From positions 1-50,812 of the IMG/VR virus record IMGVR_UViG_3300035670_000305: a stretch of 50,812 nt of DNA; one strand, 5' to 3'. The translations under genes were made by a program, and so were the position numbers. The notes under the pieces were generated by a model that did no database searches, was not told the origin of the DNA, and was given only the letters and a program-made list of their open reading frames with translations. The stretch comes from a virus. Below are positions 1 to 50,812 of this stretch, piece after piece. Position 1 is the first letter of the stretch, and every line of letters starts with the position of its first letter.

Positions 1-2
1 AG

Positions 3-287
3 AAGGGCAGCATAGCCGACTTTATGGCCAAGATGGCGCAGGCCGGTGCGACTGCCGCAAGTGCATCTGACGCGCGACTGAAGACCAATGTGGAAAAGGT
101 CGGCGTGTTGCCTGATGGCCTTGGCATTTACGAATGGGATTATCTGCCGATTGAAGGCCAGATTGCCGCATTCATGCCTGAAGGTCGCCAAACCGGCGTG
201 ATGGCGCATGAAGTTGCTGAATTGCGACCGTGGGCGCTTGGCCCGGTCATTGAAGGCTACGCAACCGTCGAATATGGGAGTCTGTAA
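3..287 (+). CDS. S74-type chaperone domain of a virion protein (5' truncated by window)
   Basis: The reading frame is open to the left window edge, so only the C-terminus is present. It aligns with the end of the complete copy at 36284-37135. The stretch starting SDARLKTN, followed by GIYEWDYL and GVMAHEVAEL, matches the pattern of the Peptidase S74 intramolecular chaperone domain. In that family the protein cleaves itself just before the Ser of the SD motif after trimer folding. The domain is short (about 75 residues) compared with classical S74 domains, so cleavage is uncertain. The next gene starts immediately after the stop codon. Confidence 0.7.
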   Translation, partial: KGSIADFMAKMAQAGATAASASDARLKTNVEKVGVLPDGLGIYEWDYLPIEGQIAAFMPEGRQTGVMAHEVAELRPWALGPVIEGYATVEYGSL

Positions 288-929
288 ATGGCACTAGGTT
301 TCCAGCGGCAAGGCATCTTTGGCCGTCGCAATCCTATGGATATGCAGCCTCAATCGCAGGCAATGCCACAGGCTAACGCCATGCCCATAGGCGTCGAACA
401 AATCACCAAGAAGCCGGGCTTTTTCGGCAAGGATAGCGCGCTTTGGAAGGTGTTGGGAACGCTTGGCGATACGTTCAGTGACGGCCCGCCCATCTACACA
501 GAAAGCGTCCTACAGCAGCGCGATGCCGAAGAACGCGCCCGCATGGCGCAGCAGCAGCGTATGCAGAAGCGTGAGGACATGCAATGGGAATGGCAGAACA
601 AGCCGAAAGACGACAGCCCGAAAGACCAACTGACGCGCTTCATGGTTGCGGCAGGCATTGACCCGAACAGCCCCCGCGCTCGTGAATTGTATGCCCGCGC
701 CGTAGAAAACGAAGTCAACCCAATCCAAGCCGTGCCATTTACTGACGCGCAAGGAAATAGCGGGTTCCAGTATGTCCGCCCAAGCCAAATGCAGGGGACG
801 GCAGCGCCGACAAGCAAAGCCGAATATGACGCCTTGCCACCCGGCGCACAATATCGCGCACCAGATGGAAGCATCCGCACCAAAGGAGGCAGTGGCGGTA
901 ACGTCACTGGCGGGTTTCAACGCCCCTGA
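288..929 (+). CDS. Small virion protein with N-terminal GIFGRR motif; overlaps M15 frame
   Basis: A 213-residue protein, homologous to 37136-37765 in copy B. Shared features are the MALGF start, the GIFGRR/GMFGRK motif near residue 9, the AMPIGVEQ motif, a Q/R-rich helix and a glycine-rich end. No enzymatic family is recognised. Its position between the S74 protein and the large ejection-protein candidate suggests a minor or internal virion component (inference). It ends CCC-TGA, 38 nt inside an overlapping +1 frame encoding a peptidase domain. It may therefore also be made as a longer frameshift fusion. Confidence 0.65.
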   Translation: MALGFQRQGIFGRRNPMDMQPQSQAMPQANAMPIGVEQITKKPGFFGKDSALWKVLGTLGDTFSDGPPIYTESVLQQRDAEERARMAQQQRMQKREDMQWEWQNKPKDDSPKDQLTRFMVAAGIDPNSPRARELYARAVENEVNPIQAVPFTDAQGNSGFQYVRPSQMQGTAAPTSKAEYDALPPGAQYRAPDGSIRTKGGSGGNVTGGFQRP

Positions 930-1233
930 TTTCAACCCAATCAACAGCCTTAAAGGTGCAGGCCTAACACCAACAAGCGGCTTCAGGACGCAGGCCCATC
1001 AAGAGGCTCTAATTCGCCAAGGCCTGACCACCACAAGGAACAGCGCCCACACGCGGGGCGATGCCCTAGACTTTGCCGTTCCCCAAGGAATGACAAAGGC
1101 GCAGGCAATTGAAATGGTTAAGCGTCAATATCCCGGCGCTCGTGCAATCCCGTCAAACGGCAACGCAATTCACGTAACCTTCCCCGGATGGGGCAAGGCT
1201 CCCGATGTAAGCAATTCACGCGGAAGGTATTAA
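892..1233 (+). CDS. M15-type (D-Ala-D-Ala carboxypeptidase-like) peptidase domain
   Basis: About 113 residues from a candidate GTG start at 892; the open frame reaches back to 772. The sequence shows TSGFRT, then SAHTRGDALDF, which matches the zinc-binding SxHxxGxAxD pattern, and a later NAIHVTFPGWG segment supplying the third ligand. This family (VanY/M15, also phage endopeptidases) cleaves peptidoglycan peptide stems, which fits local wall digestion during DNA entry. GGAGG lies only 2 nt before the GTG, which is unusually close. Alternatives are a +1 frameshift at CCC-TGA (924-929) from the upstream gene or coupled reinitiation. The same arrangement occurs at 37731-38072. Confidence 0.6.
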   Translation: MAVTSLAGFNAPDFNPINSLKGAGLTPTSGFRTQAHQEALIRQGLTTTRNSAHTRGDALDFAVPQGMTKAQAIEMVKRQYPGARAIPSNGNAIHVTFPGWGKAPDVSNSRGRY

Positions 1234-1236
1234 TAG

Positions 1237-4086
1237 ATGCAAAACTGGTGGGAACAGGATAGCGTAGTTGAGCAAGGCGGCCAGCAGTCGAACACGCTTA
1301 TCACAAAGCGGGCAAACCCTATTGAACAGCAGGGCGCGGCGCTGAAAAACCAGCTAACGCAGGCGCAAATTCAAAAGACGCTTGATGATCTAAATAATGG
1401 CAACGAACCTAAATTGCCAACTGGCTATCGTTGGAAGCCTGACGGCACCGCAGAATTGATACCGGGGGTTGCTGCACCGGGAGCAGGCAATAAAGCAACC
1501 GCTGCACAGCGCACCGAGGCAATCCAAGGCTTTAACGATGCCGTGGCTTTGCGTAACATTGCCAAGCAACTTCGCGAGCGTTTTGAACAAGGGCCTGGTG
1601 CCACACAAGGCATTGCCGCACTTCAGGACTTTTTGCCTACCGCAGCCAATCGTGGCTTTGACACTGCCGCACAGCGCGCTCGCGGTTACGTCAAGCGCAG
1701 CCTTGGATTTACAGGCGGTGAGGGCAACACGGTCGCGGAAAGCACCACGCTTTACGATCCTTATCTGCCTTCAACGTCAGATTATGACAGTTCGATCCTT
1801 GATAAGATTGCGGCCCTTGAAGAACTGGCGGGCTTGGCAGAAGGCAAGGCAGTTGCGGTTCTTGGCGGCCGCCCTGACGCAAGCGGAAATGTTGTTCCTA
1901 TAACGCAGGATCAGGAAGCCCCAATGCTTGCCCCTGCTGGAAACACCCCCCCTGCTCCGCAAGGCCCTGACCGCAGCAATCCATTGCCCACCGGCCCTAG
2001 CTTTGGTGGCCCGCAAGGCGATCCTAGCGGCTTTGTTCCCTATGGCAGCACTACGCGCCGTGTGAACAATCCCGAATGGGCTGGCGTAAACGAAGCCGTC
2101 AAGGGCATGATTATTGCAGGCCAAACGCCTGATCAAATCCGTGCCTATCTCGGTCAGCGCGGCATCAACACCAATGTTGAAGGCTTGAACCAAGCGGCAG
2201 ACTATTTCCGCAAGACTGGCAAGCGTGACTTCCGCGTTAATGTGGATGATATTGAAGTTCCCATGTCGGGCTTTGAGCAATTCCGCAACAACGCCCCGCA
2301 GACTGCCGTAGGCGCAGGATTGACCACGGCGGCTAACGCTGCATCCTTTGGCATCCCGCAGGCGCTTGCACCGGAACAGATGCAATATATCCGCGACCAA
2401 AGCCCTGTTGCTTCCTTTGTGGGCGATGTGGCGGGTATCGTTGGCGCAACGTCAGGTATCGGCGCTGTTGGCAACTCGCTTGCACGCAGCCTTGCACCCC
2501 GCGCTTTGACTGGTGGCGGGCGTTTCGGCAATGCCGTTCGTTCGGTGGCCCCTGATGCGGCTTATGGCGCTGCTTATGGCGGCATTACTGAAGGCGACCC
2601 GCTGACCGGTGCTGCAACCGCTGCCGCTGGTTCTGGCGCTGGCCAGTTGCTTGGTAAGGGCATTCAGAAAGGCTTTCAGGGCGTTTCCGATCCTGCCGTG
2701 CAATATCTGACGGCTCGCGGCGTTCCGTTGTCCCTTGGCGAAACTTTGGGCAATAACAGCATTGTCGGACGCCAGATGCAACGCATGGAAAGCATCCCGA
2801 TTTTGGGTGACTTGATGAGCGCCCGTCGTGGCGAGGCAAGGGATGCAGTTTATCGCGGTGTTTTGGAAGACGCGGTGCAGCCCATCGGCGGCAGAATTGA
2901 CCCCGCAGACCCGCTTGCAAGCGCGCAGCAGGCCATTTCTGGCGCTTATGACAATGCCGTTGGCAATGTTACCGTTCCGTTTGATGCGCAGTATTTTGAC
3001 GAATTAGGCAATGTCCGCAATGCAGCTTCAACGCTTCCGCCCGACCTTAAGGGCAAGTTTGATGCAGCAATGGCAAGCCGTGTTGATCCTTTATTAGACG
3101 GAAACGGGGTGCGAATTTATCACGGCACAACGCCTGAAGCTGCACGTAATATTGAAACAAATGGCTTTGACCTTTCTAAATCAGCAGATGGGTCTGCGTG
3201 GTTTACAATCAACCCCAATATCGGCGAGGTTGCTGCCACTGGTAAAGGCGGGGTTGTCCAGCGAACAATTGACGAAAATCGCTTGAAACTGGGTGGCTGG
3301 AACGAATCAGATAAGTATTCAACTGACCAACTTTTACAACAAGGCTATGATGGGTTGAAATTTGTCGATGACGGGGCCGACACACATTACCAAATTTTCA
3401 ATCCTGAAAAACTAGTTCCAGCTAATCCTTTAATGACTGGTCAGCAATACCAACAGTCCATGCGCGGCCTTAGCGGTTACAAATCTGAAGCAACCAAGCC
3501 TGGATTTGAGCAAGACTATCGCGATGCCATCTCAATGGTTCAGGATGCGCTTAAAGGCCAGATGATGCGCGGTGGTGGCGATACGGTTGTAACCGGCCTT
3601 CGCAATGCAGACCAAGCCTATTCGATGCTCAAGCCGATCCAGAACGCGACAATAAGCGCAAGGGGAACGCCTACGCCAAAGCAGCTTCAAGCGGCATTCA
3701 CCACCAATACGAAGAAATTTGGCGGCGATGCAGCGGCGGCGCGTGGCGATAAAGTGCCTGATATTGTCCGCTATGCGGTGAACAATGCGCCAAACATCGG
3801 CAACAGCGGCACGGCGGATCGTCTTGCTGGAATTATGCCGTTTATCATGCCGACTGCACTTGGTGGCTCTGCTGTGGGCCTTGAAACCTTCACCGATAGC
3901 CCGTTCTTGACGGGTTCGCTTGCTACTTTGGCGGCCCTTTCCACACGAACCGGCCAAAAGGGAATGCAAACGGCGCTAGTTAAGCGGCCCGCCGCCGTCC
4001 GTCGCATCGGTGGCATCTTCGGGCGGCGGGAGACGCAAAAGGGGCTGGCTGGCATGGTAACAGCCCCCTTGCTCATCGAGCAGTAA
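1237..4086 (+). CDS. Large putative DNA-ejection/internal virion protein with inserted ADP-ribosyltransferase-like domain
   Basis: A 949-residue protein related to the 974-residue product at 38072-40996. Both have a central alanine/glycine-rich, membrane-compatible stretch (ATAAAGSGAGQ, around residue 465) and a C-terminal GIFGRR motif. Size, order and the hydrophobic core fit a podovirus ejection protein; this is inference. Residues about 626-730 are absent from copy B and read IYHGTTPEAA, then AWFTINP, then QQGYDGLKF and YQIFNPEKL. That order is typical of ADP-ribosyltransferase-fold domains found in polyvalent phage proteins. The segment (about 3109-3420) is visibly A+T-richer than its flanks, which points to recent acquisition. 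I could not assign the catalytic Glu. Confidence 0.65.
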   Translation: MQNWWEQDSVVEQGGQQSNTLITKRANPIEQQGAALKNQLTQAQIQKTLDDLNNGNEPKLPTGYRWKPDGTAELIPGVAAPGAGNKATAAQRTEAIQGFNDAVALRNIAKQLRERFEQGPGATQGIAALQDFLPTAANRGFDTAAQRARGYVKRSLGFTGGEGNTVAESTTLYDPYLPSTSDYDSSILDKIAALEELAGLAEGKAVAVLGGRPDASGNVVPITQDQEAPMLAPAGNTPPAPQGPDRSNPLPTGPSFGGPQGDPSGFVPYGSTTRRVNNPEWAGVNEAVKGMIIAGQTPDQIRAYLGQRGINTNVEGLNQAADYFRKTGKRDFRVNVDDIEVPMSGFEQFRNNAPQTAVGAGLTTAANAASFGIPQALAPEQMQYIRDQSPVASFVGDVAGIVGATSGIGAVGNSLARSLAPRALTGGGRFGNAVRSVAPDAAYGAAYGGITEGDPLTGAATAAAGSGAGQLLGKGIQKGFQGVSDPAVQYLTARGVPLSLGETLGNNSIVGRQMQRMESIPILGDLMSARRGEARDAVYRGVLEDAVQPIGGRIDPADPLASAQQAISGAYDNAVGNVTVPFDAQYFDELGNVRNAASTLPPDLKGKFDAAMASRVDPLLDGNGVRIYHGTTPEAARNIETNGFDLSKSADGSAWFTINPNIGEVAATGKGGVVQRTIDENRLKLGGWNESDKYSTDQLLQQGYDGLKFVDDGADTHYQIFNPEKLVPANPLMTGQQYQQSMRGLSGYKSEATKPGFEQDYRDAISMVQDALKGQMMRGGGDTVVTGLRNADQAYSMLKPIQNATISARGTPTPKQLQAAFTTNTKKFGGDAAAARGDKVPDIVRYAVNNAPNIGNSGTADRLAGIMPFIMPTALGGSAVGLETFTDSPFLTGSLATLAALSTRTGQKGMQTALVKRPAAVRRIGGIFGRRETQKGLAGMVTAPLLIEQ

Positions 4087-4176
4087 TTTAGCTTTTCGGT
4101 GGTCGCGCCATTCGGCCCATGCGCCCCATGCAACGCCTATCAGGCCCTTTGCAAACATCGCGGCAAATAAATCCAT
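3976..4176 (-). CDS. Small antisense membrane-protein ORF, conserved in copy B
   Basis: A 66-residue ORF antisense to the end of the ejection-protein gene. Its N-terminus (MDLFAAMFAKGLIG) matches the 31-residue ORF at 40955-41050 (MDYFLAFFAKGLIV). Over the codons for FAKGLI all six codons differ between copies only at the third position and keep the amino acid, which suggests selection on this strand. The N-terminus is hydrophobic, a likely membrane segment. The 3' half overlaps the plus-strand gene and is not conserved. No ribosome-binding site is obvious. Function unknown. Confidence 0.45.
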   Translation of the reverse strand: MDLFAAMFAKGLIGVAWGAWAEWRDHRKAKLLLDEQGGCYHASQPLLRLPPPEDATDATDGGGPLN

Positions 4177-4212
4177 AGCCGCTCAATAACACAAAATCGA
4201 AGCAACCCCAAG

Positions 4213-4235
4213 CCCTGCCTTTGGCGGGGTTTTTT
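4213..4235 (+). terminator. Rho-independent terminator before tailspike gene
   Basis: CCCTGCC, loop TTT, GGCGGGG, then six T residues. An equivalent hairpin lies at 41085-41108 in copy B. It sits 17 nt before the tailspike start, so it probably attenuates read-through from the structural genes into the tailspike and lysis genes. Confidence 0.75.
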
Positions 4236-4251
4236 CGTTGAGGAAACGTGA

Positions 4252-5841
4252 ATGCCCATTTCTGATTACAGCACTTCAGCGGCGTCCAACACTTCGCTTG
4301 GCGGCATAGCTGTTGGCGAGAATATGGTTCGCAGCGATGTAAACAACGCCATTCGGCAGCTTATGGCCGACATTGCTGCCTACAAAACCGGCCTTGCCAG
4401 CATGAAAAGCGTGAAAGACCCGCCATATAATGCGGTGGGCGACGGCGTGACTGATGACACATCGGCAATTCAGGCGGCGATTAACGCAAATTCGCGCATT
4501 TTCTTCCCGCGTGGAAACTACAAAGTCAGCCAACTGGTTATCACCGATGCTTTCGGCAAAGAACTGATTGGCGAGGATCAGGAAACCTATATCCAAGGCG
4601 CAACTGCTGGAACGTCAATTATTCAGTTTGGCAAGCCAACTGGCGGCAGCGAAGTTGACCAAACCAAGCGCGCTCAATACTGCAAGGTTGCCAATCTGGC
4701 CATTTATGCAACGGCAGCTTACACTTATGGCATTGACTGCCAATGGCTAACAGACAGCTATTTTGAAAATGTAACGCTTTCTGGTGACTCGTTCATTGAA
4801 ACGGGAATGCGTTATGACTTCTCGTGGAATAACGACTTTTACCACTGCACCATTGCTGCTAAAAACGGCATTACCTTTGGCGCATTAAGCCCGAACCGCA
4901 CCACCTTCTTTGGCTTGCGTCTTGCGGGCGGCGCGCGCGGCGGCGTGGGCTTCAACGGCGCTGGCACGACCATCACGCTTGTTGGTGCTGACATTTCGGC
5001 ATTTGCAACAGGTGTTAAGTTCGACAATGGCGGCTTTGGCTTCTCGATTGTCGGAGGCTACTTTGAAAGCAACGGCGTAGACATTAGCCTTGGTGGCGGT
5101 GGCCTTAGAGGCGCTTCCATCACCAACAGCACCTTTCTTGCTGGAACCGGCTCTAACATCGCCATTCAGCAATCCGGCGCAAGTTCTGTTGAAGGCGTGA
5201 CTATTACCGGCAACGCTTTCCGTGACAAGGCGGATTGTGTCATTCTGACCAGCCTTACCTATGGATGGAACATTACCGGCAATGGCTACACGGGCGTAAC
5301 GCGGTTCATTACCGAGGGCGGATATTATCACAACATAGACGAACTTGACGGGCGTTATCAGCTTTATGCCGGGATGCTTGACTTGTCGGGTGTAACCGGC
5401 ACGAATGGAGGGCAGATCAAGTTTCCTGCATCGCCTAACCTGTCGGCAAATGCTTCCACGCTTGATGCTTATCTGGAAGGAACTTTCACCCCTGTTGTTG
5501 CAGGATCATCAACGGCGGGCGCTGGAACTTATTCAACGCAGGCGGGAACATATACCCGCATTGGTAACAGGGTGTTTTTTGACATCGCGCTGACGTGGTC
5601 GGCCCATACGGGAACAGGCAACTTACTTGTAACCGGCCTGCCTTTCACATCGGCAAACAGCGAGCCGGTGTCTGTTATCACCGCTTATGTTGATGGCATG
5701 ACCATCACGGGGGAAGCCCACTTTATTGTCAACCAAAACGCAACCAATGCACAGGTTCAATCGGTCAACAACGGAACGGCGGCTTCGCTTGCCCTCGATA
5801 CGGCGGCAACCTTGCGCGTTACCGGCAGCTATCGGGTGTGA
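4252..5841 (+). CDS. Tailspike / depolymerase with pectate-lyase-like beta-helix
   Basis: A 529-residue receptor-binding protein. The first 45 residues (MPISDYSTSAASNT to LMADI) match the first 45 of the copy B tail protein at 41125-42489 and are the likely virion anchor. The rest is unrelated. From residue about 56 the pattern YNAVGDGVTDDTSAIQAA, followed by FFPRGNY, is the classic start of the pectate-lyase-like right-handed beta-helix of phage tailspikes that bind and often cleave surface polysaccharide. The C-terminal 130 residues (GTFTPVV onward) resemble trimeric tail-tip domains. The ribosome-binding site GAGGAAACG precedes the ATG. The substrate cannot be told from sequence. Confidence 0.85.
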   Translation: MPISDYSTSAASNTSLGGIAVGENMVRSDVNNAIRQLMADIAAYKTGLASMKSVKDPPYNAVGDGVTDDTSAIQAAINANSRIFFPRGNYKVSQLVITDAFGKELIGEDQETYIQGATAGTSIIQFGKPTGGSEVDQTKRAQYCKVANLAIYATAAYTYGIDCQWLTDSYFENVTLSGDSFIETGMRYDFSWNNDFYHCTIAAKNGITFGALSPNRTTFFGLRLAGGARGGVGFNGAGTTITLVGADISAFATGVKFDNGGFGFSIVGGYFESNGVDISLGGGGLRGASITNSTFLAGTGSNIAIQQSGASSVEGVTITGNAFRDKADCVILTSLTYGWNITGNGYTGVTRFITEGGYYHNIDELDGRYQLYAGMLDLSGVTGTNGGQIKFPASPNLSANASTLDAYLEGTFTPVVAGSSTAGAGTYSTQAGTYTRIGNRVFFDIALTWSAHTGTGNLLVTGLPFTSANSEPVSVITAYVDGMTITGEAHFIVNQNATNAQVQSVNNGTAASLALDTAATLRVTGSYRV

Positions 5842-5843
5842 CC

Positions 5844-6044
5844 ATGAGGCCGCATCACATTCTTGACCATCTGGGCGATGGCGCAAAGCATCTATTGGAC
5901 ACAACTGCGGCATTTGTCGCCTTGGGGGCGCTGGTGAAGTTACTGCCGTCTATTGCTTCATTCCTGACGATTATATGGATGCTGCTCCGAATTTACGACT
6001 GGATAGAAGCCCGATGGCAGGGCCGCACGCCTTCAGGGGATTAG
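5844..6044 (+). CDS. Putative holin (T7 class II-like size and position)
   Basis: A 66-residue protein, very similar to 42489-42689. It has an amphipathic N-terminus (RPHHILDHLGDGAKHLL), a hydrophobic stretch FVALGALVKLL, a second stretch FLTIIWMLLRI and a charged tail. Size and its place directly after the tailspike gene match the T7 gene 17.5 holin. Role (inner-membrane hole formation at lysis) is inferred. The ATG at 5844 is chosen because copy B starts at the same residue; a GTG two codons upstream is possible. Confidence 0.6.
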   Translation: MRPHHILDHLGDGAKHLLDTTAAFVALGALVKLLPSIASFLTIIWMLLRIYDWIEARWQGRTPSGD

Positions 6045-6139
6045 CCTTTGCGGCTGCCGTCCTGATGATGTGGCACCAGCCAAACTTCACGCTTTTTCTG
6101 TTTCTGGCGTTCGTTTTCGGGCGCGCAAGCAAGGGGTAG
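6014..6139 (+). CDS. 41-residue membrane protein overlapping holin gene end
   Basis: ATG at 6014 lies inside the holin-candidate gene in another frame and runs to TAG at 6137-6139. The copy B equivalent (42659-42784) is also exactly 41 residues and very similar: both start MAGP, contain one hydrophobic segment (NFTLFLFLAFVFG) and end GRASKG. The stop lies 2 nt before the metallophosphoesterase ATG, so the genes are probably coupled. It could be a lysis accessory peptide or a second holin component. Confidence 0.65.
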   Translation: MAGPHAFRGLAFAAAVLMMWHQPNFTLFLFLAFVFGRASKG

Positions 6140-6141
6140 TT

Positions 6142-7116
6142 ATGCCTGCCAATGAAAAGGTTACACGCGAACAATTTGCCGCCTTATGGGAACGGCACGG
6201 ATCGGCAAGGATAATTGCCCAACATCTTGGAATTGATATTTCCAATGTCCACCAGCGGCGTCGGCGTATGGAAAAAGAGGGTTACACCTTCGCCACAAGG
6301 CCAGCGCCGGGATATGAAAAGCACACACCGATTTTAGATACTGGCTGGACGTTCCCCCGCGAAATCCAGCACGAAATTCAAGACGGCTGCGTCATTGTTT
6401 CCAGTGACCACCATTATTGGCCTGACATTGTAACCACGGCGCACATTGCCCTGTTGAATGTTTGCAAGGCCCTAAAGCCCAAAGCCAAAATCTTGAACGG
6501 CGATATTTTTGACGGGGTGTCAGTGTCCCGCCACCCGCCTTTCGGTTGGTCTAGGCGTCCATCTGTTCGCGAAGAACTGGAAGCCTGTCAGGAACGGGTT
6601 GCCGAGATTGAAGCGGTATTGCCCAAGGGCTGCCAACGGTTGTGGAGCATCGGCAACCACGACATCCGCTTTGAGCGCGTTCTAGCGCAAAACTCCCCCC
6701 AATATGAAGGGCTGCCGGGATGGCGGCTAGAAGACCATTTCCACGGTTGGAATTTTGCTTGGTCGCATTTGTTCAATGCTGATGGCGTCCACCCTGTGAT
6801 GGTCAAGCACAAGCATGCTGGCGGCGTCCATGCGGGCTATAACAACACCATGAAGGGCGGGGTTACGATTGTAACCGGCCATACGCACCTTTTGGAAGTC
6901 AAGCCTTGGGGTGATTACCGTGGAAGGCGCTACGGCGTCCAGACAGGCACGATCACGGCTCTGGACGGCCCACAGACCGAATATCAGGAAAATGCGCCTC
7001 CTACGGCCTGTCCGGGCTTTGTGGTGCTGACATTCAAAGACGGTGACTTGTTGCCGCCCGAACTTTGCGAGGTTCGCGGTGACAAAGCCTTTTTCAGAAA
7101 TGAGCAGGTGGCATGA
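6142..7116 (+). CDS. Metallophosphoesterase with N-terminal helix-turn-helix
   Basis: 324 residues from the ATG at 6142, preceded by AAGGGG at good spacing; a longer frame from 6070 exists but runs through the 41-residue ORF. The N-terminus (about residues 5-50) looks like a helix-turn-helix (IIAQHLGIDISNVHQRRRR). The catalytic core shows SSDHHYW, LNGDIFDG, SIGNHD and VTGHTH, the D-x-H / GDxxD / GNHD / GHTH metal-ligand series of calcineurin-like phosphoesterases. The substrate is unknown. It lies between holin and endolysin genes. The copy B protein in this slot (42787-44019) is another subfamily with different spacing. Confidence 0.85.
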   Translation: MPANEKVTREQFAALWERHGSARIIAQHLGIDISNVHQRRRRMEKEGYTFATRPAPGYEKHTPILDTGWTFPREIQHEIQDGCVIVSSDHHYWPDIVTTAHIALLNVCKALKPKAKILNGDIFDGVSVSRHPPFGWSRRPSVREELEACQERVAEIEAVLPKGCQRLWSIGNHDIRFERVLAQNSPQYEGLPGWRLEDHFHGWNFAWSHLFNADGVHPVMVKHKHAGGVHAGYNNTMKGGVTIVTGHTHLLEVKPWGDYRGRRYGVQTGTITALDGPQTEYQENAPPTACPGFVVLTFKDGDLLPPELCEVRGDKAFFRNEQVA

Positions 7117-7169
7117 ACGAAGCTGTTTTCTTTTCAAACGTCCGTGCGGGCATCCTAGGGCCTAAGTAA
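7113..7169 (+). pseudogene. Truncated 5' end of a second endolysin allele
   Basis: ATG at 7113 overlaps the stop of the upstream gene. The 18-codon frame reads MNEAVFFSNVRAGILGPK then stops. It parallels VFFSAVRSGLLGPK at residues 7-20 of the intact GH19 gene at 7712 but is diverged in DNA. It looks like the start of another allele, cut off where the HNH gene joins. Confidence 0.7.
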
Positions 7170-7662
7170 CGTGCCGCCAAAGCCGACCAGATTTTATGCG
7201 GCAATAAGTGGATACGGCGATGCCGTATTCTGGTGCGGCAATCGTGCTGCTTCGTTGGTCAGCTTTTATAGCGCGAACAATATCTGGGTTCAATTTTGCG
7301 TTGACGTTCTTTTCGCCAAATTGAACTGTGCCGTGATTAATCGCGTCTGCCGCATTAGATTTTGGGTCGCCCCAATAAAGATTCTCTGGCGTGTTGTTAA
7401 GCGGGTTGCCGTCCTTGTGGCAGGCCATCGCTGTTGGCTCAGGCGGACAACCAATAAACGCTTCGGCAACAAGGCGATGCACCGACGCAGATTTAATCTT
7501 GCCTCCGCTGCAAATAGACACTTGCGCCCTGCCGTTTCGCTTAATGCTTTGAACCAGAACCCGCATCCGTCTTCCGCAACGGTCTGGAGTGGTTCTTTTT
7601 ATCCTCCCGAGATTGGACGCGGAATATTCCGGAGCGCTCGGGATAATTTTCCAAATTTCCAT
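7162..7662 (-). CDS. HNH homing endonuclease (NUMOD4-HNH)
   Basis: A 166-residue protein on the strand opposite to the lysis genes. The N-terminus IWKIIP..YSASNLGRIK is the NUMOD4 DNA-binding motif. VHRLVAEAFIG, then CHKDGNPLNNTPENLYWG, is the HNH_3 nuclease core. The C-terminus (IAAPEYGIAVSTYCRIKSGRLW) is a helix-turn-helix recognition module. Such genes spread by cutting an unoccupied allele. It is inserted between a truncated and an intact endolysin start and is absent from copy B. A TTGACA box (7692-7697, minus strand) lies upstream with only a weak -10, so its own promoter is possible. Confidence 0.9.
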   Translation of the reverse strand: MEIWKIIPSAPEYSASNLGRIKRTTPDRCGRRMRVLVQSIKRNGRAQVSICSGGKIKSASVHRLVAEAFIGCPPEPTAMACHKDGNPLNNTPENLYWGDPKSNAADAINHGTVQFGEKNVNAKLNPDIVRAIKADQRSSTIAAPEYGIAVSTYCRIKSGRLWRHVT

Positions 7663-7670
7663 TCTTGCAA

Positions 7671-7689
7671 CATGACACGAAACGTCATG
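7671..7689. repeat. Inverted repeat CATGAC-N7-GTCATG upstream of HNH gene
   Basis: A perfect 6-bp inverted repeat with a 7-nt spacer lies between the HNH gene start and the endolysin start, next to a minus-strand TTGACA. It may be an operator or part of the insertion boundary. Confidence 0.4.
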
Positions 7690-7711
7690 GATGTCAACGC
7701 TGGGGGTCTAT

Positions 7712-8323
7712 ATGTCATTCAATATTAGCGTATTTTTTTCCGCCGTCCGCAGCGGGCTTTTGGGGCCAAAGCTAGATGAGGGGGAGGTAAATGGCTGTGA
7801 AGCCATACTTGAAGCGATGGCGGGAATGCCAGTCTCTTGGGCCGCGTATGCCCTTGGAACAGCTTACCATGAAACAGCGCACACCATGCAGCCTATTAAG
7901 GAATATGGCGGGCCGAAATATTTTACCCGCATGTATGACATAACCGGCGCGCGGCCCACGATGGCCAAAAAGATGGGCAACACAACGCCAGGGGACGGGC
8001 CGAAATATTGCGGGCGCGGTTACGTCCAGCTTACTTGGCGCGTAAATTATGCCCTTGCCGGTGATAAGCTGCGTGTTGATTTGGTGAACGATCCAGACTT
8101 GGCAATGAATAAAGACATTGCCGCAAGCATCATGCGGGAGGGCATGAAGGCGGGCTGGTTCACTGGCAAGAAACTGGCGGACTATCTGCCAAACGGCACA
8201 GCAACGCTTGCCCAATTCAAAGCGGCGCGCCGGATCATAAATGGCACGGACCGCGCAGAACTTATCGCAAGCTACGCGGTCCAATTTCAGGAAGCACTTG
8301 TTGCAGCGGAGTGGGGCAAATGA
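7712..8323 (+). CDS. Endolysin, glycoside hydrolase family 19
   Basis: 203 residues from ATG 7712, which follows GGGGGT. A longer frame from 7691 exists but lacks similarity to the truncated allele. YHETAHTMQPIKEYG (residues 52-66) holds the candidate catalytic glutamates E54 and E64. GRGYVQLTW is the family 19 signature shared by chitinase-like endolysins that cleave the peptidoglycan sugar backbone. No signal sequence is visible, so it probably needs the holin. In copy B this slot is filled by an unrelated GH108 enzyme. The present start codon lies just downstream of the HNH insertion. Confidence 0.88.
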   Translation: MSFNISVFFSAVRSGLLGPKLDEGEVNGCEAILEAMAGMPVSWAAYALGTAYHETAHTMQPIKEYGGPKYFTRMYDITGARPTMAKKMGNTTPGDGPKYCGRGYVQLTWRVNYALAGDKLRVDLVNDPDLAMNKDIAASIMREGMKAGWFTGKKLADYLPNGTATLAQFKAARRIINGTDRAELIASYAVQFQEALVAAEWGK

Positions 8324-8568
8324 GCGCCGAAATCATCACGCTGTTTGAAACGAACTGCGCCGACATTCCATCAATGCTGCGCGGCACGGCTGACAACATC
8401 GAAGCGGAAACCGATGAGCATGTTCGCACGGAAAGCATCATCTGCGTTCAAATCCATGAAAACGGCGATCTGCAAGTTTACGGATGGGGCCGCACCGATA
8501 CGCACCAGTGCATAGCCAATCTTGAAATTGCCAAGCACCAGCTAATCCAAGGGATTTATGATGTTTGA
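8320..8568 (+). CDS. Conserved 82-residue lysis-cassette protein of unknown function
   Basis: ATGA overlap with the endolysin stop fixes the start at 8320. The copy B counterpart (44522-44770) has the same length and clear similarity (IITL, NCADIPxML, VQIHENGDLQVYGWGRTDT). No family is recognised and no membrane segment is seen. It is retained in both phages although both flanking genes were exchanged. Confidence 0.7.
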   Translation: MSAEIITLFETNCADIPSMLRGTADNIEAETDEHVRTESIICVQIHENGDLQVYGWGRTDTHQCIANLEIAKHQLIQGIYDV

Positions 8569-8824
8569 CCTGACAACACCAGACGGGCGCAGGGCTGCCG
8601 CCTTTGCCGCCATATTGGGTGGCTGTTTTACAATGACCGTCTTTGCAGCCTTTGGCGTGTATATCGTTCGCAAGGACGCTGGCTTGTCGTTCTGGCTGGC
8701 CTTGGCTGCCCATGCTCAAATTACGCTTGGCCTGTCTGCCTTTACCGCTCTCTTTGTGAAGCGGTCTATTTCCGTTGGCAAAGATGGCGTGACCATTGAA
8801 GACAAGCAGAAGGGCGACAAATGA
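8558..8824 (+). CDS. Two-pass membrane protein, candidate holin/antiholin
   Basis: 88 residues with two hydrophobic helices (FAAILGGCFTMTVFAAFGVYI and FWLALAAHAQITLGLSAFTALF) and a charged C-terminus. It overlaps its neighbours at both ends. Position just before the spanins fits a holin or antiholin. Copy B has a non-homologous two-helix protein here (44767-45054). Confidence 0.6.
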   Translation: MMFDLTTPDGRRAAAFAAILGGCFTMTVFAAFGVYIVRKDAGLSFWLALAAHAQITLGLSAFTALFVKRSISVGKDGVTIEDKQKGDK

Positions 8825-9327
8825 TAGCCCTAATCGCAAACTATAAGCGCATCATATACGGCACGGCCTTAGCCCTGCTTGGCACGTTGCTACTGGTGCA
8901 GACAGCCCGGATAGAGGGCTTCCTTTTCTGGGATGGCCTGAAGGCTGAAAACACCGCCCTTCGCGAAACCGTGGCAAGCATCAAAGCGGCACAGGAGCAG
9001 GCAACCAAACTAGCCATTGCCGAAAAGAAGCGCATTGAACAGGACAACGAAAGGAAGGCACAAGATGCCCGCGAACTGGAAAAGAAACTGCGTGTTGACT
9101 ATGACCGCCGCCTTGCTGGCTGGCTGCGCGCACAAGCTGGAAGTAACACCGGCAACGCCAATCTGTCCAAAACCGGCGAAGCCACCAGCGGAATTGATGG
9201 AGAAGGTCGATCTGCCTTCGTTCCTGAAGGATACGTTCTAACGCCTATTCGGGATTTGGAGTTGAGCGCACAGGCTTTTGCGAAGCTAGAGGCTTGGCAG
9301 GCTTGGGGGCGTTCGTTGTCTGAATAA
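8821..9327 (+). CDS. Inner-membrane spanin (Rz-like)
   Basis: 168 residues with one N-terminal membrane segment (IIYGTALALLGTLLLVQTARI) and a long charged coiled coil (about residues 40-95), ending in a C-terminal region about 65% similar to the copy B protein at 45197-45700. Together with the lipoprotein nested in the +1 frame (9065-9241) this is a classic Rz/Rz1 pair that fuses inner and outer membranes in the last lysis step. ATGA overlap with the upstream gene sets the start. Confidence 0.85.
   Translation: MIALIANYKRIIYGTALALLGTLLLVQTARIEGFLFWDGLKAENTALRETVASIKAAQEQATKLAIAEKKRIEQDNERKAQDARELEKKLRVDYDRRLAGWLRAQAGSNTGNANLSKTGEATSGIDGEGRSAFVPEGYVLTPIRDLELSAQAFAKLEAWQAWGRSLSE
9065..9241 (+). 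CDS. Outer-membrane spanin lipoprotein (Rz1-like), nested
   Basis: 58 residues from ATG 9065, preceded by AAGGAAGG and wholly inside the inner-spanin gene in another frame. It has a lipoprotein signal (NWKRNCVLTMTAALLAGC) with lipobox LLAGC and a proline-rich body (PICPKPAKPP), both typical of Rz1. The copy B counterpart at 45441-45623 shares the NWKR start, LAGC lipobox and the KVDLPSFLK end. Confidence 0.85.
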   Translation: MPANWKRNCVLTMTAALLAGCAHKLEVTPATPICPKPAKPPAELMEKVDLPSFLKDTF

Positions 9328-9496
9328 GCAACTCAACAGCAACTTGCACGGGGCCGGGAATGTCACCGGTAAAGTCATCGCTTTCCCATTTGCTGATTGA
9401 TTGCCAGCCCCAATTGCCCATACGCAAAACCTTGGCCATCTCCTTTTGAGAGAGGCCAAGGGCTTTGCGGGCGGTGCGGAAGTCAGCGGGGGTCAT
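9245..9496 (-). CDS. XRE-type helix-turn-helix regulator
   Basis: 83 residues from the MTPADF start at 9496; the frame is open further upstream but shared similarity begins here. FRTARKALGLSQKEMAKVLRMG is a Cro/CI-type helix-turn-helix, followed by PGPVQVAVELL. Its homologue at 48830-49057 is near-identical over the first 26 residues and then diverges. It is the last gene of a short leftward operon and its end overlaps the convergent spanin gene by 83 nt. Target unknown. Confidence 0.75.
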   Translation of the reverse strand: MTPADFRTARKALGLSQKEMAKVLRMGNWGWQSISKWESDDFTGDIPGPVQVAVELLIQTTNAPKPAKPLASQKPVRSTPNPE

Positions 9497-9782
9497 TGGC
9501 GTCCTTTTGTTTTTTCCAATTCTCAAACTCCGCAAATGCGCCTTCTAAATCAGCCCTGCACGAACTGCACTCATTGCCCGAACCTTCGGGAACTATAGCG
9601 CCACAGTAGCAACACCATTGTGGGGAGACGGCAGCGCAAAACCTGCGCGCCCTCTGTAATGTTTTTGCATCATCGCCAGTTGAAAATATTAACGCGACTA
9701 AACGGCCCTTGTCGGTTTTGACCAAAACGTCACCGTTGCACGGCCCTTCTCGATCAAGGTCAAAAGTCCAAGGCGCGCTCAT
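9483..9782 (-). CDS. Zinc-ribbon protein, identical in both copies
   Basis: 99 residues from MSAPWTF (9782), starting within the stop of the upstream gene (TGATG). CCYCG and CSSC form a C-x2-C / C-x2-C zinc ribbon at residues about 57-75, followed by a charged helix. Identical at DNA level to 49044-49343. Function unknown. Confidence 0.7.
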   Translation of the reverse strand: MSAPWTFDLDREGPCNGDVLVKTDKGRLVALIFSTGDDAKTLQRARRFCAAVSPQWCCYCGAIVPEGSGNECSSCRADLEGAFAEFENWKKQKDANDPR

Positions 9783-9901
9783 CAGAACGCAACCTTTGCT
9801 TTGGCTACGGGCAACCAGCGCAAAGCGCGAGGCGACCAATAGAAAAACTTGCCGTTTGATTTTTTTGCTTGGTAGGTCTTGCCGTTAATGGTGGCGGTCA
9901 T
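9782..9901 (-). CDS. 39-residue basic protein, first gene of the leftward operon
   Basis: MTATINGKTYQAKKSN start at 9901, preceded by AGGAG with 8-nt spacing. It is lysine/arginine/tryptophan-rich (FFYWSPRALRWLP). The DNA is identical to 49343-49462. The longer upstream frame is not conserved, so this start is preferred. Function unknown. Confidence 0.6.
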   Translation of the reverse strand: MTATINGKTYQAKKSNGKFFYWSPRALRWLPVAKAKVAF

Positions 9902-9944
9902 CTTACTTTCTCCTGCTAAGGCGGGGTCAATCCCCATAAACAGA

Positions 9945-9973
9945 CAGGTAAATGATTCCGCATTGCATGTCAA
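9945..9973 (-). promoter_or_regulatory. Promoter of the leftward 39-aa/zinc-ribbon/HTH operon
   Basis: On the minus strand TTGACA (9968-9973), 17-nt spacer, TACCTG (9945-9950). The -35 is consensus and the -10 is weak. The corresponding position in copy B has TTGACA-N17-TATACG. Confidence 0.5.
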
Positions 9974-9999
9974 CAATAAACGGAATCTTTTTCCGCATT
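9954..9999. other. Candidate phage junction / attachment region next to integrase
   Basis: Between the last gene of copy A and the integrase stop lie an inverted repeat GATTCCG (9954-9960) / CGGAATC (9981-9987) and a direct repeat TTCCGCATT (9956-9964 and 9991-9999). Repeats beside an integrase gene are typical of arm or core sites. No core duplicate is seen elsewhere in the window. Confidence 0.3.
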
Positions 10000-11002
10000 A
10001 ATTCGCTTCCCATTTCCCCATCGCCCGCTTTGCCGACTTGCGCTGGTTATGCTTGCGCGAATAATGCTCAATCATCCGCAATGACTGGCCAGTGATGGCT
10101 TTGACTTCCTGTATTGAGCAGCCTGCCTCTAGCAGCGTTCCAACGGCGTTCTTGCGTAGCCCGTGGGGTTTATAGCCCTTTGTCCATTTCATGATCCGCA
10201 TCCGCAGCGCCTCGGCTGTTAGCGGCTTGCCATTGGCTTGGCATAGGATGGTGGTTAAGCCCTTTGGATATTCGGCAAGGATTGCTTCCAGCTTGCTATG
10301 GATTGGCAGCCAAAGTTCCGGCGTTCGCTTGTGGGGCGGAACGTATATTTCCCCATCCTTGATGTCTTGCCAGCGCATCCGCACGACGGCCCCAATCCGC
10401 TGGCCTGTGTAATAAAGCAAGGCGACGGGCAAACGCAGTTCAGTCTTTAGCGCCGCCTCAATCAAGGCTTCTGGCCAAGGTTCATGCTCAGCCGCTTCGT
10501 GGTCAATCCGCATGTCTTTTGTCGGATCAAAGTCAGGTGGCAGCTTGTCGTTTTCGCGGCCATATCGAAACAGCGTTCTAAGCACGGCAAGCTGCATCTT
10601 TTGTGCGCCATAGCCTTGTTGCTCTAACAGTTCGCGAATATCGGGGCGGGTGATCTTTGTGACTGGCCAGCTACCGCGCTGCAAGTCGGTAAATTCATCA
10701 AGCAGCTTGTTTAGATATATGACATAGGTGTCTTGCGTGGATTGTGACCGCTTCTTGAAACTGTCGCTAGTCTGATAAGCCTTCACCAGTTCGGCAACGG
10801 TGTAAATTCGTTCGCGATTGTTGCGCTTGGTCTTGATTGCCAGATAGGCCGCAAACTTCGTTCCAAATTCCGGCGAACGCGGATCGGGCAAAGGGCGCAG
10901 CAATTGCTTGCCTTTGTGAAACTCGCCTGTCTTGAAATAAGCGTAACGCTTACCCTTGGCAGTTACGAATTTTATATGCTCTGCAAACGGCCCTTTTGCC
11001 AT
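9998..11002 (-). CDS. int: Tyrosine-recombinase integrase
   Basis: A 334-residue site-specific recombinase that integrates and excises the phage. The N-terminal half has a SAM-like core-binding domain (TVAELVKAYQ to about 160). The catalytic residues visible are R202 (TGQRIGAVVRM), K225, H280 and R283 (HGLRK) and the nucleophile Y314 (IEHYSR). The usual second His/Trp is Gln (ITGQS), a known variant. It overlaps the upstream excisionase-like gene by 31 nt and is the last gene of the leftward early operon. Its 3' end faces copy A, so the attachment site should be near 9930-9998. Confidence 0.93.
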   Translation of the reverse strand: MAKGPFAEHIKFVTAKGKRYAYFKTGEFHKGKQLLRPLPDPRSPEFGTKFAAYLAIKTKRNNRERIYTVAELVKAYQTSDSFKKRSQSTQDTYVIYLNKLLDEFTDLQRGSWPVTKITRPDIRELLEQQGYGAQKMQLAVLRTLFRYGRENDKLPPDFDPTKDMRIDHEAAEHEPWPEALIEAALKTELRLPVALLYYTGQRIGAVVRMRWQDIKDGEIYVPPHKRTPELWLPIHSKLEAILAEYPKGLTTILCQANGKPLTAEALRMRIMKWTKGYKPHGLRKNAVGTLLEAGCSIQEVKAITGQSLRMIEHYSRKHNQRKSAKRAMGKWEAN

Positions 11003-11181
11003 ACGTCCTCCGGGGCGTCAAAAATGCGTTCAATGTCCGTCATCCGCCAGCGTTCCTTGTCATTCAATAGAACAGGCTGCGGCAGTTCACCGCTTGCCAC
11101 CGCTTTAAGAAACTCGGCTTGCGTCATATCGCAATAAGCGGCTGCTGTGCTTAGTTTCATAAGGGAAGGCCAGTGTTTCAT
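10972..11181 (-). CDS. Excisionase / AlpA-like DNA-binding protein
   Basis: 69 residues. LMKLSTAAAYCDMTQAEFLKAVASGELPQPV, followed by ERWRMTDIERIF, has the winged helix-turn-helix pattern of AlpA/Xis proteins that direct excision. It overlaps the integrase start and begins in the stop of the upstream DUF551-like gene (ATGA), which fits an xis-int pair. Confidence 0.7.
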   Translation of the reverse strand: MKHWPSLMKLSTAAAYCDMTQAEFLKAVASGELPQPVLLNDKERWRMTDIERIFDAPEDVWQKGRLQSI

Positions 11182-11375
11182 TTGGGCGGCTCCGGTAGGG
11201 GCATCCAGTGGCTAGGCACAATGCCAACCGGAGACGTAAACGAGAGTTCAATCCAGCCCCGATCCTCCAAGTGCCAGCCCACTACAATTCCGGACGCAGT
11301 TGCGTGTTGGCAGCGGGCAAAAAGCAGAACTGGCCATCCATCCTTGGGCGCTGTGTCTATTGGCTGCCAAGTCAT
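11178..11375 (-). CDS. DUF551-like protein
   Basis: 65 residues from ATG 11375 (GGAG 9 nt upstream); a start at 11390 is also possible. It has TWQPIDTAPKDGWPVLL at the start and SHWMPLPEPP at the end, the two hallmarks of the small DUF551 family common in phage early regions. Function unknown. Confidence 0.75.
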   Translation of the reverse strand: MTWQPIDTAPKDGWPVLLFARCQHATASGIVVGWHLEDRGWIELSFTSPVGIVPSHWMPLPEPPK

Positions 11376-11420
11376 TTGAACAATCTCCATTTCTTGCGTT
11401 CCATCGGCATAATGTTGGCA

Positions 11421-11440
11421 GGGAGAGCCGAAACTCTCCC
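11421..11440. other. Hairpin GGGAGAG-N6-CTCTCCC
   Basis: A 7-bp perfect stem with loop CCGAAA between the genes starting at 11375 and ending at 11454. There is no T-run on either side, so it is not a canonical terminator. It may be an mRNA processing or stability element in the leftward transcript. Confidence 0.4.
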
Positions 11441-11453
11441 CGTCAATGTGGAT

Positions 11454-11672
11454 TTACGCTGCATCGAGCAGGGCAAGCGGTTCAAAGGTTTCAACGCGCA
11501 TCTGCATGGCGACGGCTTCCAGCTTCATCGTGTCGATGATTTGCTTGGTGACGTATGCTCGCGCCCGTGCGTCTGCGTTCCGCAATTCTCCCGACCGCAG
11601 TTTTTGCAAGTCGTCCAGAAGCATCCGGCGAATTGACACGGTTGAGGTTACTTCGTTTTGCACTAGCTTCAT
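11454..11672 (-). CDS. Small helical protein, unknown function
   Basis: 72 residues from MKLVQNEV. It is predicted helical and charged (IRRMLLDDLQKLRSGELRNADARARAYVTKQ is one stretch in two helices). It lies almost wholly within the 3' part of the longer gene at 11491-12228 in another frame. Codon content looks protein-like in this frame, less so in the overlapping one. Confidence 0.55.
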   Translation of the reverse strand: MKLVQNEVTSTVSIRRMLLDDLQKLRSGELRNADARARAYVTKQIIDTMKLEAVAMQMRVETFEPLALLDAA

Positions 11673-12228
11673 CTTTTTGCCTTTCTGCAATAGCCGACTT
11701 TAATTCTTTCCATAAAGCGGCGTCGGCTTCCGCTTTTGAAACTTTGTAATTCGCAAGGTGGCGCATCATCGAAACGCAATCGGTGCAAACCATTGTTCCT
11801 TCGTTCCTCACTAACCGCTTGCTTGTGTAATCCAGCACTCGTGAACAGCGGTCGCACTTTGGCGGCAAGTCTCGGCAGATTTGGAAAATGTGGTATTTTT
11901 CCAACGCTAAGTAAGTAAGAAGGCGCTCGCCCGACCACTTGCAAACATAGTCCCCACTGTCGGTTTGGCGCGTTTGCCATGAAAGCCCGTTATGCGCGTT
12001 AAACAGCCTATCGTGCCTGCAATCTAAATCTGATTGCTTTGCTCCTATTCCCTGTGGGCGCACGGTTAAAATTCCATATTCCTGCGCTTCTTTTATAAGC
12101 CATTGGCGTATTTGTGCGGCGCTGTATTGCCGCAAAAGATAGGGAAACTCCGGCCCAAGCCCAACAGCTTGCTCTACGCATAGCTTTTTGAATGCCAAAG
12201 CCTTCGTGACTAGGTTTCGCGTTCCCAT
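11491..12228 (-). CDS. Cys4 zinc-binding protein with HNH-like fold hints, unknown function
   Basis: 245 residues from ATG 12228 (MGTRNLV). The middle carries DCRHDRLFNAHNG and a Cys4 cluster (KCDRC and VCTDC, spaced 18). No family is recognised with confidence. The last 60 residues are low-complexity, R/H-rich and overlap the 72-residue ORF at 11454-11672. The functional protein may effectively end near the asparagine-rich KRSNLNRVN segment. It follows the 55-residue gene by 4 nt. Confidence 0.55.
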   Translation of the reverse strand: MGTRNLVTKALAFKKLCVEQAVGLGPEFPYLLRQYSAAQIRQWLIKEAQEYGILTVRPQGIGAKQSDLDCRHDRLFNAHNGLSWQTRQTDSGDYVCKWSGERLLTYLALEKYHIFQICRDLPPKCDRCSRVLDYTSKRLVRNEGTMVCTDCVSMMRHLANYKVSKAEADAALWKELKSAIAERQKDEASAKRSNLNRVNSPDASGRLAKTAVGRIAERRRTGASIRHQANHRHDEAGSRRHADAR

Positions 12229-12232
12229 TGGG

Positions 12233-12400
12233 TTAGCCCCGACCGAAGCTCGTAAGGGCCGAGACAACTTGTTTGGCTCGGTTCACAAGGGCGGGAGATT
12301 GCTCCATCGGCATAATAGGGCCAGGAACCCGTTGCACATATTGATAGCCTTGGCGATATTGCCAGTTATCTTGACCGCGTGTTTCAATCCTTGCGCTCAT
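12233..12400 (-). CDS. 55-residue protein, unknown function
   Basis: ATG 12400 to TAA 12233; it reads MSARIETRGQDNWQYRQGYQ, then VPGPIMPMEQSP and a C-terminal helix. It fills an otherwise empty 227-nt gap in the leftward operon and ends 4 nt before the next ATG. No ribosome-binding site is strong. A coding role is inferred from spacing and amino-acid composition. Confidence 0.55.
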   Translation of the reverse strand: MSARIETRGQDNWQYRQGYQYVQRVPGPIMPMEQSPALVNRAKQVVSALTSFGRG

Positions 12401-12454
12401 AAAAACTACACGGCGCTTCTTAAGCTAGTCCCGTGTCTCCTTGGGGGTTAGAAG

Positions 12455-12829
12455 CTACTCGCTCCATCTGACGCCATGCCGGTCGCCATACGAAGCTATG
12501 AAATCAATCAGGTCGCGCATTTCAGCCACCTTCAGGCGCGATGATGAAAAGCCGACAGGAAACGGGTTGCCGCCCTCGATGCCGTTCAAGAACTGCACTT
12601 CATGGCCGCAGGCGTTCATAAACAGCGCCTTCCACATTTCCGGCGTATGGGTGCGGCCTTCAGGCTTGGAGCGCGACACATCGGACAACATGGCCCAAAG
12701 CTTGTCGTTTTGTTCCAGTGACCGCCGCGCCTCGGATATACGCACCACGGCGTTATCGGGGGCTTTGTTTATCAATTCCTTGGCAAGCCACCTTTGGTAG
12801 TTGCCGGTTAGCCTAACGGTCTGCGCCAT
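12455..12829 (-). CDS. ninB: NinB-type recombination mediator (lambda Orf family)
   Basis: 124 residues from ATG 12829 (GTG 12832 possible). SRSKPEGRTHTPEMWKALFM, then GFSSSRLKVAEMRDLIDFI and the RHGVRW end, are characteristic of NinB/Orf. These proteins bind single-stranded DNA and SSB and load recombinase in phage recombination. Neighbouring SSB, exonuclease and annealing-protein genes support the role. Confidence 0.8.
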   Translation of the reverse strand: MAQTVRLTGNYQRWLAKELINKAPDNAVVRISEARRSLEQNDKLWAMLSDVSRSKPEGRTHTPEMWKALFMNACGHEVQFLNGIEGGNPFPVGFSSSRLKVAEMRDLIDFIASYGDRHGVRWSE

Positions 12830-13157
12830 CACGCGCCCTTTCCAATTCGATTCGTTTTGGACTGGCCTTCACAAAAGCCCGCGCCAGTTCCTTCATGTCT
12901 ATTTGATGCTTTTCCTCAAACGAGGCTTCGCCAATGCGGTGCTGTTCACTGTGGCAATCGCTGCAAAGGCTGATTGTCCACATATCCCCCGGCTTAAGCC
13001 CCATGCCGCCGTTCGTTCCCGTCCTGACATGAGCGACTTCTATGCGGTCATAGCTGCCACAGGCGCAGCAGGCGTGGGAGCGAACGAACTTGCAATGCGC
13101 TGGCGATACGAACCGCTTGGCGCGCTTTGCTGCTTGGGGCTTGCGTGGGGGAAGCAT
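12813..13157 (-). CDS. HNH-like nuclease, DUF968/YbcO-type
   Basis: 114 residues. HACCACGSYDRIEVAHVR, then LKPGDMWTISLCSDCHSEQH and EEKHQID, match the Cys/His pattern of the DUF968/YbcO group of phage recombination-region endonucleases. Zinc ligands would be the CxxC pair and CxxC-H. It overlaps NinB by 17 nt and starts in the SSB stop (TAATG). Confidence 0.7.
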   Translation of the reverse strand: MLPPRKPQAAKRAKRFVSPAHCKFVRSHACCACGSYDRIEVAHVRTGTNGGMGLKPGDMWTISLCSDCHSEQHRIGEASFEEKHQIDMKELARAFVKASPKRIELERARDGADR

Positions 13158-13621
13158 TAAAAAACGCGGCCCTCAAAGCGCATGTCGGCAGACGCAAAAG
13201 GAACGTCCTGATCCAAGTCATCGGCAAAGCCGCTGCTTTGGTAATTTGCCTGCTGCTGCGCCCCTGTATCGCTGCCAGCGCCCTTTGCGTCTCCAAGCAT
13301 TGTCAGCTTGTCGATGTGCACTTCTGTTGAATAGCGATCCGCGCCGCTTTGGTCTTGCCATTTGCGGGTGCGAAACTCACCGACAACGGCAATCTGCGAA
13401 CCTTTCCGCAAATAGCGCTCAATGACGCCAACAAGCCCATCTTGGCCAGCCACAAGGCTCACCCATTCGGTGCGCTCTTTGCGTTCGCCTGTGTTGCGGT
13501 CTTTCCATTGAGAGCCGACCGCAAGCCGCATGTTGGCAATGCGCCCGCCGTTCTGGAATGACTTAATTTCAGGGTCCGCGCCAAGGCGTCCGGTGAATGT
13601 GCATTGGTTTATATCTGACAT
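13157..13621 (-). CDS. ssb: Single-stranded DNA-binding protein
   Basis: 154 residues. An OB fold with MSDINQCTFTGRLGADPE at the start and the RTEWVSLV and GEFRTRKWQDQ strands is typical of SSB. The partner-binding acidic tip normally found at the very end (DDDIPF) is here DLDQDVPF, followed by an extra 13 residues (ASADMRFEGRVF). It protects ssDNA in phage replication and recombination. It starts in the stop of the exonuclease gene. Confidence 0.9.
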   Translation of the reverse strand: MSDINQCTFTGRLGADPEIKSFQNGGRIANMRLAVGSQWKDRNTGERKERTEWVSLVAGQDGLVGVIERYLRKGSQIAVVGEFRTRKWQDQSGADRYSTEVHIDKLTMLGDAKGAGSDTGAQQQANYQSSGFADDLDQDVPFASADMRFEGRVF

Positions 13622-14241
13622 TATGCTGCCTTCCTGTAGCGTTCGGTTAGGTCGGCAACGGTTGCGTCAACCTCTGCCAAAAATTCGGTCACGTGCGCGG
13701 ATATGTCCGCGAGCATTTCTTCGTCGCGTTCAACGCGGGTGATGTGCATCTGCATTTCATCGGGCAGGCGCGGGTCAAAGCTGACAAAGTCGCACCATTG
13801 CGTTCCAGTGCAGGCCATCTGCCATTGCATTTGCTTGATGTATTTGCCGTCAATGCCAGCGCCGCGTAGGGTTGCTATGTGCGTTGCTGAATTCGGGCAT
13901 TTTATCTCAATAAGCCCGTCAGTGCCGATAAGCCCGTCTGGTGACGCGCCCGACATGGCAATTTCGGGATGGTCAAAAAAGCCGCACTCAATAACCCCGT
14001 TTCCGGTTTCAAGTTCATACATGGCGCGGGCTTGCGCTTCCGTATCAATCCCCCATTGCATCGCAGCATTGGTGAAACTGTCGGCAGGACGTCCGGTTAG
14101 CCGTTCGCTGACAAGTTGCGCGGCATAGTTAGCCCGGTCGGCGCCCCATCCTGTTTTGGTGCGCGCCATCACCTTGTAAATCGCGCTGGCAGTCACCTTG
14201 CCACAACGGGCAAGGAACCAGTCATCAGTTCGTTGTTCCAT
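13621..14241 (-). CDS. YqaJ/lambda-exonuclease-type recombinase nuclease
   Basis: 206 residues from MEQRTDDWF (14241). RTDDWFLARCGKVTAS, GASPDGLI and GLIEIKCPN give the D..ExK metal-binding core of the YqaJ viral recombinase family. MQWQMACTG is the conserved downstream helix. It resects 5' ends to yield 3' tails for the annealing protein encoded just upstream, with which it overlaps by 17 nt. Confidence 0.88.
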   Translation of the reverse strand: MEQRTDDWFLARCGKVTASAIYKVMARTKTGWGADRANYAAQLVSERLTGRPADSFTNAAMQWGIDTEAQARAMYELETGNGVIECGFFDHPEIAMSGASPDGLIGTDGLIEIKCPNSATHIATLRGAGIDGKYIKQMQWQMACTGTQWCDFVSFDPRLPDEMQMHITRVERDEEMLADISAHVTEFLAEVDATVADLTERYRKAA

Positions 14242-14821
14242 TCTTCTTCTCCAATTTCCGTTCAAGCTGCGCCCGCAAGCGCGGGAAGTCTGCCGCAGCA
14301 AGTTCTTTCAGTGCTTCGACTTTGTAGGCTTTGCAGATGCCTTGAATGTCAGCGCCGGTCGTTTCGATTAGCGCCTGAAGCACTCCGAATTGCGTTTGGT
14401 CGATTGTTGCGCTATCATTGGCAGGCGGACGCTGGCTAACCGTGCTACTGCTTTGTCCAGCGTCCGCCCCTTTGCTATCCTGCTGGTGAATAGCGTTCTG
14501 CACTTCGTTGGCAGATGCAAATTCAGTGCCGCCAAATCCAAAGGCTGCCAGTGCGCGACCAATGGCGCTGGTTTCGCAATTCTCAAGCGCGCTGGTGCGG
14601 TTAATCTGTGACGAAGTGCGATATTCCTCTGCATGGCCTGTCGCCACAATGCGGCCCGTTTCGTCGGCAATCTGCGCTTGCATCACGACGCATTCCTGGT
14701 CGCGAACCACAACCGATGTTGTCAGCGCATAGTTCGGGCAAGCGTCGCGGAACTTCGACACGCGCAAGGCTACAGTGTGATATTCCTTGCCTCGAATATT
14801 GGTGATGCCTGTGTCAGTCAT
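14225..14821 (-). CDS. Putative ssDNA-annealing protein (Erf/Red-beta-like)
   Basis: 198 residues. SALENCETSAIGRALAAFG with a following ASANEV is a pattern I associate with phage single-strand annealing proteins of the Erf group. Context agrees: exonuclease and SSB follow in the same operon. The C-terminal third is a Q/S-rich linker plus a helical tail (LRAQLERKLEKK). The exact superfamily is uncertain. Confidence 0.6.
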   Translation of the reverse strand: MTDTGITNIRGKEYHTVALRVSKFRDACPNYALTTSVVVRDQECVVMQAQIADETGRIVATGHAEEYRTSSQINRTSALENCETSAIGRALAAFGFGGTEFASANEVQNAIHQQDSKGADAGQSSSTVSQRPPANDSATIDQTQFGVLQALIETTGADIQGICKAYKVEALKELAAADFPRLRAQLERKLEKKNGTTN

Positions 14822-14975
14822 TTGCTAAATCCTCGTGTGTTTCATCAAACCATTCGCAGAACTCTTGCTGTGTGAATCCATCGGCCTGTTCGAGTGCATC
14901 AAAAGCCTCGTCGGTGACGTAGGGGCGGAAAGTGCTTTGCAGGACGCGCACTTGCTGGCTGAAACCACCTGTCAT
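14814..14975 (-). CDS. 53-residue acidic protein
   Basis: ATG 14975 overlaps the upstream stop (ATGA) and the gene ends 8 nt inside the annealing-protein gene. It is strongly acidic (FDALEQADGFTQQEFCEWFD is part of it). Function unknown; it may be a small inhibitor or partner. Confidence 0.6.
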   Translation of the reverse strand: MTGGFSQQVRVLQSTFRPYVTDEAFDALEQADGFTQQEFCEWFDETHEDLAND

Positions 14976-15100
14976 TTCGGCGCTCCTGCCAGCACCAGCA
15001 CGAGTGGGAAAAGCACAACTGCCAAGCCCTCTAGTGCGGGTGTCTTTAGTGTCTTAATTGCCTCACGGCCTTCACGAGCGCGGTTGAGTAGCTTAAGCAT
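14972..15100 (-). CDS. 42-residue membrane peptide
   Basis: ATG 15100 is preceded by AAAGGAGCAAGCGCG, a strong ribosome-binding site. It has a basic N-terminus (KLLNRAREGREAIKTL) and one hydrophobic helix (LAVVLFPLVLVLAG). Function unknown. Confidence 0.6.
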   Translation of the reverse strand: MLKLLNRAREGREAIKTLKTPALEGLAVVLFPLVLVLAGAPK

Positions 15101-15335
15101 CGCGCTTGCTCCTTTCGGCTATCATGGCGTCGGCTATTTCGCCCGCCCGCTTTGCTATTGCGGAGGCCTCGCCTTTCGGTGCGTGATCTGCTATGAATTG
15201 CGAAGCGCAAATCCCCTGCAAAGCCGCTGCTGCAAAATAGTCTCGGAGCGTCATGCCGCCTTCATGGATAAGGCGCATATTTCCTTCTGCATCCATCCAC
15301 TCATTGCCCTGTGGAAAAGCTAGAATATCAGTCAT
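15093..15335 (-). CDS. Small phage early protein with MTLRDYFAAAALQG motif
   Basis: 80 residues. The central MTLRDYFAAAALQGI and terminal ADAMIAERSKR are common in small early proteins of proteobacterial phages, with no known function. The end overlaps the ribosome-binding site of the next gene within a repeated junction sequence. Confidence 0.65.
   Translation of the reverse strand: MTDILAFPQGNEWMDAEGNMRLIHEGGMTLRDYFAAAALQGICASQFIADHAPKGEASAIAKRAGEIADAMIAERSKRDA
15098..15123. repeat. 26-bp junction repeat (copy at 15333-15358)
   Basis: The same 26 bp occur at both places. They include CGCGCTTGCTCCTTTCGG, the reverse complement of an AAAGGAGC ribosome-binding site plus the next start codon. 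The repeat therefore forms the 3' end of one gene and the initiation site of the next. Confidence 0.85.
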
Positions 15336-15546
15336 CGCGCTTGCTCCTTTCGGCTATCCTTGTGACTTGGCCTTCGTAGAAACGGGCTGCGGTATATTTC
15401 TCTCCGCAGCGGTCGCATTCTAATCTGACGCATAAGTGTTCGGAGCCAATGCCATCGCGTCCGCAAGAGACAACATCGCCATATAGCCCATCACCCCACC
15501 AACCCCGCCGCCGAGTGTGGCCAAACATTTTGCATAGCCACTTCAT
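15328..15546 (-). CDS. Cysteine-containing small protein
   Basis: 72 residues from ATG 15546. It has LCKMFGHTRRR near the N-terminus and LECDRCGEKYTAARFYEG, a knuckle-like CxxC. It ends IAERSKRDD, the same residues as the neighbouring gene, because both ends lie on the same repeated DNA. Function unknown. Confidence 0.6.
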   Translation of the reverse strand: MKWLCKMFGHTRRRGWWGDGLYGDVVSCGRDGIGSEHLCVRLECDRCGEKYTAARFYEGQVTRIAERSKRDD

Positions 15547-15971
15547 CACTGCTCTCCCTTCATCTGTTCAAAGCGGGTGCGAATAAGATCGATTGCGGAG
15601 CGATCTGTCGCAGTCACATGGCCGTCTCGCACTAACCCTGCATAGCTCGGCTCGCCTCGCGCCTCCCAAATGTCCGCCCACAGTTCCGTTGCCCAATCTT
15701 TTTCAGGAGCAAGCGTTATGCCGTGCTTGGCCAGTTCTTCGGCGGGGAGCCTACGGATTACATGAAGCGCAGCATCTACCTGCCATTCGTAGGGCTTTGC
15801 ATCGTCATTCGGGCTGTTGAGTGCTTCGCTGCTTTCACCAACGGCTTCAGCCGGAACAAGGTAGGCTCGACCTACCCACCAATAGGGCTCGTCACCATTG
15901 CCCTTCATCCCCTCACGCCAATTGGGCGGAGCATGGCCATCATGTTCGGGTTTCCAGATTGCGTAGGTCAT
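15546..15971 (-). CDS. Hypothetical early protein (141 aa)
   Basis: It starts ATGA in the stop of the Lar-like gene. The N-terminus is W/P-rich (YAIWKPEHDGHAPPNW, EPYWWVGRAY), followed by a helical body. No family recognised. Tight overlap on both sides supports it as part of the leftward operon. Confidence 0.65.
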   Translation of the reverse strand: MTYAIWKPEHDGHAPPNWREGMKGNGDEPYWWVGRAYLVPAEAVGESSEALNSPNDDAKPYEWQVDAALHVIRRLPAEELAKHGITLAPEKDWATELWADIWEARGEPSYAGLVRDGHVTATDRSAIDLIRTRFEQMKGEQ

Positions 15972-16336
15972 TTGCTTGCCTCCAGCTTGGCGATGGCGCT
16001 GGCCAATCCGTCGCGCGCACCCTCGACGCTTGGAATGTATGGGTGAACCTCAAGGTCTGCGCTGTTTATCGTGCCCAAAAACCCGCAATAGCGCGCAAGC
16101 ATTTCGTGGGCGTCCCGCGCAGCCTCCACCAGTTCAGTAATCACGCTGTTAGGGGTGCGGGTGTTCCATGCGGTGATGGCTTCGGCTTCGGTGCCGCAAA
16201 CAGGGCCATTTGCAGCGCAACTCTCGCACTCAACAAAACGTCCGTTAATGGTTTCGCCTGTCGGGTCGGTTGAGTAGCTAAGGCTAACGCCTGCGGACTG
16301 GCAAAACGGGCACGGTTTCAGCTTATCCATTGTCAT
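15968..16336 (-). CDS. Lar-like restriction-alleviation protein
   Basis: 122 residues. LKPCPFCQSAGV, then VECESCAANGP and AITAWNTR, match the zinc-finger pattern of the Lar family. Rac-prophage Lar modulates type I restriction. The C-terminal half is a helical extension unlike short Lar proteins. Whether this one counters restriction is inferred from family only. Confidence 0.75.
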   Translation of the reverse strand: MTMDKLKPCPFCQSAGVSLSYSTDPTGETINGRFVECESCAANGPVCGTEAEAITAWNTRTPNSVITELVEAARDAHEMLARYCGFLGTINSADLEVHPYIPSVEGARDGLASAIAKLEASK

Positions 16337-16674
16337 GCGCGGAACCCCTGCGGCCAGCCAATCGCGGCGCGGTAGTCAAACTCCACATCGCTCATGGAAT
16401 AGTCATCTTCGGTGATGGGATAGCCTTCTTCGTCAACACCCATGTCATCACAGGTGTCTTTGAAGGTCTGACAGATACCGTCATTTTCCGGCACGGCGTC
16501 GGCTAGTGCTTTCCAGAAGCCTAGCCAAACATCATCGCTCGGTGAGGCATAACGAAGCGTGATAACGTCAATACGTTCCAGCTTGGCATTGCGGGTGCGT
16601 TCGGCAGCGCGATACTTGACAATAGCGTCAAGCGCGGTGGCTGCTTCGGTGTATAGGCGGTCAATCTCGGTCAT
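16333..16674 (-). CDS. First gene of the leftward early operon, unknown function
   Basis: 113 residues from ATG 16674 (AAGGAG with 8-nt spacing; GTG 16683 is poorer). It has a helical N-terminal half and an acidic C-terminus (DDMGVDEEGYPITEDDYSM). No family recognised. It lies directly downstream of the operator-bearing promoter. Confidence 0.6.
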   Translation of the reverse strand: MTEIDRLYTEAATALDAIVKYRAAERTRNAKLERIDVITLRYASPSDDVWLGFWKALADAVPENDGICQTFKDTCDDMGVDEEGYPITEDDYSMSDVEFDYRAAIGWPQGFRA

Positions 16675-16698
16675 TGTCTGCACTCCTTATGGAATGCA

Positions 16699-16750
16699 GG
16701 TATCACATATTGTGATTAGGCGGTCAAGCTATAAAATCACGAATTGTGAT
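16699..16750 (-). promoter_or_regulatory. Leftward early promoter with two repressor operators
   Basis: Minus-strand TTGACC (16722-16727), 17 nt, GATACC (16699-16704) preceded by TGT (extended -10). Operator 1, ATCACATATTGTGAT at 16702-16716, covers the -10. Operator 2, ATCACGAATTGTGAT at 16736-16750, lies just upstream of the -35. The same ATCACA-N3-TGTGAT pattern recurs at 17185-17199, so one repressor should control both promoters. Confidence 0.75.
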
Positions 16751-16786
16751 TATTTTTTATAACCGCAGTTCTATGCGCCCGACTCG

Positions 16787-17113
16787 TTAGCCATTTGTGC
16801 CGTCCCTAACAAGCGCGTGCGCTATGTCGGAAAGCTGGCGTTTCTGCCGCGCGCTGGCGTTCACCCATATATCTATGATGTCGCTATCCAGCGTGTTTGG
16901 ATCGTGGTCTAGCAGCATTCCAGGCGTTGTTTCGAGCGCAGGGGCTAATTTCCTTAGCCACTTAGCTGACAAGCCTCGTTCGCCACTTTCCAAGTAAGCG
17001 ATCATGTGTTGCGTGGTGCCGACCCGCTTTGCGAGTTCAAGCTGTGATAGGTGGCGGAATGCCCTCCACTCTTTAAGGAAGTTCGGCCCGCCGTTTTTAT
17101 CTGTGTCTTCCAT
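16787..17113 (-). CDS. CI-like phage repressor (XRE helix-turn-helix)
   Basis: 108 residues from MEDTDKNG (17113); the frame is open to 17185 but would cross the operator. FLKEWRAFRHLSQLELAKRV, then TQHMIAYLESGERGLS, is the helix-turn-helix. It is short and lacks the C-terminal LexA-like peptidase domain of lambda CI, so induction probably does not use RecA-dependent self-cleavage. It is divergent to the Cro-like gene and flanked on both sides by its presumed operators. Confidence 0.85.
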   Translation of the reverse strand: MEDTDKNGGPNFLKEWRAFRHLSQLELAKRVGTTQHMIAYLESGERGLSAKWLRKLAPALETTPGMLLDHDPNTLDSDIIDIWVNASARQKRQLSDIAHALVRDGTNG

Positions 17114-17173
17114 GTCGTGATATTGCCACAGGGGCAAATCCAACGCGCCACCCAGATTGTGATAAATTACCTC

Positions 17174-17202
17174 TTGCATTGGCAATCACAATCTGTGATA
17201 TA
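17174..17202 (+). promoter_or_regulatory. Rightward early promoter with operator
   Basis: TTGCAT (17174-17179), 17 nt, GATATA (17197-17202) with upstream TGT. Operator ATCACAATCTGTGAT (17185-17199) occupies the spacer and reaches the -10. A weaker half-site TTGTGAT is at 17158-17164. Only 7 nt separate the -10 from the ATG at 17210, so the transcript may be leaderless. Confidence 0.65.
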
Positions 17203-17209
17203 GGGGTTC

Positions 17210-17395
17210 ATGGATGAACAACTCATAACAGATTTGGGAGGCCCAACGGCGGTGGCGCGGGAATTAGACCAGCGACCAAACACGGTGGGCAATTGGAAAC
17301 TTCGGGGCATTCCTTGGAAGTTTCGCCACAGAATAGCAGCCCTTGCCGAGCAAAAAGGGCTGACTGTTCCCGCTGCCTTTTTGGAGGCGCGATAA
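17210..17395 (+). CDS. Cro-like helix-turn-helix regulator
   Basis: 61 residues, MDEQLITDLGGPTAVARELD, then RPNTVGNWKLRGIPWKFRHRI. The helix-turn-helix covers about residues 9-32, resembling YdaS/Cro proteins. As first gene of the rightward operon opposite the repressor it should compete for the ATCACA-N3-TGTGAT operators and favour lytic growth. It may be translated from a leaderless mRNA. Confidence 0.8.
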   Translation: MDEQLITDLGGPTAVARELDQRPNTVGNWKLRGIPWKFRHRIAALAEQKGLTVPAAFLEAR

Positions 17396-17526
17396 TGACT
17401 TTCGCCACCGGCTCCGAAACGCATCTCTCCACTCAAGCCGGTGGAACACTTGTGGCGGGGAAGGGGGCATTTTTCCCCGCCACTTCTTTCATTCATCGTC
17501 ATTTCCATGAGGCCCACAATGGCTGA
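17395..17526 (+). CDS. 43-residue protein, unknown function
   Basis: ATG 17395 overlaps the Cro-like stop (TAATG) and the frame ends 8 nt inside the next gene. It reads MTFATGSETHLS and GGTLVAGKGAFFP, with a histidine-rich end. No strong ribosome-binding site of its own; coupling to the Cro-like gene is likely if translated. Confidence 0.45.
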   Translation: MTFATGSETHLSTQAGGTLVAGKGAFFPATSFIHRHFHEAHNG

Positions 17527-17983
17527 CTTGTTCAACCCTGTCGTTCCGAAAAATTCGGTTGTGACTGAATCCGCGTTCCATAGCCTTATTGTCGCTGGCC
17601 TTGCCCGCGTGGCTGCAAAGATAGGGCGCGGCAACCTTGCAGACCGCATGGGCCGCACAACCCGCGCACTGGATAAAGTGTTTGCCGGTTCAACCCCTGA
17701 TGCAAAGGCGCTGTTCGACGCGCTGAAGGCTGACGCAACCGTCCTTGACGAATTAGCGGCGGCTTATGGCTTCCAGCTTGTCCCTATCGGTGACGCTGCC
17801 GAACCCGACCTTAGCTTGGCTGCTGGCCTTTGTGACGGCGCAAGCGAACTGATGAAAGCAAATACAGACGGCAACCGCGATCATCGGGAAACCATGAAGG
17901 TTGCCGAAATCCTGCGTCCGCACATCGGCCCTGCAATGGCCATCGTTCGTCAAGCGGACAAAATCAGAGGAGTAGCCGCATGA
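17519..17983 (+). CDS. Putative CII-like regulatory protein
   Basis: 154 residues from ATG 17519 (GAGG 7 nt upstream). FHSLIVAGLARVAAKIGRGNLADRMGRTTRALDKVF suggests an N-terminal helix-turn-helix in two parts. The second half (LAAGLCDGASELMKAN...DHRETMKVAEILRPHI) resembles the phage regulatory CII/CP76 family. Its place right after Cro fits a CII role in lysogeny establishment; this is inference. Confidence 0.55.
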   Translation: MADLFNPVVPKNSVVTESAFHSLIVAGLARVAAKIGRGNLADRMGRTTRALDKVFAGSTPDAKALFDALKADATVLDELAAAYGFQLVPIGDAAEPDLSLAAGLCDGASELMKANTDGNRDHRETMKVAEILRPHIGPAMAIVRQADKIRGVAA

Positions 17984-18336
17984 TTGATTTTCTGACCATA
18001 GCAATACCCTCAGGCGCTTTTGCCTTGGGATATATCGCAGCCAATTGGGCAAGTGCATCTGCAATTGAGGCCGCACAGCAAGAGGCTGACGATGCCTTTC
18101 AAGAATACGTCAAGGCTGACAAGCTGGCACAGCGCAACTGGGATCGTTTCACGGATGCCTGCAAGGAATGCAATGTAATCGAAGAAGAACTGGTTGACTG
18201 CCAAGCCAGCAACCAACGCCTAGCCGATGCTTTGGCAGCTAAAACGGCTCGATTAGAGCGCATCGCAGAAAAGTTTGAAGGCCAGCAAAGCGGCACTGCT
18301 CAACTGGCTGTCCGCATGGCGCGTGGAGACGCTTAA
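17980..18336 (+). CDS. Membrane-anchored coiled-coil protein
   Basis: 118 residues; ATGA overlap upstream. One N-terminal membrane helix (FLTIAIPSGAFALGYIAANW) is followed by a long coiled coil (residues 30-105) with three cysteines. Function unknown. Confidence 0.6.
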   Translation: MIDFLTIAIPSGAFALGYIAANWASASAIEAAQQEADDAFQEYVKADKLAQRNWDRFTDACKECNVIEEELVDCQASNQRLADALAAKTARLERIAEKFEGQQSGTAQLAVRMARGDA

Positions 18337-18338
18337 CC

Positions 18339-18491
18339 ATGCTGGGGGGGCTAATAGCAAACGTCAAGCTATCCTTGACACTTCGCCGCCGCCGCAAGGT
18401 TCGCATAATCGAAGGCGAACGCATCCGGCAGGGTAAACGCGCCGCACAGCTTCGCGCATGGGCAAATGACCCGCTGCGGAGGGCGGCATGA
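18339..18491 (+). CDS. 50-residue basic protein
   Basis: ATG 18339, 2 nt after the upstream stop; it ends in ATGA overlap with the next gene. Very basic (SLTLRRRRKVRIIEGERIR), so possibly nucleic-acid binding. Function unknown. Confidence 0.5.
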   Translation: MLGGLIANVKLSLTLRRRRKVRIIEGERIRQGKRAAQLRAWANDPLRRAA

Positions 18492-18826
18492 GCATCTACG
18501 AAAGCCCGTCAACGCCCGCCGCGCTAGGCCGCTATCTTGTTACATACATATCAGATGATAGCGCCATTATCGCGCACATAAAGCACCGCTTTGGCGTTCA
18601 ATACGACAAGGCTGATATTGCCAAGTTTCGCAAGGAAATGCCGCGCAAATACATGCAAGGCCAAGGCCAGCCAAGCAAATGGGATTGCAGACACGACCCC
18701 GACATGCGCGGCGCAAAGCCAAAAGTTATCGGCAATCTAGCCGCCGCAATCCGAAAGCACCATCCAAAGATTGTTGCTTGTTTGGAAGCGCAACACGTTG
18801 CCAAGTACGGGAAGCCCGCACGGTGA
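18488..18826 (+). CDS. Hypothetical replication-region protein
   Basis: 112 residues, basic. AIIAHIKHRFGVQYDKADIAKFRKEMP suggests a DNA-binding helical N-terminus, and a KWDCRHDPDMRG motif follows. It sits directly before the DnaA-domain protein with GTGA overlap. No family recognised. Confidence 0.6.
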   Translation: MSIYESPSTPAALGRYLVTYISDDSAIIAHIKHRFGVQYDKADIAKFRKEMPRKYMQGQGQPSKWDCRHDPDMRGAKPKVIGNLAAAIRKHHPKIVACLEAQHVAKYGKPAR

Positions 18827-19104
18827 CGCCTTCAGACCAGATTGGCCTGATAGCCATGCGCTACGGCGTAACCCGGCATGACGTATTGAGCCGCCGCCGC
18901 GATGCTAAAGTCGTTCGCGCCCGCCATCATTGCTACTGGCATTTTAGGGAACGTGGCAACAGTTACCCGGCAATCGCTCGCATCATGCGCCGCAAAGACC
19001 ACACCACAATCATGCACGGCTGCCAGATGCACATGGAACGCAATGGCATTTCAGGAAGCGGTAATTTGCCGAAGCTGGCTGGCTATTCGGAGGGCTTGGC
19101 ATGA
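18823..19104 (+). CDS. Stand-alone DnaA domain IV-like DNA-binding protein
   Basis: 93 residues from GTG 18823 (overlaps the upstream stop). YGVTRHDVLSRRRDAKVVRARH, then YPAIARIMRRKDHTTIMHGC, is the helix-turn-helix plus signature of DnaA domain IV, the part that reads DnaA boxes. The ATPase domain is absent. It may mark the phage origin, hand it to host replication proteins, or compete with host DnaA. Neighbours are RusA and replication-initiation genes. Confidence 0.8.
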   Translation: MTPSDQIGLIAMRYGVTRHDVLSRRRDAKVVRARHHCYWHFRERGNSYPAIARIMRRKDHTTIMHGCQMHMERNGISGSGNLPKLAGYSEGLA

Positions 19105-19448
19105 TTATCGAGTTGCCCTGGCCACCCGCCAAACTATCTCGCAACGGCTCCCAAGGCGATTACAGGGGCAAGGCTGAAGCCGCCTGCCAATATCGCTCTG
19201 ATTGCTATTACAGCGCCCTGAACGCGCTCAAGGGTTACACCGTAAGCGAAGACGGCCCTGTCATGCTGGATATGACATATTGTGCGCCTGACAATCGCCG
19301 CCGTGACTTGGACAATCTGCTTGCCATGACAAAGCAGGGCATTGACGCAATCGCGCAACTGCTTGGCGTGGATGATTACCGCTTTGAATACACGATCCGC
19401 CGTGGGGACACCGTCAAGGGCGGAAAGGTTGTGGTGCAAATCCTATGA
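19101..19448 (+). CDS. rusA: RusA-type Holliday-junction resolvase
   Basis: 115 residues. ELPWPPAKLSRN at the start and RRRDLDNLLAMTKQGIDAIAQ (with the DLDN acidic pair), then GVDDYRFE, match RusA. The three conserved acidic positions that bind metal are visible. It resolves branched DNA before packaging. Confidence 0.85.
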   Translation: MIIELPWPPAKLSRNGSQGDYRGKAEAACQYRSDCYYSALNALKGYTVSEDGPVMLDMTYCAPDNRRRDLDNLLAMTKQGIDAIAQLLGVDDYRFEYTIRRGDTVKGGKVVVQIL

Positions 19449-19993
19449 ACCTAACCGCAGCAGCCTTGCGCCTTATGGCAGAAAAGGGGCTTACCCTTAC
19501 GGACGTTGCAGAGATTGTGGCAGCCAATGAAACTAAGGCTGACCCAACCGCTGCCGAGCGCCAGCGCCGTTGCCGCGCAAACAAGAAGGCTGATGCGTCA
19601 CACCGTGACGTCACGCGTGACCCCCCTATAGATAATAATCATACCCCCAGTAATTCCCCTTCGGAAGCTAAAGCTTCCTTAGCCCCCAAGGGCAAAGCAA
19701 CCCGCTTGCCTGCTGATTGGCAGCCTGATCCCCTTACTGGCGAAACTGAGGCGATGGTTTCCGCTTGGTCGGTGGGGATGCTGGAACGGGAGTTGTCCAA
19801 GTTCCGGGATTACTGGGCCGGGGCGTCTGGACGCAGGGCCTCAAAGCACGACTGGAACGCAGCCTTCCGCAACTGGCTGAGAAACGCAAACGAATGGGCA
19901 CCGAAAAATGGCACAGCAAATCGGACAAGCAGCGGTGACCGCCGTAGCAGCCTTGCAAGAGCAATCGACGAAGGCATCGAGTTTCTTGGCTGA
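19445..19993 (+). CDS. Replication protein (lambda O / DnaT-like)
   Basis: 182 residues. The N-terminus is a helical region (LTLTDVAEIVAANE), the middle a low-complexity linker, and the C-terminus LPADWQPDPLTGE, FRDYWAGASGRRASKHDWNA and FRNWLR. That tryptophan pattern is common in phage primosome-type replication proteins. It probably helps load the host helicase at the phage origin; inference from motif and position. Confidence 0.65.
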   Translation: MNLTAAALRLMAEKGLTLTDVAEIVAANETKADPTAAERQRRCRANKKADASHRDVTRDPPIDNNHTPSNSPSEAKASLAPKGKATRLPADWQPDPLTGETEAMVSAWSVGMLERELSKFRDYWAGASGRRASKHDWNAAFRNWLRNANEWAPKNGTANRTSSGDRRSSLARAIDEGIEFLG

Positions 19994-20360
19994 CGAGGTG
20001 GAGCGCAAAAAGCACTTCCTGCAAACATTCCGCCGCTGGGAAGCCTTGTTCAAGCGGGCTGACCGTGGGGACGTTCAAGCTGAGAAGTGGCTTATTGCTG
20101 ATTACTTCAAATCGCTTGGTCACCTGTCGCCTGAAGGGCTGGAAGCCTTGACCGACGAGTTAAAGGCGCGCTGCACGTTTTTTCCGTCAATCAAGGAATG
20201 CTTAGAAATCACCAACCCCAAGCGATTTGACTATTCCAGCCCGTTCTATGCGCTGCGCCACCTAGGCGGCGACAACAAGATGCTGGCAGCCCCTGAAAAG
20301 CAAAACACCCGCTTGTTAGGCCAAATACGCACCGAACGTCTGGAAGCGGATGAAGCATAG
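19908..20360 (+). CDS. Putative helicase-loader-position protein
   Basis: 150 residues; it overlaps the upstream replication gene by 86 nt. Helical (HFLQTFRRWEALFKRAD), with a conserved-looking CTFFPSIKECLEI segment. Position after an O-like gene matches lambda P, but I see no clear family match. Confidence 0.55.
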   Translation: MAQQIGQAAVTAVAALQEQSTKASSFLADEVERKKHFLQTFRRWEALFKRADRGDVQAEKWLIADYFKSLGHLSPEGLEALTDELKARCTFFPSIKECLEITNPKRFDYSSPFYALRHLGGDNKMLAAPEKQNTRLLGQIRTERLEADEA

Positions 20361-20508
20361 CTTCCCCCTAACTCAATTCATCATCGACTGCATGAAAGCC
20401 GACACAATGAAACTTCGCAAAATGAACATTGAGACAACGGCAGCCCATCGAAAGCTGAAGCCAGAGTTTGTTCGCTGGTATCGCGATGCGGAGTTGGCGC
20501 GGCGATGA
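20350..20508 (+). CDS. 52-residue basic protein
   Basis: ATG 20350 lies within the end of the previous gene; it closes with CGATGA, overlapping the next ATG. FIIDCMKADTMKLRKMNIET, then KLKPEFVRWYRDAELARR. No family recognised; tight overlaps support it. Confidence 0.6.
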   Translation: MKHSFPLTQFIIDCMKADTMKLRKMNIETTAAHRKLKPEFVRWYRDAELARR

Positions 20509-20753
20509 TTGACGATCCCGAAAGCAACGGCAGCCATCCAGGCGCATGGGCAAGAATGCTTCGCCACAACTGGCGGGATGTTCGGTCTTACACCGACAAG
20601 GAATTGCACAGCGACTTCATCCTAGACCGCATCATGCTTGATTATGACTGCAAGACACGCGGCGAGGCGCGGGACATCATCGGCGCAGAAGTCAGGCGGC
20701 GCACTCAAACTAACGGCTACGGAAGCAACTTTAAGGGGATAGGGCATGGCTAA
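20505..20753 (+). CDS. Hypothetical protein (82 aa)
   Basis: It overlaps both neighbours. Features GAWARMLRHNWRDVRSYTDKEL and EARDIIGAEVRRRTQ. No family recognised. Confidence 0.55.
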   Translation: MIDDPESNGSHPGAWARMLRHNWRDVRSYTDKELHSDFILDRIMLDYDCKTRGEARDIIGAEVRRRTQTNGYGSNFKGIGHG

Positions 20754-21291
20754 GGGCGGACGCAGCAAAAAAGACAAGAAGCGCGAAAAGCAGGAAAAGG
20801 CCGCCAACGACGAGGCGCGGATTATCCCGACTAGTGAGCGCGCAGCACGGCAAGAAACGCAACGCATGGGCATGGCAACCCGTCTAGTGCCTGTTATCGA
20901 CACAATGCTAAAGCGCGATCAGATAACCCCGCAAGAGCATTTGCTTTTGTCCTACTATCGAAGCCAAGCCTTACTGGCAGACCGCAGCGAGGTAAAAAGC
21001 TGCTTGGACTTCAGCGTCAAGGGTGGTGACATGGGGCCGCCTGCTGCCATCACAAGCGCAATACTGGAAACGGCGCGCATCGAGCGGGATTTGGGCAGCC
21101 TTCGCCAGCTTGCCCGCGCAATCGCTGTTGAAGACAAGACGCTAACCCAATGGTGCATTGACCAATACGGATGCAGGGAGCGCTATGACGGTAACGGCAA
21201 GTTTATTGCGCTGGTGCCTGTTAACGAAGTGAAGGCCATGCAGATGGCAAAGATGGAATTGCGTATGGCTGCAAGGAGGATCGTGCGGTGA
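20746..21291 (+). CDS. Basic protein at early/late boundary, possible late regulator
   Basis: 181 residues. The N-terminal 25 are almost all K/R/E (GGRSKKDKKREKQEKAA), a likely disordered nucleic-acid-binding tail. The rest is helical. It is the penultimate gene before a cluster of hairpins that separates early and late operons, the usual site of an antiterminator such as lambda Q. I do not recognise a Q family, so this is positional inference. Confidence 0.55.
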   Translation: MAKGGRSKKDKKREKQEKAANDEARIIPTSERAARQETQRMGMATRLVPVIDTMLKRDQITPQEHLLLSYYRSQALLADRSEVKSCLDFSVKGGDMGPPAAITSAILETARIERDLGSLRQLARAIAVEDKTLTQWCIDQYGCRERYDGNGKFIALVPVNEVKAMQMAKMELRMAARRIVR

Positions 21292-21488
21292 GGACGGCTT
21301 ATTGGCGCGAAGATGACGAATTGGTCTTCTTAATTTCGCACAACGTCAATGGCGCAATTTTTGCGCGGTCTGGTTCTGTTTGCGGGGAAGGTATAAAGCC
21401 ATCTGTTGTTCGCGCTGCGGTGGCAAGCCTGAAGGGGCAGATACAAAACGACATGGAGCGCGTTGCGGGCTTGACTTTGCAAAAGTAA
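21288..21488 (+). CDS. Hypothetical protein (66 aa), last early gene
   Basis: GTG start overlapping the upstream stop (GTGA), with GGAGG at about 21276. AYWREDDELVFLISHNVNG at the N-terminus. No family recognised. Confidence 0.55.
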   Translation: MRTAYWREDDELVFLISHNVNGAIFARSGSVCGEGIKPSVVRAAVASLKGQIQNDMERVAGLTLQK

Positions 21489-21542
21489 TCGTCTATGCGA
21501 ACTGTTAATTGTTTCGTATTGCGTCTAACGCAGACAAGATAG

Positions 21543-21574
21543 CCCGTCAGGCTCCCCGTGCTTGGCGGGTTTTT
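21543..21574 (+). terminator. Early-operon terminator
   Basis: CCCGTCAGG ... CTTGGCGGG with a 9-nt loop, then five T residues. It closes the rightward early operon 54 nt after its last stop codon. The 180-nt gap to the late operon also contains the two hairpins listed separately. Confidence 0.8.
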
Positions 21575-21578
21575 CTAT

Positions 21579-21657
21579 AAGTCCTTCGGGACTTCCCCCG
21601 TCCCTCCGGCGAACCGTCACTAAAGCTATGATAGCAAGAGCGTCCGGCAAGCGGACG
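21579..21657 (+). promoter_or_regulatory. Two further hairpins upstream of the late operon
   Basis: AAGTCC-TTCG-GGACTT (21579-21594) is a perfect stem with a UUCG tetraloop. CGTCCG-GCAAG-CGGACG (21641-21657) is a second perfect stem. Neither has a T-run. They could be part of an antitermination or processing leader for the late genes. I see no convincing promoter here. Confidence 0.45.
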
Positions 21658-21669
21658 GGGGTTAACTTC

Positions 21670-21765
21670 ATGCTGCAATTCATACTTGGTGCGCTGTTTG
21701 GCTTTATCGCCACGGCGGCTTTTATCGTGCTTGCAGCTTATTCAATTTGGAAGCGAGGTAGCTGA
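21670..21765 (+). CDS. 31-residue membrane peptide
   Basis: ATG 21670 after a GGGGG stretch. MLQFILGALFGFIATAAF, then an aromatic/basic end (SIWKRGS). A single membrane helix; its stop overlaps the next ATG (TGATG). Function unknown. Confidence 0.5.
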   Translation: MLQFILGALFGFIATAAFIVLAAYSIWKRGS

Positions 21766-21896
21766 TGGCAGACCTTGAAGGCCAACTTGGCGAATTGCGC
21801 ATGACAATTGAGATTGTCCGCAAGGAAACTGGCAAAACCGAAACTGTGGAATTGATCGGCACGCCTGTTGCTGAAGAACAAGAGGATTCGGACTAA
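21765..21896 (+). CDS. 43-residue acidic protein
   Basis: TGATG coupling upstream and TAATG coupling downstream. LGELRMTIEIVRKETGKTET, then an acidic end (EEQEDSD). Function unknown; first soluble product of the late operon. Confidence 0.55.
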   Translation: MADLEGQLGELRMTIEIVRKETGKTETVELIGTPVAEEQEDSD

Positions 21897-22285
21897 TGGC
21901 TGTTACCCATAGCACTGCGGCGCGCAACGCAGCTACCGATGCTGTTACCGCACTTTTGGGCACTAGCCCGCGTCTGGTGTTTCGCACATCGGGCACGGTT
22001 GGTGCGCCTGGCACGGCTGTTGCTACCCTGACCATGTCGTCAACCGGCTTTGCTGCGGCATCGTCTGGAACCGCAACGGCAAACTCGATCACCAGCGACA
22101 CCAACGCAACGGGCAACGCTTCGGCGGTTGCAACGGCTACAATTCAGACCAGTGGCGGCACGGTTGTTATTCACTGCGCTGTTGCGGCATCGGCATCTGA
22201 CATCAACATGACCAACGGGCTTACCGTCAACGCTGGCGACACTGTAAGCTGTTCGTCGCTGACCTATACGGCCCTTAGCGCATAA
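21896..22285 (+). CDS. Small secreted-type beta-rich structural protein
   Basis: 129 residues, almost entirely S/T/A/G/V with two cysteines (VIHCAVAAS and TVSCSS). The composition suggests an all-beta decoration or minor structural protein. No family recognised. It sits directly before the repeat protein. Confidence 0.55.
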   Translation: MAVTHSTAARNAATDAVTALLGTSPRLVFRTSGTVGAPGTAVATLTMSSTGFAAASSGTATANSITSDTNATGNASAVATATIQTSGGTVVIHCAVAASASDINMTNGLTVNAGDTVSCSSLTYTALSA

Positions 22286-22296
22286 GGCTTTAAGAC

Positions 22297-23739
22297 ATGC
22301 CTATCACCTTTGTTGGTAGTCATGTCGGCACGCACGCTGCCACAAGCGCACAGACAATTGCGTTTTCAAACCTTCGCAACGAAAGCAACGTTCAACCAAC
22401 GCTTCAGCAGGGCGACCTTGTGCTGGTGGCGGTTGAGAACGCAACTAACAACGTCAACAGGACGGAAGCGCAGCTAACCCCAACAGGCTACACGGCGCTG
22501 CATACCGATGATTATCGGGATGACAGCAACGACAGTAACTTTCTTGTCAGCCGCAAGTTCATGGGTTCAACCCCTGACACTTCGGTTGATATTCCGGCAT
22601 CGGCTGCCACCACAGCGGGCGTTGCCTATGCAATTTATGTGTTTCGCGGTGTCAACCAAGTTGAGCCGATGGACGCAACGCCTGTTCCAACGGGCGCAAT
22701 CAATACGGGCGTTGCCAATGCGGCGGCGATTGTTCCAGTTACGCAAGGCGCGTGGATTGTTGTTTTTGGCGGTGCGGCGGTTGCTGCGGGTGCGGTGTTT
22801 ACCAATCCGGCGGGCATGTCCACCACGACAAACCACTTTCGCAGCGCAACGATTACAACAACCACCAACGACGCAAACATTGGCGGCGCAATATTCACTG
22901 GCTGGACTAGCGGCAGCTATGATCCGGCAGCATTTGGCGGTTCAACGTCAACTAATACAGGTTCATGGTCTGCGGTAACGCTGGCGCTAAGGCCGGTAGT
23001 TGACCACACAACAACAGGCGCGCTGCCTGGCGTAAGTTCATCCATTGCGGGATCGGCAAATCGCACAAGCCCTGTTGTCAGCCATTCGACGGATGGCGCA
23101 CTAACGGGCCAAGGTTCAACGGTTGTCGGGTCAGCAACAAGATTCAGAGCATTTGCAACCAGCGGGGTTCTGACTGGCCAAGGCCCGACGCTTTCGGGTT
23201 CGGCAGCACGGTTCAGGGCTTTTGCCACATCGGGCGCACTAACGGGGCAGGGTTCAACTGTTGCGGGCAGTGCCGACAGATCGGCATCGACGGTAACGCA
23301 CGCAACAACGGGCAGCCTTACTGGGCAAGGTTCAAGCGTTGCGGGTTCTGCGGCAAGGGAACGCATACACGCTTCAACCGGCGTTCTGACAGCCCAAGGC
23401 GCACAGATAACGGGGATTAGCCTTCGTTACCGCCTATTTGACACATCGGGCGCGCTGGAAGGCCAAGGATCGACGGTTGAGGGTTCGGCCAGCCTAACGC
23501 GCTTGCCAGTGTCGCACGGCACAACTGGCGTGCTTGCTGGACAGGGTTCGTTAATTACTGGCGCTACTTCAAAAGTAGGGTATTCAATAGTTATTCCGCC
23601 TGAAGGCACATGGAGCGCACAAACCCCTGAACCTTCATCATGGGATGCACAAACACCAACAACTGAAAACTGGACAACCGAAACACCGGCAAGCGGCACA
23701 TGGACACCCATGACGCCGCCATCTGGTTCTTGGACCTAA
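22297..23739 (+). CDS. Repeat-rich structural protein with C-terminal W-repeats
   Basis: 480 residues. Residues 1-230 form a beta-rich domain (YVFRGVNQVEPMDATPV). From about residue 238 come eight imperfect repeats of about 23-25 residues built around TSGALTGQGSTVAGSA. The last 45 residues carry Trp about every 10 residues within W-x3-TP-type units (TWSAQTPEPSSWDAQTP). Such composition suits a fibrous or surface-exposed virion decoration. It is upstream of the terminase genes, an unusual place for a fibre. No family recognised. Confidence 0.6.
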   Translation: MPITFVGSHVGTHAATSAQTIAFSNLRNESNVQPTLQQGDLVLVAVENATNNVNRTEAQLTPTGYTALHTDDYRDDSNDSNFLVSRKFMGSTPDTSVDIPASAATTAGVAYAIYVFRGVNQVEPMDATPVPTGAINTGVANAAAIVPVTQGAWIVVFGGAAVAAGAVFTNPAGMSTTTNHFRSATITTTTNDANIGGAIFTGWTSGSYDPAAFGGSTSTNTGSWSAVTLALRPVVDHTTTGALPGVSSSIAGSANRTSPVVSHSTDGALTGQGSTVVGSATRFRAFATSGVLTGQGPTLSGSAARFRAFATSGALTGQGSTVAGSADRSASTVTHATTGSLTGQGSSVAGSAARERIHASTGVLTAQGAQITGISLRYRLFDTSGALEGQGSTVEGSASLTRLPVSHGTTGVLAGQGSLITGATSKVGYSIVIPPEGTWSAQTPEPSSWDAQTPTTENWTTETPASGTWTPMTPPSGSWT

Positions 23740-23777
23740 GACCGCCCACTCGCAAGAGAGCGGAAAAGCGAGGGTTT

Positions 23778-24065
23778 ATGAGTGACGAGCCTAAAATAGG
23801 CCCGAATAGGGGTAACGCAGGCAAGGGGCGTCCTAAAGGAAGCCTCAACAAGTCCACGCAGATTGCTAAGGATGCAATAGCGCAGGCTGCCGAGGAATTG
23901 GGTGGTTCGCAGCGCCTTGTGGATTGGGCAAAGGAAGACCCAAAGAACGAACATTCGTTCTGGACTAACATTTATCCGAAGCTGCTGCCGCTTCAGGTCA
24001 ATGCAAGCCATGACGGCACTGTAATTGCCCAAGTGGTGTTTCGGGGCTTGAATGAGAACGGTTGA
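23778..24065 (+). CDS. Putative small terminase subunit
   Basis: 95 residues from MSDEPKIG (23778). PNRGNAGKGRPKGSLNKSTQ is a basic segment found in many small packaging proteins that precede a large terminase, and FWTNIYPKLLPLQV follows. It overlaps the large-subunit gene by 14 nt. Role in recognising the packaging site is inferred from position and motif. Confidence 0.7.
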   Translation: MSDEPKIGPNRGNAGKGRPKGSLNKSTQIAKDAIAQAAEELGGSQRLVDWAKEDPKNEHSFWTNIYPKLLPLQVNASHDGTVIAQVVFRGLNENG

Positions 24066-25320
24066 ATTAGTCTCGCCTTACGAGGTTCGAGAACAATTCC
24101 TGCCGCTTCACAAGCGTCAAACCCGTTGGGCCATTGCTGTTGCGCATCGCCGTGCGGGTAAAACGGTTGCCGACATCAATGAACTGATAATGGGTGCAAC
24201 AAAGTGCAAACTGCCTAACCCGCGCTTTGCCTATGTCGCACCACAGTTGAATCAGGCCAAAGACATTGCTTGGACTTACCTGAAGGAATACACGGCTTTT
24301 CTCAGCCCAAAGATAAACGAAAGCGAATTGTGGGTTGAACTGCCGGGCGGTGCACGCATCCGCATTTACGGCGCAGATAATCCCGATCGGTTGCGTGGTA
24401 TCTATCTGGACGGGGTAGTGCTTGATGAGTTTGGGGATATGGACCCGACCATCTGGACACAGGTTTTGCGCCCGGCGTTGTCTGACCGCAAAGGCTGGGC
24501 AATCTTTATTGGAACGCCAAAAGGCAAGAACACCTTTTACAAGCTATGGGTTGAAGCCGAAGGGGATGAAGACTGGACGCGCATAATGTTGCGTGCGTCC
24601 GAGACTGGCTTGCTTGATGCAAAAGAATTGGCCGACGCTCGCAAGATGATGTCGGACGATGAATATGCTCAGGAATATGAATGTTCGTTCGATGCTGCCG
24701 TTCGCGGGGCATATTATGCCAAGGAGCTTAACGAGGCCGAGGCAAGCGAACCAAAGCGGATCACATCTGTTCCGCATGATCCAAGGCTATTGACGCACAC
24801 CGCATGGGATTTGGGTGTTGCGGATAGCACTGTGGTTTGGTTTATCCAGACTGTAGGCCGCGAAACACGCTTCATTGACTGTCTGAAGGGTGAAGGCGTC
24901 GGCTTGGATTGGTATGTTGCCCAGCTTCAACAACGGGGCTGGTTATACGGCAATCACTATTTGCCGCACGATGTCGAGGTTCGGGAACTAGGGACGGGCA
25001 AGAGCCGCAAGGAAGTTCTTGAGGGGCTAGGCCTCAACAATATCAGGGTTGTTCCTAATATCCCGATTGCTGACGGCATACAGGCTTTGCGCATGTTGTT
25101 GCCGACTTGCTGGTTTGATGCCGGCAAGTGCAAGGAGGGTGTGGAGGCCCTTCGCATGTATCGCCGTGAATGGGATGACAAACGGCAGGAATTTAGAACG
25201 CATCCGCTGCATGACTGGACAAGCCATTATGCGGACGCAGCAAGGTATTTCGCAGTAGGCCATCAGGAGGTAAGCGCATCGCGACCGATCATCACGGGCC
25301 TTCGCAGGGGCATCGTATGA
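24052..25320 (+). CDS. terL: Terminase large subunit
   Basis: A 422-residue ATPase/nuclease that pumps and cuts phage DNA. Walker A is AHRRAGKT (31-38) and Walker B with the catalytic Glu is VVLDE (122-126). The coupling motif IGTPKGKN follows at about residue 155. The nuclease part starts AWDLGVADSTVVWF, carrying the first catalytic Asp. Length is at the short end of the family. The stop overlaps the start of the radical-SAM gene (ATGA). Confidence 0.95.
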   Translation: MRTVELVSPYEVREQFLPLHKRQTRWAIAVAHRRAGKTVADINELIMGATKCKLPNPRFAYVAPQLNQAKDIAWTYLKEYTAFLSPKINESELWVELPGGARIRIYGADNPDRLRGIYLDGVVLDEFGDMDPTIWTQVLRPALSDRKGWAIFIGTPKGKNTFYKLWVEAEGDEDWTRIMLRASETGLLDAKELADARKMMSDDEYAQEYECSFDAAVRGAYYAKELNEAEASEPKRITSVPHDPRLLTHTAWDLGVADSTVVWFIQTVGRETRFIDCLKGEGVGLDWYVAQLQQRGWLYGNHYLPHDVEVRELGTGKSRKEVLEGLGLNNIRVVPNIPIADGIQALRMLLPTCWFDAGKCKEGVEALRMYRREWDDKRQEFRTHPLHDWTSHYADAARYFAVGHQEVSASRPIITGLRRGIV

Positions 25321-26159
25321 GTTTACGCGACACTTACCTAGACTGGCCGCATGAGATCAGTTTGGAGACGTTTGCCAAGTGCAACGCGTCTTGCACATTC
25401 TGTCCATACACAACACTGGAACGCATCGGCACAAAGATGCCGGACGAACTGATAGACAAGATTATCGATGAACTGAAAGACCATCCGTGGCCGTTCATGT
25501 TCTCGCCGTTTAAGGTCAATGAGCCGTTTCTGGACAAGCGGCTTATCGCGATATGCGAAAAGGTAAATCGCGAACTGCCCCGCGCTCATTTGCGGATATT
25601 CTCCAACGGTTCGGCATTGACTGAAAAGCATATTGACGGGGTGAACGGGTTAGAGCGAGTAGTTCATATGTGGATCAGCCTGAATGACCACAGGCCCGAT
25701 GAATATAAACAACTGATGGGATTGGACTTCGAACGGACATGCAAGAATCTGGACTTGCTACATGAGAAGGTCGCGGCGGGAACTTTCCGCTGGGATGTTG
25801 TCGTATCGCGTGTTCGGGAAGCGTTCATACCGTCCGAAACAGACAACGCCTTTGCCGCCTACGTTAACCGACGCTGGCCCTTGTTTAAAGTCCACCTTAT
25901 CAAGCGAGATGGATGGATAGGCTACACCGAGCCGAATGACGCTGTAGTGCCTGACGCGCCTTGCGGGCGTTGGTTTGAATTGTCGATTTGCGCTGATGGC
26001 AAGGTTAGCTTGTGCTGCATGGACGGCACGGGTGAACATGCGATTGGCGATATTAACAACGGGGTATTTGAGACTTACAACGCGCCACACTGGCGGGAGC
26101 GTAGGCTTAAGATGCTATCACGGCATCAAGTGTCCCCGTGCAATGGGTGCACATACTGA
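25317..26159 (+). CDS. Radical-SAM enzyme with SPASM-like C-terminus
   Basis: 280 residues. KCNASCTFCPY holds the CxxxCxxC cluster (C22, C26, C29) that binds the 4Fe-4S radical-SAM centre. FSNGSAL and WISLNDH fit the following beta strands. The C-terminus (PCGRWFELSICADGKVSLCCMDG, then IGDI and SPCNGCTY) is the cysteine pattern of a SPASM/twitch auxiliary cluster, typical of peptide- or sugar-modifying enzymes. It is translationally coupled to terL and lies before a methyltransferase and the portal. Substrate unknown. Confidence 0.88.
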   Translation: MSLRDTYLDWPHEISLETFAKCNASCTFCPYTTLERIGTKMPDELIDKIIDELKDHPWPFMFSPFKVNEPFLDKRLIAICEKVNRELPRAHLRIFSNGSALTEKHIDGVNGLERVVHMWISLNDHRPDEYKQLMGLDFERTCKNLDLLHEKVAAGTFRWDVVVSRVREAFIPSETDNAFAAYVNRRWPLFKVHLIKRDGWIGYTEPNDAVVPDAPCGRWFELSICADGKVSLCCMDGTGEHAIGDINNGVFETYNAPHWRERRLKMLSRHQVSPCNGCTY

Positions 26160-26332
26160 TGCGAAAAGATTATTCAAAGATGAGCGACGCCGAATTGTGG
26201 GCGGAAATGGATAAAGAGCAGGCAGAGACATCTGCGCGTGACAAGCGTTTGCGTCGGTCTGGCGCGCATGAAATGGCGACTGCCCACGCGGAGTTTTTTC
26301 AGCGCGAAGTGTTTAGAGCGTTCAATGCGTGA
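26159..26332 (+). CDS. 57-residue protein in packaging module
   Basis: TGATG coupling with the radical-SAM gene. MRKDYSKMSDAELWAEMDKE, then a helical basic/acidic body ending EVFRAFNA. Could be a partner of the radical-SAM protein; no family recognised. Confidence 0.55.
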   Translation: MRKDYSKMSDAELWAEMDKEQAETSARDKRLRRSGAHEMATAHAEFFQREVFRAFNA

Positions 26333-26537
26333 ACTGTTTATTGGCATGGAAGCTGCTGTTGTTGAAGACGGGCCGATCGTGATTGACTGGTTGCACAACA
26401 CAGTAACAAATCTGACGCCGCTAGAAAAAGCAGTGACGCCGCCAAAGTTATGGCAGCAAGCTTTAACTTATGCGGCACACAAAAAGCGTCGAGAACGCCA
26501 AATTGATTTTGCATGGAGTTACTTAGGCCATGCGTGA
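26325..26537 (+). CDS. 70-residue protein in packaging module
   Basis: ATG 26325 lies in the end of the previous gene. MRELFIGMEAAVVEDGPIVI, then LTPLEKAVTPPKLWQQAL and a basic helix. No family recognised. Confidence 0.5.
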   Translation: MRELFIGMEAAVVEDGPIVIDWLHNTVTNLTPLEKAVTPPKLWQQALTYAAHKKRRERQIDFAWSYLGHA

Positions 26538-27051
26538 ACTTCTCATTGGCTGCGGAAACAGCCGCCGCAAGAAACTGACATTCGATGATAACCTGTCATG
26601 GGATGAACTGGTAACAATCGACCACGATCCGAACTGCGGGGCGGACATTGTTCATGACTTGGACGTTACCCCGTGGCCTGTGGATGGCGACCAGTTTGAC
26701 GGCGTTCATGCATACGAGGTTCTTGAGCATCTAGGCCAGCAGGGCGATTTTAAAGCGTTCTTCCGACACTTTGGCGAGATTTACCGGGTATTGAAGGATC
26801 AGGGCATTCTATACGCAACCGTCCCTGCATGGGATGATGTGTGGGCATGGGCTGACCCGTCGCATACCCGCGTGATTGCGCCTGAGACTTTGGTTTTCTT
26901 GGATCAGACTGAATATGTCAAACAGGTTGGCGTGACGCCAATGACTGACTTCCGCTGGCTGTGGAAGGGCGACTTTGAGGCCATCGCCTGCGAACGCAAG
27001 AGCGGCCACTACTGGATTGCACTGAAGGCACATAAGCCCGCACGCGTATAA
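26530..27051 (+). CDS. Class I SAM-dependent methyltransferase
   Basis: 173 residues. LLIGCGNSRRKKL is a motif I SAM-binding loop, and VTIDHDPNCGADIVHDL supplies the acidic residue after strand 2. FDGVHAYEVLEHLG is the motif IV-like segment of Methyltransf_11-type enzymes. Substrate unknown; this group often methylates small molecules, lipids or sugars. It shares an operon with the radical-SAM gene. Confidence 0.8.
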   Translation: MRELLIGCGNSRRKKLTFDDNLSWDELVTIDHDPNCGADIVHDLDVTPWPVDGDQFDGVHAYEVLEHLGQQGDFKAFFRHFGEIYRVLKDQGILYATVPAWDDVWAWADPSHTRVIAPETLVFLDQTEYVKQVGVTPMTDFRWLWKGDFEAIACERKSGHYWIALKAHKPARV

Positions 27052-27063
27052 GGAAATCTTTAT

Positions 27064-29151
27064 ATGATTGAACAAGACGCGCTGACCGCTGTGGATTCAG
27101 CGGCGGGCAACGCTATGGAAGAAGGCGAACTTGCCGCGCTGTGCCAGCAATTTGAAGCGCAATCCGTTGGTGAGGAATGGGACGAGATTGCCAGCCAGCA
27201 GGAAAAGGCAATCAATTACTACTATCGCCGCCCGTTCGGTGATGAGGTAGCCGGACAAAGCCAAGTTGTTGACGGCACGGTTGGTATCGTAATTGATAAC
27301 GCAATGGCTGCGGTGTTGAAGCCGTTTGTCAGTGCCGAAGATACGGTTTCGTTTAGCCCGCGTGGGCCGGAAGATGTTGAGCAGGCCGAGCAGGCAACGG
27401 AATATGTCAACTACGTCATTAACTGTGACAACCCCGGCTTTCTGATCTTTCATAACTGGTTCAAGGACGCGCTGCTTACCAAGATTGGCGTTATCAAGGT
27501 ATGGTGGGAGGACACGTCTTATCCCGAAGAGGCCCTGACCGACGCGCTAGGCGTATTGCAAGCCCGTGAAGCGCCGGATTACTATGGCGAACAGGATAAT
27601 GGTGACGGAACCTTTAGCGTTTCGCGCATTGTGGCTGACGGACGGGTTAAAATCGAGGTTATTCCGCCTGAAGAATATAAAATCAGCCCTTATGCCCGCA
27701 CCATCAAGGACGCGGTGTATCAATGCCATGCGCCGTCAAACGTAACCCGTTCTGACTTGCTGGAAATGGGCTTTGACCCTGACATAGTGGACACGCTGGC
27801 CGCTTATTCGGGTGAAGGCAAAGAGGCTGGCCGCGAGGAAGCGCGCTATCAAGATGAACGCTATGGGGCGGCAGACCGCCAGCTTGGCACGCCGCACCGT
27901 TCACAGGAAATCATCCCGCTAAAGGATGAATATATCCGCGTGGACTTTGATGGTGACGGGATTGCCGAACTGCGCCGCGTAATGCGGGTTGGCGATACGA
28001 TCCTGTTGAATGAGGAGGTCGAAGAACCGCCTTTTGCCGTTCTTTGCCCCGTTCCTATGCCGCACAAGGTTATCGGCCTGTCGTTGGCTGACCAGGTAGT
28101 TGACTTGCAGCGCATTGCGTCGGTGTTGTGGCGGCAGATGTTAGATAACTTGTATAAGGCCAACAATCCGCGCCCGCACATCCCGATGGGGGCCGAGCGT
28201 GCTGATGGTTCAACCGCTGACAGCCTGATGGACAACGCCCCTGGCGCAGCGGTGCTAGAGGGTTCGGTTCCGATCCGTTACGAATCCGTCCCGTTCGTGG
28301 CTGACAAGTCATTTATGATGATGGAACTGTTGCAACAGCAGCAGGAAGAACGGTCAGGAATTAGCCGTGCAGGGCAGGGGCTAGACACCAACGCCTTGAA
28401 GAAGGCTGGCCAGATGACGGCAACAGAAGTTGCGCAGATTATGTCCGGCAAGAATGCCCGCGCTGAAATGATTGCGCGCATCTTTGCTGAAACGGGCGTT
28501 AGCGACCTGTTCAAACTGGTGTTGAAGCTACTGGTTCGCCACCAACCCAAGGCACGCATGATCCGTTTGCGCAACCAATGGGTTGAGATGAACCCGCGCA
28601 TGTGGAATCCCGAAATGGATTTGACCATTAACGTGGGCCTAGGAATGGGTGAGCGTTCCGAACAAATCATGCAGGCCGATGCCATCTTGCAGACGATGGC
28701 TGAACTGGCGCAATCGCCTTACGCATCGCTGGTTAGCGCCGAAAACGTCTATAACGCCGTCAAGCGCAAATACCACGCTGCGGGCATCAAGTCGGTTGAT
28801 GAATATATCAGCGAACCGCAAGAAGCCCCTGAGCAGGAACAGCCTAGCCCTGAGCAGATGAAGGTTGAAGGTGAACTTCAGATGCAGGCTGCCAAGTTGC
28901 AAGGTGAACAGCAGATGCAAGCGGCTAAACTGGATGCGGCCCGCGAAGAAATGCTGATGAAGCAGCAACTGGCCCGCGAACAGGCTGAATTTGAAGCGCA
29001 ACTGGCCCGTGAAAAGGCCGCGCTTGAGATTGAACTGGCCCGCGAGAAAATGGCGATGGAGGCCGAACTTGCCCGCGAACGTGCGGCACTTGACGCCACG
29101 GCTAAAGTTGAAATCAGCAAGAACCGTCCAGGCGGGGATTTAGCTGAATGA
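27064..29151 (+). CDS. Portal protein (P22-like)
   Basis: 695 residues. An N-terminal INYYYRRPFGDE and VVDGTVGIVIDNAMAAVLKP, a wing region (VDLQRIASVLWRQMLDNLYKAN) and a stem-like MNPRMWN segment match portal proteins of short-tailed phages. The C-terminal 100 residues are a long coiled coil built of LARE(K/R) repeats, comparable to the barrel of P22 portal. The dodecamer would form the DNA entry channel and bind terminase. Confidence 0.9.
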   Translation: MIEQDALTAVDSAAGNAMEEGELAALCQQFEAQSVGEEWDEIASQQEKAINYYYRRPFGDEVAGQSQVVDGTVGIVIDNAMAAVLKPFVSAEDTVSFSPRGPEDVEQAEQATEYVNYVINCDNPGFLIFHNWFKDALLTKIGVIKVWWEDTSYPEEALTDALGVLQAREAPDYYGEQDNGDGTFSVSRIVADGRVKIEVIPPEEYKISPYARTIKDAVYQCHAPSNVTRSDLLEMGFDPDIVDTLAAYSGEGKEAGREEARYQDERYGAADRQLGTPHRSQEIIPLKDEYIRVDFDGDGIAELRRVMRVGDTILLNEEVEEPPFAVLCPVPMPHKVIGLSLADQVVDLQRIASVLWRQMLDNLYKANNPRPHIPMGAERADGSTADSLMDNAPGAAVLEGSVPIRYESVPFVADKSFMMMELLQQQQEERSGISRAGQGLDTNALKKAGQMTATEVAQIMSGKNARAEMIARIFAETGVSDLFKLVLKLLVRHQPKARMIRLRNQWVEMNPRMWNPEMDLTINVGLGMGERSEQIMQADAILQTMAELAQSPYASLVSAENVYNAVKRKYHAAGIKSVDEYISEPQEAPEQEQPSPEQMKVEGELQMQAAKLQGEQQMQAAKLDAAREEMLMKQQLAREQAEFEAQLAREKAALEIELAREKMAMEAELARERAALDATAKVEISKNRPGGDLAE

Positions 29152-29369
29152 ACCTGTTTGACCGACGCGCAAGGGGTGTCCGCGCCCGTCTTGCCTTGGA
29201 AGACAGTGTTTTAGGCGAAGCATTTAAAGAAGTTGAGCAAGACATTCACAACGCATGGGCCGCTGCCAAGATGCAGCGCACACGCGAACGGTTGCACGCG
29301 GAATTGACCGCGCTGGATCGAGTGAAACGCAAGTTAGCGGAAATGGCGCAACACGCACCCCGCGACTGA
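29148..29369 (+). CDS. Small helical protein between portal and scaffold
   Basis: 73 residues with ATGA overlap. Charged, helical (LGEAFKEVEQDIHNAWAAAK). No family recognised; possibly a head-assembly accessory. Confidence 0.55.
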   Translation: MNLFDRRARGVRARLALEDSVLGEAFKEVEQDIHNAWAAAKMQRTRERLHAELTALDRVKRKLAEMAQHAPRD

Positions 29370-29394
29370 CCCGACCACAATCTAAGGACATGAC

Positions 29395-30447
29395 ATGAGT
29401 GACACTGCCCAGCCAGCAATGGCAGCAGACCCGAACGTGCAACTTGAGAACGCAGCCAACGCATTCAAGGCTGCGCTTGGACAGGACACACAGCCCCGTG
29501 ATGAGCAGGGGCGCTTCGCTTCCGCACAGCCAGAAGAAGAAGATTTAGCCGAACCGGAACCGCAAGGGGAAGTTGAGGCTGAAGACGATGCCGAAATTGA
29601 AGCTGATGCCGAGGCAGCCGATGAGGCCCAGCCAGAGCCAGCCAAAATGCCGACATCGTGGAGCAAAGAAGACGCCGACTTGTGGGAGTCGCTGCCAGCA
29701 GAAGCGCAAGGCAAGATAGCCGAACGCGAAGCACAGCGCGAACAAGCGGTTAATCAAAAGTTCCAAGAAGCCGCCAATGTCAGGAAGGAAACAGAAGCCC
29801 AACTGGCGGAGGCAAATGCCAACCGTGATGCTTACAAACAGGCAATTGATGAGGTTCTAAGCCTTGTCCAGCCTGTCAAGCCTGACCCGCGTGCTTATGG
29901 AGCGGGAACAGGAAATTACAACCGTGAGGCTTACGATCTGGCTGTTGTCGAATATGAGCAACAGTCTGCAATCGTCCAGCAACTTCAGCAGCAGCGGCAA
30001 GCATTAGCCGCCCAGCAGGCCGAAGAAGCTAACCGCGCATATCAGGCAGAAATTGCAGCCATTGAGGAAGTGGCCCGTCCACGCTTTATGGCTGACGTTC
30101 CCGAACTTGCTGACGCTCAAAAGGCCCCGCAAGTGCTGTCCGATATTGTCCAATATGCACTTGAGCAGGGCATTCCGTCATCTGTGTTCGAGGCTGATAA
30201 CCTTAGCGCAGTGACATCTGCCGAAATGCATATGGCGTGGAAGGCGATGCAATATGACCGCATCAAAAGCGCACAAGGCAAGGTGAAGGAAACCCCTGCA
30301 CCAAAGCCCGCGCAGCCAGCAGTCAAGCCCGGTGTAACCATTCCACGTTCCGCATCCAAGGCCACGGCAATGCGCAAGGCATCCGACAGGTTGGCAACCG
30401 AAGGCAGCGTCGAAGCAGGCGCAGCCGTCTGGAAACAATTCTTGTAG
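29395..30447 (+). CDS. Scaffolding protein
   Basis: 350 residues, no aromatic core. There is an acidic segment (DEQGRFASAQPEEEDLAEPE onward), then a long coiled coil (about 105-240), then a basic, proline-rich end (KETPAPKPAQPAVKPG...SASKATAMRKASDRL). The conserved phrase DEQGRFA and location immediately before the capsid gene are typical of scaffolds that guide prohead assembly. Confidence 0.8.
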   Translation: MSDTAQPAMAADPNVQLENAANAFKAALGQDTQPRDEQGRFASAQPEEEDLAEPEPQGEVEAEDDAEIEADAEAADEAQPEPAKMPTSWSKEDADLWESLPAEAQGKIAEREAQREQAVNQKFQEAANVRKETEAQLAEANANRDAYKQAIDEVLSLVQPVKPDPRAYGAGTGNYNREAYDLAVVEYEQQSAIVQQLQQQRQALAAQQAEEANRAYQAEIAAIEEVARPRFMADVPELADAQKAPQVLSDIVQYALEQGIPSSVFEADNLSAVTSAEMHMAWKAMQYDRIKSAQGKVKETPAPKPAQPAVKPGVTIPRSASKATAMRKASDRLATEGSVEAGAAVWKQFL

Positions 30448-30457
30448 GATTTTTGAA

Positions 30458-31408
30458 ATGGTTAAAGTTACTTCCGCAATGGCCACGTATGACGTGACCA
30501 CCAACCGCGAAGACCTCGCAGATCAGGTTTATCGCATCAACCCGTCTGACACCCCGTTCATGACCGCTGTGCCCCGCGTAAAGGCAACTGCGGTTCTGCA
30601 CGAATGGTCAACTCAGGCGCTTTCGAGCATCAACACGACCAACGCACGCCTTGAAGGTGATGCGCTGACCCGTGCATCCTCGACTGCACCTGCACGCCGT
30701 CAGAACCACTGCCAGATTTCAAGCCGCGATGCGACCGTTACCGGCACGCAGCGTGCAACCAATCCGGCAGGCATCGATGACATGATGGCTTACCAGATGT
30801 CGCTCAAGAGCCTTGAGCTTCGCCGCGACATGGAATCCATCCTGTTGGGTAACACCGGCCAGAACGCTGGTAGCACCACCACGGCACGCACCCTGCGTTC
30901 GTTCAACGCATGGCTGTCGGGCAATGGTTCGCGTGGCACGGGCGGTGCAGACTCGACTGCGGCAACCGCAGCAGCAACCGATGCGACCACTGGTTCGATC
31001 CGCACCTTTACCGAAGATATGCTGAAGGACGCTGTTCTTGACGCATTCACCGATGGCGGTGAACCGAACCTCGTTCTGGTTGGCCCGTTCAACAAGCAGA
31101 AGTTCTCGACCTTCACCGGTCGTTCAACTTCGCAGGTTGTCGTGCGTCAGGACGTTGTAGACGGCGCTGCCGAACTTTACCGTTCGGACTTCGGCGTGCT
31201 GAAGGTTGTTCCCAACCGTTCGCAGCGTGACCGCGATGCGTTCATTGTGGACACCACCAAGGTTGCGGTTGCTGGCCTGCGTATGTTTGAACCGCAGGAA
31301 CTGGGCCGCGTTGGTGACGCAATCACGAGGGATATAATCTCCGAATATACGCTCGAGATGAGACACCCTGATGCTCACGCAGGCGTTTTCGACCTTACGA
31401 CCTCGTAA
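30458..31408 (+). CDS. Major capsid protein (SU10/DUF5309 type)
   Basis: 316 residues. YDVTTNREDLADQVYRINPSDTPFM and EWSTQALSS, then RRDMESILLGNTGQ and LVGPFNKQKFSTF, match the HK97-fold capsid family of phage SU10. Codon use is more uniform (C/G-ending) than in neighbours, as expected for a highly expressed gene. A strong terminator follows 16 nt after the stop. Confidence 0.88.
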   Translation: MVKVTSAMATYDVTTNREDLADQVYRINPSDTPFMTAVPRVKATAVLHEWSTQALSSINTTNARLEGDALTRASSTAPARRQNHCQISSRDATVTGTQRATNPAGIDDMMAYQMSLKSLELRRDMESILLGNTGQNAGSTTTARTLRSFNAWLSGNGSRGTGGADSTAATAAATDATTGSIRTFTEDMLKDAVLDAFTDGGEPNLVLVGPFNKQKFSTFTGRSTSQVVVRQDVVDGAAELYRSDFGVLKVVPNRSQRDRDAFIVDTTKVAVAGLRMFEPQELGRVGDAITRDIISEYTLEMRHPDAHAGVFDLTTS

Positions 31409-31423
31409 CACGCTTGAAATGGA

Positions 31424-31451
31424 GGGGGAGGGTTTCGGCTCTCCCCCTTTT
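31424..31451 (+). terminator. Terminator after the capsid gene
   Basis: GGGGGAG, 10-nt loop, CTCCCCC, then TTTT. It probably lowers expression of tail genes relative to capsid. Confidence 0.75.
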
Positions 31452-31464
31452 CATAGGGGGCTGC

Positions 31465-31761
31465 ATGTCCAAAAAAGCACTTCTTGAACTGATTGGCAAC
31501 GAACGCCGAGCAGTCATCTACCATGAGGAAGACGGCAAAACGCGCATTGAGCACCGTCAAGACCTCGATCCGGTTATTAAGGCCGCCAAAATCCTGTCCG
31601 AACGGAAGCCGAGCAAGGATTTTACAAGGGTTGCACTCATTCCCAAGTCCACGCTGGACAAGGCCCTTATTGAGGGCTGGTTCCACGATGAGGACGCTTG
31701 GCGAAAATGGGCAAACGACCCTGCAAATGAAGTCTTCCGCACAACGAAAGGCACTATTTGA
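31465..31761 (+). CDS. Small protein downstream of capsid gene
   Basis: 98 residues from MSKKALLELIG (31465, GGGGG 4 nt upstream). RVALIPKSTLDKALIEGWFHDEDAW is the best-ordered part. No family recognised. TGATG coupling to the glycosyltransferase gene. Confidence 0.55.
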   Translation: MSKKALLELIGNERRAVIYHEEDGKTRIEHRQDLDPVIKAAKILSERKPSKDFTRVALIPKSTLDKALIEGWFHDEDAWRKWANDPANEVFRTTKGTI

Positions 31762-32594
31762 TGCCATCCCTTAAAATTGCCGTCTGTATCCCCACTTACG
31801 GCGACCCTGAGGTTTTGTTCATGCAAAGCCTCTTGATGATGTCCAAGCACTTTTACGAAGCCAAGCTGACCAATTCGGACGGTGAAGACTACGACAAAGA
31901 ATTGGAATATTTCATCGTATCAAGTTCGATGTTGACCGAAAGTCGCCATCGCCTTGTTGCCGAAGCCCTGAATTGGGGCGCTGACTACATGCTATGGTGC
32001 GATGCCGACCATTCATTTCCCGCCGATGCGCTTTGCCGATTGTGGGCAAGGAATGTCCAGGTAGTCGGCGCGAACTATGCACGGCGCTGCAAACCAACGG
32101 CTCCAACGGCTGCAAAGATTGTCACAACCGATGACGGGCAGGATCATAAAAACCTAGTCTATACGACTATGGAAAAGGCACATGACAATGTCCTTGAGGA
32201 AGTCTCGCACCTTGGGTTCGGGCTGTGCCTTGTCCGCATGGACGTATTTGACCAGTTGCAATTGAAGGCAGAGGAAGAAGGCAAAGATACCTTCCTGCCG
32301 CTGTTCATGTTTACGCCTACGGACAATTACAAAGGCATGATTGGGGAAGATGTCTATTTCTTCCGCAAGCTACGGGACGCAGGCGTCAAGGTTTACTGCG
32401 ATCACGGCGTTAGCTGGCAAGTCGGCCACATTATGAAAACCCAAGTCACCAATGCTCATGCCGTAGTGCAAGAGGAAAAGTGGCTGGAACAGTCTGGCAA
32501 GCTGCGCGCCAAATACAACAAGCGGATTGAGGAACTAGAGGCTGGAAAAACGCCTGAGCCTTTGACCCGTGACGAAATCGAAGGGGTGGATTGA
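31761..32594 (+). CDS. Glycosyltransferase, GT-A type
   Basis: 277 residues. KIAVCIPTYGDPEVLFMQSL is the nucleotide-sugar-binding start, and YMLWCDADHSFP has the metal-binding D-x-D (81-83). GEDVYFFRKLRDAG is the family 2-like acceptor-side motif. There is no membrane segment. It is embedded between capsid and head-tail connector genes, so it could glycosylate the virion, or use host-type sugar donors to alter surface polysaccharide. Role unproven. Confidence 0.8.
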   Translation: MPSLKIAVCIPTYGDPEVLFMQSLLMMSKHFYEAKLTNSDGEDYDKELEYFIVSSSMLTESRHRLVAEALNWGADYMLWCDADHSFPADALCRLWARNVQVVGANYARRCKPTAPTAAKIVTTDDGQDHKNLVYTTMEKAHDNVLEEVSHLGFGLCLVRMDVFDQLQLKAEEEGKDTFLPLFMFTPTDNYKGMIGEDVYFFRKLRDAGVKVYCDHGVSWQVGHIMKTQVTNAHAVVQEEKWLEQSGKLRAKYNKRIEELEAGKTPEPLTRDEIEGVD

Positions 32595-33223
32595 TGTCGG
32601 AAGATCCGGGAACTTGGACAGAACTGAAGGCGTCTTTGGCCGAATGGCTAAACCGTTCTGACCTGACGGCCAAAATCCCGGAACTGATTGCGCTTGCCGA
32701 ACGCAAGTTTAACCGCATCATTGTCACGCCGGAACGCGAGGCCACGGTTACATCGACCGTTTCAAGCGAAACCTTGGCCTTGCCTTCTGACTTCTGGCAA
32801 TTGCGGTCAATCCATCTGACAACCGATCCACGCCAGCCATTGACGCAAGTTTCGCCTATGGTGCTGCGTTCGGAATATGCTGACCAAACGACTGGCGAGC
32901 CCCGCGTGTTTGCGATTGAGAACGGAGCCTTCATCTTTGGCCCTGCACCTGATGCAAGTTACACACTTAATATCACTTACATAAAGACCATTCCGCCATT
33001 GAACGCATCAACCGCGTCAAACTGGCTGCTGGAAAAACACCCCGATATTTACCTTTACGGCTCTTTGTTGGCTGCTGAAGCCTATTTGTGGAACGATGCA
33101 CGCCTGCCGGTATGGAAGGACGCGCTTGACGAGGCCATTGCCGAATTGGCTGACGCTGGCAACCGTTACCGCATGTCAGGCCCGATGCGGCTTCGCAGCC
33201 CTGTTGTTGGGTGGGGTATATGA
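32594..33223 (+). CDS. Head-tail adaptor protein
   Basis: 209 residues from ATG 32594 (TGATG coupling). WTELKASLAEWLNRSDL, then IPELIALAERKFNRII and LPSDFWQLRSIHL, are typical of the connector family that follows the capsid gene in short-tailed phages. The C-terminal half is helical (LLEKHPDIYLYGSLLAAEAY). Confidence 0.78.
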   Translation: MSEDPGTWTELKASLAEWLNRSDLTAKIPELIALAERKFNRIIVTPEREATVTSTVSSETLALPSDFWQLRSIHLTTDPRQPLTQVSPMVLRSEYADQTTGEPRVFAIENGAFIFGPAPDASYTLNITYIKTIPPLNASTASNWLLEKHPDIYLYGSLLAAEAYLWNDARLPVWKDALDEAIAELADAGNRYRMSGPMRLRSPVVGWGI

Positions 33224-34644
33224 TTTTTGGAGAGTTCGCGCCCGATAAGGCGAAATCGAACAATCCAGACATATTGACCGAATGTGAAGGCGTGTTCCCG
33301 CTTGAGGATGGTTATCGGCCCGTAGGGCAATTTACAAAGCTATATGATGCGATGCCATCCGATCCAAGGGGCGGGGCTACGTTCACAAGCCCTGAAGGTC
33401 TAAGCTATATTGTCGCTGGAACGAATACCACGCTGTATAAGGCTTATTCGGGAGCATGGACGGCAATTGGAACGGGTTATAGCCTGTTAGGTGAAGGCCG
33501 CTGGCGCTTTGCCCAATTTGGCGGCTTGGCAGTGGCGACAAACGGCACTGACCCGATGGTCAAGATTGACCTGACTGCTGACAGTGTTTCTGAATTGGGT
33601 GGAAGCCCGCCAAAGTTTGAAACTTTGGCTGTTGTAAAGGACTTCCTCGTTGGCGGCATCCGCAACGGCAAGGTTACGCATTTGGGTTGGTCGGGCATCA
33701 ATGACGCCGAATGGTGGACGAGCGGACAGCGACAGTCTGATAGGCAGATTTTGCCCGATGGAGGCCGAATTAACGGCATTTTGTCGGGTGAATATGGGGT
33801 TATCCTTCAAAGGAACTGCATTCGCCGCATGGATTATGTCGGCGGCAACATCATCTTTGAATTTAACGTAGTTTCCAACAATGTCGGATGCGTTACCACT
33901 CACTCGGTTGCCCAGTGGGGCCGGTTAGCTTTCTTCCTGTCTGACAACGGCTGGATGATGTGGGATGGTCAACAACCCATTCCCATCGGTGAGGAGAAAA
34001 TAGACCGCACCTTTAGCGATCTTTACGGGCAAGACGACTGGACGCGTATGTCCACGGCAATTGACCCTGTGAACCGCATTTTCATCGTGTCGATGGATGA
34101 TAAGGTTTGGATGTATCATTGGGGCTTCCAGAGGTGGGCAACCATTCCCTTGGCATCCTCAGTCGTGTTTTCAGGCGTCACAAAAGCAATCTCGGTGGAT
34201 GAGGATTATCCGCCTGACATGACGGATGACACCGACATTGACGGCGCTGGACTGCCTAGCTTTGACGATCCGGTCTTCAAGGGCGGCGCACCGCTTCTTT
34301 ACGTATTCAATTCGTCTGATGAACTTGGCGAATTTTCAGGAACGCCGATGGCTGCAAAGTTCACGGGGACTGATTTGGAGTTGTTCAGGGGGCAACGGGC
34401 CTGCTTGCGTATGGCGCGACCGGATACGGACGCAGCAGCAGGTCTTACCCTAACGCTGTTGGGGAAGCAGCGCCTTGGGGACGCCGGAAGTTCGACGGCC
34501 TTTAACAGCCTGACGACTTCCGGCGATATGCCGCTTAGGTTTTCAGCAAGGTTTGTGCGGCCCACGTTCCAAATCGCAGCAGCGACGACTTGGACTTATG
34601 CCAAGGGAATTAACTTTGTTGGTGAACCGGGGGCTGGCCGATGA
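33220..34644 (+). CDS. Tail/stabilisation protein (P22 gp10-like beta-propeller)
   Basis: 474 residues. Repeating beta strands (YIVAGTNTTLYKAYSG, RFAQFGGLAVATNGTDPM, GVILQRNCIRRMDYVGG) suggest a propeller similar to packaged-DNA stabilisation proteins of P22-type tails. ATGA coupling with the adaptor gene sets the start at 33220. A plug/tail-nozzle role is inferred. Confidence 0.65.
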   Translation: MIFGEFAPDKAKSNNPDILTECEGVFPLEDGYRPVGQFTKLYDAMPSDPRGGATFTSPEGLSYIVAGTNTTLYKAYSGAWTAIGTGYSLLGEGRWRFAQFGGLAVATNGTDPMVKIDLTADSVSELGGSPPKFETLAVVKDFLVGGIRNGKVTHLGWSGINDAEWWTSGQRQSDRQILPDGGRINGILSGEYGVILQRNCIRRMDYVGGNIIFEFNVVSNNVGCVTTHSVAQWGRLAFFLSDNGWMMWDGQQPIPIGEEKIDRTFSDLYGQDDWTRMSTAIDPVNRIFIVSMDDKVWMYHWGFQRWATIPLASSVVFSGVTKAISVDEDYPPDMTDDTDIDGAGLPSFDDPVFKGGAPLLYVFNSSDELGEFSGTPMAAKFTGTDLELFRGQRACLRMARPDTDAAAGLTLTLLGKQRLGDAGSSTAFNSLTTSGDMPLRFSARFVRPTFQIAAATTWTYAKGINFVGEPGAGR

Positions 34645-35441
34645 CCATATTTACCCCGCGCCCTCAATGGGTAATTGATTTAATCAATGAACTTGCTGGT
34701 GACGCTGGTGGCGTTTGGGGTTCAATTACCGGAACGCTTTCTGCTCAAACTGATTTGCAAACCGCGCTCAACAGCAAGCTTGATGACAGTCAAGCAACCG
34801 CTTTTGGCTTGTCGTTGCTTGGCGACGTGAACGCGACAGCCGCACGTTCCACGCTGGGCTTGGGGACTGTTGCAACGCTTGCTTCTGATGCCGACACAAC
34901 ATTAGCCGCAGACAGCGACACTAAAATAGCAACGCAAAAGGCTGTGAAGGCTTATGTCGATGCCAACGCAGGTGGCTTTTCCAAAGGCTCAAGCCTTCCT
35001 GTTTCCCCTTCTTCCGGCGATCTTCATTTTCACACGACTGAAGCCGAATTTATTCAATATGACGGAACCCGCTGGCTTTCTGTTACAAAATACAATCTAA
35101 TTTTTGATGGCCAAACGGGCTTGAACGTAAGCGCGATTTTGGGGCGTCTTCCGCATCCCTGTTACGGGACTTACGACATCTATTTGACCCGTGCGTCTTG
35201 GTATGGCGTTGTAAACACAGCGGGCAACTGGACGATGAACCTTTATAAATATGAAGGCGCTACGCCAACACTCATAATAGGCGAGACTATTTCATCAACA
35301 ACCCGCGTTGCTGTTACGGAAGCTATAAACCAGACAGTTACGTCTGCATTTGAAGGATTGGAAGTTGAAGTTGCGGAAAATAGCGGAACCGCAACATTTA
35401 CAGGCGGTGCAATTATAGAATATCGAAAGATATTTACATGA
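34641..35441 (+). CDS. Tail fibre-type protein
   Basis: 266 residues. ATAARSTLGLGTVATLA and DSDTKIATQKAVKAYVDAN are hallmark shaft repeats of phage tail fibres. A C-terminal beta domain follows (NWTMNLYKYEG). There are no such shaft repeats in the tailspike at 41125, so the phage seems to carry two distinct appendages. Confidence 0.75.
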   Translation: MTIFTPRPQWVIDLINELAGDAGGVWGSITGTLSAQTDLQTALNSKLDDSQATAFGLSLLGDVNATAARSTLGLGTVATLASDADTTLAADSDTKIATQKAVKAYVDANAGGFSKGSSLPVSPSSGDLHFHTTEAEFIQYDGTRWLSVTKYNLIFDGQTGLNVSAILGRLPHPCYGTYDIYLTRASWYGVVNTAGNWTMNLYKYEGATPTLIIGETISSTTRVAVTEAINQTVTSAFEGLEVEVAENSGTATFTGGAIIEYRKIFT

Positions 35442-35914
35442 CAACCGCCGTTTACGTGTTCATTTGCACTAAGACGACATACGAATTTGAAATTCCCCCG
35501 CAAGATTTGGATATGCCGCGCTTTGTGCGGAGGGTTAGAAACGCTTTTGCAGCGCAGCGTGGTGGGGTGCTTTACGCTGGCGATCTCAAGTTAAGGCCCA
35601 ATACAAACGCGATTGCAAACCATCTGCTTTGCGATGGATCGACATTGAACATTGCAGATTTTCCGCAGCTATTTGAAGCCTTGGGAACTGAATTTGGCGG
35701 TGATGGGATAGCGACCTTTGCACTGCCTGATTACCATGACGATGTTTTGGCAATCCCGCCGCTGACAACAACGCAGGAAGTGCAGCCGGGTGGCACTGTT
35801 TCGACAGGCGGAACGGTAACGGAACCGACCGAGCCGGGGCAGGTTGGCGGCTCTACAGGCGGTAACGTGCCTTCAGGTGGCCGCCCGCAAATTGTTGGTG
35901 AATTTGAAGTATGA
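35438..35914 (+). CDS. Tail collar domain protein
   Basis: 158 residues. HLLCDGSTLNIADFPQLFEAL, then FALPDYHDD, is the phage tail-collar domain (residues about 60-100). The C-terminus is a glycine/threonine/proline-rich tail (VSTGGTVTEPTEPG). Coupled to both neighbours by ATGA. Confidence 0.75.
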   Translation: MTTAVYVFICTKTTYEFEIPPQDLDMPRFVRRVRNAFAAQRGGVLYAGDLKLRPNTNAIANHLLCDGSTLNIADFPQLFEALGTEFGGDGIATFALPDYHDDVLAIPPLTTTQEVQPGGTVSTGGTVTEPTEPGQVGGSTGGNVPSGGRPQIVGEFEV

Positions 35915-36291
35915 CTTTCGGCTATGTCCCGTCACCAGCGGCGGGACAGTGGCAGAAGGCTTTGGGCTATTTGAAGCCAGCCCTCGCACGGGGCGGTTAC
36001 ACTTGGGAAGAATGCGCCAAGCTGATTGATAGCGGACACGCTCAACTATGGATGAGTGATGAGGCTGCGCTGGTTAGCCGCCGCGATGGCGACACATTGG
36101 AGCTTTGGCTTTGTGGTGGGCGCGTTGTGAATGCGTCTGACAAATATCTGGCGGTCATTGAACGGGCCGCAAAAGAATCCGGCATGAAGTGGATGAGAGT
36201 AACGGGCCGCAAGGGATGGGAGCGCCATCTTAAGCGGTTCGGTTGGGTGCGTGTTGGTGAGGATTTGATGAAGGACATTGCAAATGGGTAA
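35911..36291 (+). CDS. T7 gp13-like / acetyltransferase-fold internal protein
   Basis: 126 residues. DKYLAVIERAAKESGMKWMRVTGRKGWERHLKRFGW is present in two parts and resembles small phage proteins with a GNAT-like end that precede the ejection genes. Catalytic residues are not evident. It likely acts in virion assembly; moderate certainty. Confidence 0.6.
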   Translation: MTFGYVPSPAAGQWQKALGYLKPALARGGYTWEECAKLIDSGHAQLWMSDEAALVSRRDGDTLELWLCGGRVVNASDKYLAVIERAAKESGMKWMRVTGRKGWERHLKRFGWVRVGEDLMKDIANG

Positions 36292-37135
36292 GACGAAGAC
36301 TGTTCAAAAGAACGACCCGTGGGCACCAGCCCAGCCATATATCTTGAAGGGGCTTCAACAGTCGGGCGAAGTCTTTGACCAGCAGCAGCCGACGCTTAAC
36401 AAATATTCCGGTATGCAGATGGACACCTATGGCCGCGTTGCGCCTGGGGCCGAAGCTGGAATCATGGGCGCGCAAGGCCTTGTCAATGACACGCTTGCTG
36501 GTCGTTATTTGAACGGCAACCCGTATCTTGACGGAATGCTGAACCGCACCCGCGATAGCGTCTCGGATCGTGTCAACAGCAACTTCTCGCTGGCTGGCCG
36601 TTACGGCTCGGATTACCACACTGGCGAACTAACCCGCCAGCTTGCCGACGCTGAAAACCAGATGCGCTTCCAAAACTACGCAATGGAGCGCGGCTATCAG
36701 AACGACGCTGTAGGCCAAGCCCAGCAGCTTATGGGCGGCAGCCAAGGCCTGCTTAACAATGCCGCTGAATTGCCTTGGATCGGCGTTGGTGCATTGAATG
36801 GCAACGTCCGCAACGCATCGGGGGGTTATGGCACGACCACCACCACGCAAAAGCAGGACATTGGCGGTTTGCTTGCACAGGCAGCAGGCACGGGCCTTGG
36901 CGCTTATGCTGGATCAGATGCGCGCTTGAAAACCAATGTTGAGAAAGTTGGCGAACTGCCTGACGGCCTTGGCATTTACGAATGGGATTATCTGCCGATT
37001 GAAGGCCAGATTGCCGATTACATGCCTGCCGGACGCCAGCGCGGCGTGATGGCTGATGAAGTGGCTGAACTGCGTCCGTGGGCGCTTGGGCCTGTCATCG
37101 AAGGCTATGCAACCGTAAACTATGGAGCGTTGTAA
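36284..37135 (+). CDS. Putative internal virion protein with S74-type C-terminal domain
   Basis: 283 residues from MGKTKTVQ (36284). The first 195 residues (NPYLDGMLNRTRDSVSDRVN, AENQMRFQNYAMERGYQND) are helical, as in ejection or internal virion proteins. A short Gly/Thr linker follows. Residues about 208-283 repeat the S74 pattern SDARLKTN, GIYEWDYL, GVMADEVAEL seen at 3-287. It is the complete counterpart of the gene truncated at the window start. Confidence 0.7.
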   Translation: MGKTKTVQKNDPWAPAQPYILKGLQQSGEVFDQQQPTLNKYSGMQMDTYGRVAPGAEAGIMGAQGLVNDTLAGRYLNGNPYLDGMLNRTRDSVSDRVNSNFSLAGRYGSDYHTGELTRQLADAENQMRFQNYAMERGYQNDAVGQAQQLMGGSQGLLNNAAELPWIGVGALNGNVRNASGGYGTTTTTQKQDIGGLLAQAAGTGLGAYAGSDARLKTNVEKVGELPDGLGIYEWDYLPIEGQIADYMPAGRQRGVMADEVAELRPWALGPVIEGYATVNYGAL

Positions 37136-37765
37136 ATGGCACTAGGCTTCCGAACTGGCGGCATGTTTGGCCGCAAGCCATCATACGAACGCCAGCCTTG
37201 GGACACCCCTGGCATTGGCGACGGCTTCAATCAGCGCATGGCTGAAATGGGCGATGTCAATCCTTCTGCAATGCCCATTGGTGTTGAGCAGATGACCCAA
37301 AAGCAAAGCTTTTTTCAGCGACCCGGCGTGAAAACGGCTGCGGGTATTTTGGGTGACACGTTACTAACGCTTGGCGGCGGTAAACCCATGTATGCGCCCA
37401 TGATGCACGAACGGCGGATGCAGGAAGAAGATGCACGCTTACGTCAACAACTTGCCCAGCAGCAGCGTATGCAGGCGCGTGAAGACTTGCGCTGGAAATG
37501 GGCCAATGAGCCGAAGGATAACAAGCCCGATCAGCTTACTGAATGGATGATAAGCGCAGGAATTGACCCAAGAAGCGAACAAGGCCGCGATGTGTATCGC
37601 AAGGCAGTGGAAAACAAAGTCAATCCACCCGTCTGGCGACAAGGGCCTGATGGTAATTTTTACCGTGTGGATACTCCGCAGGGCGGCTTGCCGACCTTTA
37701 CTGATGACGACTGGAACAAGGCGGGAGGCAGTGGCGGCAACGTCACTGGCGGGTTTCGGCGCTGA
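37136..37765 (+). CDS. Small virion protein with N-terminal GMFGRK motif (copy B)
   Basis: 209 residues, counterpart of 288-929. It shares MALGF, GMFGRK, AMPIGVEQ, the QQQRMQAREDLRWKW helix and the glycine-rich GGSGGNVTGGF end. Its TGA lies at the same relative place as in copy A, but the preceding codon is CGC rather than CCC. No family recognised. Confidence 0.65.
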   Translation: MALGFRTGGMFGRKPSYERQPWDTPGIGDGFNQRMAEMGDVNPSAMPIGVEQMTQKQSFFQRPGVKTAAGILGDTLLTLGGGKPMYAPMMHERRMQEEDARLRQQLAQQQRMQAREDLRWKWANEPKDNKPDQLTEWMISAGIDPRSEQGRDVYRKAVENKVNPPVWRQGPDGNFYRVDTPQGGLPTFTDDDWNKAGGSGGNVTGGFRR

Positions 37766-38072
37766 CTTTAACCCAATCCCCGCGCTTCAAAAAGCAGGCT
37801 TTACGCCAACAAGTGGCTTTAGGACTGAAAAGCACCAAGCGGCACTTTTTGCGCAAGGTTTAACGCCAACAAAAGGCGGGGCGCATGTTCGCGGCGACGG
37901 TTTGGATTTTGCCGTCCCGCAAGGAATGTCCAAGGACGCAGCAATCGAAATGGTCAAGCGCCAATACCCTGGCGCAAAAGTCATCAAGTCCAATGGCAAC
38001 GCAATTCACATCACTTTCCCCGGATGGGGCAAGGCTCCTGATATAAGCAATTCTCGCGGAAGGTATCGCTAA
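37731..38072 (+). CDS. M15-type peptidase domain (copy B)
   Basis: 113 residues from GTG 37731, exactly the length of the copy A domain from its GTG. TSGFRTEKHQ, GAHVRGDGLDF and NAIHITFPGWG give the H/D/H zinc site (the first Ser of the motif is Gly here). GGGAGG precedes the GTG by 2 nt, as in copy A. The overlap DNA is almost identical between copies. The stop overlaps the next ATG (TAATG). Confidence 0.6.
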   Translation: MAATSLAGFGADFNPIPALQKAGFTPTSGFRTEKHQAALFAQGLTPTKGGAHVRGDGLDFAVPQGMSKDAAIEMVKRQYPGAKVIKSNGNAIHITFPGWGKAPDISNSRGRYR

Positions 38073-40996
38073 TGGCCGAACGTCGCATTATTAATGGTTA
38101 CATTGTTGAGCGCCAAGCTGATGGGCGGCTTGTGACTATCGGCCCCGCAAATGGCCCTGCGCCGCAAATGCCTGCTAATCCGACTTTCCCCTATGAAGGG
38201 CCAAAGGCGCAAGCAGACTTGACCGGCAAGTCTTTGGATAATCAAATCACGCAAGCAACTTTGCCCGCCGCTATTGCCAAGGCGCAGGCTGACGCTCGTA
38301 AGGCTGAGGCGGATGCTGCCGTTGCTGAGGCAGCGGCGCAAGAGCAAAAGAACAAAACTAACAAAAAGCAATCGGCAAATGCAAATCGTGCGGAGCAGAT
38401 TAAGGGGCTGCTAAAAGTAATCAAGGATGCGCGCGCAAAGGCTGATGACTTTCTTGCAGTTGGCAAGTTTTCAGGCAATGCCGCCGAATACCCTGTAGTC
38501 GGCAACTTTTTGGGCCAAAATCGCGCAACCCTTGAAGGGTTAACCGATTCAATCATGGGCGACTTGATCCAGCAGCAAGTTGCAAAGATGGCAGAAGTCA
38601 ATCAGGGCGGCGTTTCCAGTTTGGCAAGCACTCCCGAAGAAGCGCGCCGTATGGCGGCCTCAATTGCAAATCTTTCCCTTGACCAAGATTTGCCAACATT
38701 CTTGAACGGTTTGCAGCGCGCCGAAGATTACTATAAGCGCCTTGGCGCTGAAGCAGGCTTAAGCCAACAGGAAATTTCGTTGGCGCTCGGCAAAAAGTCC
38801 GAAGCACTAGAAGCGCGTATGCCTGAAATGACTGGCGGCTTGCCGACTGGCACTGATATTCAGTTTAACTACGCCAAGCCAGATGGCGGATTTGACCGCG
38901 CAGCATGGCTGCAAGCAAATTTCGGAATTAACCCCGATCAGGAGGCCAAAATAACCGCATTTATGCGGGCCAATCGCGGCAATCCTAACTTCACCTATGA
39001 CAACCTTCGCAACTTTTACCAGTCTGTTGGCGCACCTCCGCCAGAGCGCAATGACGCAACAATTGAAGCAATCCGCCAAGGAAATGCCAACGTCACCGGC
39101 TACGATAGTTCCCTTGCCGAGCAGCTTTACAACATGGCGCTGGAAAAGCGCGTTGCCGAACGCGACACTACTGGCGGGGCCATTGATACCGTAGGACGCA
39201 CTGCCGCAAATGCCTTCTTTGGCCTTGGCGACCGCGCTGCCGCCATATTCGGGCCAGATGACTACGCAACCAACCTTGCGGCGCAGCGTTTTGAAACGGA
39301 TGCGGCCCGCCAAGCCAATCCAATTGCAGCATTTGGTGGCGACGTTGCTGGCCTGCTTGCAGGAACTTACACAACGGGTGCACTTGCTCAAAATGCCGCA
39401 TTGCGCTTTGCCCCTAACTGGGCGCGGCAAGGGGCTTGGGGTAGCAGCATCCCGCGCAACCTTGCCAACGACACAATCTATGCAACCACCTTGGCGCTTG
39501 CGAACGATCAAAACCCTTACACGGCGGGTGCAACTGCACTTGCGGGTAGTGGAGCGGGGCAAGTTCTTGGCGCGCCACTAGGCAAGGCAACTGCAAACGC
39601 TATTCAGTCATCACCTCGCGCCATGAGCCTTGTTAACGCAATCCCTGGCATGGGTGGCGGGCGTGCAACGCTGCCCAAACTGTCAACGGCTGACCGCCTT
39701 ATGGTCGAGGCCGTTGGGGATCGTGGGCCGCAAGTGCTGGGTAATCTGCAAAACGCAGCGCAATTGGGTATTCCGATGTCTCTTGCGGACGCCGACCAAG
39801 GCTTAACTGCGCTTGGCGGGGCTGTAGTGCGCCGTTCGCCAGAGGCGCGCAAGATTGCAGCCGATGCCTTTGAGCCCCGCGCTATGGGTCAATATGACCG
39901 TTTTGTGGGCGCTGTTGAGCGCGACTTTGGCCCCGTGGCCAATATTCCGCAACGCAGCGAAGATTTGTTGCAGCAAGCCCGCACACAATCCCGCCCGCTT
40001 TATCAGCCCCTTGAACAAATGCCTCCGCGCACCTCGCCTGCATTGGATGAAATGCTCAATACAAATGCAGGGCAAACCGCCATGCGAAATGCAACGCAAA
40101 TTGCGGACGCACAGCGCGCACCGGCAGGCTCATTGACCATTGGAACCGACGTTGCAGGCAATCCGATTTTTACCGCAACGCCAAACTTCCAAACGCTCAA
40201 TTATGTCAAGCAGGGCTTTGACCGCTCTTATGAAACCTTGAAGCGTGCTGGCGATCCTCTGGCCAGTTCAATTAATGGATTACGCAAAGATTACGTTTCC
40301 GAAATGGATAGGCTTTATCCGGGCTATGATGCTGCCCGTGCCGCTTATGCTGGCCCGATAGCCGAGCGCGAAGTGTTCCAGCAGGGCGTTGACGCTCGTA
40401 AAATGACGCCGGATGCAATGGGATTTGCGCTTAAAAATATGCCGCCTGCTCGCGTGGAGCAATTCCGCTTGGGCCGCATTTCTGACATGGTTGACCAAGC
40501 TGGAAAGGTTCGCTTTGAAGGCAACCCCTGGACTAATGTTGTGGGTTCACCCGCCGAACAGCAGCGCCTATCCATGCTGTTCCCTGAGCAGTCGCAAAAC
40601 TTCATCCGCCAATATCAATTAGAGCGCGATTTGGCCAAGTCACAAAACCAAATCCTTGGCGGAAGTCCGACTGCGGAGCGCATGCTGCAAGACCAAGCCT
40701 TCCAAGGCAATATTGCAAGCGATCTGGCGTTTGATGCTGTGACAACAGGCGCGCCACTAAAAAGCAGCGTTAATGTGCTTGGGCGCTTTAGCAAAGATGA
40801 ATTGGGCCGCATCGGCGCGGAAAAGAAGGCTAACGAACTTGCCCCAATTATCTTTGATACCGACGCAGCAATGGCTGCCGAACTGTTTCGCAAGGCAAAG
40901 AAAGCCAAAAAGGCTCGCGGCATATTTGGGCGGCGCGGTGCGCCCGCTGGGGCTTCAGTTGTTTCTGCGCCGATTATGGCGAGTGGCAATGAATGA
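38072..40996 (+). CDS. Large putative DNA-ejection protein (copy B)
   Basis: 974 residues. The N-terminus includes an A/K-rich coiled coil (AKAQADARKAEADAAVAEAA). The middle has a membrane-compatible A/G-rich stretch (YTAGATALAGSGAGQ) similar to copy A. The C-terminus ends KARGIFGRRGAPAG, matching GIFGRR in copy A. The ADP-ribosyltransferase-like segment of copy A is absent. Probably injected with DNA to form the trans-envelope channel; inference. Confidence 0.65.
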   Translation: MAERRIINGYIVERQADGRLVTIGPANGPAPQMPANPTFPYEGPKAQADLTGKSLDNQITQATLPAAIAKAQADARKAEADAAVAEAAAQEQKNKTNKKQSANANRAEQIKGLLKVIKDARAKADDFLAVGKFSGNAAEYPVVGNFLGQNRATLEGLTDSIMGDLIQQQVAKMAEVNQGGVSSLASTPEEARRMAASIANLSLDQDLPTFLNGLQRAEDYYKRLGAEAGLSQQEISLALGKKSEALEARMPEMTGGLPTGTDIQFNYAKPDGGFDRAAWLQANFGINPDQEAKITAFMRANRGNPNFTYDNLRNFYQSVGAPPPERNDATIEAIRQGNANVTGYDSSLAEQLYNMALEKRVAERDTTGGAIDTVGRTAANAFFGLGDRAAAIFGPDDYATNLAAQRFETDAARQANPIAAFGGDVAGLLAGTYTTGALAQNAALRFAPNWARQGAWGSSIPRNLANDTIYATTLALANDQNPYTAGATALAGSGAGQVLGAPLGKATANAIQSSPRAMSLVNAIPGMGGGRATLPKLSTADRLMVEAVGDRGPQVLGNLQNAAQLGIPMSLADADQGLTALGGAVVRRSPEARKIAADAFEPRAMGQYDRFVGAVERDFGPVANIPQRSEDLLQQARTQSRPLYQPLEQMPPRTSPALDEMLNTNAGQTAMRNATQIADAQRAPAGSLTIGTDVAGNPIFTATPNFQTLNYVKQGFDRSYETLKRAGDPLASSINGLRKDYVSEMDRLYPGYDAARAAYAGPIAEREVFQQGVDARKMTPDAMGFALKNMPPARVEQFRLGRISDMVDQAGKVRFEGNPWTNVVGSPAEQQRLSMLFPEQSQNFIRQYQLERDLAKSQNQILGGSPTAERMLQDQAFQGNIASDLAFDAVTTGAPLKSSVNVLGRFSKDELGRIGAEKKANELAPIIFDTDAAMAAELFRKAKKAKKARGIFGRRGAPAGASVVSAPIMASGNE

Positions 40997-41050
40997 AACA
41001 ATTGCGGCCACAATAAGCCCTTTGGCGAAAAACGCTAAAAAGTAATCCAT
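40955..41050 (-). CDS. 31-residue antisense membrane peptide (copy B)
   Basis: ATG 41050 to TGA 40955; MDYFLAFFAKGLIVAAIVSF, then a basic end (RHNRRRNN). It overlaps the ejection-protein 3' end by 42 nt on the other strand. Counterpart of 3976-4176, sharing MDxF and FAKGLI with third-position-only differences in FAKGLI. A shared DNA segment TTTGTGTTATT lies upstream of both starts. Function unknown. Confidence 0.45.
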   Translation of the reverse strand: MDYFLAFFAKGLIVAAIVSFIATRHNRRRNN

Positions 41051-41084
41051 CCGCATTGAATAACACAAAAACCTGACCAGCCCA

Positions 41085-41108
41085 AGCCCTGCTTTTGCGG
41101 GGCTTTTT
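41085..41108 (+). terminator. Rho-independent terminator before tailspike gene (copy B)
   Basis: AGCCCTGC-TTTT-GCGGGGCT followed by a T-run to 41108. Equivalent to the terminator at 4213-4235. Confidence 0.75.
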
Positions 41109-41124
41109 CGTTTGAGGAAACGCA

Positions 41125-42489
41125 ATGGCCATTACTGACTATAATTCTTCAGCAGCTTCCAACACGACGCTAGGAACAATCCCTGTTGGCCCCGGCATGG
41201 AGCGCGAAAAGGTAAACGACGCTTTCCAGCAATTGATGGCTGATATTGCTGGGGGCGTTGTCGCAAACGATGGCGGAGCTAATGCCGTTTCCCGCACTGC
41301 ACAGGACAAAATGCGCGAAGTCGTCTCGGCAAAGGACAAGGGCGCAACCACGGCTTCAACCAACGCGGCCAACAAGACAGCCGTTCAAAAGATCATAACC
41401 GACTTCAGCACGGCGCTAACGGGTTATGGCTTCATAAACTCTGACATTGACTATGGTTATGTAACAACCAACGCTTCAACATGGCCTGATTTTTCCAGCG
41501 CCAACGGTGATTTTTGTCTCATAGATAGCTCTATTGGCGATGCGGACGGCGTAGGCAACAAGTGCGGCGCGCAGCTTCGCTTTTGGATGTTTACCAAGCA
41601 GACCACGCCAACTCCCGGCATTCACGATGGGAACACGATGTGGCTTCGCGGTGCATGGCATCCAGGCTGGATTGTCTCAAACGACGCGCAACTGGCTGCT
41701 GTGGGCGATCCGTCCCGCACCTCTTCGGACAATCGCCGTGCATCCTATTATATGGCTATCGACGGTGAAACGTCTTGGCGCTTGGGGCAGGGCAGCGCCT
41801 TGGGTGCGGGCCTTACTGATGAGGAACTGGCAAACTTCACTATTGAAATGGTGGCGCGCACTTCCGGCGATACACTAGCAACATATATCCCGCTAGTTAT
41901 TGAACGCAAAACGGGCAACTGGTCGATTGGCGGCGGCACGAATAGCCCTGAAACGTCTTACGACTTCACCAGCATAACAACTGGTTTTTATCAGGCCAAG
42001 TTTGCAAACCCGTTCAGCACGACTTGCACGGTGCTTTTGCGTAACTCCACAGGCTTGGCGGATGATGTAAGGCTCCGAAATGTCGCGGGCGCTTTCGATG
42101 TATACATTGAAGGCCAAGGTTCAGCGTTTACTGTCAGCAAGACCACGCGGGCGCTAAAGACCAATACCGCGCTTGTCCAAAATCGGCGCTCTTACGCGCA
42201 AGCCGCAACTATAACGGTCGATGCAAGTTTGGGCAATCTGCACAGCATTGGGGTTACAACCAACGCGGCAATCGCAATGGCAGCGCCCACAGGGCCTGCG
42301 GATGGTCAGCGGATGACTATCAAAATCAGCAACCAAAGCGGTGGCGCAATGGGGGCTATTACTTGGGATTCCGTGTTTAAAATGGCGACATGGACTAACC
42401 CCGCCAGCGGCTTCGAAAAGGCAATCGACTTTTGGTATGACGGCGCGAATTGGCGTCAAATCGGAACCCCTGTGGACGTGCCCAACTAA
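41125..42489 (+). CDS. Tail receptor-binding protein (copy B)
   Basis: 454 residues. The N-terminal 45 residues (MAITDYNSSAASNTTLG to LMADI) match the copy A tailspike anchor. After that there is no similarity and no pectate-lyase pattern. The C-terminal FWYDGANWRQIGT is common at the end of phage tail proteins. It probably recognises a different surface target from copy A. Confidence 0.75.
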   Translation: MAITDYNSSAASNTTLGTIPVGPGMEREKVNDAFQQLMADIAGGVVANDGGANAVSRTAQDKMREVVSAKDKGATTASTNAANKTAVQKIITDFSTALTGYGFINSDIDYGYVTTNASTWPDFSSANGDFCLIDSSIGDADGVGNKCGAQLRFWMFTKQTTPTPGIHDGNTMWLRGAWHPGWIVSNDAQLAAVGDPSRTSSDNRRASYYMAIDGETSWRLGQGSALGAGLTDEELANFTIEMVARTSGDTLATYIPLVIERKTGNWSIGGGTNSPETSYDFTSITTGFYQAKFANPFSTTCTVLLRNSTGLADDVRLRNVAGAFDVYIEGQGSAFTVSKTTRALKTNTALVQNRRSYAQAATITVDASLGNLHSIGVTTNAAIAMAAPTGPADGQRMTIKISNQSGGAMGAITWDSVFKMATWTNPASGFEKAIDFWYDGANWRQIGTPVDVPN

Positions 42490-42689
42490 TGCGCCCGCAC
42501 CACATTCTTGACCACTTGGGAGATGGGGCAAAGCACCTGCTAGACGCGGGTGCTGCCTTTTTGGCGTTGGGGGCGCTTGTGAAGCTACTGCCATCAATAG
42601 CATCCTTTTTGACAATCATCTGGATGCTGCTGCGAATTTACGACTGGATTGAGGCCAGATGGCAGGGCCGCAAACCTTCCGAGGACTAG
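42489..42689 (+). CDS. Putative holin (copy B)
   Basis: 66 residues; ATG overlaps the tail-protein stop (TAATG). Nearly identical to 5844-6044, with GAAFLALGALVKLLPSIASF and IIWMLLRIYDWIEARWQGR. Same reasoning as the copy A entry. Confidence 0.6.
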   Translation: MRPHHILDHLGDGAKHLLDAGAAFLALGALVKLLPSIASFLTIIWMLLRIYDWIEARWQGRKPSED

Positions 42690-42784
42690 CCCTAGGGGCT
42701 GCCGCGTTCCTCATGTGGTTTCAGCCAAACATCACGCTTTTTCTGTTTCTGGCGTTCCTATTGGGGCGCGCAAGCAAGGGGTAG
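42659..42784 (+). CDS. 41-residue membrane protein overlapping holin gene (copy B)
   Basis: MAGPQTFRGLALGAAAFLMW, then NITLFLFLAFLLGRASKG. It has the same length and position as 6014-6139. It starts 31 nt inside the holin gene and stops 2 nt before the metallophosphoesterase start. Confidence 0.65.
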   Translation: MAGPQTFRGLALGAAAFLMWFQPNITLFLFLAFLLGRASKG

Positions 42785-42786
42785 TT

Positions 42787-44019
42787 ATGCCTTATGTCGA
42801 TCCTAAACTCTACGACTATTGCGACACCGAGAAGCAAAGGGAAACGCTAAGATTATTAGACGAACTCGGCAGCGGGAAACTTGTTGCCGAGGCAATGGGA
42901 ACGCACCGTTCGCTCCCGCAAAAAACACTGAAGCTACTTAAAGAAAAAGCTGCGCGGCGGGGCTACGCGCCTGAAGCCAGCATCAACCATCCGATTGCGG
43001 AAGGCTTCACGCTCAAAGGCTATTCGCATTTCACCCAAACAGCCGATGGCCGCCCGATCTGGATTAAGGCCGAAGCCCTGCGCCAGCAATGGGCTAGCGC
43101 CATTGTCGAGGCGATTGAGAACAGGCCCGAACGGCAGCTAGACATTCCCCCGCCGCGTCCCGTCACCTTTGATGGCCATGATATTATCCCGTGGCTGAAT
43201 ATCGGAGATGCCCACATCGGGATGTTAGCGCATCACGATGAAGTCGGGGCTAACTTTGACTTGAAAATCGCGAAGGCGGAAATTCTGCAAGCCGCTTTCG
43301 ATCTAATCGACATGGCCCCCGATTGCGAACGCATGGTCATTAACGACCTAGGCGATGGCACTCACTACGAAAACATGAAGGGCATGACCGAGCGCAGCGG
43401 CCACCAGCTAGACTTTGACAGCCGCTTTCCCAAAATGATTGATGCCTATTTGGACATTATGGAAAGCATCATCGAGAAGGCCCTTCGCAAGGCTGAAACG
43501 GTTGATGTAATCATAAACCAAGGCAACCATAGCGAGACGAACGACTATTGGGCAGCGCGCTATTTCAGGCGTCTATATGCAAGGCTTGGCAACAACCGCG
43601 TTCACGTTCTCCAGAATGAAAGCCCGTTCATTGCCTACCGCATGGGCAAGACGCTGGTGTTGGTGCATCACGGCCATAAGGTAAAGCCAGAGCGCCTGCG
43701 CGAAATCCTGTCAACCGACTTTGCGCTTGACTGGGGCGAAACAACATTTCGCTACATTGATGGCGGGCATATCCATCACTTTAGCGCCAAGGAACTAGCG
43801 GGCGCTGAATGGTGCAGCTTCAACAATCTCGCGCCGATGGACAAACATGCCCATGACGGTGGCTGGCGCTCCAAGCAGGCCATGACGCTGGTTTTGCGCT
43901 CTCGCTCCTATGGCGATGTCGGACGCTACAAAATGCCGATTGAGAAGGTCTGGGATCGCATCTCGGCAAAGAACCCCGAACACTACGTTCCCGAACCACG
44001 AAGGGCGTTTGCAGCATGA
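42787..44019 (+). CDS. Metallophosphoesterase, second type
   Basis: 410 residues from ATG 42787. The N-terminus (LVAEAMGTHRSLPQKTLKLLKEK) is again helix-turn-helix-like. LNIGDAHIGM, INDLGDG, NQGNHSE and VHHGHK form the phosphoesterase metal-ligand series. It is not closely similar to the copy A enzyme, so the slot seems to have been refilled with a functional analogue. It overlaps the endolysin gene (ATGA). Confidence 0.8.
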   Translation: MPYVDPKLYDYCDTEKQRETLRLLDELGSGKLVAEAMGTHRSLPQKTLKLLKEKAARRGYAPEASINHPIAEGFTLKGYSHFTQTADGRPIWIKAEALRQQWASAIVEAIENRPERQLDIPPPRPVTFDGHDIIPWLNIGDAHIGMLAHHDEVGANFDLKIAKAEILQAAFDLIDMAPDCERMVINDLGDGTHYENMKGMTERSGHQLDFDSRFPKMIDAYLDIMESIIEKALRKAETVDVIINQGNHSETNDYWAARYFRRLYARLGNNRVHVLQNESPFIAYRMGKTLVLVHHGHKVKPERLREILSTDFALDWGETTFRYIDGGHIHHFSAKELAGAEWCSFNNLAPMDKHAHDGGWRSKQAMTLVLRSRSYGDVGRYKMPIEKVWDRISAKNPEHYVPEPRRAFAA

Positions 44020-44525
44020 ACAACAACTTTGAACATTGCCTTGACCTAGTGCTAGTCCACGAGGGCGGCTATGTGAACCATCCGAAAGACCCCGGAGGCG
44101 CTACCAACAGGGGCGTTACGCAAGCGGTTTACGACGCCTATCGCAAAACGCGGGGCAGGGGCGCGCAATCGGTCAAGTTCATCACCGATGATGAAGTCAA
44201 GGCAATCTATAAGTTCCAGTATTGGGACAGGGTGCAAGCTGATCTGTTGCCTGCTGGCCTTGACTATGCCGTGTTTGACTTTGCCGTCAATTCAGGAGTG
44301 GGCAGGGCGTCCAAGTATCTCCAGGCGGTGCTAGGCGTGGCACAGGACGGCGTTATAGGCGCAAAGACGCTGGCAGCTATCCAATCCCCCCGCAACACGA
44401 TTAACGCGCTGTGTGACCGCCGTATGGCTTTCCTGCGTAATCTGCGAACGTTCCTTACATTCGGCAAGGGCTGGACGCGCCGCGTTCAAGATGTGCGCGC
44501 TCATGCTTTGGAGATGGCATCGTGA
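44016..44525 (+). CDS. Endolysin, glycoside hydrolase family 108
   Basis: 169 residues. VLVHEGGYVNHPKDPGGATNRGVT carries the catalytic E16 of the EGGY motif in two blocks. The domain continues with FQYWDRVQADLLPAGL. The C-terminal half (YLQAVLGVAQDGVIGAKTL) is a peptidoglycan-binding PG_binding_3-type module. No signal peptide. It cleaves the glycan strand (muramidase). It replaces the GH19 enzyme of copy A. Confidence 0.9.
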   Translation: MNNNFEHCLDLVLVHEGGYVNHPKDPGGATNRGVTQAVYDAYRKTRGRGAQSVKFITDDEVKAIYKFQYWDRVQADLLPAGLDYAVFDFAVNSGVGRASKYLQAVLGVAQDGVIGAKTLAAIQSPRNTINALCDRRMAFLRNLRTFLTFGKGWTRRVQDVRAHALEMAS

Positions 44526-44770
44526 CCGCTGACATTATCACCCTATACCATGCCAATTGTGCGGATATTCCCGCAATGCTTCGTCACGCGGCTGACAATG
44601 TGGAAGTTGAAACGGACGACCATGACCGCACCGTGTCAATGGTCTGCCTTCAGGTGCATGAAAGCGGCGACATTCAGGTGTTTGGTTGGGGTCAAACCGA
44701 TACCCGCGATTGCATAGCCACGCTTGCCATAGCCCAGCACCAGCTAATTCAAGGAGCGTTTGGCGAATGA
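44522..44770 (+). CDS. Conserved 82-residue lysis-cassette protein (copy B)
   Basis: GTG start 44522 overlaps the endolysin stop. IITLYHANCADIPAML, then VCLQVHESGDIQVFGWGQTDT. Same length as 8320-8568. Function unknown. Confidence 0.7.
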   Translation: MTADIITLYHANCADIPAMLRHAADNVEVETDDHDRTVSMVCLQVHESGDIQVFGWGQTDTRDCIATLAIAQHQLIQGAFGE

Positions 44771-45054
44771 AGTGGACGCACGATGAAGGCCGCAACTGGC
44801 TATATGCAATCATCTGGCCTTTAGGCGGCGTTGCATCGGGCTTTATCCTGATATGGATGATTACCCTTATCCGTTGGGATTGGCCAGCAGGAACGGAAGA
44901 ACAGCGCCTGACGATCCTTGGCAACATTGCCTATGGATTGGTGGGCATGATGGCCTTGGTTAGCCTTGGGTTGACCATGCGTAATGCTATCAGGAACCTA
45001 AAGCTAAAGGCAGGCGGTGTGTCGGCTGAAGCGCAGGCGAGTGATGAAAAGTGA
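44767..45054 (+). CDS. Two-pass membrane protein, candidate holin/antiholin (copy B)
   Basis: 95 residues from ATG 44767. Two hydrophobic helices (LYAIIWPLGGVASGFILIWM and IAYGLVGMMALVSLGL) and a charged tail. Not similar to the copy A protein in the same slot. A 142-nt spacer with no recognised feature separates it from the spanin genes. Confidence 0.6.
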   Translation: MKWTHDEGRNWLYAIIWPLGGVASGFILIWMITLIRWDWPAGTEEQRLTILGNIAYGLVGMMALVSLGLTMRNAIRNLKLKAGGVSAEAQASDEK

Positions 45055-45196
45055 CGCGGGTTAGTTTTTTTCCAGCCAACTTAGTTCTCCTTTTTCGCCC
45101 GCTGCTTGGAAAACCATCTCTTTGCTGTTGCGGTCCTGCTTCCTCAAAGAGTCCGTGTCTATCCACGACGCTCACGCCACGCCTAGGACATAGCAC

Positions 45197-45700
45197 ATGA
45201 TAGCCCTAATCGCAAACTGGAAACGCATCCTCTACGGCACTGCCTTAGCCCTGCTCGGCACGTTGTTGCTTGTGCAAACGGCAAGGATCGAAGGCGCGTT
45301 GTTCTGGAAAGGCCTGAAGGCAGAAAACACCGAACTACGCGAAACACTGGCCAAGGTTGAGCAAGCGCAAAAGCTAGCAACCAAACTGGCCAAAGAGGAA
45401 AAAGCCCGCATTGAAGCGGAGAATGAAAGGAAAGCGAACGATGCTCGCGAACTGGAAAAGAAGCTGCGTTCTGATTATGATGCCCGCCTTTCTCGCTGGC
45501 TGCAAAACAATCGTCGTTCAACCGGACAAGCCAATCTGCCCGAAACCGGCAGCCCCGCCCAAGGAACTGCTGGAGAAAGTGGACTTGCCCAGCTTCCTGA
45601 AGAATACGCAATCGTTCCGGTAAACGATTTGCAGTTGTCGGCAGAGGCTTTTGCTAAATTGGAGGCCTTGCAAAATTGGGCAAAATCAGTTATAGAATAG
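45197..45700 (+). CDS. Inner-membrane spanin (copy B)
   Basis: 167 residues, MIALIANWKRILYGTALALL at the membrane segment, then a coiled coil with KLAKEEKARIEAEN. About two-thirds similar to the copy A protein (8821-9327), and the outer spanin is nested within it in the same way. Confidence 0.85.
   Translation: MIALIANWKRILYGTALALLGTLLLVQTARIEGALFWKGLKAENTELRETLAKVEQAQKLATKLAKEEKARIEAENERKANDARELEKKLRSDYDARLSRWLQNNRRSTGQANLPETGSPAQGTAGESGLAQLPEEYAIVPVNDLQLSAEAFAKLEALQNWAKSVIE
45441..45623 (+). CDS. Outer-membrane spanin lipoprotein (copy B), nested
   Basis: 60 residues from ATG 45441 (AAAGGAAAG upstream). Lipobox FLAGC, then QPDKPICPKPAAPP and KVDLPSFLKN. Wholly inside the inner-spanin gene. 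Confidence 0.85.
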   Translation: MLANWKRSCVLIMMPAFLAGCKTIVVQPDKPICPKPAAPPKELLEKVDLPSFLKNTQSFR

Positions 45701-45718
45701 CGGCGCGGAGAGGGGTGG

Positions 45719-45925
45719 CTAGTTCCAACGCCTGACTGGTCTAATTGCAATGCCCGCCGATATAGGCACGGCCCGCGCAAGCCTTCGCCAAATTGGAAGC
45801 TTGGCAGGCTTGGTATCGGTCTCTGGTTGCAGAATAGGAAAGCCCTCTTTGGTCATATAGGCGACGGTTCCCTGCATCCCGATAACGGGCGTGATTGCGG
45901 CCTTGTCTTGCTCGGATTCACTCAT
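45719..45925 (-). CDS. Small hypothetical protein (68 aa)
   Basis: MSESEQDKAAITPVIGMQG start with GGAGG 7 nt upstream. A C-terminal basic stretch (IWRRLARAVPISAGIAIRPV). It is the last gene of the leftward accessory array and converges on the spanins. Unknown. Confidence 0.55.
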   Translation of the reverse strand: MSESEQDKAAITPVIGMQGTVAYMTKEGFPILQPETDTKPAKLPIWRRLARAVPISAGIAIRPVRRWN

Positions 45926-46097
45926 CGTTCGCCTCCTCCCGATTAGCCAACACCAACCGTTCTGCATCTGGCAGCCATCTTGTTACGATGGTTCCCTTAT
46001 CATAAGCACCCTTCAATATAGCGCGTTCTACAACAACGCCAGGCTGCATATTCTCAACCGCAAGTTCGCGGGCTTTCAGGATTATGGCGTCAGTCAT
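45918..46097 (-). CDS. Small protein with C-terminal WLPDAER...EANDE motif
   Basis: 59 residues from MTDAIILK (AGGAG upstream). The end GTIVTRWLPDAERLVLANRE parallels GSVVRSWLPEAERIVLARRV at 49550-49744, showing a duplicated small-gene family in the array. Unknown function. Confidence 0.6.
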   Translation of the reverse strand: MTDAIILKARELAVENMQPGVVVERAILKGAYDKGTIVTRWLPDAERLVLANREEANDE

Positions 46098-46354
46098 GGC
46101 TTGCTCTCCTGATAATACCAACGGGCGTATTCTTCACACCAGCTTGCACTCGGATTGGCGACCGGCTCTGGCGGTGAACCAAAGCGCAGCTTGTCGCTTT
46201 CCAGCAGCCTATCTCTCTCGGCCTTTGCTGCTTCTATGCGGTGGGTGGCGAGCATTTTACAAATGGCATCGTATGCGGTTTTTCCTCCCGCAGAAATAAA
46301 TGTCATGGGCGCTTTGGCGGCAGCTTCGCGATCCGCTTCTGTCACTTCAACCAT
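46094..46354 (-). CDS. Hypothetical accessory protein (86 aa)
   Basis: MVEVTEADREAAAKAPM, then a coiled coil (HRIEAAKAERDRLLESD). Proteins starting VTEADREAA are common small phage proteins in sphingomonads and rhizobia. Unknown. Confidence 0.6.
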   Translation of the reverse strand: MVEVTEADREAAAKAPMTFISAGGKTAYDAICKMLATHRIEAAKAERDRLLESDKLRFGSPPEPVANPSASWCEEYARWYYQESKP

Positions 46355-46598
46355 TGCCTGATCCTTCCAGTGCTTGTTTTGCCTGTATCAACCAAGAGTT
46401 CACGTTTGGGTATTTTGCCAGCGGCCCCATAACGTCGATGCACTCACGCAAAGCAGCTTCCAGCGCCTCGATGCGTGTTGCTTGGGCTTCGATTGTGCTG
46501 AAAAGGTCGGGTCCGTATGTCTGCGCCCACCAAAGTTTGGAGACGCGCAAATTATCCCAATCAGACCGCGCCCGCTCAACCAGTGTCTTATCGTCCAT
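46347..46598 (-). CDS. Coiled-coil accessory protein with IEAQATRIEALEAALR
   Basis: 83 residues. The coiled coil shares DNA (51 bp, one mismatch) with 50272-50559. The start lies in the repeated junction CATCGCTATTCTCCTGCT (minus-strand ribosome-binding site AGGAGAATAGCG). Unknown function. Confidence 0.6.
   Translation of the reverse strand: MDDKTLVERARSDWDNLRVSKLWWAQTYGPDLFSTIEAQATRIEALEAALRECIDVMGPLAKYPNVNSWLIQAKQALEGSGNG
46447..46497. repeat. 51-bp dispersed repeat (copy at 50354-50404)
   Basis: One mismatch in 51 bp; encodes the shared coiled coil IEAQATRIEALEAALR in two otherwise different small genes. Confidence 0.85.
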
Positions 46599-46833
46599 CG
46601 CTATTCTCCTGCTGACGGGGGCGGAATATCCACAAAGGATTGTTCTCGCCGTGCTTGGCCGACTGGCAGCTTGGACTGGTCATATCCAAACCTTCGCTGG
46701 GCCTTTCCTTTTGGAAGGTGGAAACCAGACACAGAGCAACGTCTGCGCCTTGGTTGAACCCTGAGCGATATGATACGAGGGCGGTGGCTAATATGGCCGC
46801 CACAATTCCGGCTGCGATTATGATATTACGCAT
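46588..46833 (-). CDS. Membrane-anchored or exported small protein
   Basis: 81 residues. N-terminal hydrophobic helix (NIIIAAGIVAAILATALVSY) and two cysteines. The C-terminus QQENSDGR is formed by the repeated junction DNA. Unknown. Confidence 0.55.
   Translation of the reverse strand: MRNIIIAAGIVAAILATALVSYRSGFNQGADVALCLVSTFQKERPSEGLDMTSPSCQSAKHGENNPLWIFRPRQQENSDGR
46596..46614. repeat. Repeated gene-junction sequence (copies at 46831 and 46973)
   Basis: CATCGCTATTCTCCTGCTG occurs at 46596-46614 and 46831-46849, and its first 18 bp at 46973-46990. On the minus strand each copy supplies AGGAG, the ATG of the downstream gene and the last codons (..QENSD..) of the upstream gene. Confidence 0.88.
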
Positions 46834-46975
46834 CGCTATTCTCCTGCTGGAATGCGCGGCGGTATTTCTTGACGGTTGCTAGTGTGCAGCCAATCTCCAG
46901 AGCAATACCCTCGTTGTCGCGCTCTGGCCGGTTCTTCATAATCCAGCGCAAATAGTTTTTGTCTGCTTTAAGCAT
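46826..46975 (-). CDS. 49-residue helix-turn-helix-like protein
   Basis: MLKADKNYLRWIMKNRPERD, then EIGCTLATVKKYRRAFQ. The second half looks like a helix-turn-helix recognition helix. The start uses the repeated junction. Could be a small regulator. Confidence 0.55.
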   Translation of the reverse strand: MLKADKNYLRWIMKNRPERDNEGIALEIGCTLATVKKYRRAFQQENSDA

Positions 46976-47273
46976 CGCTATTCTCCTGCTTGCACTTGTC
47001 GAGCATGGCTTGCCAGACAGCGGCGACACTCTCGTCATCGGTCTGTTCGGGCAAGTGCCATCCCGCTGTCGCAATCATCCCCTCGCTCGGCGTTCGCAGA
47101 CGTTCGAACATTGTTGCTATTGCTGCGTCGGCAAGCTGTAAGTAAATCTGCTTGGTGTCTGGCCTGAATTGCCACCAGCCAATTACGTAACTGGCTTTTT
47201 CAATATCACACTCATAAATCGCCCGCGCAACAGCTTCTCGCAGTGTTTCTTTGTCCTGTGTTGGTTTAGTCAT
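46968..47273 (-). CDS. Hypothetical accessory protein (101 aa)
   Basis: GGAG 8 nt before the ATG. LREAVARAIYECDIEKASYV, then a helical body and the junction-encoded KQENSDA end. The opening LREAVARAI is frequent in small phage proteins of unknown function. Confidence 0.6.
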   Translation of the reverse strand: MTKPTQDKETLREAVARAIYECDIEKASYVIGWWQFRPDTKQIYLQLADAAIATMFERLRTPSEGMIATAGWHLPEQTDDESVAAVWQAMLDKCKQENSDA

Positions 47274-47566
47274 TGGATTACTCCTTGTGCGGATTGCCGT
47301 TTGCTCTGCACCATGCCAGCGCGGCCACTTTCTCGCGTTCCTCTGCCTGCCAATGCTCCACGCGGCCAGCTATGCGCCCAATCTTGGGTGTAATCACAAT
47401 CGAGATTGCGGCAAATCCAGCCATCGCAAGTCGCAATCAGTGGGCCGTGCGCACTATCCTGACAGGTGAATGGGTGCATCACGCCGGTTCGCTGATACTC
47501 GTTCAAGTTGTGGACTTGCTCTGGCGTGAAAGGTGCCTCTAATCGCTCAATCAGGTCACTGTGCAT
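47270..47566 (-). CDS. HPFTC-motif small protein
   Basis: 98 residues. VHNLNEYQRTGVMHPFTC, then LIATCDGWICRNLDCDYTQ is a Cys/His pattern that could bind zinc. I recall the same HPFTC...GW.C..C.YTQ phrase in many phage and bacterial hypotheticals. No function known. Confidence 0.62.
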   Translation of the reverse strand: MHSDLIERLEAPFTPEQVHNLNEYQRTGVMHPFTCQDSAHGPLIATCDGWICRNLDCDYTQDWAHSWPRGALAGRGTRESGRAGMVQSKRQSAQGVIQ

Positions 47567-47744
47567 TGTCTGTCTCCTTGATGTAATCGCCGCGCTCGAT
47601 GCACTTGCAGCTTGCCTCTAAAATCTTGGCTTGCTGCTGCCATTCAAGCCTGCTGGCTAGGCCGTAAGCTTCTACAGTGGACATTTGCTTCAAGCGCCGC
47701 GCCTCGCTCCGCAACCACGAAACAATAGCTTTTCTCTCTGTCAT
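47556..47744 (-). CDS. Small helical protein (62 aa)
   Basis: MTERKAIVSWLRSEARRLKQ, then CKCIERGDYIKE. Overlaps neighbours. Unknown. Confidence 0.55.
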   Translation of the reverse strand: MTERKAIVSWLRSEARRLKQMSTVEAYGLASRLEWQQQAKILEASCKCIERGDYIKETDNAQ

Positions 47745-47956
47745 TGGTTGGCCTTTCCATGTTCTCCGTGATAACCTTCCGTGGCGGCAATGAATGCGCC
47801 CACAAAATCACCATAGCCCAAGCTGCAAAGCAGGCTGTTGGACGCCTGATCGAACGCCCTGTGCAGCGCGTCGCCGTTCAAGTTGCTGGTAAGTTGCTCG
47901 GCTAATGCCTTTGCCTCGTCGGGCGTTGGCGGGCATGTTTTCCAAGTGGTCAGCAT
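47741..47956 (-). CDS. Hypothetical accessory protein (71 aa)
   Basis: From MLTTWKTCPPTPDEAKALAE. It is read in a third frame relative to the two pieces of the upstream gene. Tight overlap with the next gene. Unknown. Confidence 0.5.
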   Translation of the reverse strand: MLTTWKTCPPTPDEAKALAEQLTSNLNGDALHRAFDQASNSLLCSLGYGDFVGAFIAATEGYHGEHGKANQ

Positions 47957-48642
47957 AAGCCTTTCTCCCGCGCCAAGGATCGCCCAAAGCAACGTCCATT
48001 GCGCTGTCCCGCTTGTGACCGTTCTGCCCTAGTGATGTGCTGTCTGCGCTGGTGAAACGGATAGTCGCGGACAACCGCGACACCCCGCATCATGTGTATG
48101 TTGGGCCATTGGTTGCCGAAAAATGCCGCAACCTCATCCATCCGGCGATGATATGCCTCGCACCCCACCGCCTGTTCATCATCGGCAATCTTGCCTGTGC
48201 GTTCGTCAAACCGACCAACCCATCCGAAACAGACGCGCTCAAATCGTTCGCACAACCGCCCAAGGCGCTCAATGCTGCCGTCCATGTGCCACAATGGCGC
48301 GCCCCATTGGTCAAACGGCCAATCGTTCAACAAACCATCGTTAATCTGTGAAGGCGCTCCGGGGCTGTCTGGAATGACCGCCCACCGACCTTCAATTAGG
48401 CGCGGTTCCAGCCAAGCATAATAATCAGACCAGTCGCGATCCTCGGCCCATTCCTTGCCGCTACGCAGTGCCGCTTGCCAAAATGAATAAGCGCCGTTGT
48501 CATACATGATTTGCGGGCACAGGCGCTCGGCCAGCTCGACCTGATCAGGGCGATAATAGCTAATGCAGGCAGCGCGATTAGGCATCACTGCCTCAAAAGC
48601 TGCGTTCGGCGTTATTGGCGTGCCGTGATAGATGGTCGGCAT
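47950..48642 (-). CDS. Queuine tRNA-ribosyltransferase-like protein, apparent +1 frameshift near its end
   Basis: About 230 residues from MPTIYHG (48642, GGAG upstream). IMYDNGAYSFW, AVIPDSPGAPSQ, CFGWVGRFD and IHMMRG resemble the TIM-barrel of tRNA-guanine transglycosylase/DpdA-like proteins that exchange guanine for a 7-deazaguanine; the assignment is from recall. After VVRDYPF the frame turns low quality. The +1 frame from about 48055 continues FTSADSTSLGQNG and DVALGDPWRGRKAY, the expected conserved end, to 47808. Either a frameshift mutation, a sequencing error, or slippage at TTT-C. Confidence 0.5.
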   Translation of the reverse strand: MPTIYHGTPITPNAAFEAVMPNRAACISYYRPDQVELAERLCPQIMYDNGAYSFWQAALRSGKEWAEDRDWSDYYAWLEPRLIEGRWAVIPDSPGAPSQINDGLLNDWPFDQWGAPLWHMDGSIERLGRLCERFERVCFGWVGRFDERTGKIADDEQAVGCEAYHRRMDEVAAFFGNQWPNIHMMRGVAVVRDYPFHQRRQHITRAERSQAGQRNGRCFGRSLAREKGLC

Positions 48643-48833
48643 CAAATCACTCCCCAAAAGGCCAGCACAAAGGCCAAGCCGCGTATCTCATTTGCTATCA
48701 GAAGGATGATTGCGGTTTTCCCCGACATAGCGAGGCCCGCGCCACTGGCGGCTGTATTTTCCGCAAAATCGCGCAGAAATGGCAGAAATCCGCCAATCTT
48801 CGGTAAAGTCAAATTAACGAAAAGGCTAGTCAT
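48642..48833 (-). CDS. Small membrane protein (63 aa)
   Basis: From MTSLFVNLTLPKIGG; C-terminal hydrophobic helices (GKTAIILLIANEIRGLAFVL). ATGA coupling with the helix-turn-helix gene upstream and TGATG coupling downstream. Unknown. Confidence 0.55.
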   Translation of the reverse strand: MTSLFVNLTLPKIGGFLPFLRDFAENTAASGAGLAMSGKTAIILLIANEIRGLAFVLAFWGVI

Positions 48834-49057
48834 TGGGCGGCTTTCGGCTTTGAGTTTTCCAGTGTTTTCCTGTTCCCTTTGCGTTCCAGCATAAACTCCA
48901 CCGCCACTTGCACAGGGCCGGGAACGGTGTTGCCTTCGCTTTCCCATATCCGAATTGAACGATCCCCGTTCTTTTCAGACAGGCGCAAAACCTTGGCCAT
49001 CTCCTTTTGAGAGAGGCCAAGGGCTTTACGGGCGTTGCGGAAATCAGCGGGGGTCAT
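48830..49057 (-). CDS. XRE-type helix-turn-helix regulator (copy B)
   Basis: 75 residues from MTPADF. FRNARKALGLSQKEMAKVLR, then a diverged recognition helix (LSEKNGDRSIRIWE) compared with copy A, so the two may bind different sites. Third gene of the leftward operon. Confidence 0.75.
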   Translation of the reverse strand: MTPADFRNARKALGLSQKEMAKVLRLSEKNGDRSIRIWESEGNTVPGPVQVAVEFMLERKGNRKTLENSKPKAAQ

Positions 49058-49343
49058 TGGCGTCCTTTTGTTTTTTCCAATTCTCAAACTCCGCAAATGC
49101 GCCTTCTAAATCAGCCCTGCACGAACTGCACTCATTGCCCGAACCTTCGGGAACTATAGCGCCACAGTAGCAACACCATTGTGGGGAGACGGCAGCGCAA
49201 AACCTGCGCGCCCTCTGTAATGTTTTTGCATCATCGCCAGTTGAAAATATTAACGCGACTAAACGGCCCTTGTCGGTTTTGACCAAAACGTCACCGTTGC
49301 ACGGCCCTTCTCGATCAAGGTCAAAAGTCCAAGGCGCGCTCAT
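49044..49343 (-). CDS. Zinc-ribbon protein (copy B, identical to copy A)
   Basis: 99 residues, same protein and DNA as 9483-9782. CxxC pairs at CCYCG and CSSC. Unknown function. Confidence 0.7.
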   Translation of the reverse strand: MSAPWTFDLDREGPCNGDVLVKTDKGRLVALIFSTGDDAKTLQRARRFCAAVSPQWCCYCGAIVPEGSGNECSSCRADLEGAFAEFENWKKQKDANDPR

Positions 49344-49462
49344 CAGAACGCAACCTTTGCTTTGGCTACGGGCAACCAGCGCAAAGCGCGAGGCGACCAA
49401 TAGAAAAACTTGCCGTTTGATTTTTTTGCTTGGTAGGTCTTGCCGTTAATGGTGGCGGTCAT
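49343..49462 (-). CDS. 39-residue basic protein (copy B)
   Basis: Identical to 9782-9901; AGGAG upstream. First gene after the promoter at 49506-49534. Confidence 0.6.
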   Translation of the reverse strand: MTATINGKTYQAKKSNGKFFYWSPRALRWLPVAKAKVAF

Positions 49463-49505
49463 CTTACTTTCTCCTGCTAAGGCGGGGTCAACCCCCATAA
49501 CCATT

Positions 49506-49534
49506 CGTATAGGGAAGGCCCTATATGATGTCAA
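49506..49534 (-). promoter_or_regulatory. Strong leftward promoter
   Basis: Minus-strand TTGACA (49529-49534), 17-nt spacer, TATACG (49506-49511), 44 nt upstream of the ATG at 49462. A near-consensus sigma-70 promoter for the trio and perhaps the whole leftward accessory array to 45719. Confidence 0.75.
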
Positions 49535-49549
49535 GCGGCAAATGTAAAA

Positions 49550-49744
49550 TTATTCGTCGTTAGCCTCCACCCGCCTAGCCAGAACAATCCTTTCAGCTTC
49601 TGGCAGCCAACTCCTGACAACAGAGCCGTTATCCCATTGGCCAGTCCTTATGGCTGTTTCAGGTGCTTCCCCCCATAGCTTGCTTGCAAGGGTTAGGTTT
49701 CGCTCTTCAATGAGGATTGCACGGTGCAGTTCATCGTCTGTCAT
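49550..49744 (-). CDS. Small protein with WLPEAER...EANDE motif
   Basis: 64 residues from MTDDELHRAILIEERNL (TGATG coupling). The end parallels the protein at 45918-46097. Unknown. Confidence 0.6.
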   Translation of the reverse strand: MTDDELHRAILIEERNLTLASKLWGEAPETAIRTGQWDNGSVVRSWLPEAERIVLARRVEANDE

Positions 49745-50001
49745 CACTGCTCCCCTTGCTTTAGTGCTGCGCGGGCTTCTCGTTTTATATCGCCTAGAGC
49801 GACAAGCATGTCTCCCTTCAAGCCGTGATGGGCGCACCTTTCCGCGTTTTTGGCAAATTGCTTTAGCCGCTCGTTCTCGGCGGTGAGGGTTTCGAGGCGG
49901 TCGGCGGCGAGTGTGATGGCATAGCCGTTGCGGCAGCTATTCTGGGCGACAGAACAAACATGCCCGTCCCGCAACCGCGCAATCAGTTCAGCATCATTCA
50001 T
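49744..50001 (-). CDS. Coiled-coil accessory protein (85 aa)
   Basis: MNDAELIARLRDGHVCSVAQ, then ADRLETLTAENERLKQFAK, a coiled coil widely found in small phage proteins. Unknown. Confidence 0.6.
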   Translation of the reverse strand: MNDAELIARLRDGHVCSVAQNSCRNGYAITLAADRLETLTAENERLKQFAKNAERCAHHGLKGDMLVALGDIKREARAALKQGEQ

Positions 50002-50275
50002 CGTTCTGTGTCCTTTCGATCTGGTCGAGCATGGCCTTGTTCATCAAAGAAACCATAAGCCGCGCTGGTGGACGAATATGGCTGTCTGGACCAAACACTG
50101 CTTGCTGCGCCTCAACAACTTCTTCTTTCCACGCCTGTTCACGGATGAAGGCAAAGGTTGCTGCTATTGCTGCTTTCGCGGCTGCATCTTCCCAAGGCGC
50201 AAGACAATCATAATCATGTCGCGCAAATTCAAGGCGTATGACTTCGCGCACGTCTGCAAGTAGCTTCTCGATCAT
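49994..50275 (-). CDS. Hypothetical accessory protein (93 aa)
   Basis: MIEKLLADVREVIRLEFARH, then AAAKAAIAATFAFIREQAW. Start in the stop of the next gene upstream (ATGA). Unknown. Confidence 0.58.
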   Translation of the reverse strand: MIEKLLADVREVIRLEFARHDYDCLAPWEDAAAKAAIAATFAFIREQAWKEEVVEAQQAVFGPDSHIRPPARLMVSLMNKAMLDQIERTQNDE

Positions 50276-50559
50276 GGCTTGCTCCTGTGGTTTTCAATCG
50301 CCTCCAAAACACGTTCGTTTCGCACTGCCTGTGTTTCGCCTTTGAAGCATCGCCGCAAAGCAGCTTCCAGCGCCTCGATGCGTGTTGCTTGGGCTTCAAT
50401 TGTGTCGGCTGCTTCTTTGATGGGCGAAAGCCGCCGCCACCAAAACGCACCTTTAATATCGGAGCGAGTGTCGCCAAACCATGAGCCTTCCATCGGCCCA
50501 TGCCCACGGATGAAGTTATCAAACTCCACCATGCGCTCAACAAGTGTATCACTGCTCAT
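50272..50559 (-). CDS. Coiled-coil accessory protein, second IEAQATRIEALEAALR copy
   Basis: 95 residues from MSSDTLVERMVEF; the upstream open frame is not credible. Shares the coiled coil and 51 bp of DNA with 46347-46598. Unknown. Confidence 0.58.
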   Translation of the reverse strand: MSSDTLVERMVEFDNFIRGHGPMEGSWFGDTRSDIKGAFWWRRLSPIKEAADTIEAQATRIEALEAALRRCFKGETQAVRNERVLEAIENHRSKP

Positions 50560-50747
50560 TTGGCAGTCTCCCTTAACCACGATAAAAAATCTCCCAAGGC
50601 ATTTGCACACGCCCGTTGCTTTGCTTTTGTGGTGTTGCTTCCGTGTTGTGCATTGTCTGTCTCCAATACTTTGCGGACGGCTAGGCCGAGGACGGTAATC
50701 CTGCCGGTGATGCTGCACAGACCGAGATTGAACAGTGAGTGCTTCAT
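50556..50747 (-). CDS. Small protein (63 aa)
   Basis: MKHSLFNLGLCSITGRITVL, then KVLETDNAQHGSNTTKAKQR. ATGA coupling to the next gene and to a partial gene upstream. Unknown. Confidence 0.5.
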   Translation of the reverse strand: MKHSLFNLGLCSITGRITVLGLAVRKVLETDNAQHGSNTTKAKQRACANALGDFLSWLRETAK

Positions 50748-50812
50748 GCGACCACCGTCTCGGTGTTGGGGCAGATGGTAGCCGTCGCATTTGTTGTTTG
50801 CTTTGGCTCGAA
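50745..50812 (-). CDS. C-terminus of a further leftward gene (cut by window)
   Basis: An open frame from the window edge ends in TGA at 50745, overlapping the next ATG (ATGA). Only about 22 residues are visible (ATATICPNTETVVA at the end). The coupling suggests it is real. Confidence 0.35.

What the first reader, a model, noticed from the sequence alone, without database searches (positions are those of the whole stretch)
892..1233. Peptidase domain read from an overlapping +1 frame, conserved in both phages
In both copies a small virion gene ends in TGA while an M15-type zinc peptidase frame is already open in +1. The peptidase has no normal ATG. From the conserved GTG both give exactly 113 residues. 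GGAGG sits only 2 nt from that GTG, too close for ordinary initiation but similar to an internal stimulator of frameshifting. Copy A ends CCC-TGA, a known +1 slippery context; copy B ends CGC-TGA. The overlap DNA (892-926 versus 37731-37762) is nearly invariant. A fusion would place a wall-degrading domain on a virion protein.
Basis: partly seen in the sequence, partly recalled or inferred. Interest (0 to 1): 0.72.

Follow-up and report, generated by a model that had tools for sequence, protein, structure and literature searches.

The report
Hairpin-driven frameshift adds wall-cutting domain
A short RNA signal (a ribosome-binding-like sequence, a hairpin and a slippery UUU) very probably makes some ribosomes skip one base near the end of a phage DNA-injection gene, so that a fraction of the protein carries a bacterial-wall-cutting domain; the same signal recurs in over a hundred phage sequences with several different wall-cutting domains.

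Summary
In 62 of 63 distinct relatives of the window's peptidase, the domain lies in +1 of the upstream gene. The conserved junction is not CCC-TGA or GTG. It is GGAGG, then an 8-bp hairpin, then 4-5 nt, then UUU-Y. The hairpin shows strong compensatory change (37 distinct arm pairs). GTG 892 lies inside the 5' arm, and many relatives have no ATG/GTG/TTG in the peptidase frame at all. Searching 2.9 million viral contigs for the DNA signal alone recovered other phages in which the +1 frame encodes other wall-lytic domains (SLT transglycosylases, further M15-like types, an unnamed 'NNPG' domain). Isolated phages bear this out: cyanophage Pam1 has the signal and a +1 domain, while Sphingopyxis phage VSN-002 has the domain fused in frame to a homologous gene, without the signal. 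Best explanation: programmed +1 frameshifting on tRNA-Phe (UUU to UUC), stimulated by a split Shine-Dalgarno/hairpin cassette, adds a muralytic domain to a share of a P22-type ejection protein. No experiment here shows the fusion product. I found no prior description in the papers searched.

The parts
288..929 (+). Copy A, frame-0 gene: P22-type ejection protein (213 aa if terminated at TGA 927-929; 210 aa up to the shift codon)
   Evidence: N-terminal part of VSN-002 gene 41 ('DNA/protein translocase of phage P22 injectosome') belongs to the same family (E 2.7e-14)
885..889 (+). Internal Shine-Dalgarno-like GGAGG (codons GGA GGC)
   Evidence: GGAGG in nearly all of the 63 protein-found junctions, GGGGG in L019; only 19 of 330 other Gly-Gly pairs begin with GGA
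890..909 (+). Hairpin: arms 890-897 CAGTGGCG and 902-909 CGTCACTG, loop GTAA 898-901
   Evidence: folding -15.5 kcal/mol; covariation 1.086 against 0.319 shuffled and at most 0.324 slid; 37 distinct arm pairs
915..918 (+). Shift site TTT-C (UUU in P site re-pairs +1 to UUC), 5 nt after the hairpin
   Evidence: TTT-Y in all +1 junctions
916..1233 (+). +1-frame M15-like peptidase domain (104 residues after the shift codon; fusion product 314 aa)
   Evidence: dN/dS 0.08-0.13
24..287 (+). Upstream gene, 3' end of a gp7-like DNA ejection protein (PHROG 6121/4287)
1237..4086 (+). Downstream large (949 aa) gene in the position of P22 gene 16
   Evidence: position and size only; no family match
37136..37765 (+). 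Copy B, frame-0 ejection protein (209 aa terminated; 207 aa to the shift codon)
37724..37728 (+). Copy B GGAGG
37729..37748 (+). Copy B hairpin CAGTGGCG-GCAA-CGTCACTG
37754..37757 (+). Copy B shift site TTT-C
37755..38072 (+). Copy B +1-frame M15-like domain (fusion product 311 aa)
38072..40996 (+). Downstream 974-aa gene (PHROG 5880), P22 gene-16 position
36278..37135 (+). gp7-like ejection protein with C-terminal S74-type chaperone domain

Best explanation
This is a programmed +1 ribosomal frameshift cassette. A ribosome finishing the ejection-protein gene reaches UUU with tRNA-Phe in the P site. [quoted passage not shown] Folding out 20-24 nt turns a useless 25-28 nt SD spacing into an effective 4-6 nt, close to the 3 nt of prfB. 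The duplex strains the mRNA and peptidyl-tRNA-Phe slips from UUU to the fully cognate UUC (or UUU). Translation then continues in +1 through a peptidoglycan-degrading domain. Ribosomes that do not slip stop 0 to 10 codons later. The phage thus makes a majority (presumed) of plain ejection protein and a minority carrying a muralytic domain on a Gly-rich linker, which would help the injectosome cross the cell wall. Shown: the frames, conservation, covariation, purifying selection, domain swapping and natural in-frame fusions. Inferred: the slip itself, its efficiency, presence in virions, lytic activity, and which of hairpin or SD is the main stimulator.
For: 62 of 63 distinct M15 junctions found by protein search are +1 with GGAGG (one GGGGG), a hairpin and TTT-Y. 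SLT relatives found by protein: 11 of 13 are +1, all with the signal (six with a shorter stem or weaker SD); the 2 in-frame ones lack it. M15c relatives: 27 of 30 are +1, all with the signal; the 3 in-frame ones lack it. Hairpin covariation. A DNA-only pattern scan led to non-homologous wall-lytic domains in +1. In 49 aligned frame-0 proteins (mean column identity 16%) the only invariant columns are Met1, the Gly-Gly encoded by GGAGG, and the Phe of TTT. Many loci have no start codon in the +1 frame. dN/dS of the +1 reading 0.05-0.15. VSN-002: homologous gene with the domain in frame, no signal. Pam1: signal plus +1 domain in an isolated phage. Literature: hairpins stimulate +1 at CUUUGA on 70S (PMC6321510); an intervening hairpin shortens SD spacing in T4 genes 38 and 25 (PMC3014915); UUU is among the most slippery +1 codons in a prfB context (PMC10885494) and is a shift site in a rhizobial ICE (PMC5009743).
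Against: No protein or reporter data. One relative (L007) has the domain in -1, although at a canonical C_CCT_TTC heptamer. The window-type M15 domain lacks the Asp/Glu expected three residues before the last His, so its catalytic activity is uncertain, and its predicted fold had no confident PDB match. Synonymous recoding reproduces a stem of 7 bp or more in 8% of cases on average, so a single hairpin is weak evidence; the force lies in the many independent stems. Effective SD spacing after folding (4-6 nt) is not identical to prfB's 3 nt.
Confidence: 0.88

Rival explanations
1. The lytic domain is a separate protein started inside the overlap, at GTG 892 or another codon, using GGAGG as its ribosome-binding site (possibly a T4 gene-25-like split site across the hairpin).
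For: GGAGG is a good SD; GTG 892 is present in both window copies; T4 genes 25 and 38 use SD-hairpin-AUG (PMC3014915); L006 has an ATG about 11 nt after GGAGG.
Against: GTG lies only 2 nt from GGAGG and inside the stem; it is absent from most relatives; at least 17 loci have no ATG/GTG/TTG in that frame from the preceding stop to 12 codons past TTT. The codon placed at start distance after the hairpin is invariably UUU/UUC, not a start. The zero-frame Phe codon is invariant, which separate initiation does not explain. VSN-002 and others make in-frame fusions.
Confidence: 0.06
2. Programmed +1 frameshifting occurs, but the hairpin alone (duplex against the E site) is the stimulator, and GGAGG serves only to encode Gly-Gly or to slow the ribosome. 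(A sub-case of the best explanation.)
For: An engineered stable hairpin gave about 60% of the SD effect on 70S (PMC6321510); hairpin to UUU distance is fixed at 4-5 nt in nearly all of 116.
Against: GGAGG is kept at nucleotide level, directly against the stem, in nearly all protein-found junctions although GGA starts only 19 of 330 other Gly-Gly pairs.
Confidence: 0.3
3. Slip at CCC-TGA in copy A, as the first reader proposed (like Listeria PSA or SPP1).
For: CCC-UGA/UAA is a proven +1 site (PMC5009743; PMC6316719).
Against: Copy B and nearly all relatives lack CCC before the stop; in several the stop follows TTT directly.
Confidence: 0.03
4. The +1 reading is a decayed remnant or sequencing error.
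For: Metagenome contigs; annotators of Pam1 called only a truncated hypothetical protein.
Against: Same frame in dozens of independent contigs, in two isolated or cultured sources (Pam1; Pelagerythrobacter prophage L114) and under purifying selection.
Confidence: 0.01

Closest known systems
prfB (release factor 2) +1 frameshift, SD-UAU-CUU-UGA
   Same: Internal SD, slippage of a P-site tRNA by +1, bacterial 70S.
   Different: prfB has SD 3 nt from the shift codon and an obligatory UGA; here a hairpin separates SD and shift codon, the codon is UUU-Y, a sense codon usually follows, and the purpose is a C-terminal domain addition.
Listeria phage PSA / SPP1 gp17.1* +1 frameshifts (CCC-UGA, CCC-UAA)
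   Same: Phage structural protein gets a C-terminal extension in a fraction of copies by +1 frameshifting near its stop.
   Different: Pro codon before a stop, no described SD-hairpin cassette; extensions are not wall hydrolases.
T4 genes 38 and 25 split ribosome-binding sites
   Same: Hairpin between SD and decoding site brings a 22-27 nt spacing to a functional 5-11 nt.
   Different: Used for initiation at AUG, not for frameshifting in elongation.
Engineered upstream hairpin +1 stimulators (Huang, Cho and Chang 2018)
   Same: Duplex juxtaposed 5' of the shift site stimulates +1 on 70S ribosomes.
   Different: Artificial and seen only without RF2; the present one is natural, conserved and combined with SD.
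Rhizobial ICE +1 frameshift at UUU (reviewed in PMC5009743)
   Same: +1 at UUU in an alphaproteobacterial mobile element.
   Different: Conserved Trp-Gly codons upstream were noted there; the passage read mentions no SD-hairpin.
P22 ejection proteins gp7/gp20/gp16
   Same: Gene order and annotation of isolated relatives (VSN-002, Pam1, Pan3).
   Different: The frame-0 proteins themselves gave no direct Pfam/PHROG hit to gp20.

Membership tests
Programmed +1 ribosomal frameshifting | Downstream ORF in +1, overlapping the upstream gene, without its own conserved start | tested here: met
   62 of 63 junctions +1; at least 17 loci with no ATG/GTG/TTG
Programmed +1 ribosomal frameshifting | Conserved shift-prone codon where the P-site tRNA can re-pair in +1 | tested here: met
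   TTT-C/T in every +1 junction
Programmed +1 ribosomal frameshifting | Conserved stimulatory element | tested here: met
   GGAGG plus covarying hairpin; stimulation itself not tested
Programmed +1 ribosomal frameshifting | Trans-frame protein demonstrated | not testable with these tools
   needs reporter or mass spectrometry
prfB-type SD-stimulated +1 shift | SD about 3 nt 5' of the shift codon | tested here: not met
   25 or 28 nt in linear sequence; 4-6 nt only if the hairpin is folded out
CCC-UGA type phage +1 shift (PSA, SPP1) | CCC directly before the stop | tested here: not met
   not conserved
Split SD-hairpin ribosome-binding site (T4 gene 25 type) | Start codon at functional distance after the hairpin | tested here: not met
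   codon is UUU/UUC; no conserved start
Peptidase M15 (PF08291) | Profile match above the curated cut-off | tested here: inconclusive
   copy A 23.8 against 23.2, copy B 13.7 bits
Peptidase M15 (PF08291) | Zinc ligands H-x6-D ... H | tested here: met
   H52, D59, H93 invariant in 22 sequences; assignment as ligands from own knowledge
Peptidase M15 (PF08291) | Acidic catalytic residue three positions before the last His | tested here: not met
   Asn, Ser/Ala-context Asn or Gly in window-type domains; the M15b type has GDHVH with Asp
P22-type ejection protein (gp20 position) | Gene between gp7-like and large gp16-like genes; homology to annotated injectosome translocase | tested here: met
   gp16 assignment by position only

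The most novel reading that the evidence does not exclude
A previously undescribed, portable recoding cassette (SD + refolding hairpin + UUU-Y) is a general device of P22-like podoviruses for attaching interchangeable wall-lytic domains to a minority of an ejection protein. Mechanistically it is a split Shine-Dalgarno in which an intra-mRNA hairpin folds out the spacer, so that the SD acts on a +1 slip in elongating ribosomes: a natural counterpart of the engineered upstream-hairpin stimulators.
Probability: 0.6. Interest if true: 0.9.

Novelty: new variant of a known kind. Interest (0 to 1): 0.82.

Why it matters
Upstream mRNA structure as a +1 stimulator was, in the papers I could read, known mainly from engineered constructs; here is a natural, conserved and strongly covarying instance with a fixed geometry, so the mechanism (hairpin alone, or hairpin-shortened SD) becomes directly testable. 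It also explains how these phages could set the dose of a wall-cutting enzyme in the injection apparatus, shows modular exchange of at least two enzyme families behind one RNA signal, and gives a rule (GGAGG, 8-bp stem, 4-5 nt, UUU-Y) for finding fusion proteins that current annotation breaks into a shortened gene plus a truncated 'hypothetical', as in cyanophage Pam1.

Tried and rejected
Slip at CCC-TGA: not conserved. Start at GTG 892: explained by the stem sequence. Transcriptional slippage: no long homopolymer run at the junction (only TTTC/TTTT). Readthrough: wrong frame. Rare-codon-only model: the codon after TTT varies (CAA, CGC, CGG, CAG, CCN, stops). Competibacteraceae hit L115 is chance similarity. 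The RNA model as a whole-genome query missed the known prophage site because of its candidate limit, so patterns were used; among 399 genomes of the prophage host's order the only hit that is a proper element was the known Pelagerythrobacter prophage, and 0 of 385 genomes of its class had the other pattern. Structure prediction of the M15a domain (pLDDT 78) and of the frame-0 protein (pTM 0.35) gave no confident structural relatives. PHROG/Pfam on 49 frame-0 proteins gave nothing consistent. Literature searches for phage ejection or virion hydrolase frameshifts found nothing relevant.

Full report
OBSERVATION. The window is a 50,812-base IMG/VR virus record. Copy A: gene 288-929 ends ...GGF QRP TGA while a +1 frame, open from 706 to 1233, encodes an M15-like domain. 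Copy B: gene 37136-37765 ends ...GGF RR TGA with the same arrangement to 38072. From GTG 892 / 37731 both read 113 residues, as stated. Copy A passes the Pfam Peptidase_M15_3 cut-off narrowly (23.8 against 23.2 bits); copy B does not (13.7). Upstream lies a gp7-like DNA-ejection protein with an S74-type C-terminus; downstream a 949/974-residue gene. The portal (PHROG 1216), scaffold and terminase show a tailed phage, and the gene order matches the P22 7-20-16 ejection genes as annotated in VSN-002, Pam1 and Pan3.

RELATIVES FOUND BY PROTEIN. Searches with the peptidase and its alignment gave 63 distinct junctions: 62 have the domain in +1 and one (L007) in -1. The stop of the upstream gene moves, but the sequence before it does not: GGA GGY (GGG GGT in L019), 8 or 9 codons, then TTT followed by C or T. 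CCC-TGA and GTG are not conserved. [quoted passage not shown] The +1 reading is under purifying selection (dN/dS 0.05-0.15). In 49 aligned frame-0 proteins (mean column identity 16%) the only invariant columns are Met1, the Gly-Gly written GGAGG, and the Phe written TTT. Elsewhere in these genes GGA begins only 19 of 330 Gly-Gly pairs, so the constraint is on RNA.

THE HAIRPIN. The codons between GGAGG and TTT form an 8-bp stem directly against GGAGG, with a loop of 4, 5 or 8 nt, ending 4 or 5 nt before TTT. In copy A: GGAGG-CAGUGGCG-GUAA-CGUCACUG-GCGGG-UUU-C. Over 15 distinct stems, 95.8% of cells pair and seven of eight pairs change on both sides; the covariation score is 1.086 against 0.319 +/- 0.050 in shuffles and at most 0.324 in slid registers. 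Over all loci there are 37 distinct arm pairs, and spacer/loop combinations fall into (4,5), (5,4) and (4,8) in 114 of 116 cases. A synonymous-recoding null gives a stem of 7 bp or more 8% of the time and stem plus GGRGG 2.4%; this null is generous because the amino acids are themselves shaped by the stem. GTG 892 lies inside the 5' arm, which explains why both copies share it.

SAME SIGNAL, OTHER DOMAINS. Two DNA-only patterns were run against all viral contigs. After requiring a stem, the first pattern left 43 distinct places by my count, of which three do not continue into a domain (L125, L155, L178) and one is cut off (L162). The others continue in +1 into wall-lytic or related domains: SLT transglycosylases (PF01464, E down to 1.6e-17), M15_3 types with E 1e-5 to 6e-8, a TSGYRGP/HWHVV type related to that in Pam1 (no Pfam assignment of its own), and an unnamed NNPGALR domain whose distant relatives sit in a tail tape measure. 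The frame-0 proteins of 110 of 116 junctions join one family by iterative HMM search.

UNBIASED CHECK AND NATURAL CONTROLS. Because those loci were chosen by the signal, SLT and M15c relatives were also collected by protein alone. SLT: 11 of 13 distinct are +1; five carry the signal by the strict rule and six carry a stem of different length or a weaker SD seen by folding; two are in frame and lack it. M15c: 27 of 30 are +1, all with the signal; three are in frame and lack it. Those in-frame cases have the domain in a different, larger protein. Sphingopyxis phage VSN-002 is the cleanest control: its 390-residue gene 41, annotated as P22-injectosome translocase, is homologous to the frame-0 family over its N-terminal 265 residues (E 2.7e-14) and carries the M15c domain in frame with no such signal. 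Cyanophage Pam1 has gp14, GGAGG-U-CAGGCGG-CUCCC-CCGCCUG-CUGGC-UUUU and the domain in +1, annotated only as a truncated hypothetical gp15. Pan3 has the frame-0 protein without any such domain. In L007 the frame is -1 and the sequence is C_CCT_TTC, a canonical -1 heptamer, with GGAGG kept and the long stem absent; one case only, and a sequencing error cannot be excluded. Bacterial genomes: in 399 genomes of the prophage host's order the only proper hit is the Pelagerythrobacter prophage, and 0 of 385 genomes of its class carry the second pattern.

MECHANISM. For +1 shifts an internal SD must lie about 3 nt from the shift codon (PMC5009743). Here the linear distance is 25 or 28 nt. An intervening hairpin is known to bring SD and AUG together in T4 genes 38 and 25, 22 to 5 and 27 to 11 nt (PMC3014915). 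An engineered hairpin next to CUUUGA stimulates +1 on 70S ribosomes at about 60% of the SD level (PMC6321510). UUU is reported among the most slippery +1 codons in a prfB context (PMC10885494) and is the shift site of a rhizobial ICE (PMC5009743). I therefore propose that the refolded hairpin, stacked on or helped by GGAGG:anti-SD pairing, pushes tRNA-Phe from UUU to UUC. Whether the SD contributes or the hairpin acts alone is open.

WHAT IS NOT SHOWN. No fusion protein has been observed, efficiency is unknown, and virion location rests on gene order and annotation. The window-type domain keeps the three putative zinc ligands (H52, D59, H93 invariant) but has no acidic residue where M15 enzymes usually have one, three positions before the last His (own knowledge), so it may be altered or inactive. 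Its predicted fold found no confident PDB match.

NOVELTY. Programmed +1 frameshifting that extends a phage structural protein is known (PSA, SPP1). The SD-hairpin-UUUY signal and its use with interchangeable wall-lytic domains were not found in the papers searched; the library holds only open-licence papers, so absence there is not proof.

Noticed in passing
window 1-9900 and 24000-46000: The record holds two related sets of P22-like virion genes about 37 kb apart, with an integrase on the minus strand at 9998-11002 and a RecE-like exonuclease at 13621-14301: probably tandem prophages or a joined assembly.
   Followed up: partly
L007:4950-5315: Single relative with the domain in -1 and a canonical C_CCT_TTC heptamer in place of hairpin-UUUY: the frame and the type of slippery site seem to have changed together.
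   Followed up: partly
L264 (Pseudanabaena phage Pam1, ON014753.1) locus 7175-8282: Published annotation splits a probable gp14 +1 fusion into gp14 plus a truncated hypothetical gp15.
   Followed up: partly
L118, L176, L181, L183: A roughly 108-residue 'NNPGALR' domain sits in +1 behind the same signal; no Pfam match, distant relatives in a Bordetella phage tail tape measure: candidate unnamed wall-active domain.
   Followed up: partly
window 892-1233, 37731-38072: Window-type M15 domains keep the zinc ligands but not the acidic residue three positions before the last His; other M15 types behind the same signal (e.g. L132) keep Asp.
   Followed up: no
L019:4991-4995: A natural GGGGG in place of GGAGG and, in L284, AGGAG: SD variants useful for testing the role of the SD.
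   Followed up: no

What the first reader, a model, noticed from the sequence alone, without database searches (positions are those of the whole stretch)
25317..27051. Radical-SAM/SPASM enzyme plus methyltransferase between terminase and portal
The radical-SAM gene overlaps terL and is followed by two small unknown genes and a SAM methyltransferase, all coupled, then the portal. Modifying enzymes in the core packaging module are unusual, and the SPASM cysteines suggest peptide or sugar modification. The two small genes (26159, 26325) could be substrates or partners. With the glycosyltransferase after the capsid this could be a virion- or envelope-modifying set.
Basis: partly seen in the sequence, partly recalled or inferred. 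Interest (0 to 1): 0.7.

Follow-up and report, generated by a model that had tools for sequence, protein, structure and literature searches.

The report
Phage sugar-tailoring enzymes in head module
Some uncultured phages carry, among their particle-building genes, a sugar-attaching enzyme together with a methyltransferase and a radical enzyme that probably refine that sugar, which suggests that they coat their own particles with an unusual modified sugar.

Summary
In detail: terL, radical-SAM gene (rSAM), two small ORFs, methyltransferase (MT) and portal are coupled in an SU10-like, probably temperate podovirus record. All eight rSAM Fe-S cysteines are invariant in 57 relatives. Three corrections. 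(1) The rSAM C-terminus is a five-cysteine Twitch, not a full SPASM; by sequence (E 6e-24) and predicted fold (Z 23.5) its nearest solved relative is BtrN, an aminocyclitol dehydrogenase. (2) The two small ORFs are absent from a 98%-identical contig and have no relatives found, so they are not required substrates. (3) The true partner is the glycosyltransferase (GT) after the capsid gene. In P22-type phages GT-MT-rSAM form one cassette between coat protein and head-tail connector; in SU10-type phages MT/rSAM lie between terL and portal, GT after the capsid. Across 78 head modules of both types presence is strictly nested (rSAM only with MT, MT only with GT). Two Clostridium relatives sit in a GT-MT-rSAM run near flagellin genes; six other bacterial ones lie near GT41-type genes. 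The GT model most resembles STIV A197 and protein galactosyltransferases. Most likely: glycosylation of a virion protein, with MT and rSAM tailoring the sugar. Substrate and chemistry are inferred.

The parts
25317..26159 (+). radical-SAM enzyme with C-terminal Twitch (truncated SPASM) domain, BtrN-like, 280 aa
   Evidence: Pfam PF04055 + PF13186; invariant C22 C26 C29 C216 C233 C234 C275 C278 in 57 of 57; AF2 pLDDT 95.6; BtrN nearest by sequence and fold
26530..27051 (+). class I SAM-dependent methyltransferase, 173 aa
   Evidence: PF08241; conserved LLIGCGN-type motif in 13 aligned sequences; within 2.5 kb of 67 of 80 viral rSAM genes
31758..32594 (+). GT-A glycosyltransferase between capsid gene and adaptor; third member of the set
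   Evidence: phrog_34859 glycosyltransferase 2.9e-7 and phrog_1574; AF2 pLDDT 87.8; fold closest to STIV A197 (Z 18.3), LH3, Mnn9, ColGalT1; D82 and D84 invariant in 22 sequences
26159..26332 (+). small ORF s1, 57 aa; variable insert, unlikely part of the system
   Evidence: absent from L002; no relatives
26325..26537 (+). small ORF s2, 70 aa; variable insert, unlikely part of the system
   Evidence: absent from L002; no relatives
26325..26345 (+). 21-nt direct repeat copy 1 (start of s2)
   Evidence: 86% identical to start of MT
26530..26550 (+). 21-nt direct repeat copy 2 (start of MT)
24052..25320 (+). terminase large subunit (context)
   Evidence: PF03237
27064..29151 (+). SU10-type portal (context)
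   Evidence: PF23899 1e-177
30458..31408 (+). SU10-type major capsid protein (context; candidate acceptor)
   Evidence: PF17236 1.1e-82
32591..33223 (+). SU10-type adaptor (context)
   Evidence: PF24175 4e-35

Best explanation
The rSAM and MT are the tailoring half of a three-enzyme glycan pathway of the phage head module; the GT at 31758-32594 is the first half. Proposed order: the soluble GT-A enzyme transfers a host-derived nucleotide sugar to a virion protein (acceptor unknown) during late gene expression; MT methylates the sugar; rSAM, using its SAM cluster and a BtrN-like auxiliary [4Fe-4S] cluster, oxidises a sugar C-OH, or does related radical chemistry on it. The small ORFs s1/s2 are an insert with no role in this. 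Shown: gene linkage, nested co-occurrence, conservation, domain architecture, predicted folds. Inferred: acceptor, sugar, order of steps, and the chemistry of MT and rSAM.
For: Nested presence: SU10-type, 37 modules: none 22, GT 9, GT+MT 2, GT+MT+rSAM 4; P22-type, 41 modules: none 11, GT 1, GT+MT 19, GT+MT+rSAM 8, MT+rSAM with GT seen only by the older profile 2. Chance of such nesting with presence dealt at random: 0.002 and 0.0002 (SU10), 4e-9 and 0.018 (P22) (ignores kinship). In SU10-type phages MT and GT co-occur although not adjacent. Contiguous GT-MT-rSAM between P22 coat (PF11651) and gp4 connector (PF11650). Relatives: Clostridium L251 and L255 have a GT2/TPR-MT-rSAM run near flagellin genes; 6 more of 26 bacterial loci at 36-50% identity have a GT41-type gene nearby. 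rSAM closest to BtrN, E 6e-24 against 3e-10 for the next, VIA Z 23.5 against 19.9 for DesII, a sugar enzyme (recalled); all four C-terminal BtrN cysteines align. GT fold nearest STIV A197, LH3 and ColGalT1; STIV capsid protein is glycosylated (PMC10551542, passages).
Against: No acceptor identified; apart from GT itself only g29148 (p 0.0015) and MT tracked GT at p<0.05 in SU10 modules. Sequence grouping in this enzyme subfamily is a poor guide to function (stated in PMC6231123, passages), and SuiB, CteB and anSME, which act on peptides or proteins, score Z 18-20 against the same model. L190 carries GT and rSAM with no detectable MT. 13 of 80 phage rSAM loci lack MT within 2.5 kb, nine of them in the remote group (25-32% identity) and three cut by contig ends. 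28 of 80 MT loci lack a recognised GT in the held DNA, many short, some with nearly 10 kb flanks. The P22 anchor came from a cassette-bearing phage. A shared GT-A fold does not show the acceptor.
Confidence: 0.55

Rival explanations
1. The set modifies host surface polysaccharide (O-antigen or capsule), for example to exclude competing phages, as proposed for glycosyltransferases of marine myophages.
For: Phage glycosyltransferases are often read this way (PMC7029224, passages); the phage has an integrase, so lysogenic conversion is conceivable; some rSAM relatives (L247, L248) also lie near GalE-like genes.
Against: The genes are embedded and co-directional in the head-assembly operon of two unrelated capsid types; no GtrA/GtrB-type membrane partner or sugar-nucleotide gene was seen among the window proteins scanned; the closest bacterial contexts include flagellin and GT41 protein glycosylation.
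Confidence: 0.2
2. rSAM (with MT) modifies a virion protein or peptide side chain directly (epimerisation, cross-link, thioether), independent of the GT.
For: Twitch/SPASM enzymes YydG/EpeE, SuiB, SkfB and CteB are near structural neighbours.
Against: BtrN is clearly first by sequence and fold; no conserved small precursor gene next to rSAM: s1/s2 have no relatives; rSAM never occurs without GT in the 78 complete modules (with two GTs seen by the profile).
Confidence: 0.15
3. DNA or RNA base modification, or a viperin-like nucleotide function.
For: Phages carry QueE-type rSAMs (one search lists some) and base-modifying glycosyltransferases (recalled); weak pVip hit (1e-4).
Against: Viperin matches are far below the curated cut-off (19.6 bits against 180); the C-terminal cysteines fit Twitch; no base-hypermodification gene recognised among the window proteins scanned.
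Confidence: 0.05
4. Unrelated accessory genes that happen to land in permissive gaps of the head operon.
For: 61 of 72 SU10-type terL-portal intervals hold neither MT nor rSAM, and other small ORFs occur there.
Against: Strict nesting in both lineages and joint presence in phages of two capsid types; identity matrices of the three proteins correlate at r 0.69-0.72 over 48 loci, though shared phage descent could give the same.
Confidence: 0.05

Closest known systems
BtrN (2-deoxy-scyllo-inosamine dehydrogenase, butirosin pathway)
   Same: Partial TIM barrel plus Twitch; CxxxCxxC and all four C-terminal cysteines align; best fold match, Z 23.5, 227 residues, rmsd 2.4
   Different: 18% identity; an extra invariant cysteine C234; phage context; substrate unknown
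Virion glycosylation of mycobacteriophages Che8 and relatives
   Same: Phage-encoded glycosyltransferases act on capsid or tail tube (cited in PMC10877033 and PMC11256854, passages)
   Different: Different phages; no rSAM partner mentioned in the passages read; GTs lie near the genome 3' end in Maravista
STIV A197 and the glycosylated STIV capsid
   Same: Minimal GT-A fold, top VIA match of the GT model (Z 18.3); virus capsid protein glycosylated
   Different: Archaeal virus; acceptor of A197 not proven; no MT or rSAM mentioned in the passages read
Flagellin-linked island of Clostridium ljungdahlii / C. luticellarii (L255, L251)
   Same: GT, MT, rSAM in the same order near flagellin genes; rSAM about 40% identical
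   Different: GT2 with TPR repeats and a longer MT protein; function of this island not tested
Phage radical-SAM genes in pelagimyophages and T4-like marine genomes
   Same: Phage radical-SAM genes in regions rich in glycosyltransferases (PMC7029224, passages); 12 in one genome (PMC5332604, passages)
   Different: Those are in host-recognition regions or scattered in large myophages, not in a podovirus head operon

Membership tests
Radical SAM superfamily | CxxxCxxC SAM-cluster motif in a partial TIM barrel | tested here: met
   C22 C26 C29 in 57 of 57 (the search pattern favoured these three); PF04055; AF2 model
SPASM domain (two auxiliary clusters) | Seven-cysteine motif CX9-15GX4C-gap-CX2CX5CX3C-gap-C (as given in PMC6231123) | tested here: not met
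   CX11GX4C and one CX2C present, protein ends two residues later; CX5CX3C...C part absent
Twitch subfamily | Truncated SPASM with ligands for one auxiliary cluster | tested here: met
   Four BtrN positions align, C216 C233 C275 C278; fold match over whole chain. Cluster itself not tested
BtrN-type dehydrogenase | Two-electron oxidation of a sugar/cyclitol alcohol | not testable with these tools
   Only sequence and fold similarity; substrate residues not compared
Class I SAM methyltransferase | Glycine-rich SAM motif and Methyltransf_11 profile | tested here: met
   PF08241 above cut-off, 26.1 against 21.2 bits
GT-A glycosyltransferase | GT-A fold and acidic metal/nucleotide-sugar motif | tested here: met
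   Fold matches, Z 16-18; D82 and D84 invariant in 22
Virion glycosylation system | Glycan covalently present on a virion protein | not testable with these tools
   Needs mass spectrometry
RiPP maturase with adjacent precursor | Conserved small precursor gene beside the rSAM | tested here: not met
   s1/s2 missing in L002 and without relatives
Prokaryotic viperin | Score above the viperin family cut-off | tested here: not met
   NF038283 19.6 against 180 bits; PADLOC pVip 1e-4
SU10-like phage head module | SU10 portal, capsid and adaptor families | tested here: met
   PF23899, PF17236, PF24175

The most novel reading that the evidence does not exclude
Phages of at least two capsid lineages build a virion glycan that is finished by a radical-SAM dehydrogenase, giving an oxidised (keto) and methylated sugar on the particle: radical chemistry used to decorate virus coats, acquired from bacterial protein-glycosylation loci and exchanged between phage types.
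Probability: 0.3. Interest if true: 0.75.

Novelty: new variant of a known kind. Interest (0 to 1): 0.55.

Why it matters
Phage virion glycosylation is known from few cases, described in the passages read as the work of glycosyltransferases. A three-enzyme, strictly nested set in the head operons of uncultured phages would show that particle glycans are elaborated step by step, and offers a testable substrate problem for a BtrN-like radical enzyme. The rSAM is nearly absent from deposited phage genomes: 1 of 50,697 records gave even a weak match, at 22% identity.

Tried and rejected
Small ORFs as RiPP-like substrates: rejected (absent from L002; no relatives). The s2 start is a 21-nt imperfect repeat of the MT start, which suggests that s2 entered by recombination at the MT start.

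Full SPASM: rejected in favour of Twitch. Viperin/defence: rejected.

Search for an acceptor gene that tracks GT in 37 SU10-type modules: only g29148 (73 aa, after portal) was enriched (10 of 15 GT-positive, 3 of 22 GT-negative by BLAST clustering), but profile hits place it in more GT-negative modules too; not pursued. Ser/Thr-rich proteins at 21896 and 22297 are possible acceptors by composition only.

MT against solved structures: nothing at E 0.01. Paper searches for the combination: radical SAM, glycosyltransferase, phage, virion glycosylation: 0 papers; 1 paper, judged unrelated from its listing; 2 papers; one checked by passages, its radical SAM is listed with QueC; 15 papers; two checked by passages. 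None of what I saw describes this cassette; subscription papers and preprints are mostly not held. A search for DesII with BtrN found nothing.

The tree is a quick one; two bacterial rows (L265, L282) fall inside the phage clade on a 6.38-long branch and I treat that as an artefact.

Counts were deduplicated only by an identical 400-nt stretch, so near relatives remain.

Full report
What is there. The window is a virus record of 50,812 bases. Its head module is SU10-like: portal PF23899 (1e-177), major capsid PF17236 (1.1e-82), adaptor PF24175 (4e-35); an integrase at 9998-11002 on the minus strand makes it probably temperate. Between terL (24052-25320) and portal (27064-29151) lie rSAM 25317-26159, s1 26159-26332, s2 26325-26537 and MT 26530-27051, with overlapping starts and stops.

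The small ORFs. Contig L002 is 98% identical at protein level in rSAM and MT but lacks s1 and s2: there the rSAM stop overlaps the MT start directly. The first 21 nt of s2 repeat the first 21 nt of MT at 86%. Neither has a relative in 364 fetched loci by phmmer at 1e-3 (the only hits are the window's own DNA); s2 has none in IMG/VR and s1 none among 50,697 phage records. They are a variable insert, not a conserved substrate.

The enzymes. In an alignment of 57 relatives (57 of the 58 I had chosen, the window's own included; L202 was left out because of stops) C22, C26, C29, C216, C233, C234, C275 and C278 are all invariant. The first three partly entered the search pattern; the five C-terminal ones did not. 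The pattern CX11GX4CC...CX2C at the very end is a truncated SPASM, a Twitch, by the motif given in PMC6231123 (passages read). A profile of the alignment finds BtrN first among all PDB sequences (E 6e-24; next YydG 3e-10) and aligns all four C-terminal cysteines of BtrN (that BtrN's auxiliary cluster has four cysteine ligands is from PMC9012708 and PMC6231123, passages). The AlphaFold2 model (pLDDT 95.6) matches BtrN best: Foldseek E 2e-12, VIA Z 23.5, 227 residues, rmsd 2.4; next DesII Z 19.9, then peptide-acting SuiB, ChlB and CteB at 19-20. BtrN oxidises an aminocyclitol alcohol (PMC9012708); that DesII acts on a nucleotide sugar is recalled. MT is a class I methyltransferase. The GT at 31758-32594 gives a GT-A model (pLDDT 87.8) closest to STIV A197 (Z 18.3), human LH3 (17-18), Mnn9 (16.3) and ColGalT1 (15.9). 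The STIV capsid protein is glycosylated and A197 possibly does it (PMC10551542, passages).

Neighbourhood survey. All loci below are from pattern-seeded searches of IMG/VR. SU10-type: from the capsid and terminase scans, 72 non-identical terL-portal intervals: 61 with neither gene, 6 MT, 4 rSAM-MT, 1 MT-rSAM. Of these, 37 reach capsid and adaptor: no member 22, GT 9, GT+MT 2, GT+MT+rSAM 4; Fisher GT against MT p 0.002. P22-type: 56 non-identical coat loci, 41 with a connector gene downstream: none 11, GT 1, GT+MT 19 (one with two GT), GT+MT+rSAM 8 (one with two MT), MT+rSAM 2; in those two contigs the earlier GT profile does find a GT (loci L185 and L179). So in 78 modules rSAM never occurs without MT, nor MT without GT. 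Chance values for the nesting are and ignore kinship. In P22-type phages the order is portal PF16510, scaffold, coat PF11651, GT, MT, rSAM, gp4 connector PF11650, head closure.

Exceptions. Of 80 viral rSAM loci, 67 have MT within 2.5 kb. Among the 60 at 43% identity or more, four lack it: L198, L204 and L205 are cut by the contig end within 20 nt of rSAM, while L190 truly has GT and rSAM but no MT. The remote group (25-32% identity) lacks MT in 9 of 20. Of 80 MT loci, 28 have no recognised GT in the held DNA; many are short, but several have nearly 10 kb of sequence on one or both sides. The nesting is therefore a statement about the two capsid types only. The P22 anchor was taken from a cassette-bearing phage, which inflates the cassette's frequency there.

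Origin. In a quick tree of 126 rSAMs the SU10-type sequences, with L004 (whose terL is 80% identical to the window's), form one clade (support 99) within a phage clade (support 100) that is otherwise P22-type or untyped, apart from two long-branch bacterial rows. This fits one entry into phages and later exchange between capsid types. The nearest bacterial relatives: of 27 genome loci at 36-55% identity (L230-L255, L264) one (L230) is itself a P22-type phage stretch; of the other 26, two Clostridium loci carry a GT2-TPR, MT, rSAM run near flagellin genes (L255 between two flagellins; L251 downstream of flagellin) and six carry a GT41-type (O-GlcNAc-transferase family) gene within the locus, two of them only on the other strand; the other 18 showed neither with the queries used, several being short.

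Mechanism. Best reading: the GT puts a sugar on a virion protein late in infection, MT methylates it and rSAM oxidises it or does related chemistry. The nested presence is what a stepwise pathway predicts: each later enzyme needs the product of the earlier. That GT and MT stay together in SU10-type genomes although 4-5 kb apart argues for function and not only linkage. Shown: architecture, conservation, nesting, contexts. Inferred: acceptor, sugar, order and reactions. Purifying selection (rSAM dN 0.012, dS 0.26 between window and L002) shows that the genes are maintained.

Known or new. Phage virion glycosylation is known (Freeman et al. 2023, not read; cited in PMC10877033 and PMC11256854), and phage radical-SAM genes are known. 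The combination as a nested head-module cassette was not found in the searches, which cover open-licence papers only. Novelty: new variant of a known kind.

Noticed in passing
window 21896-23739: Two adjacent Ser/Thr-rich proteins (33% and 27% S+T), the second with repeats visible by eye and no family hit, just upstream of terS; possible virion proteins.
   Followed up: partly
L021 10060-10686: The near-identical contig has a 209-aa HNH-endonuclease-like ORF (judged by eye) inserted between the capsid gene and g31414; the window lacks it.
   Followed up: no
window 9998-11002 (-): Integrase (phrog_1, 1e-29): the phage is probably temperate.
   Followed up: no
L255 8846-10096: In Clostridium ljungdahlii a cysteine-rich 417-aa protein follows the rSAM between two flagellin genes; it looks like a FliB-type flagellin lysine methylase (recalled; no Pfam hit at 0.001).
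   Followed up: partly
L190 5992-8586: A third phage type with a long GT (464 aa), a 93-aa ORF and rSAM but no methyltransferase.
   Followed up: partly
L210-L219, L227-L228: A second, remote phage rSAM group (25-32% identical), several with MT and GT, some in the order rSAM-MT-GT, near a different capsid family (phrog_9953 in L211).
   Followed up: partly
L241 5305-8849: In Terasakiella the rSAM, with an N-terminal extension, follows a porin-like gene (judged by eye).
   Followed up: no
L010 2289-3126: In L010 the MT lies upstream of terS instead of behind terL, so MT moves within the module.
   Followed up: no
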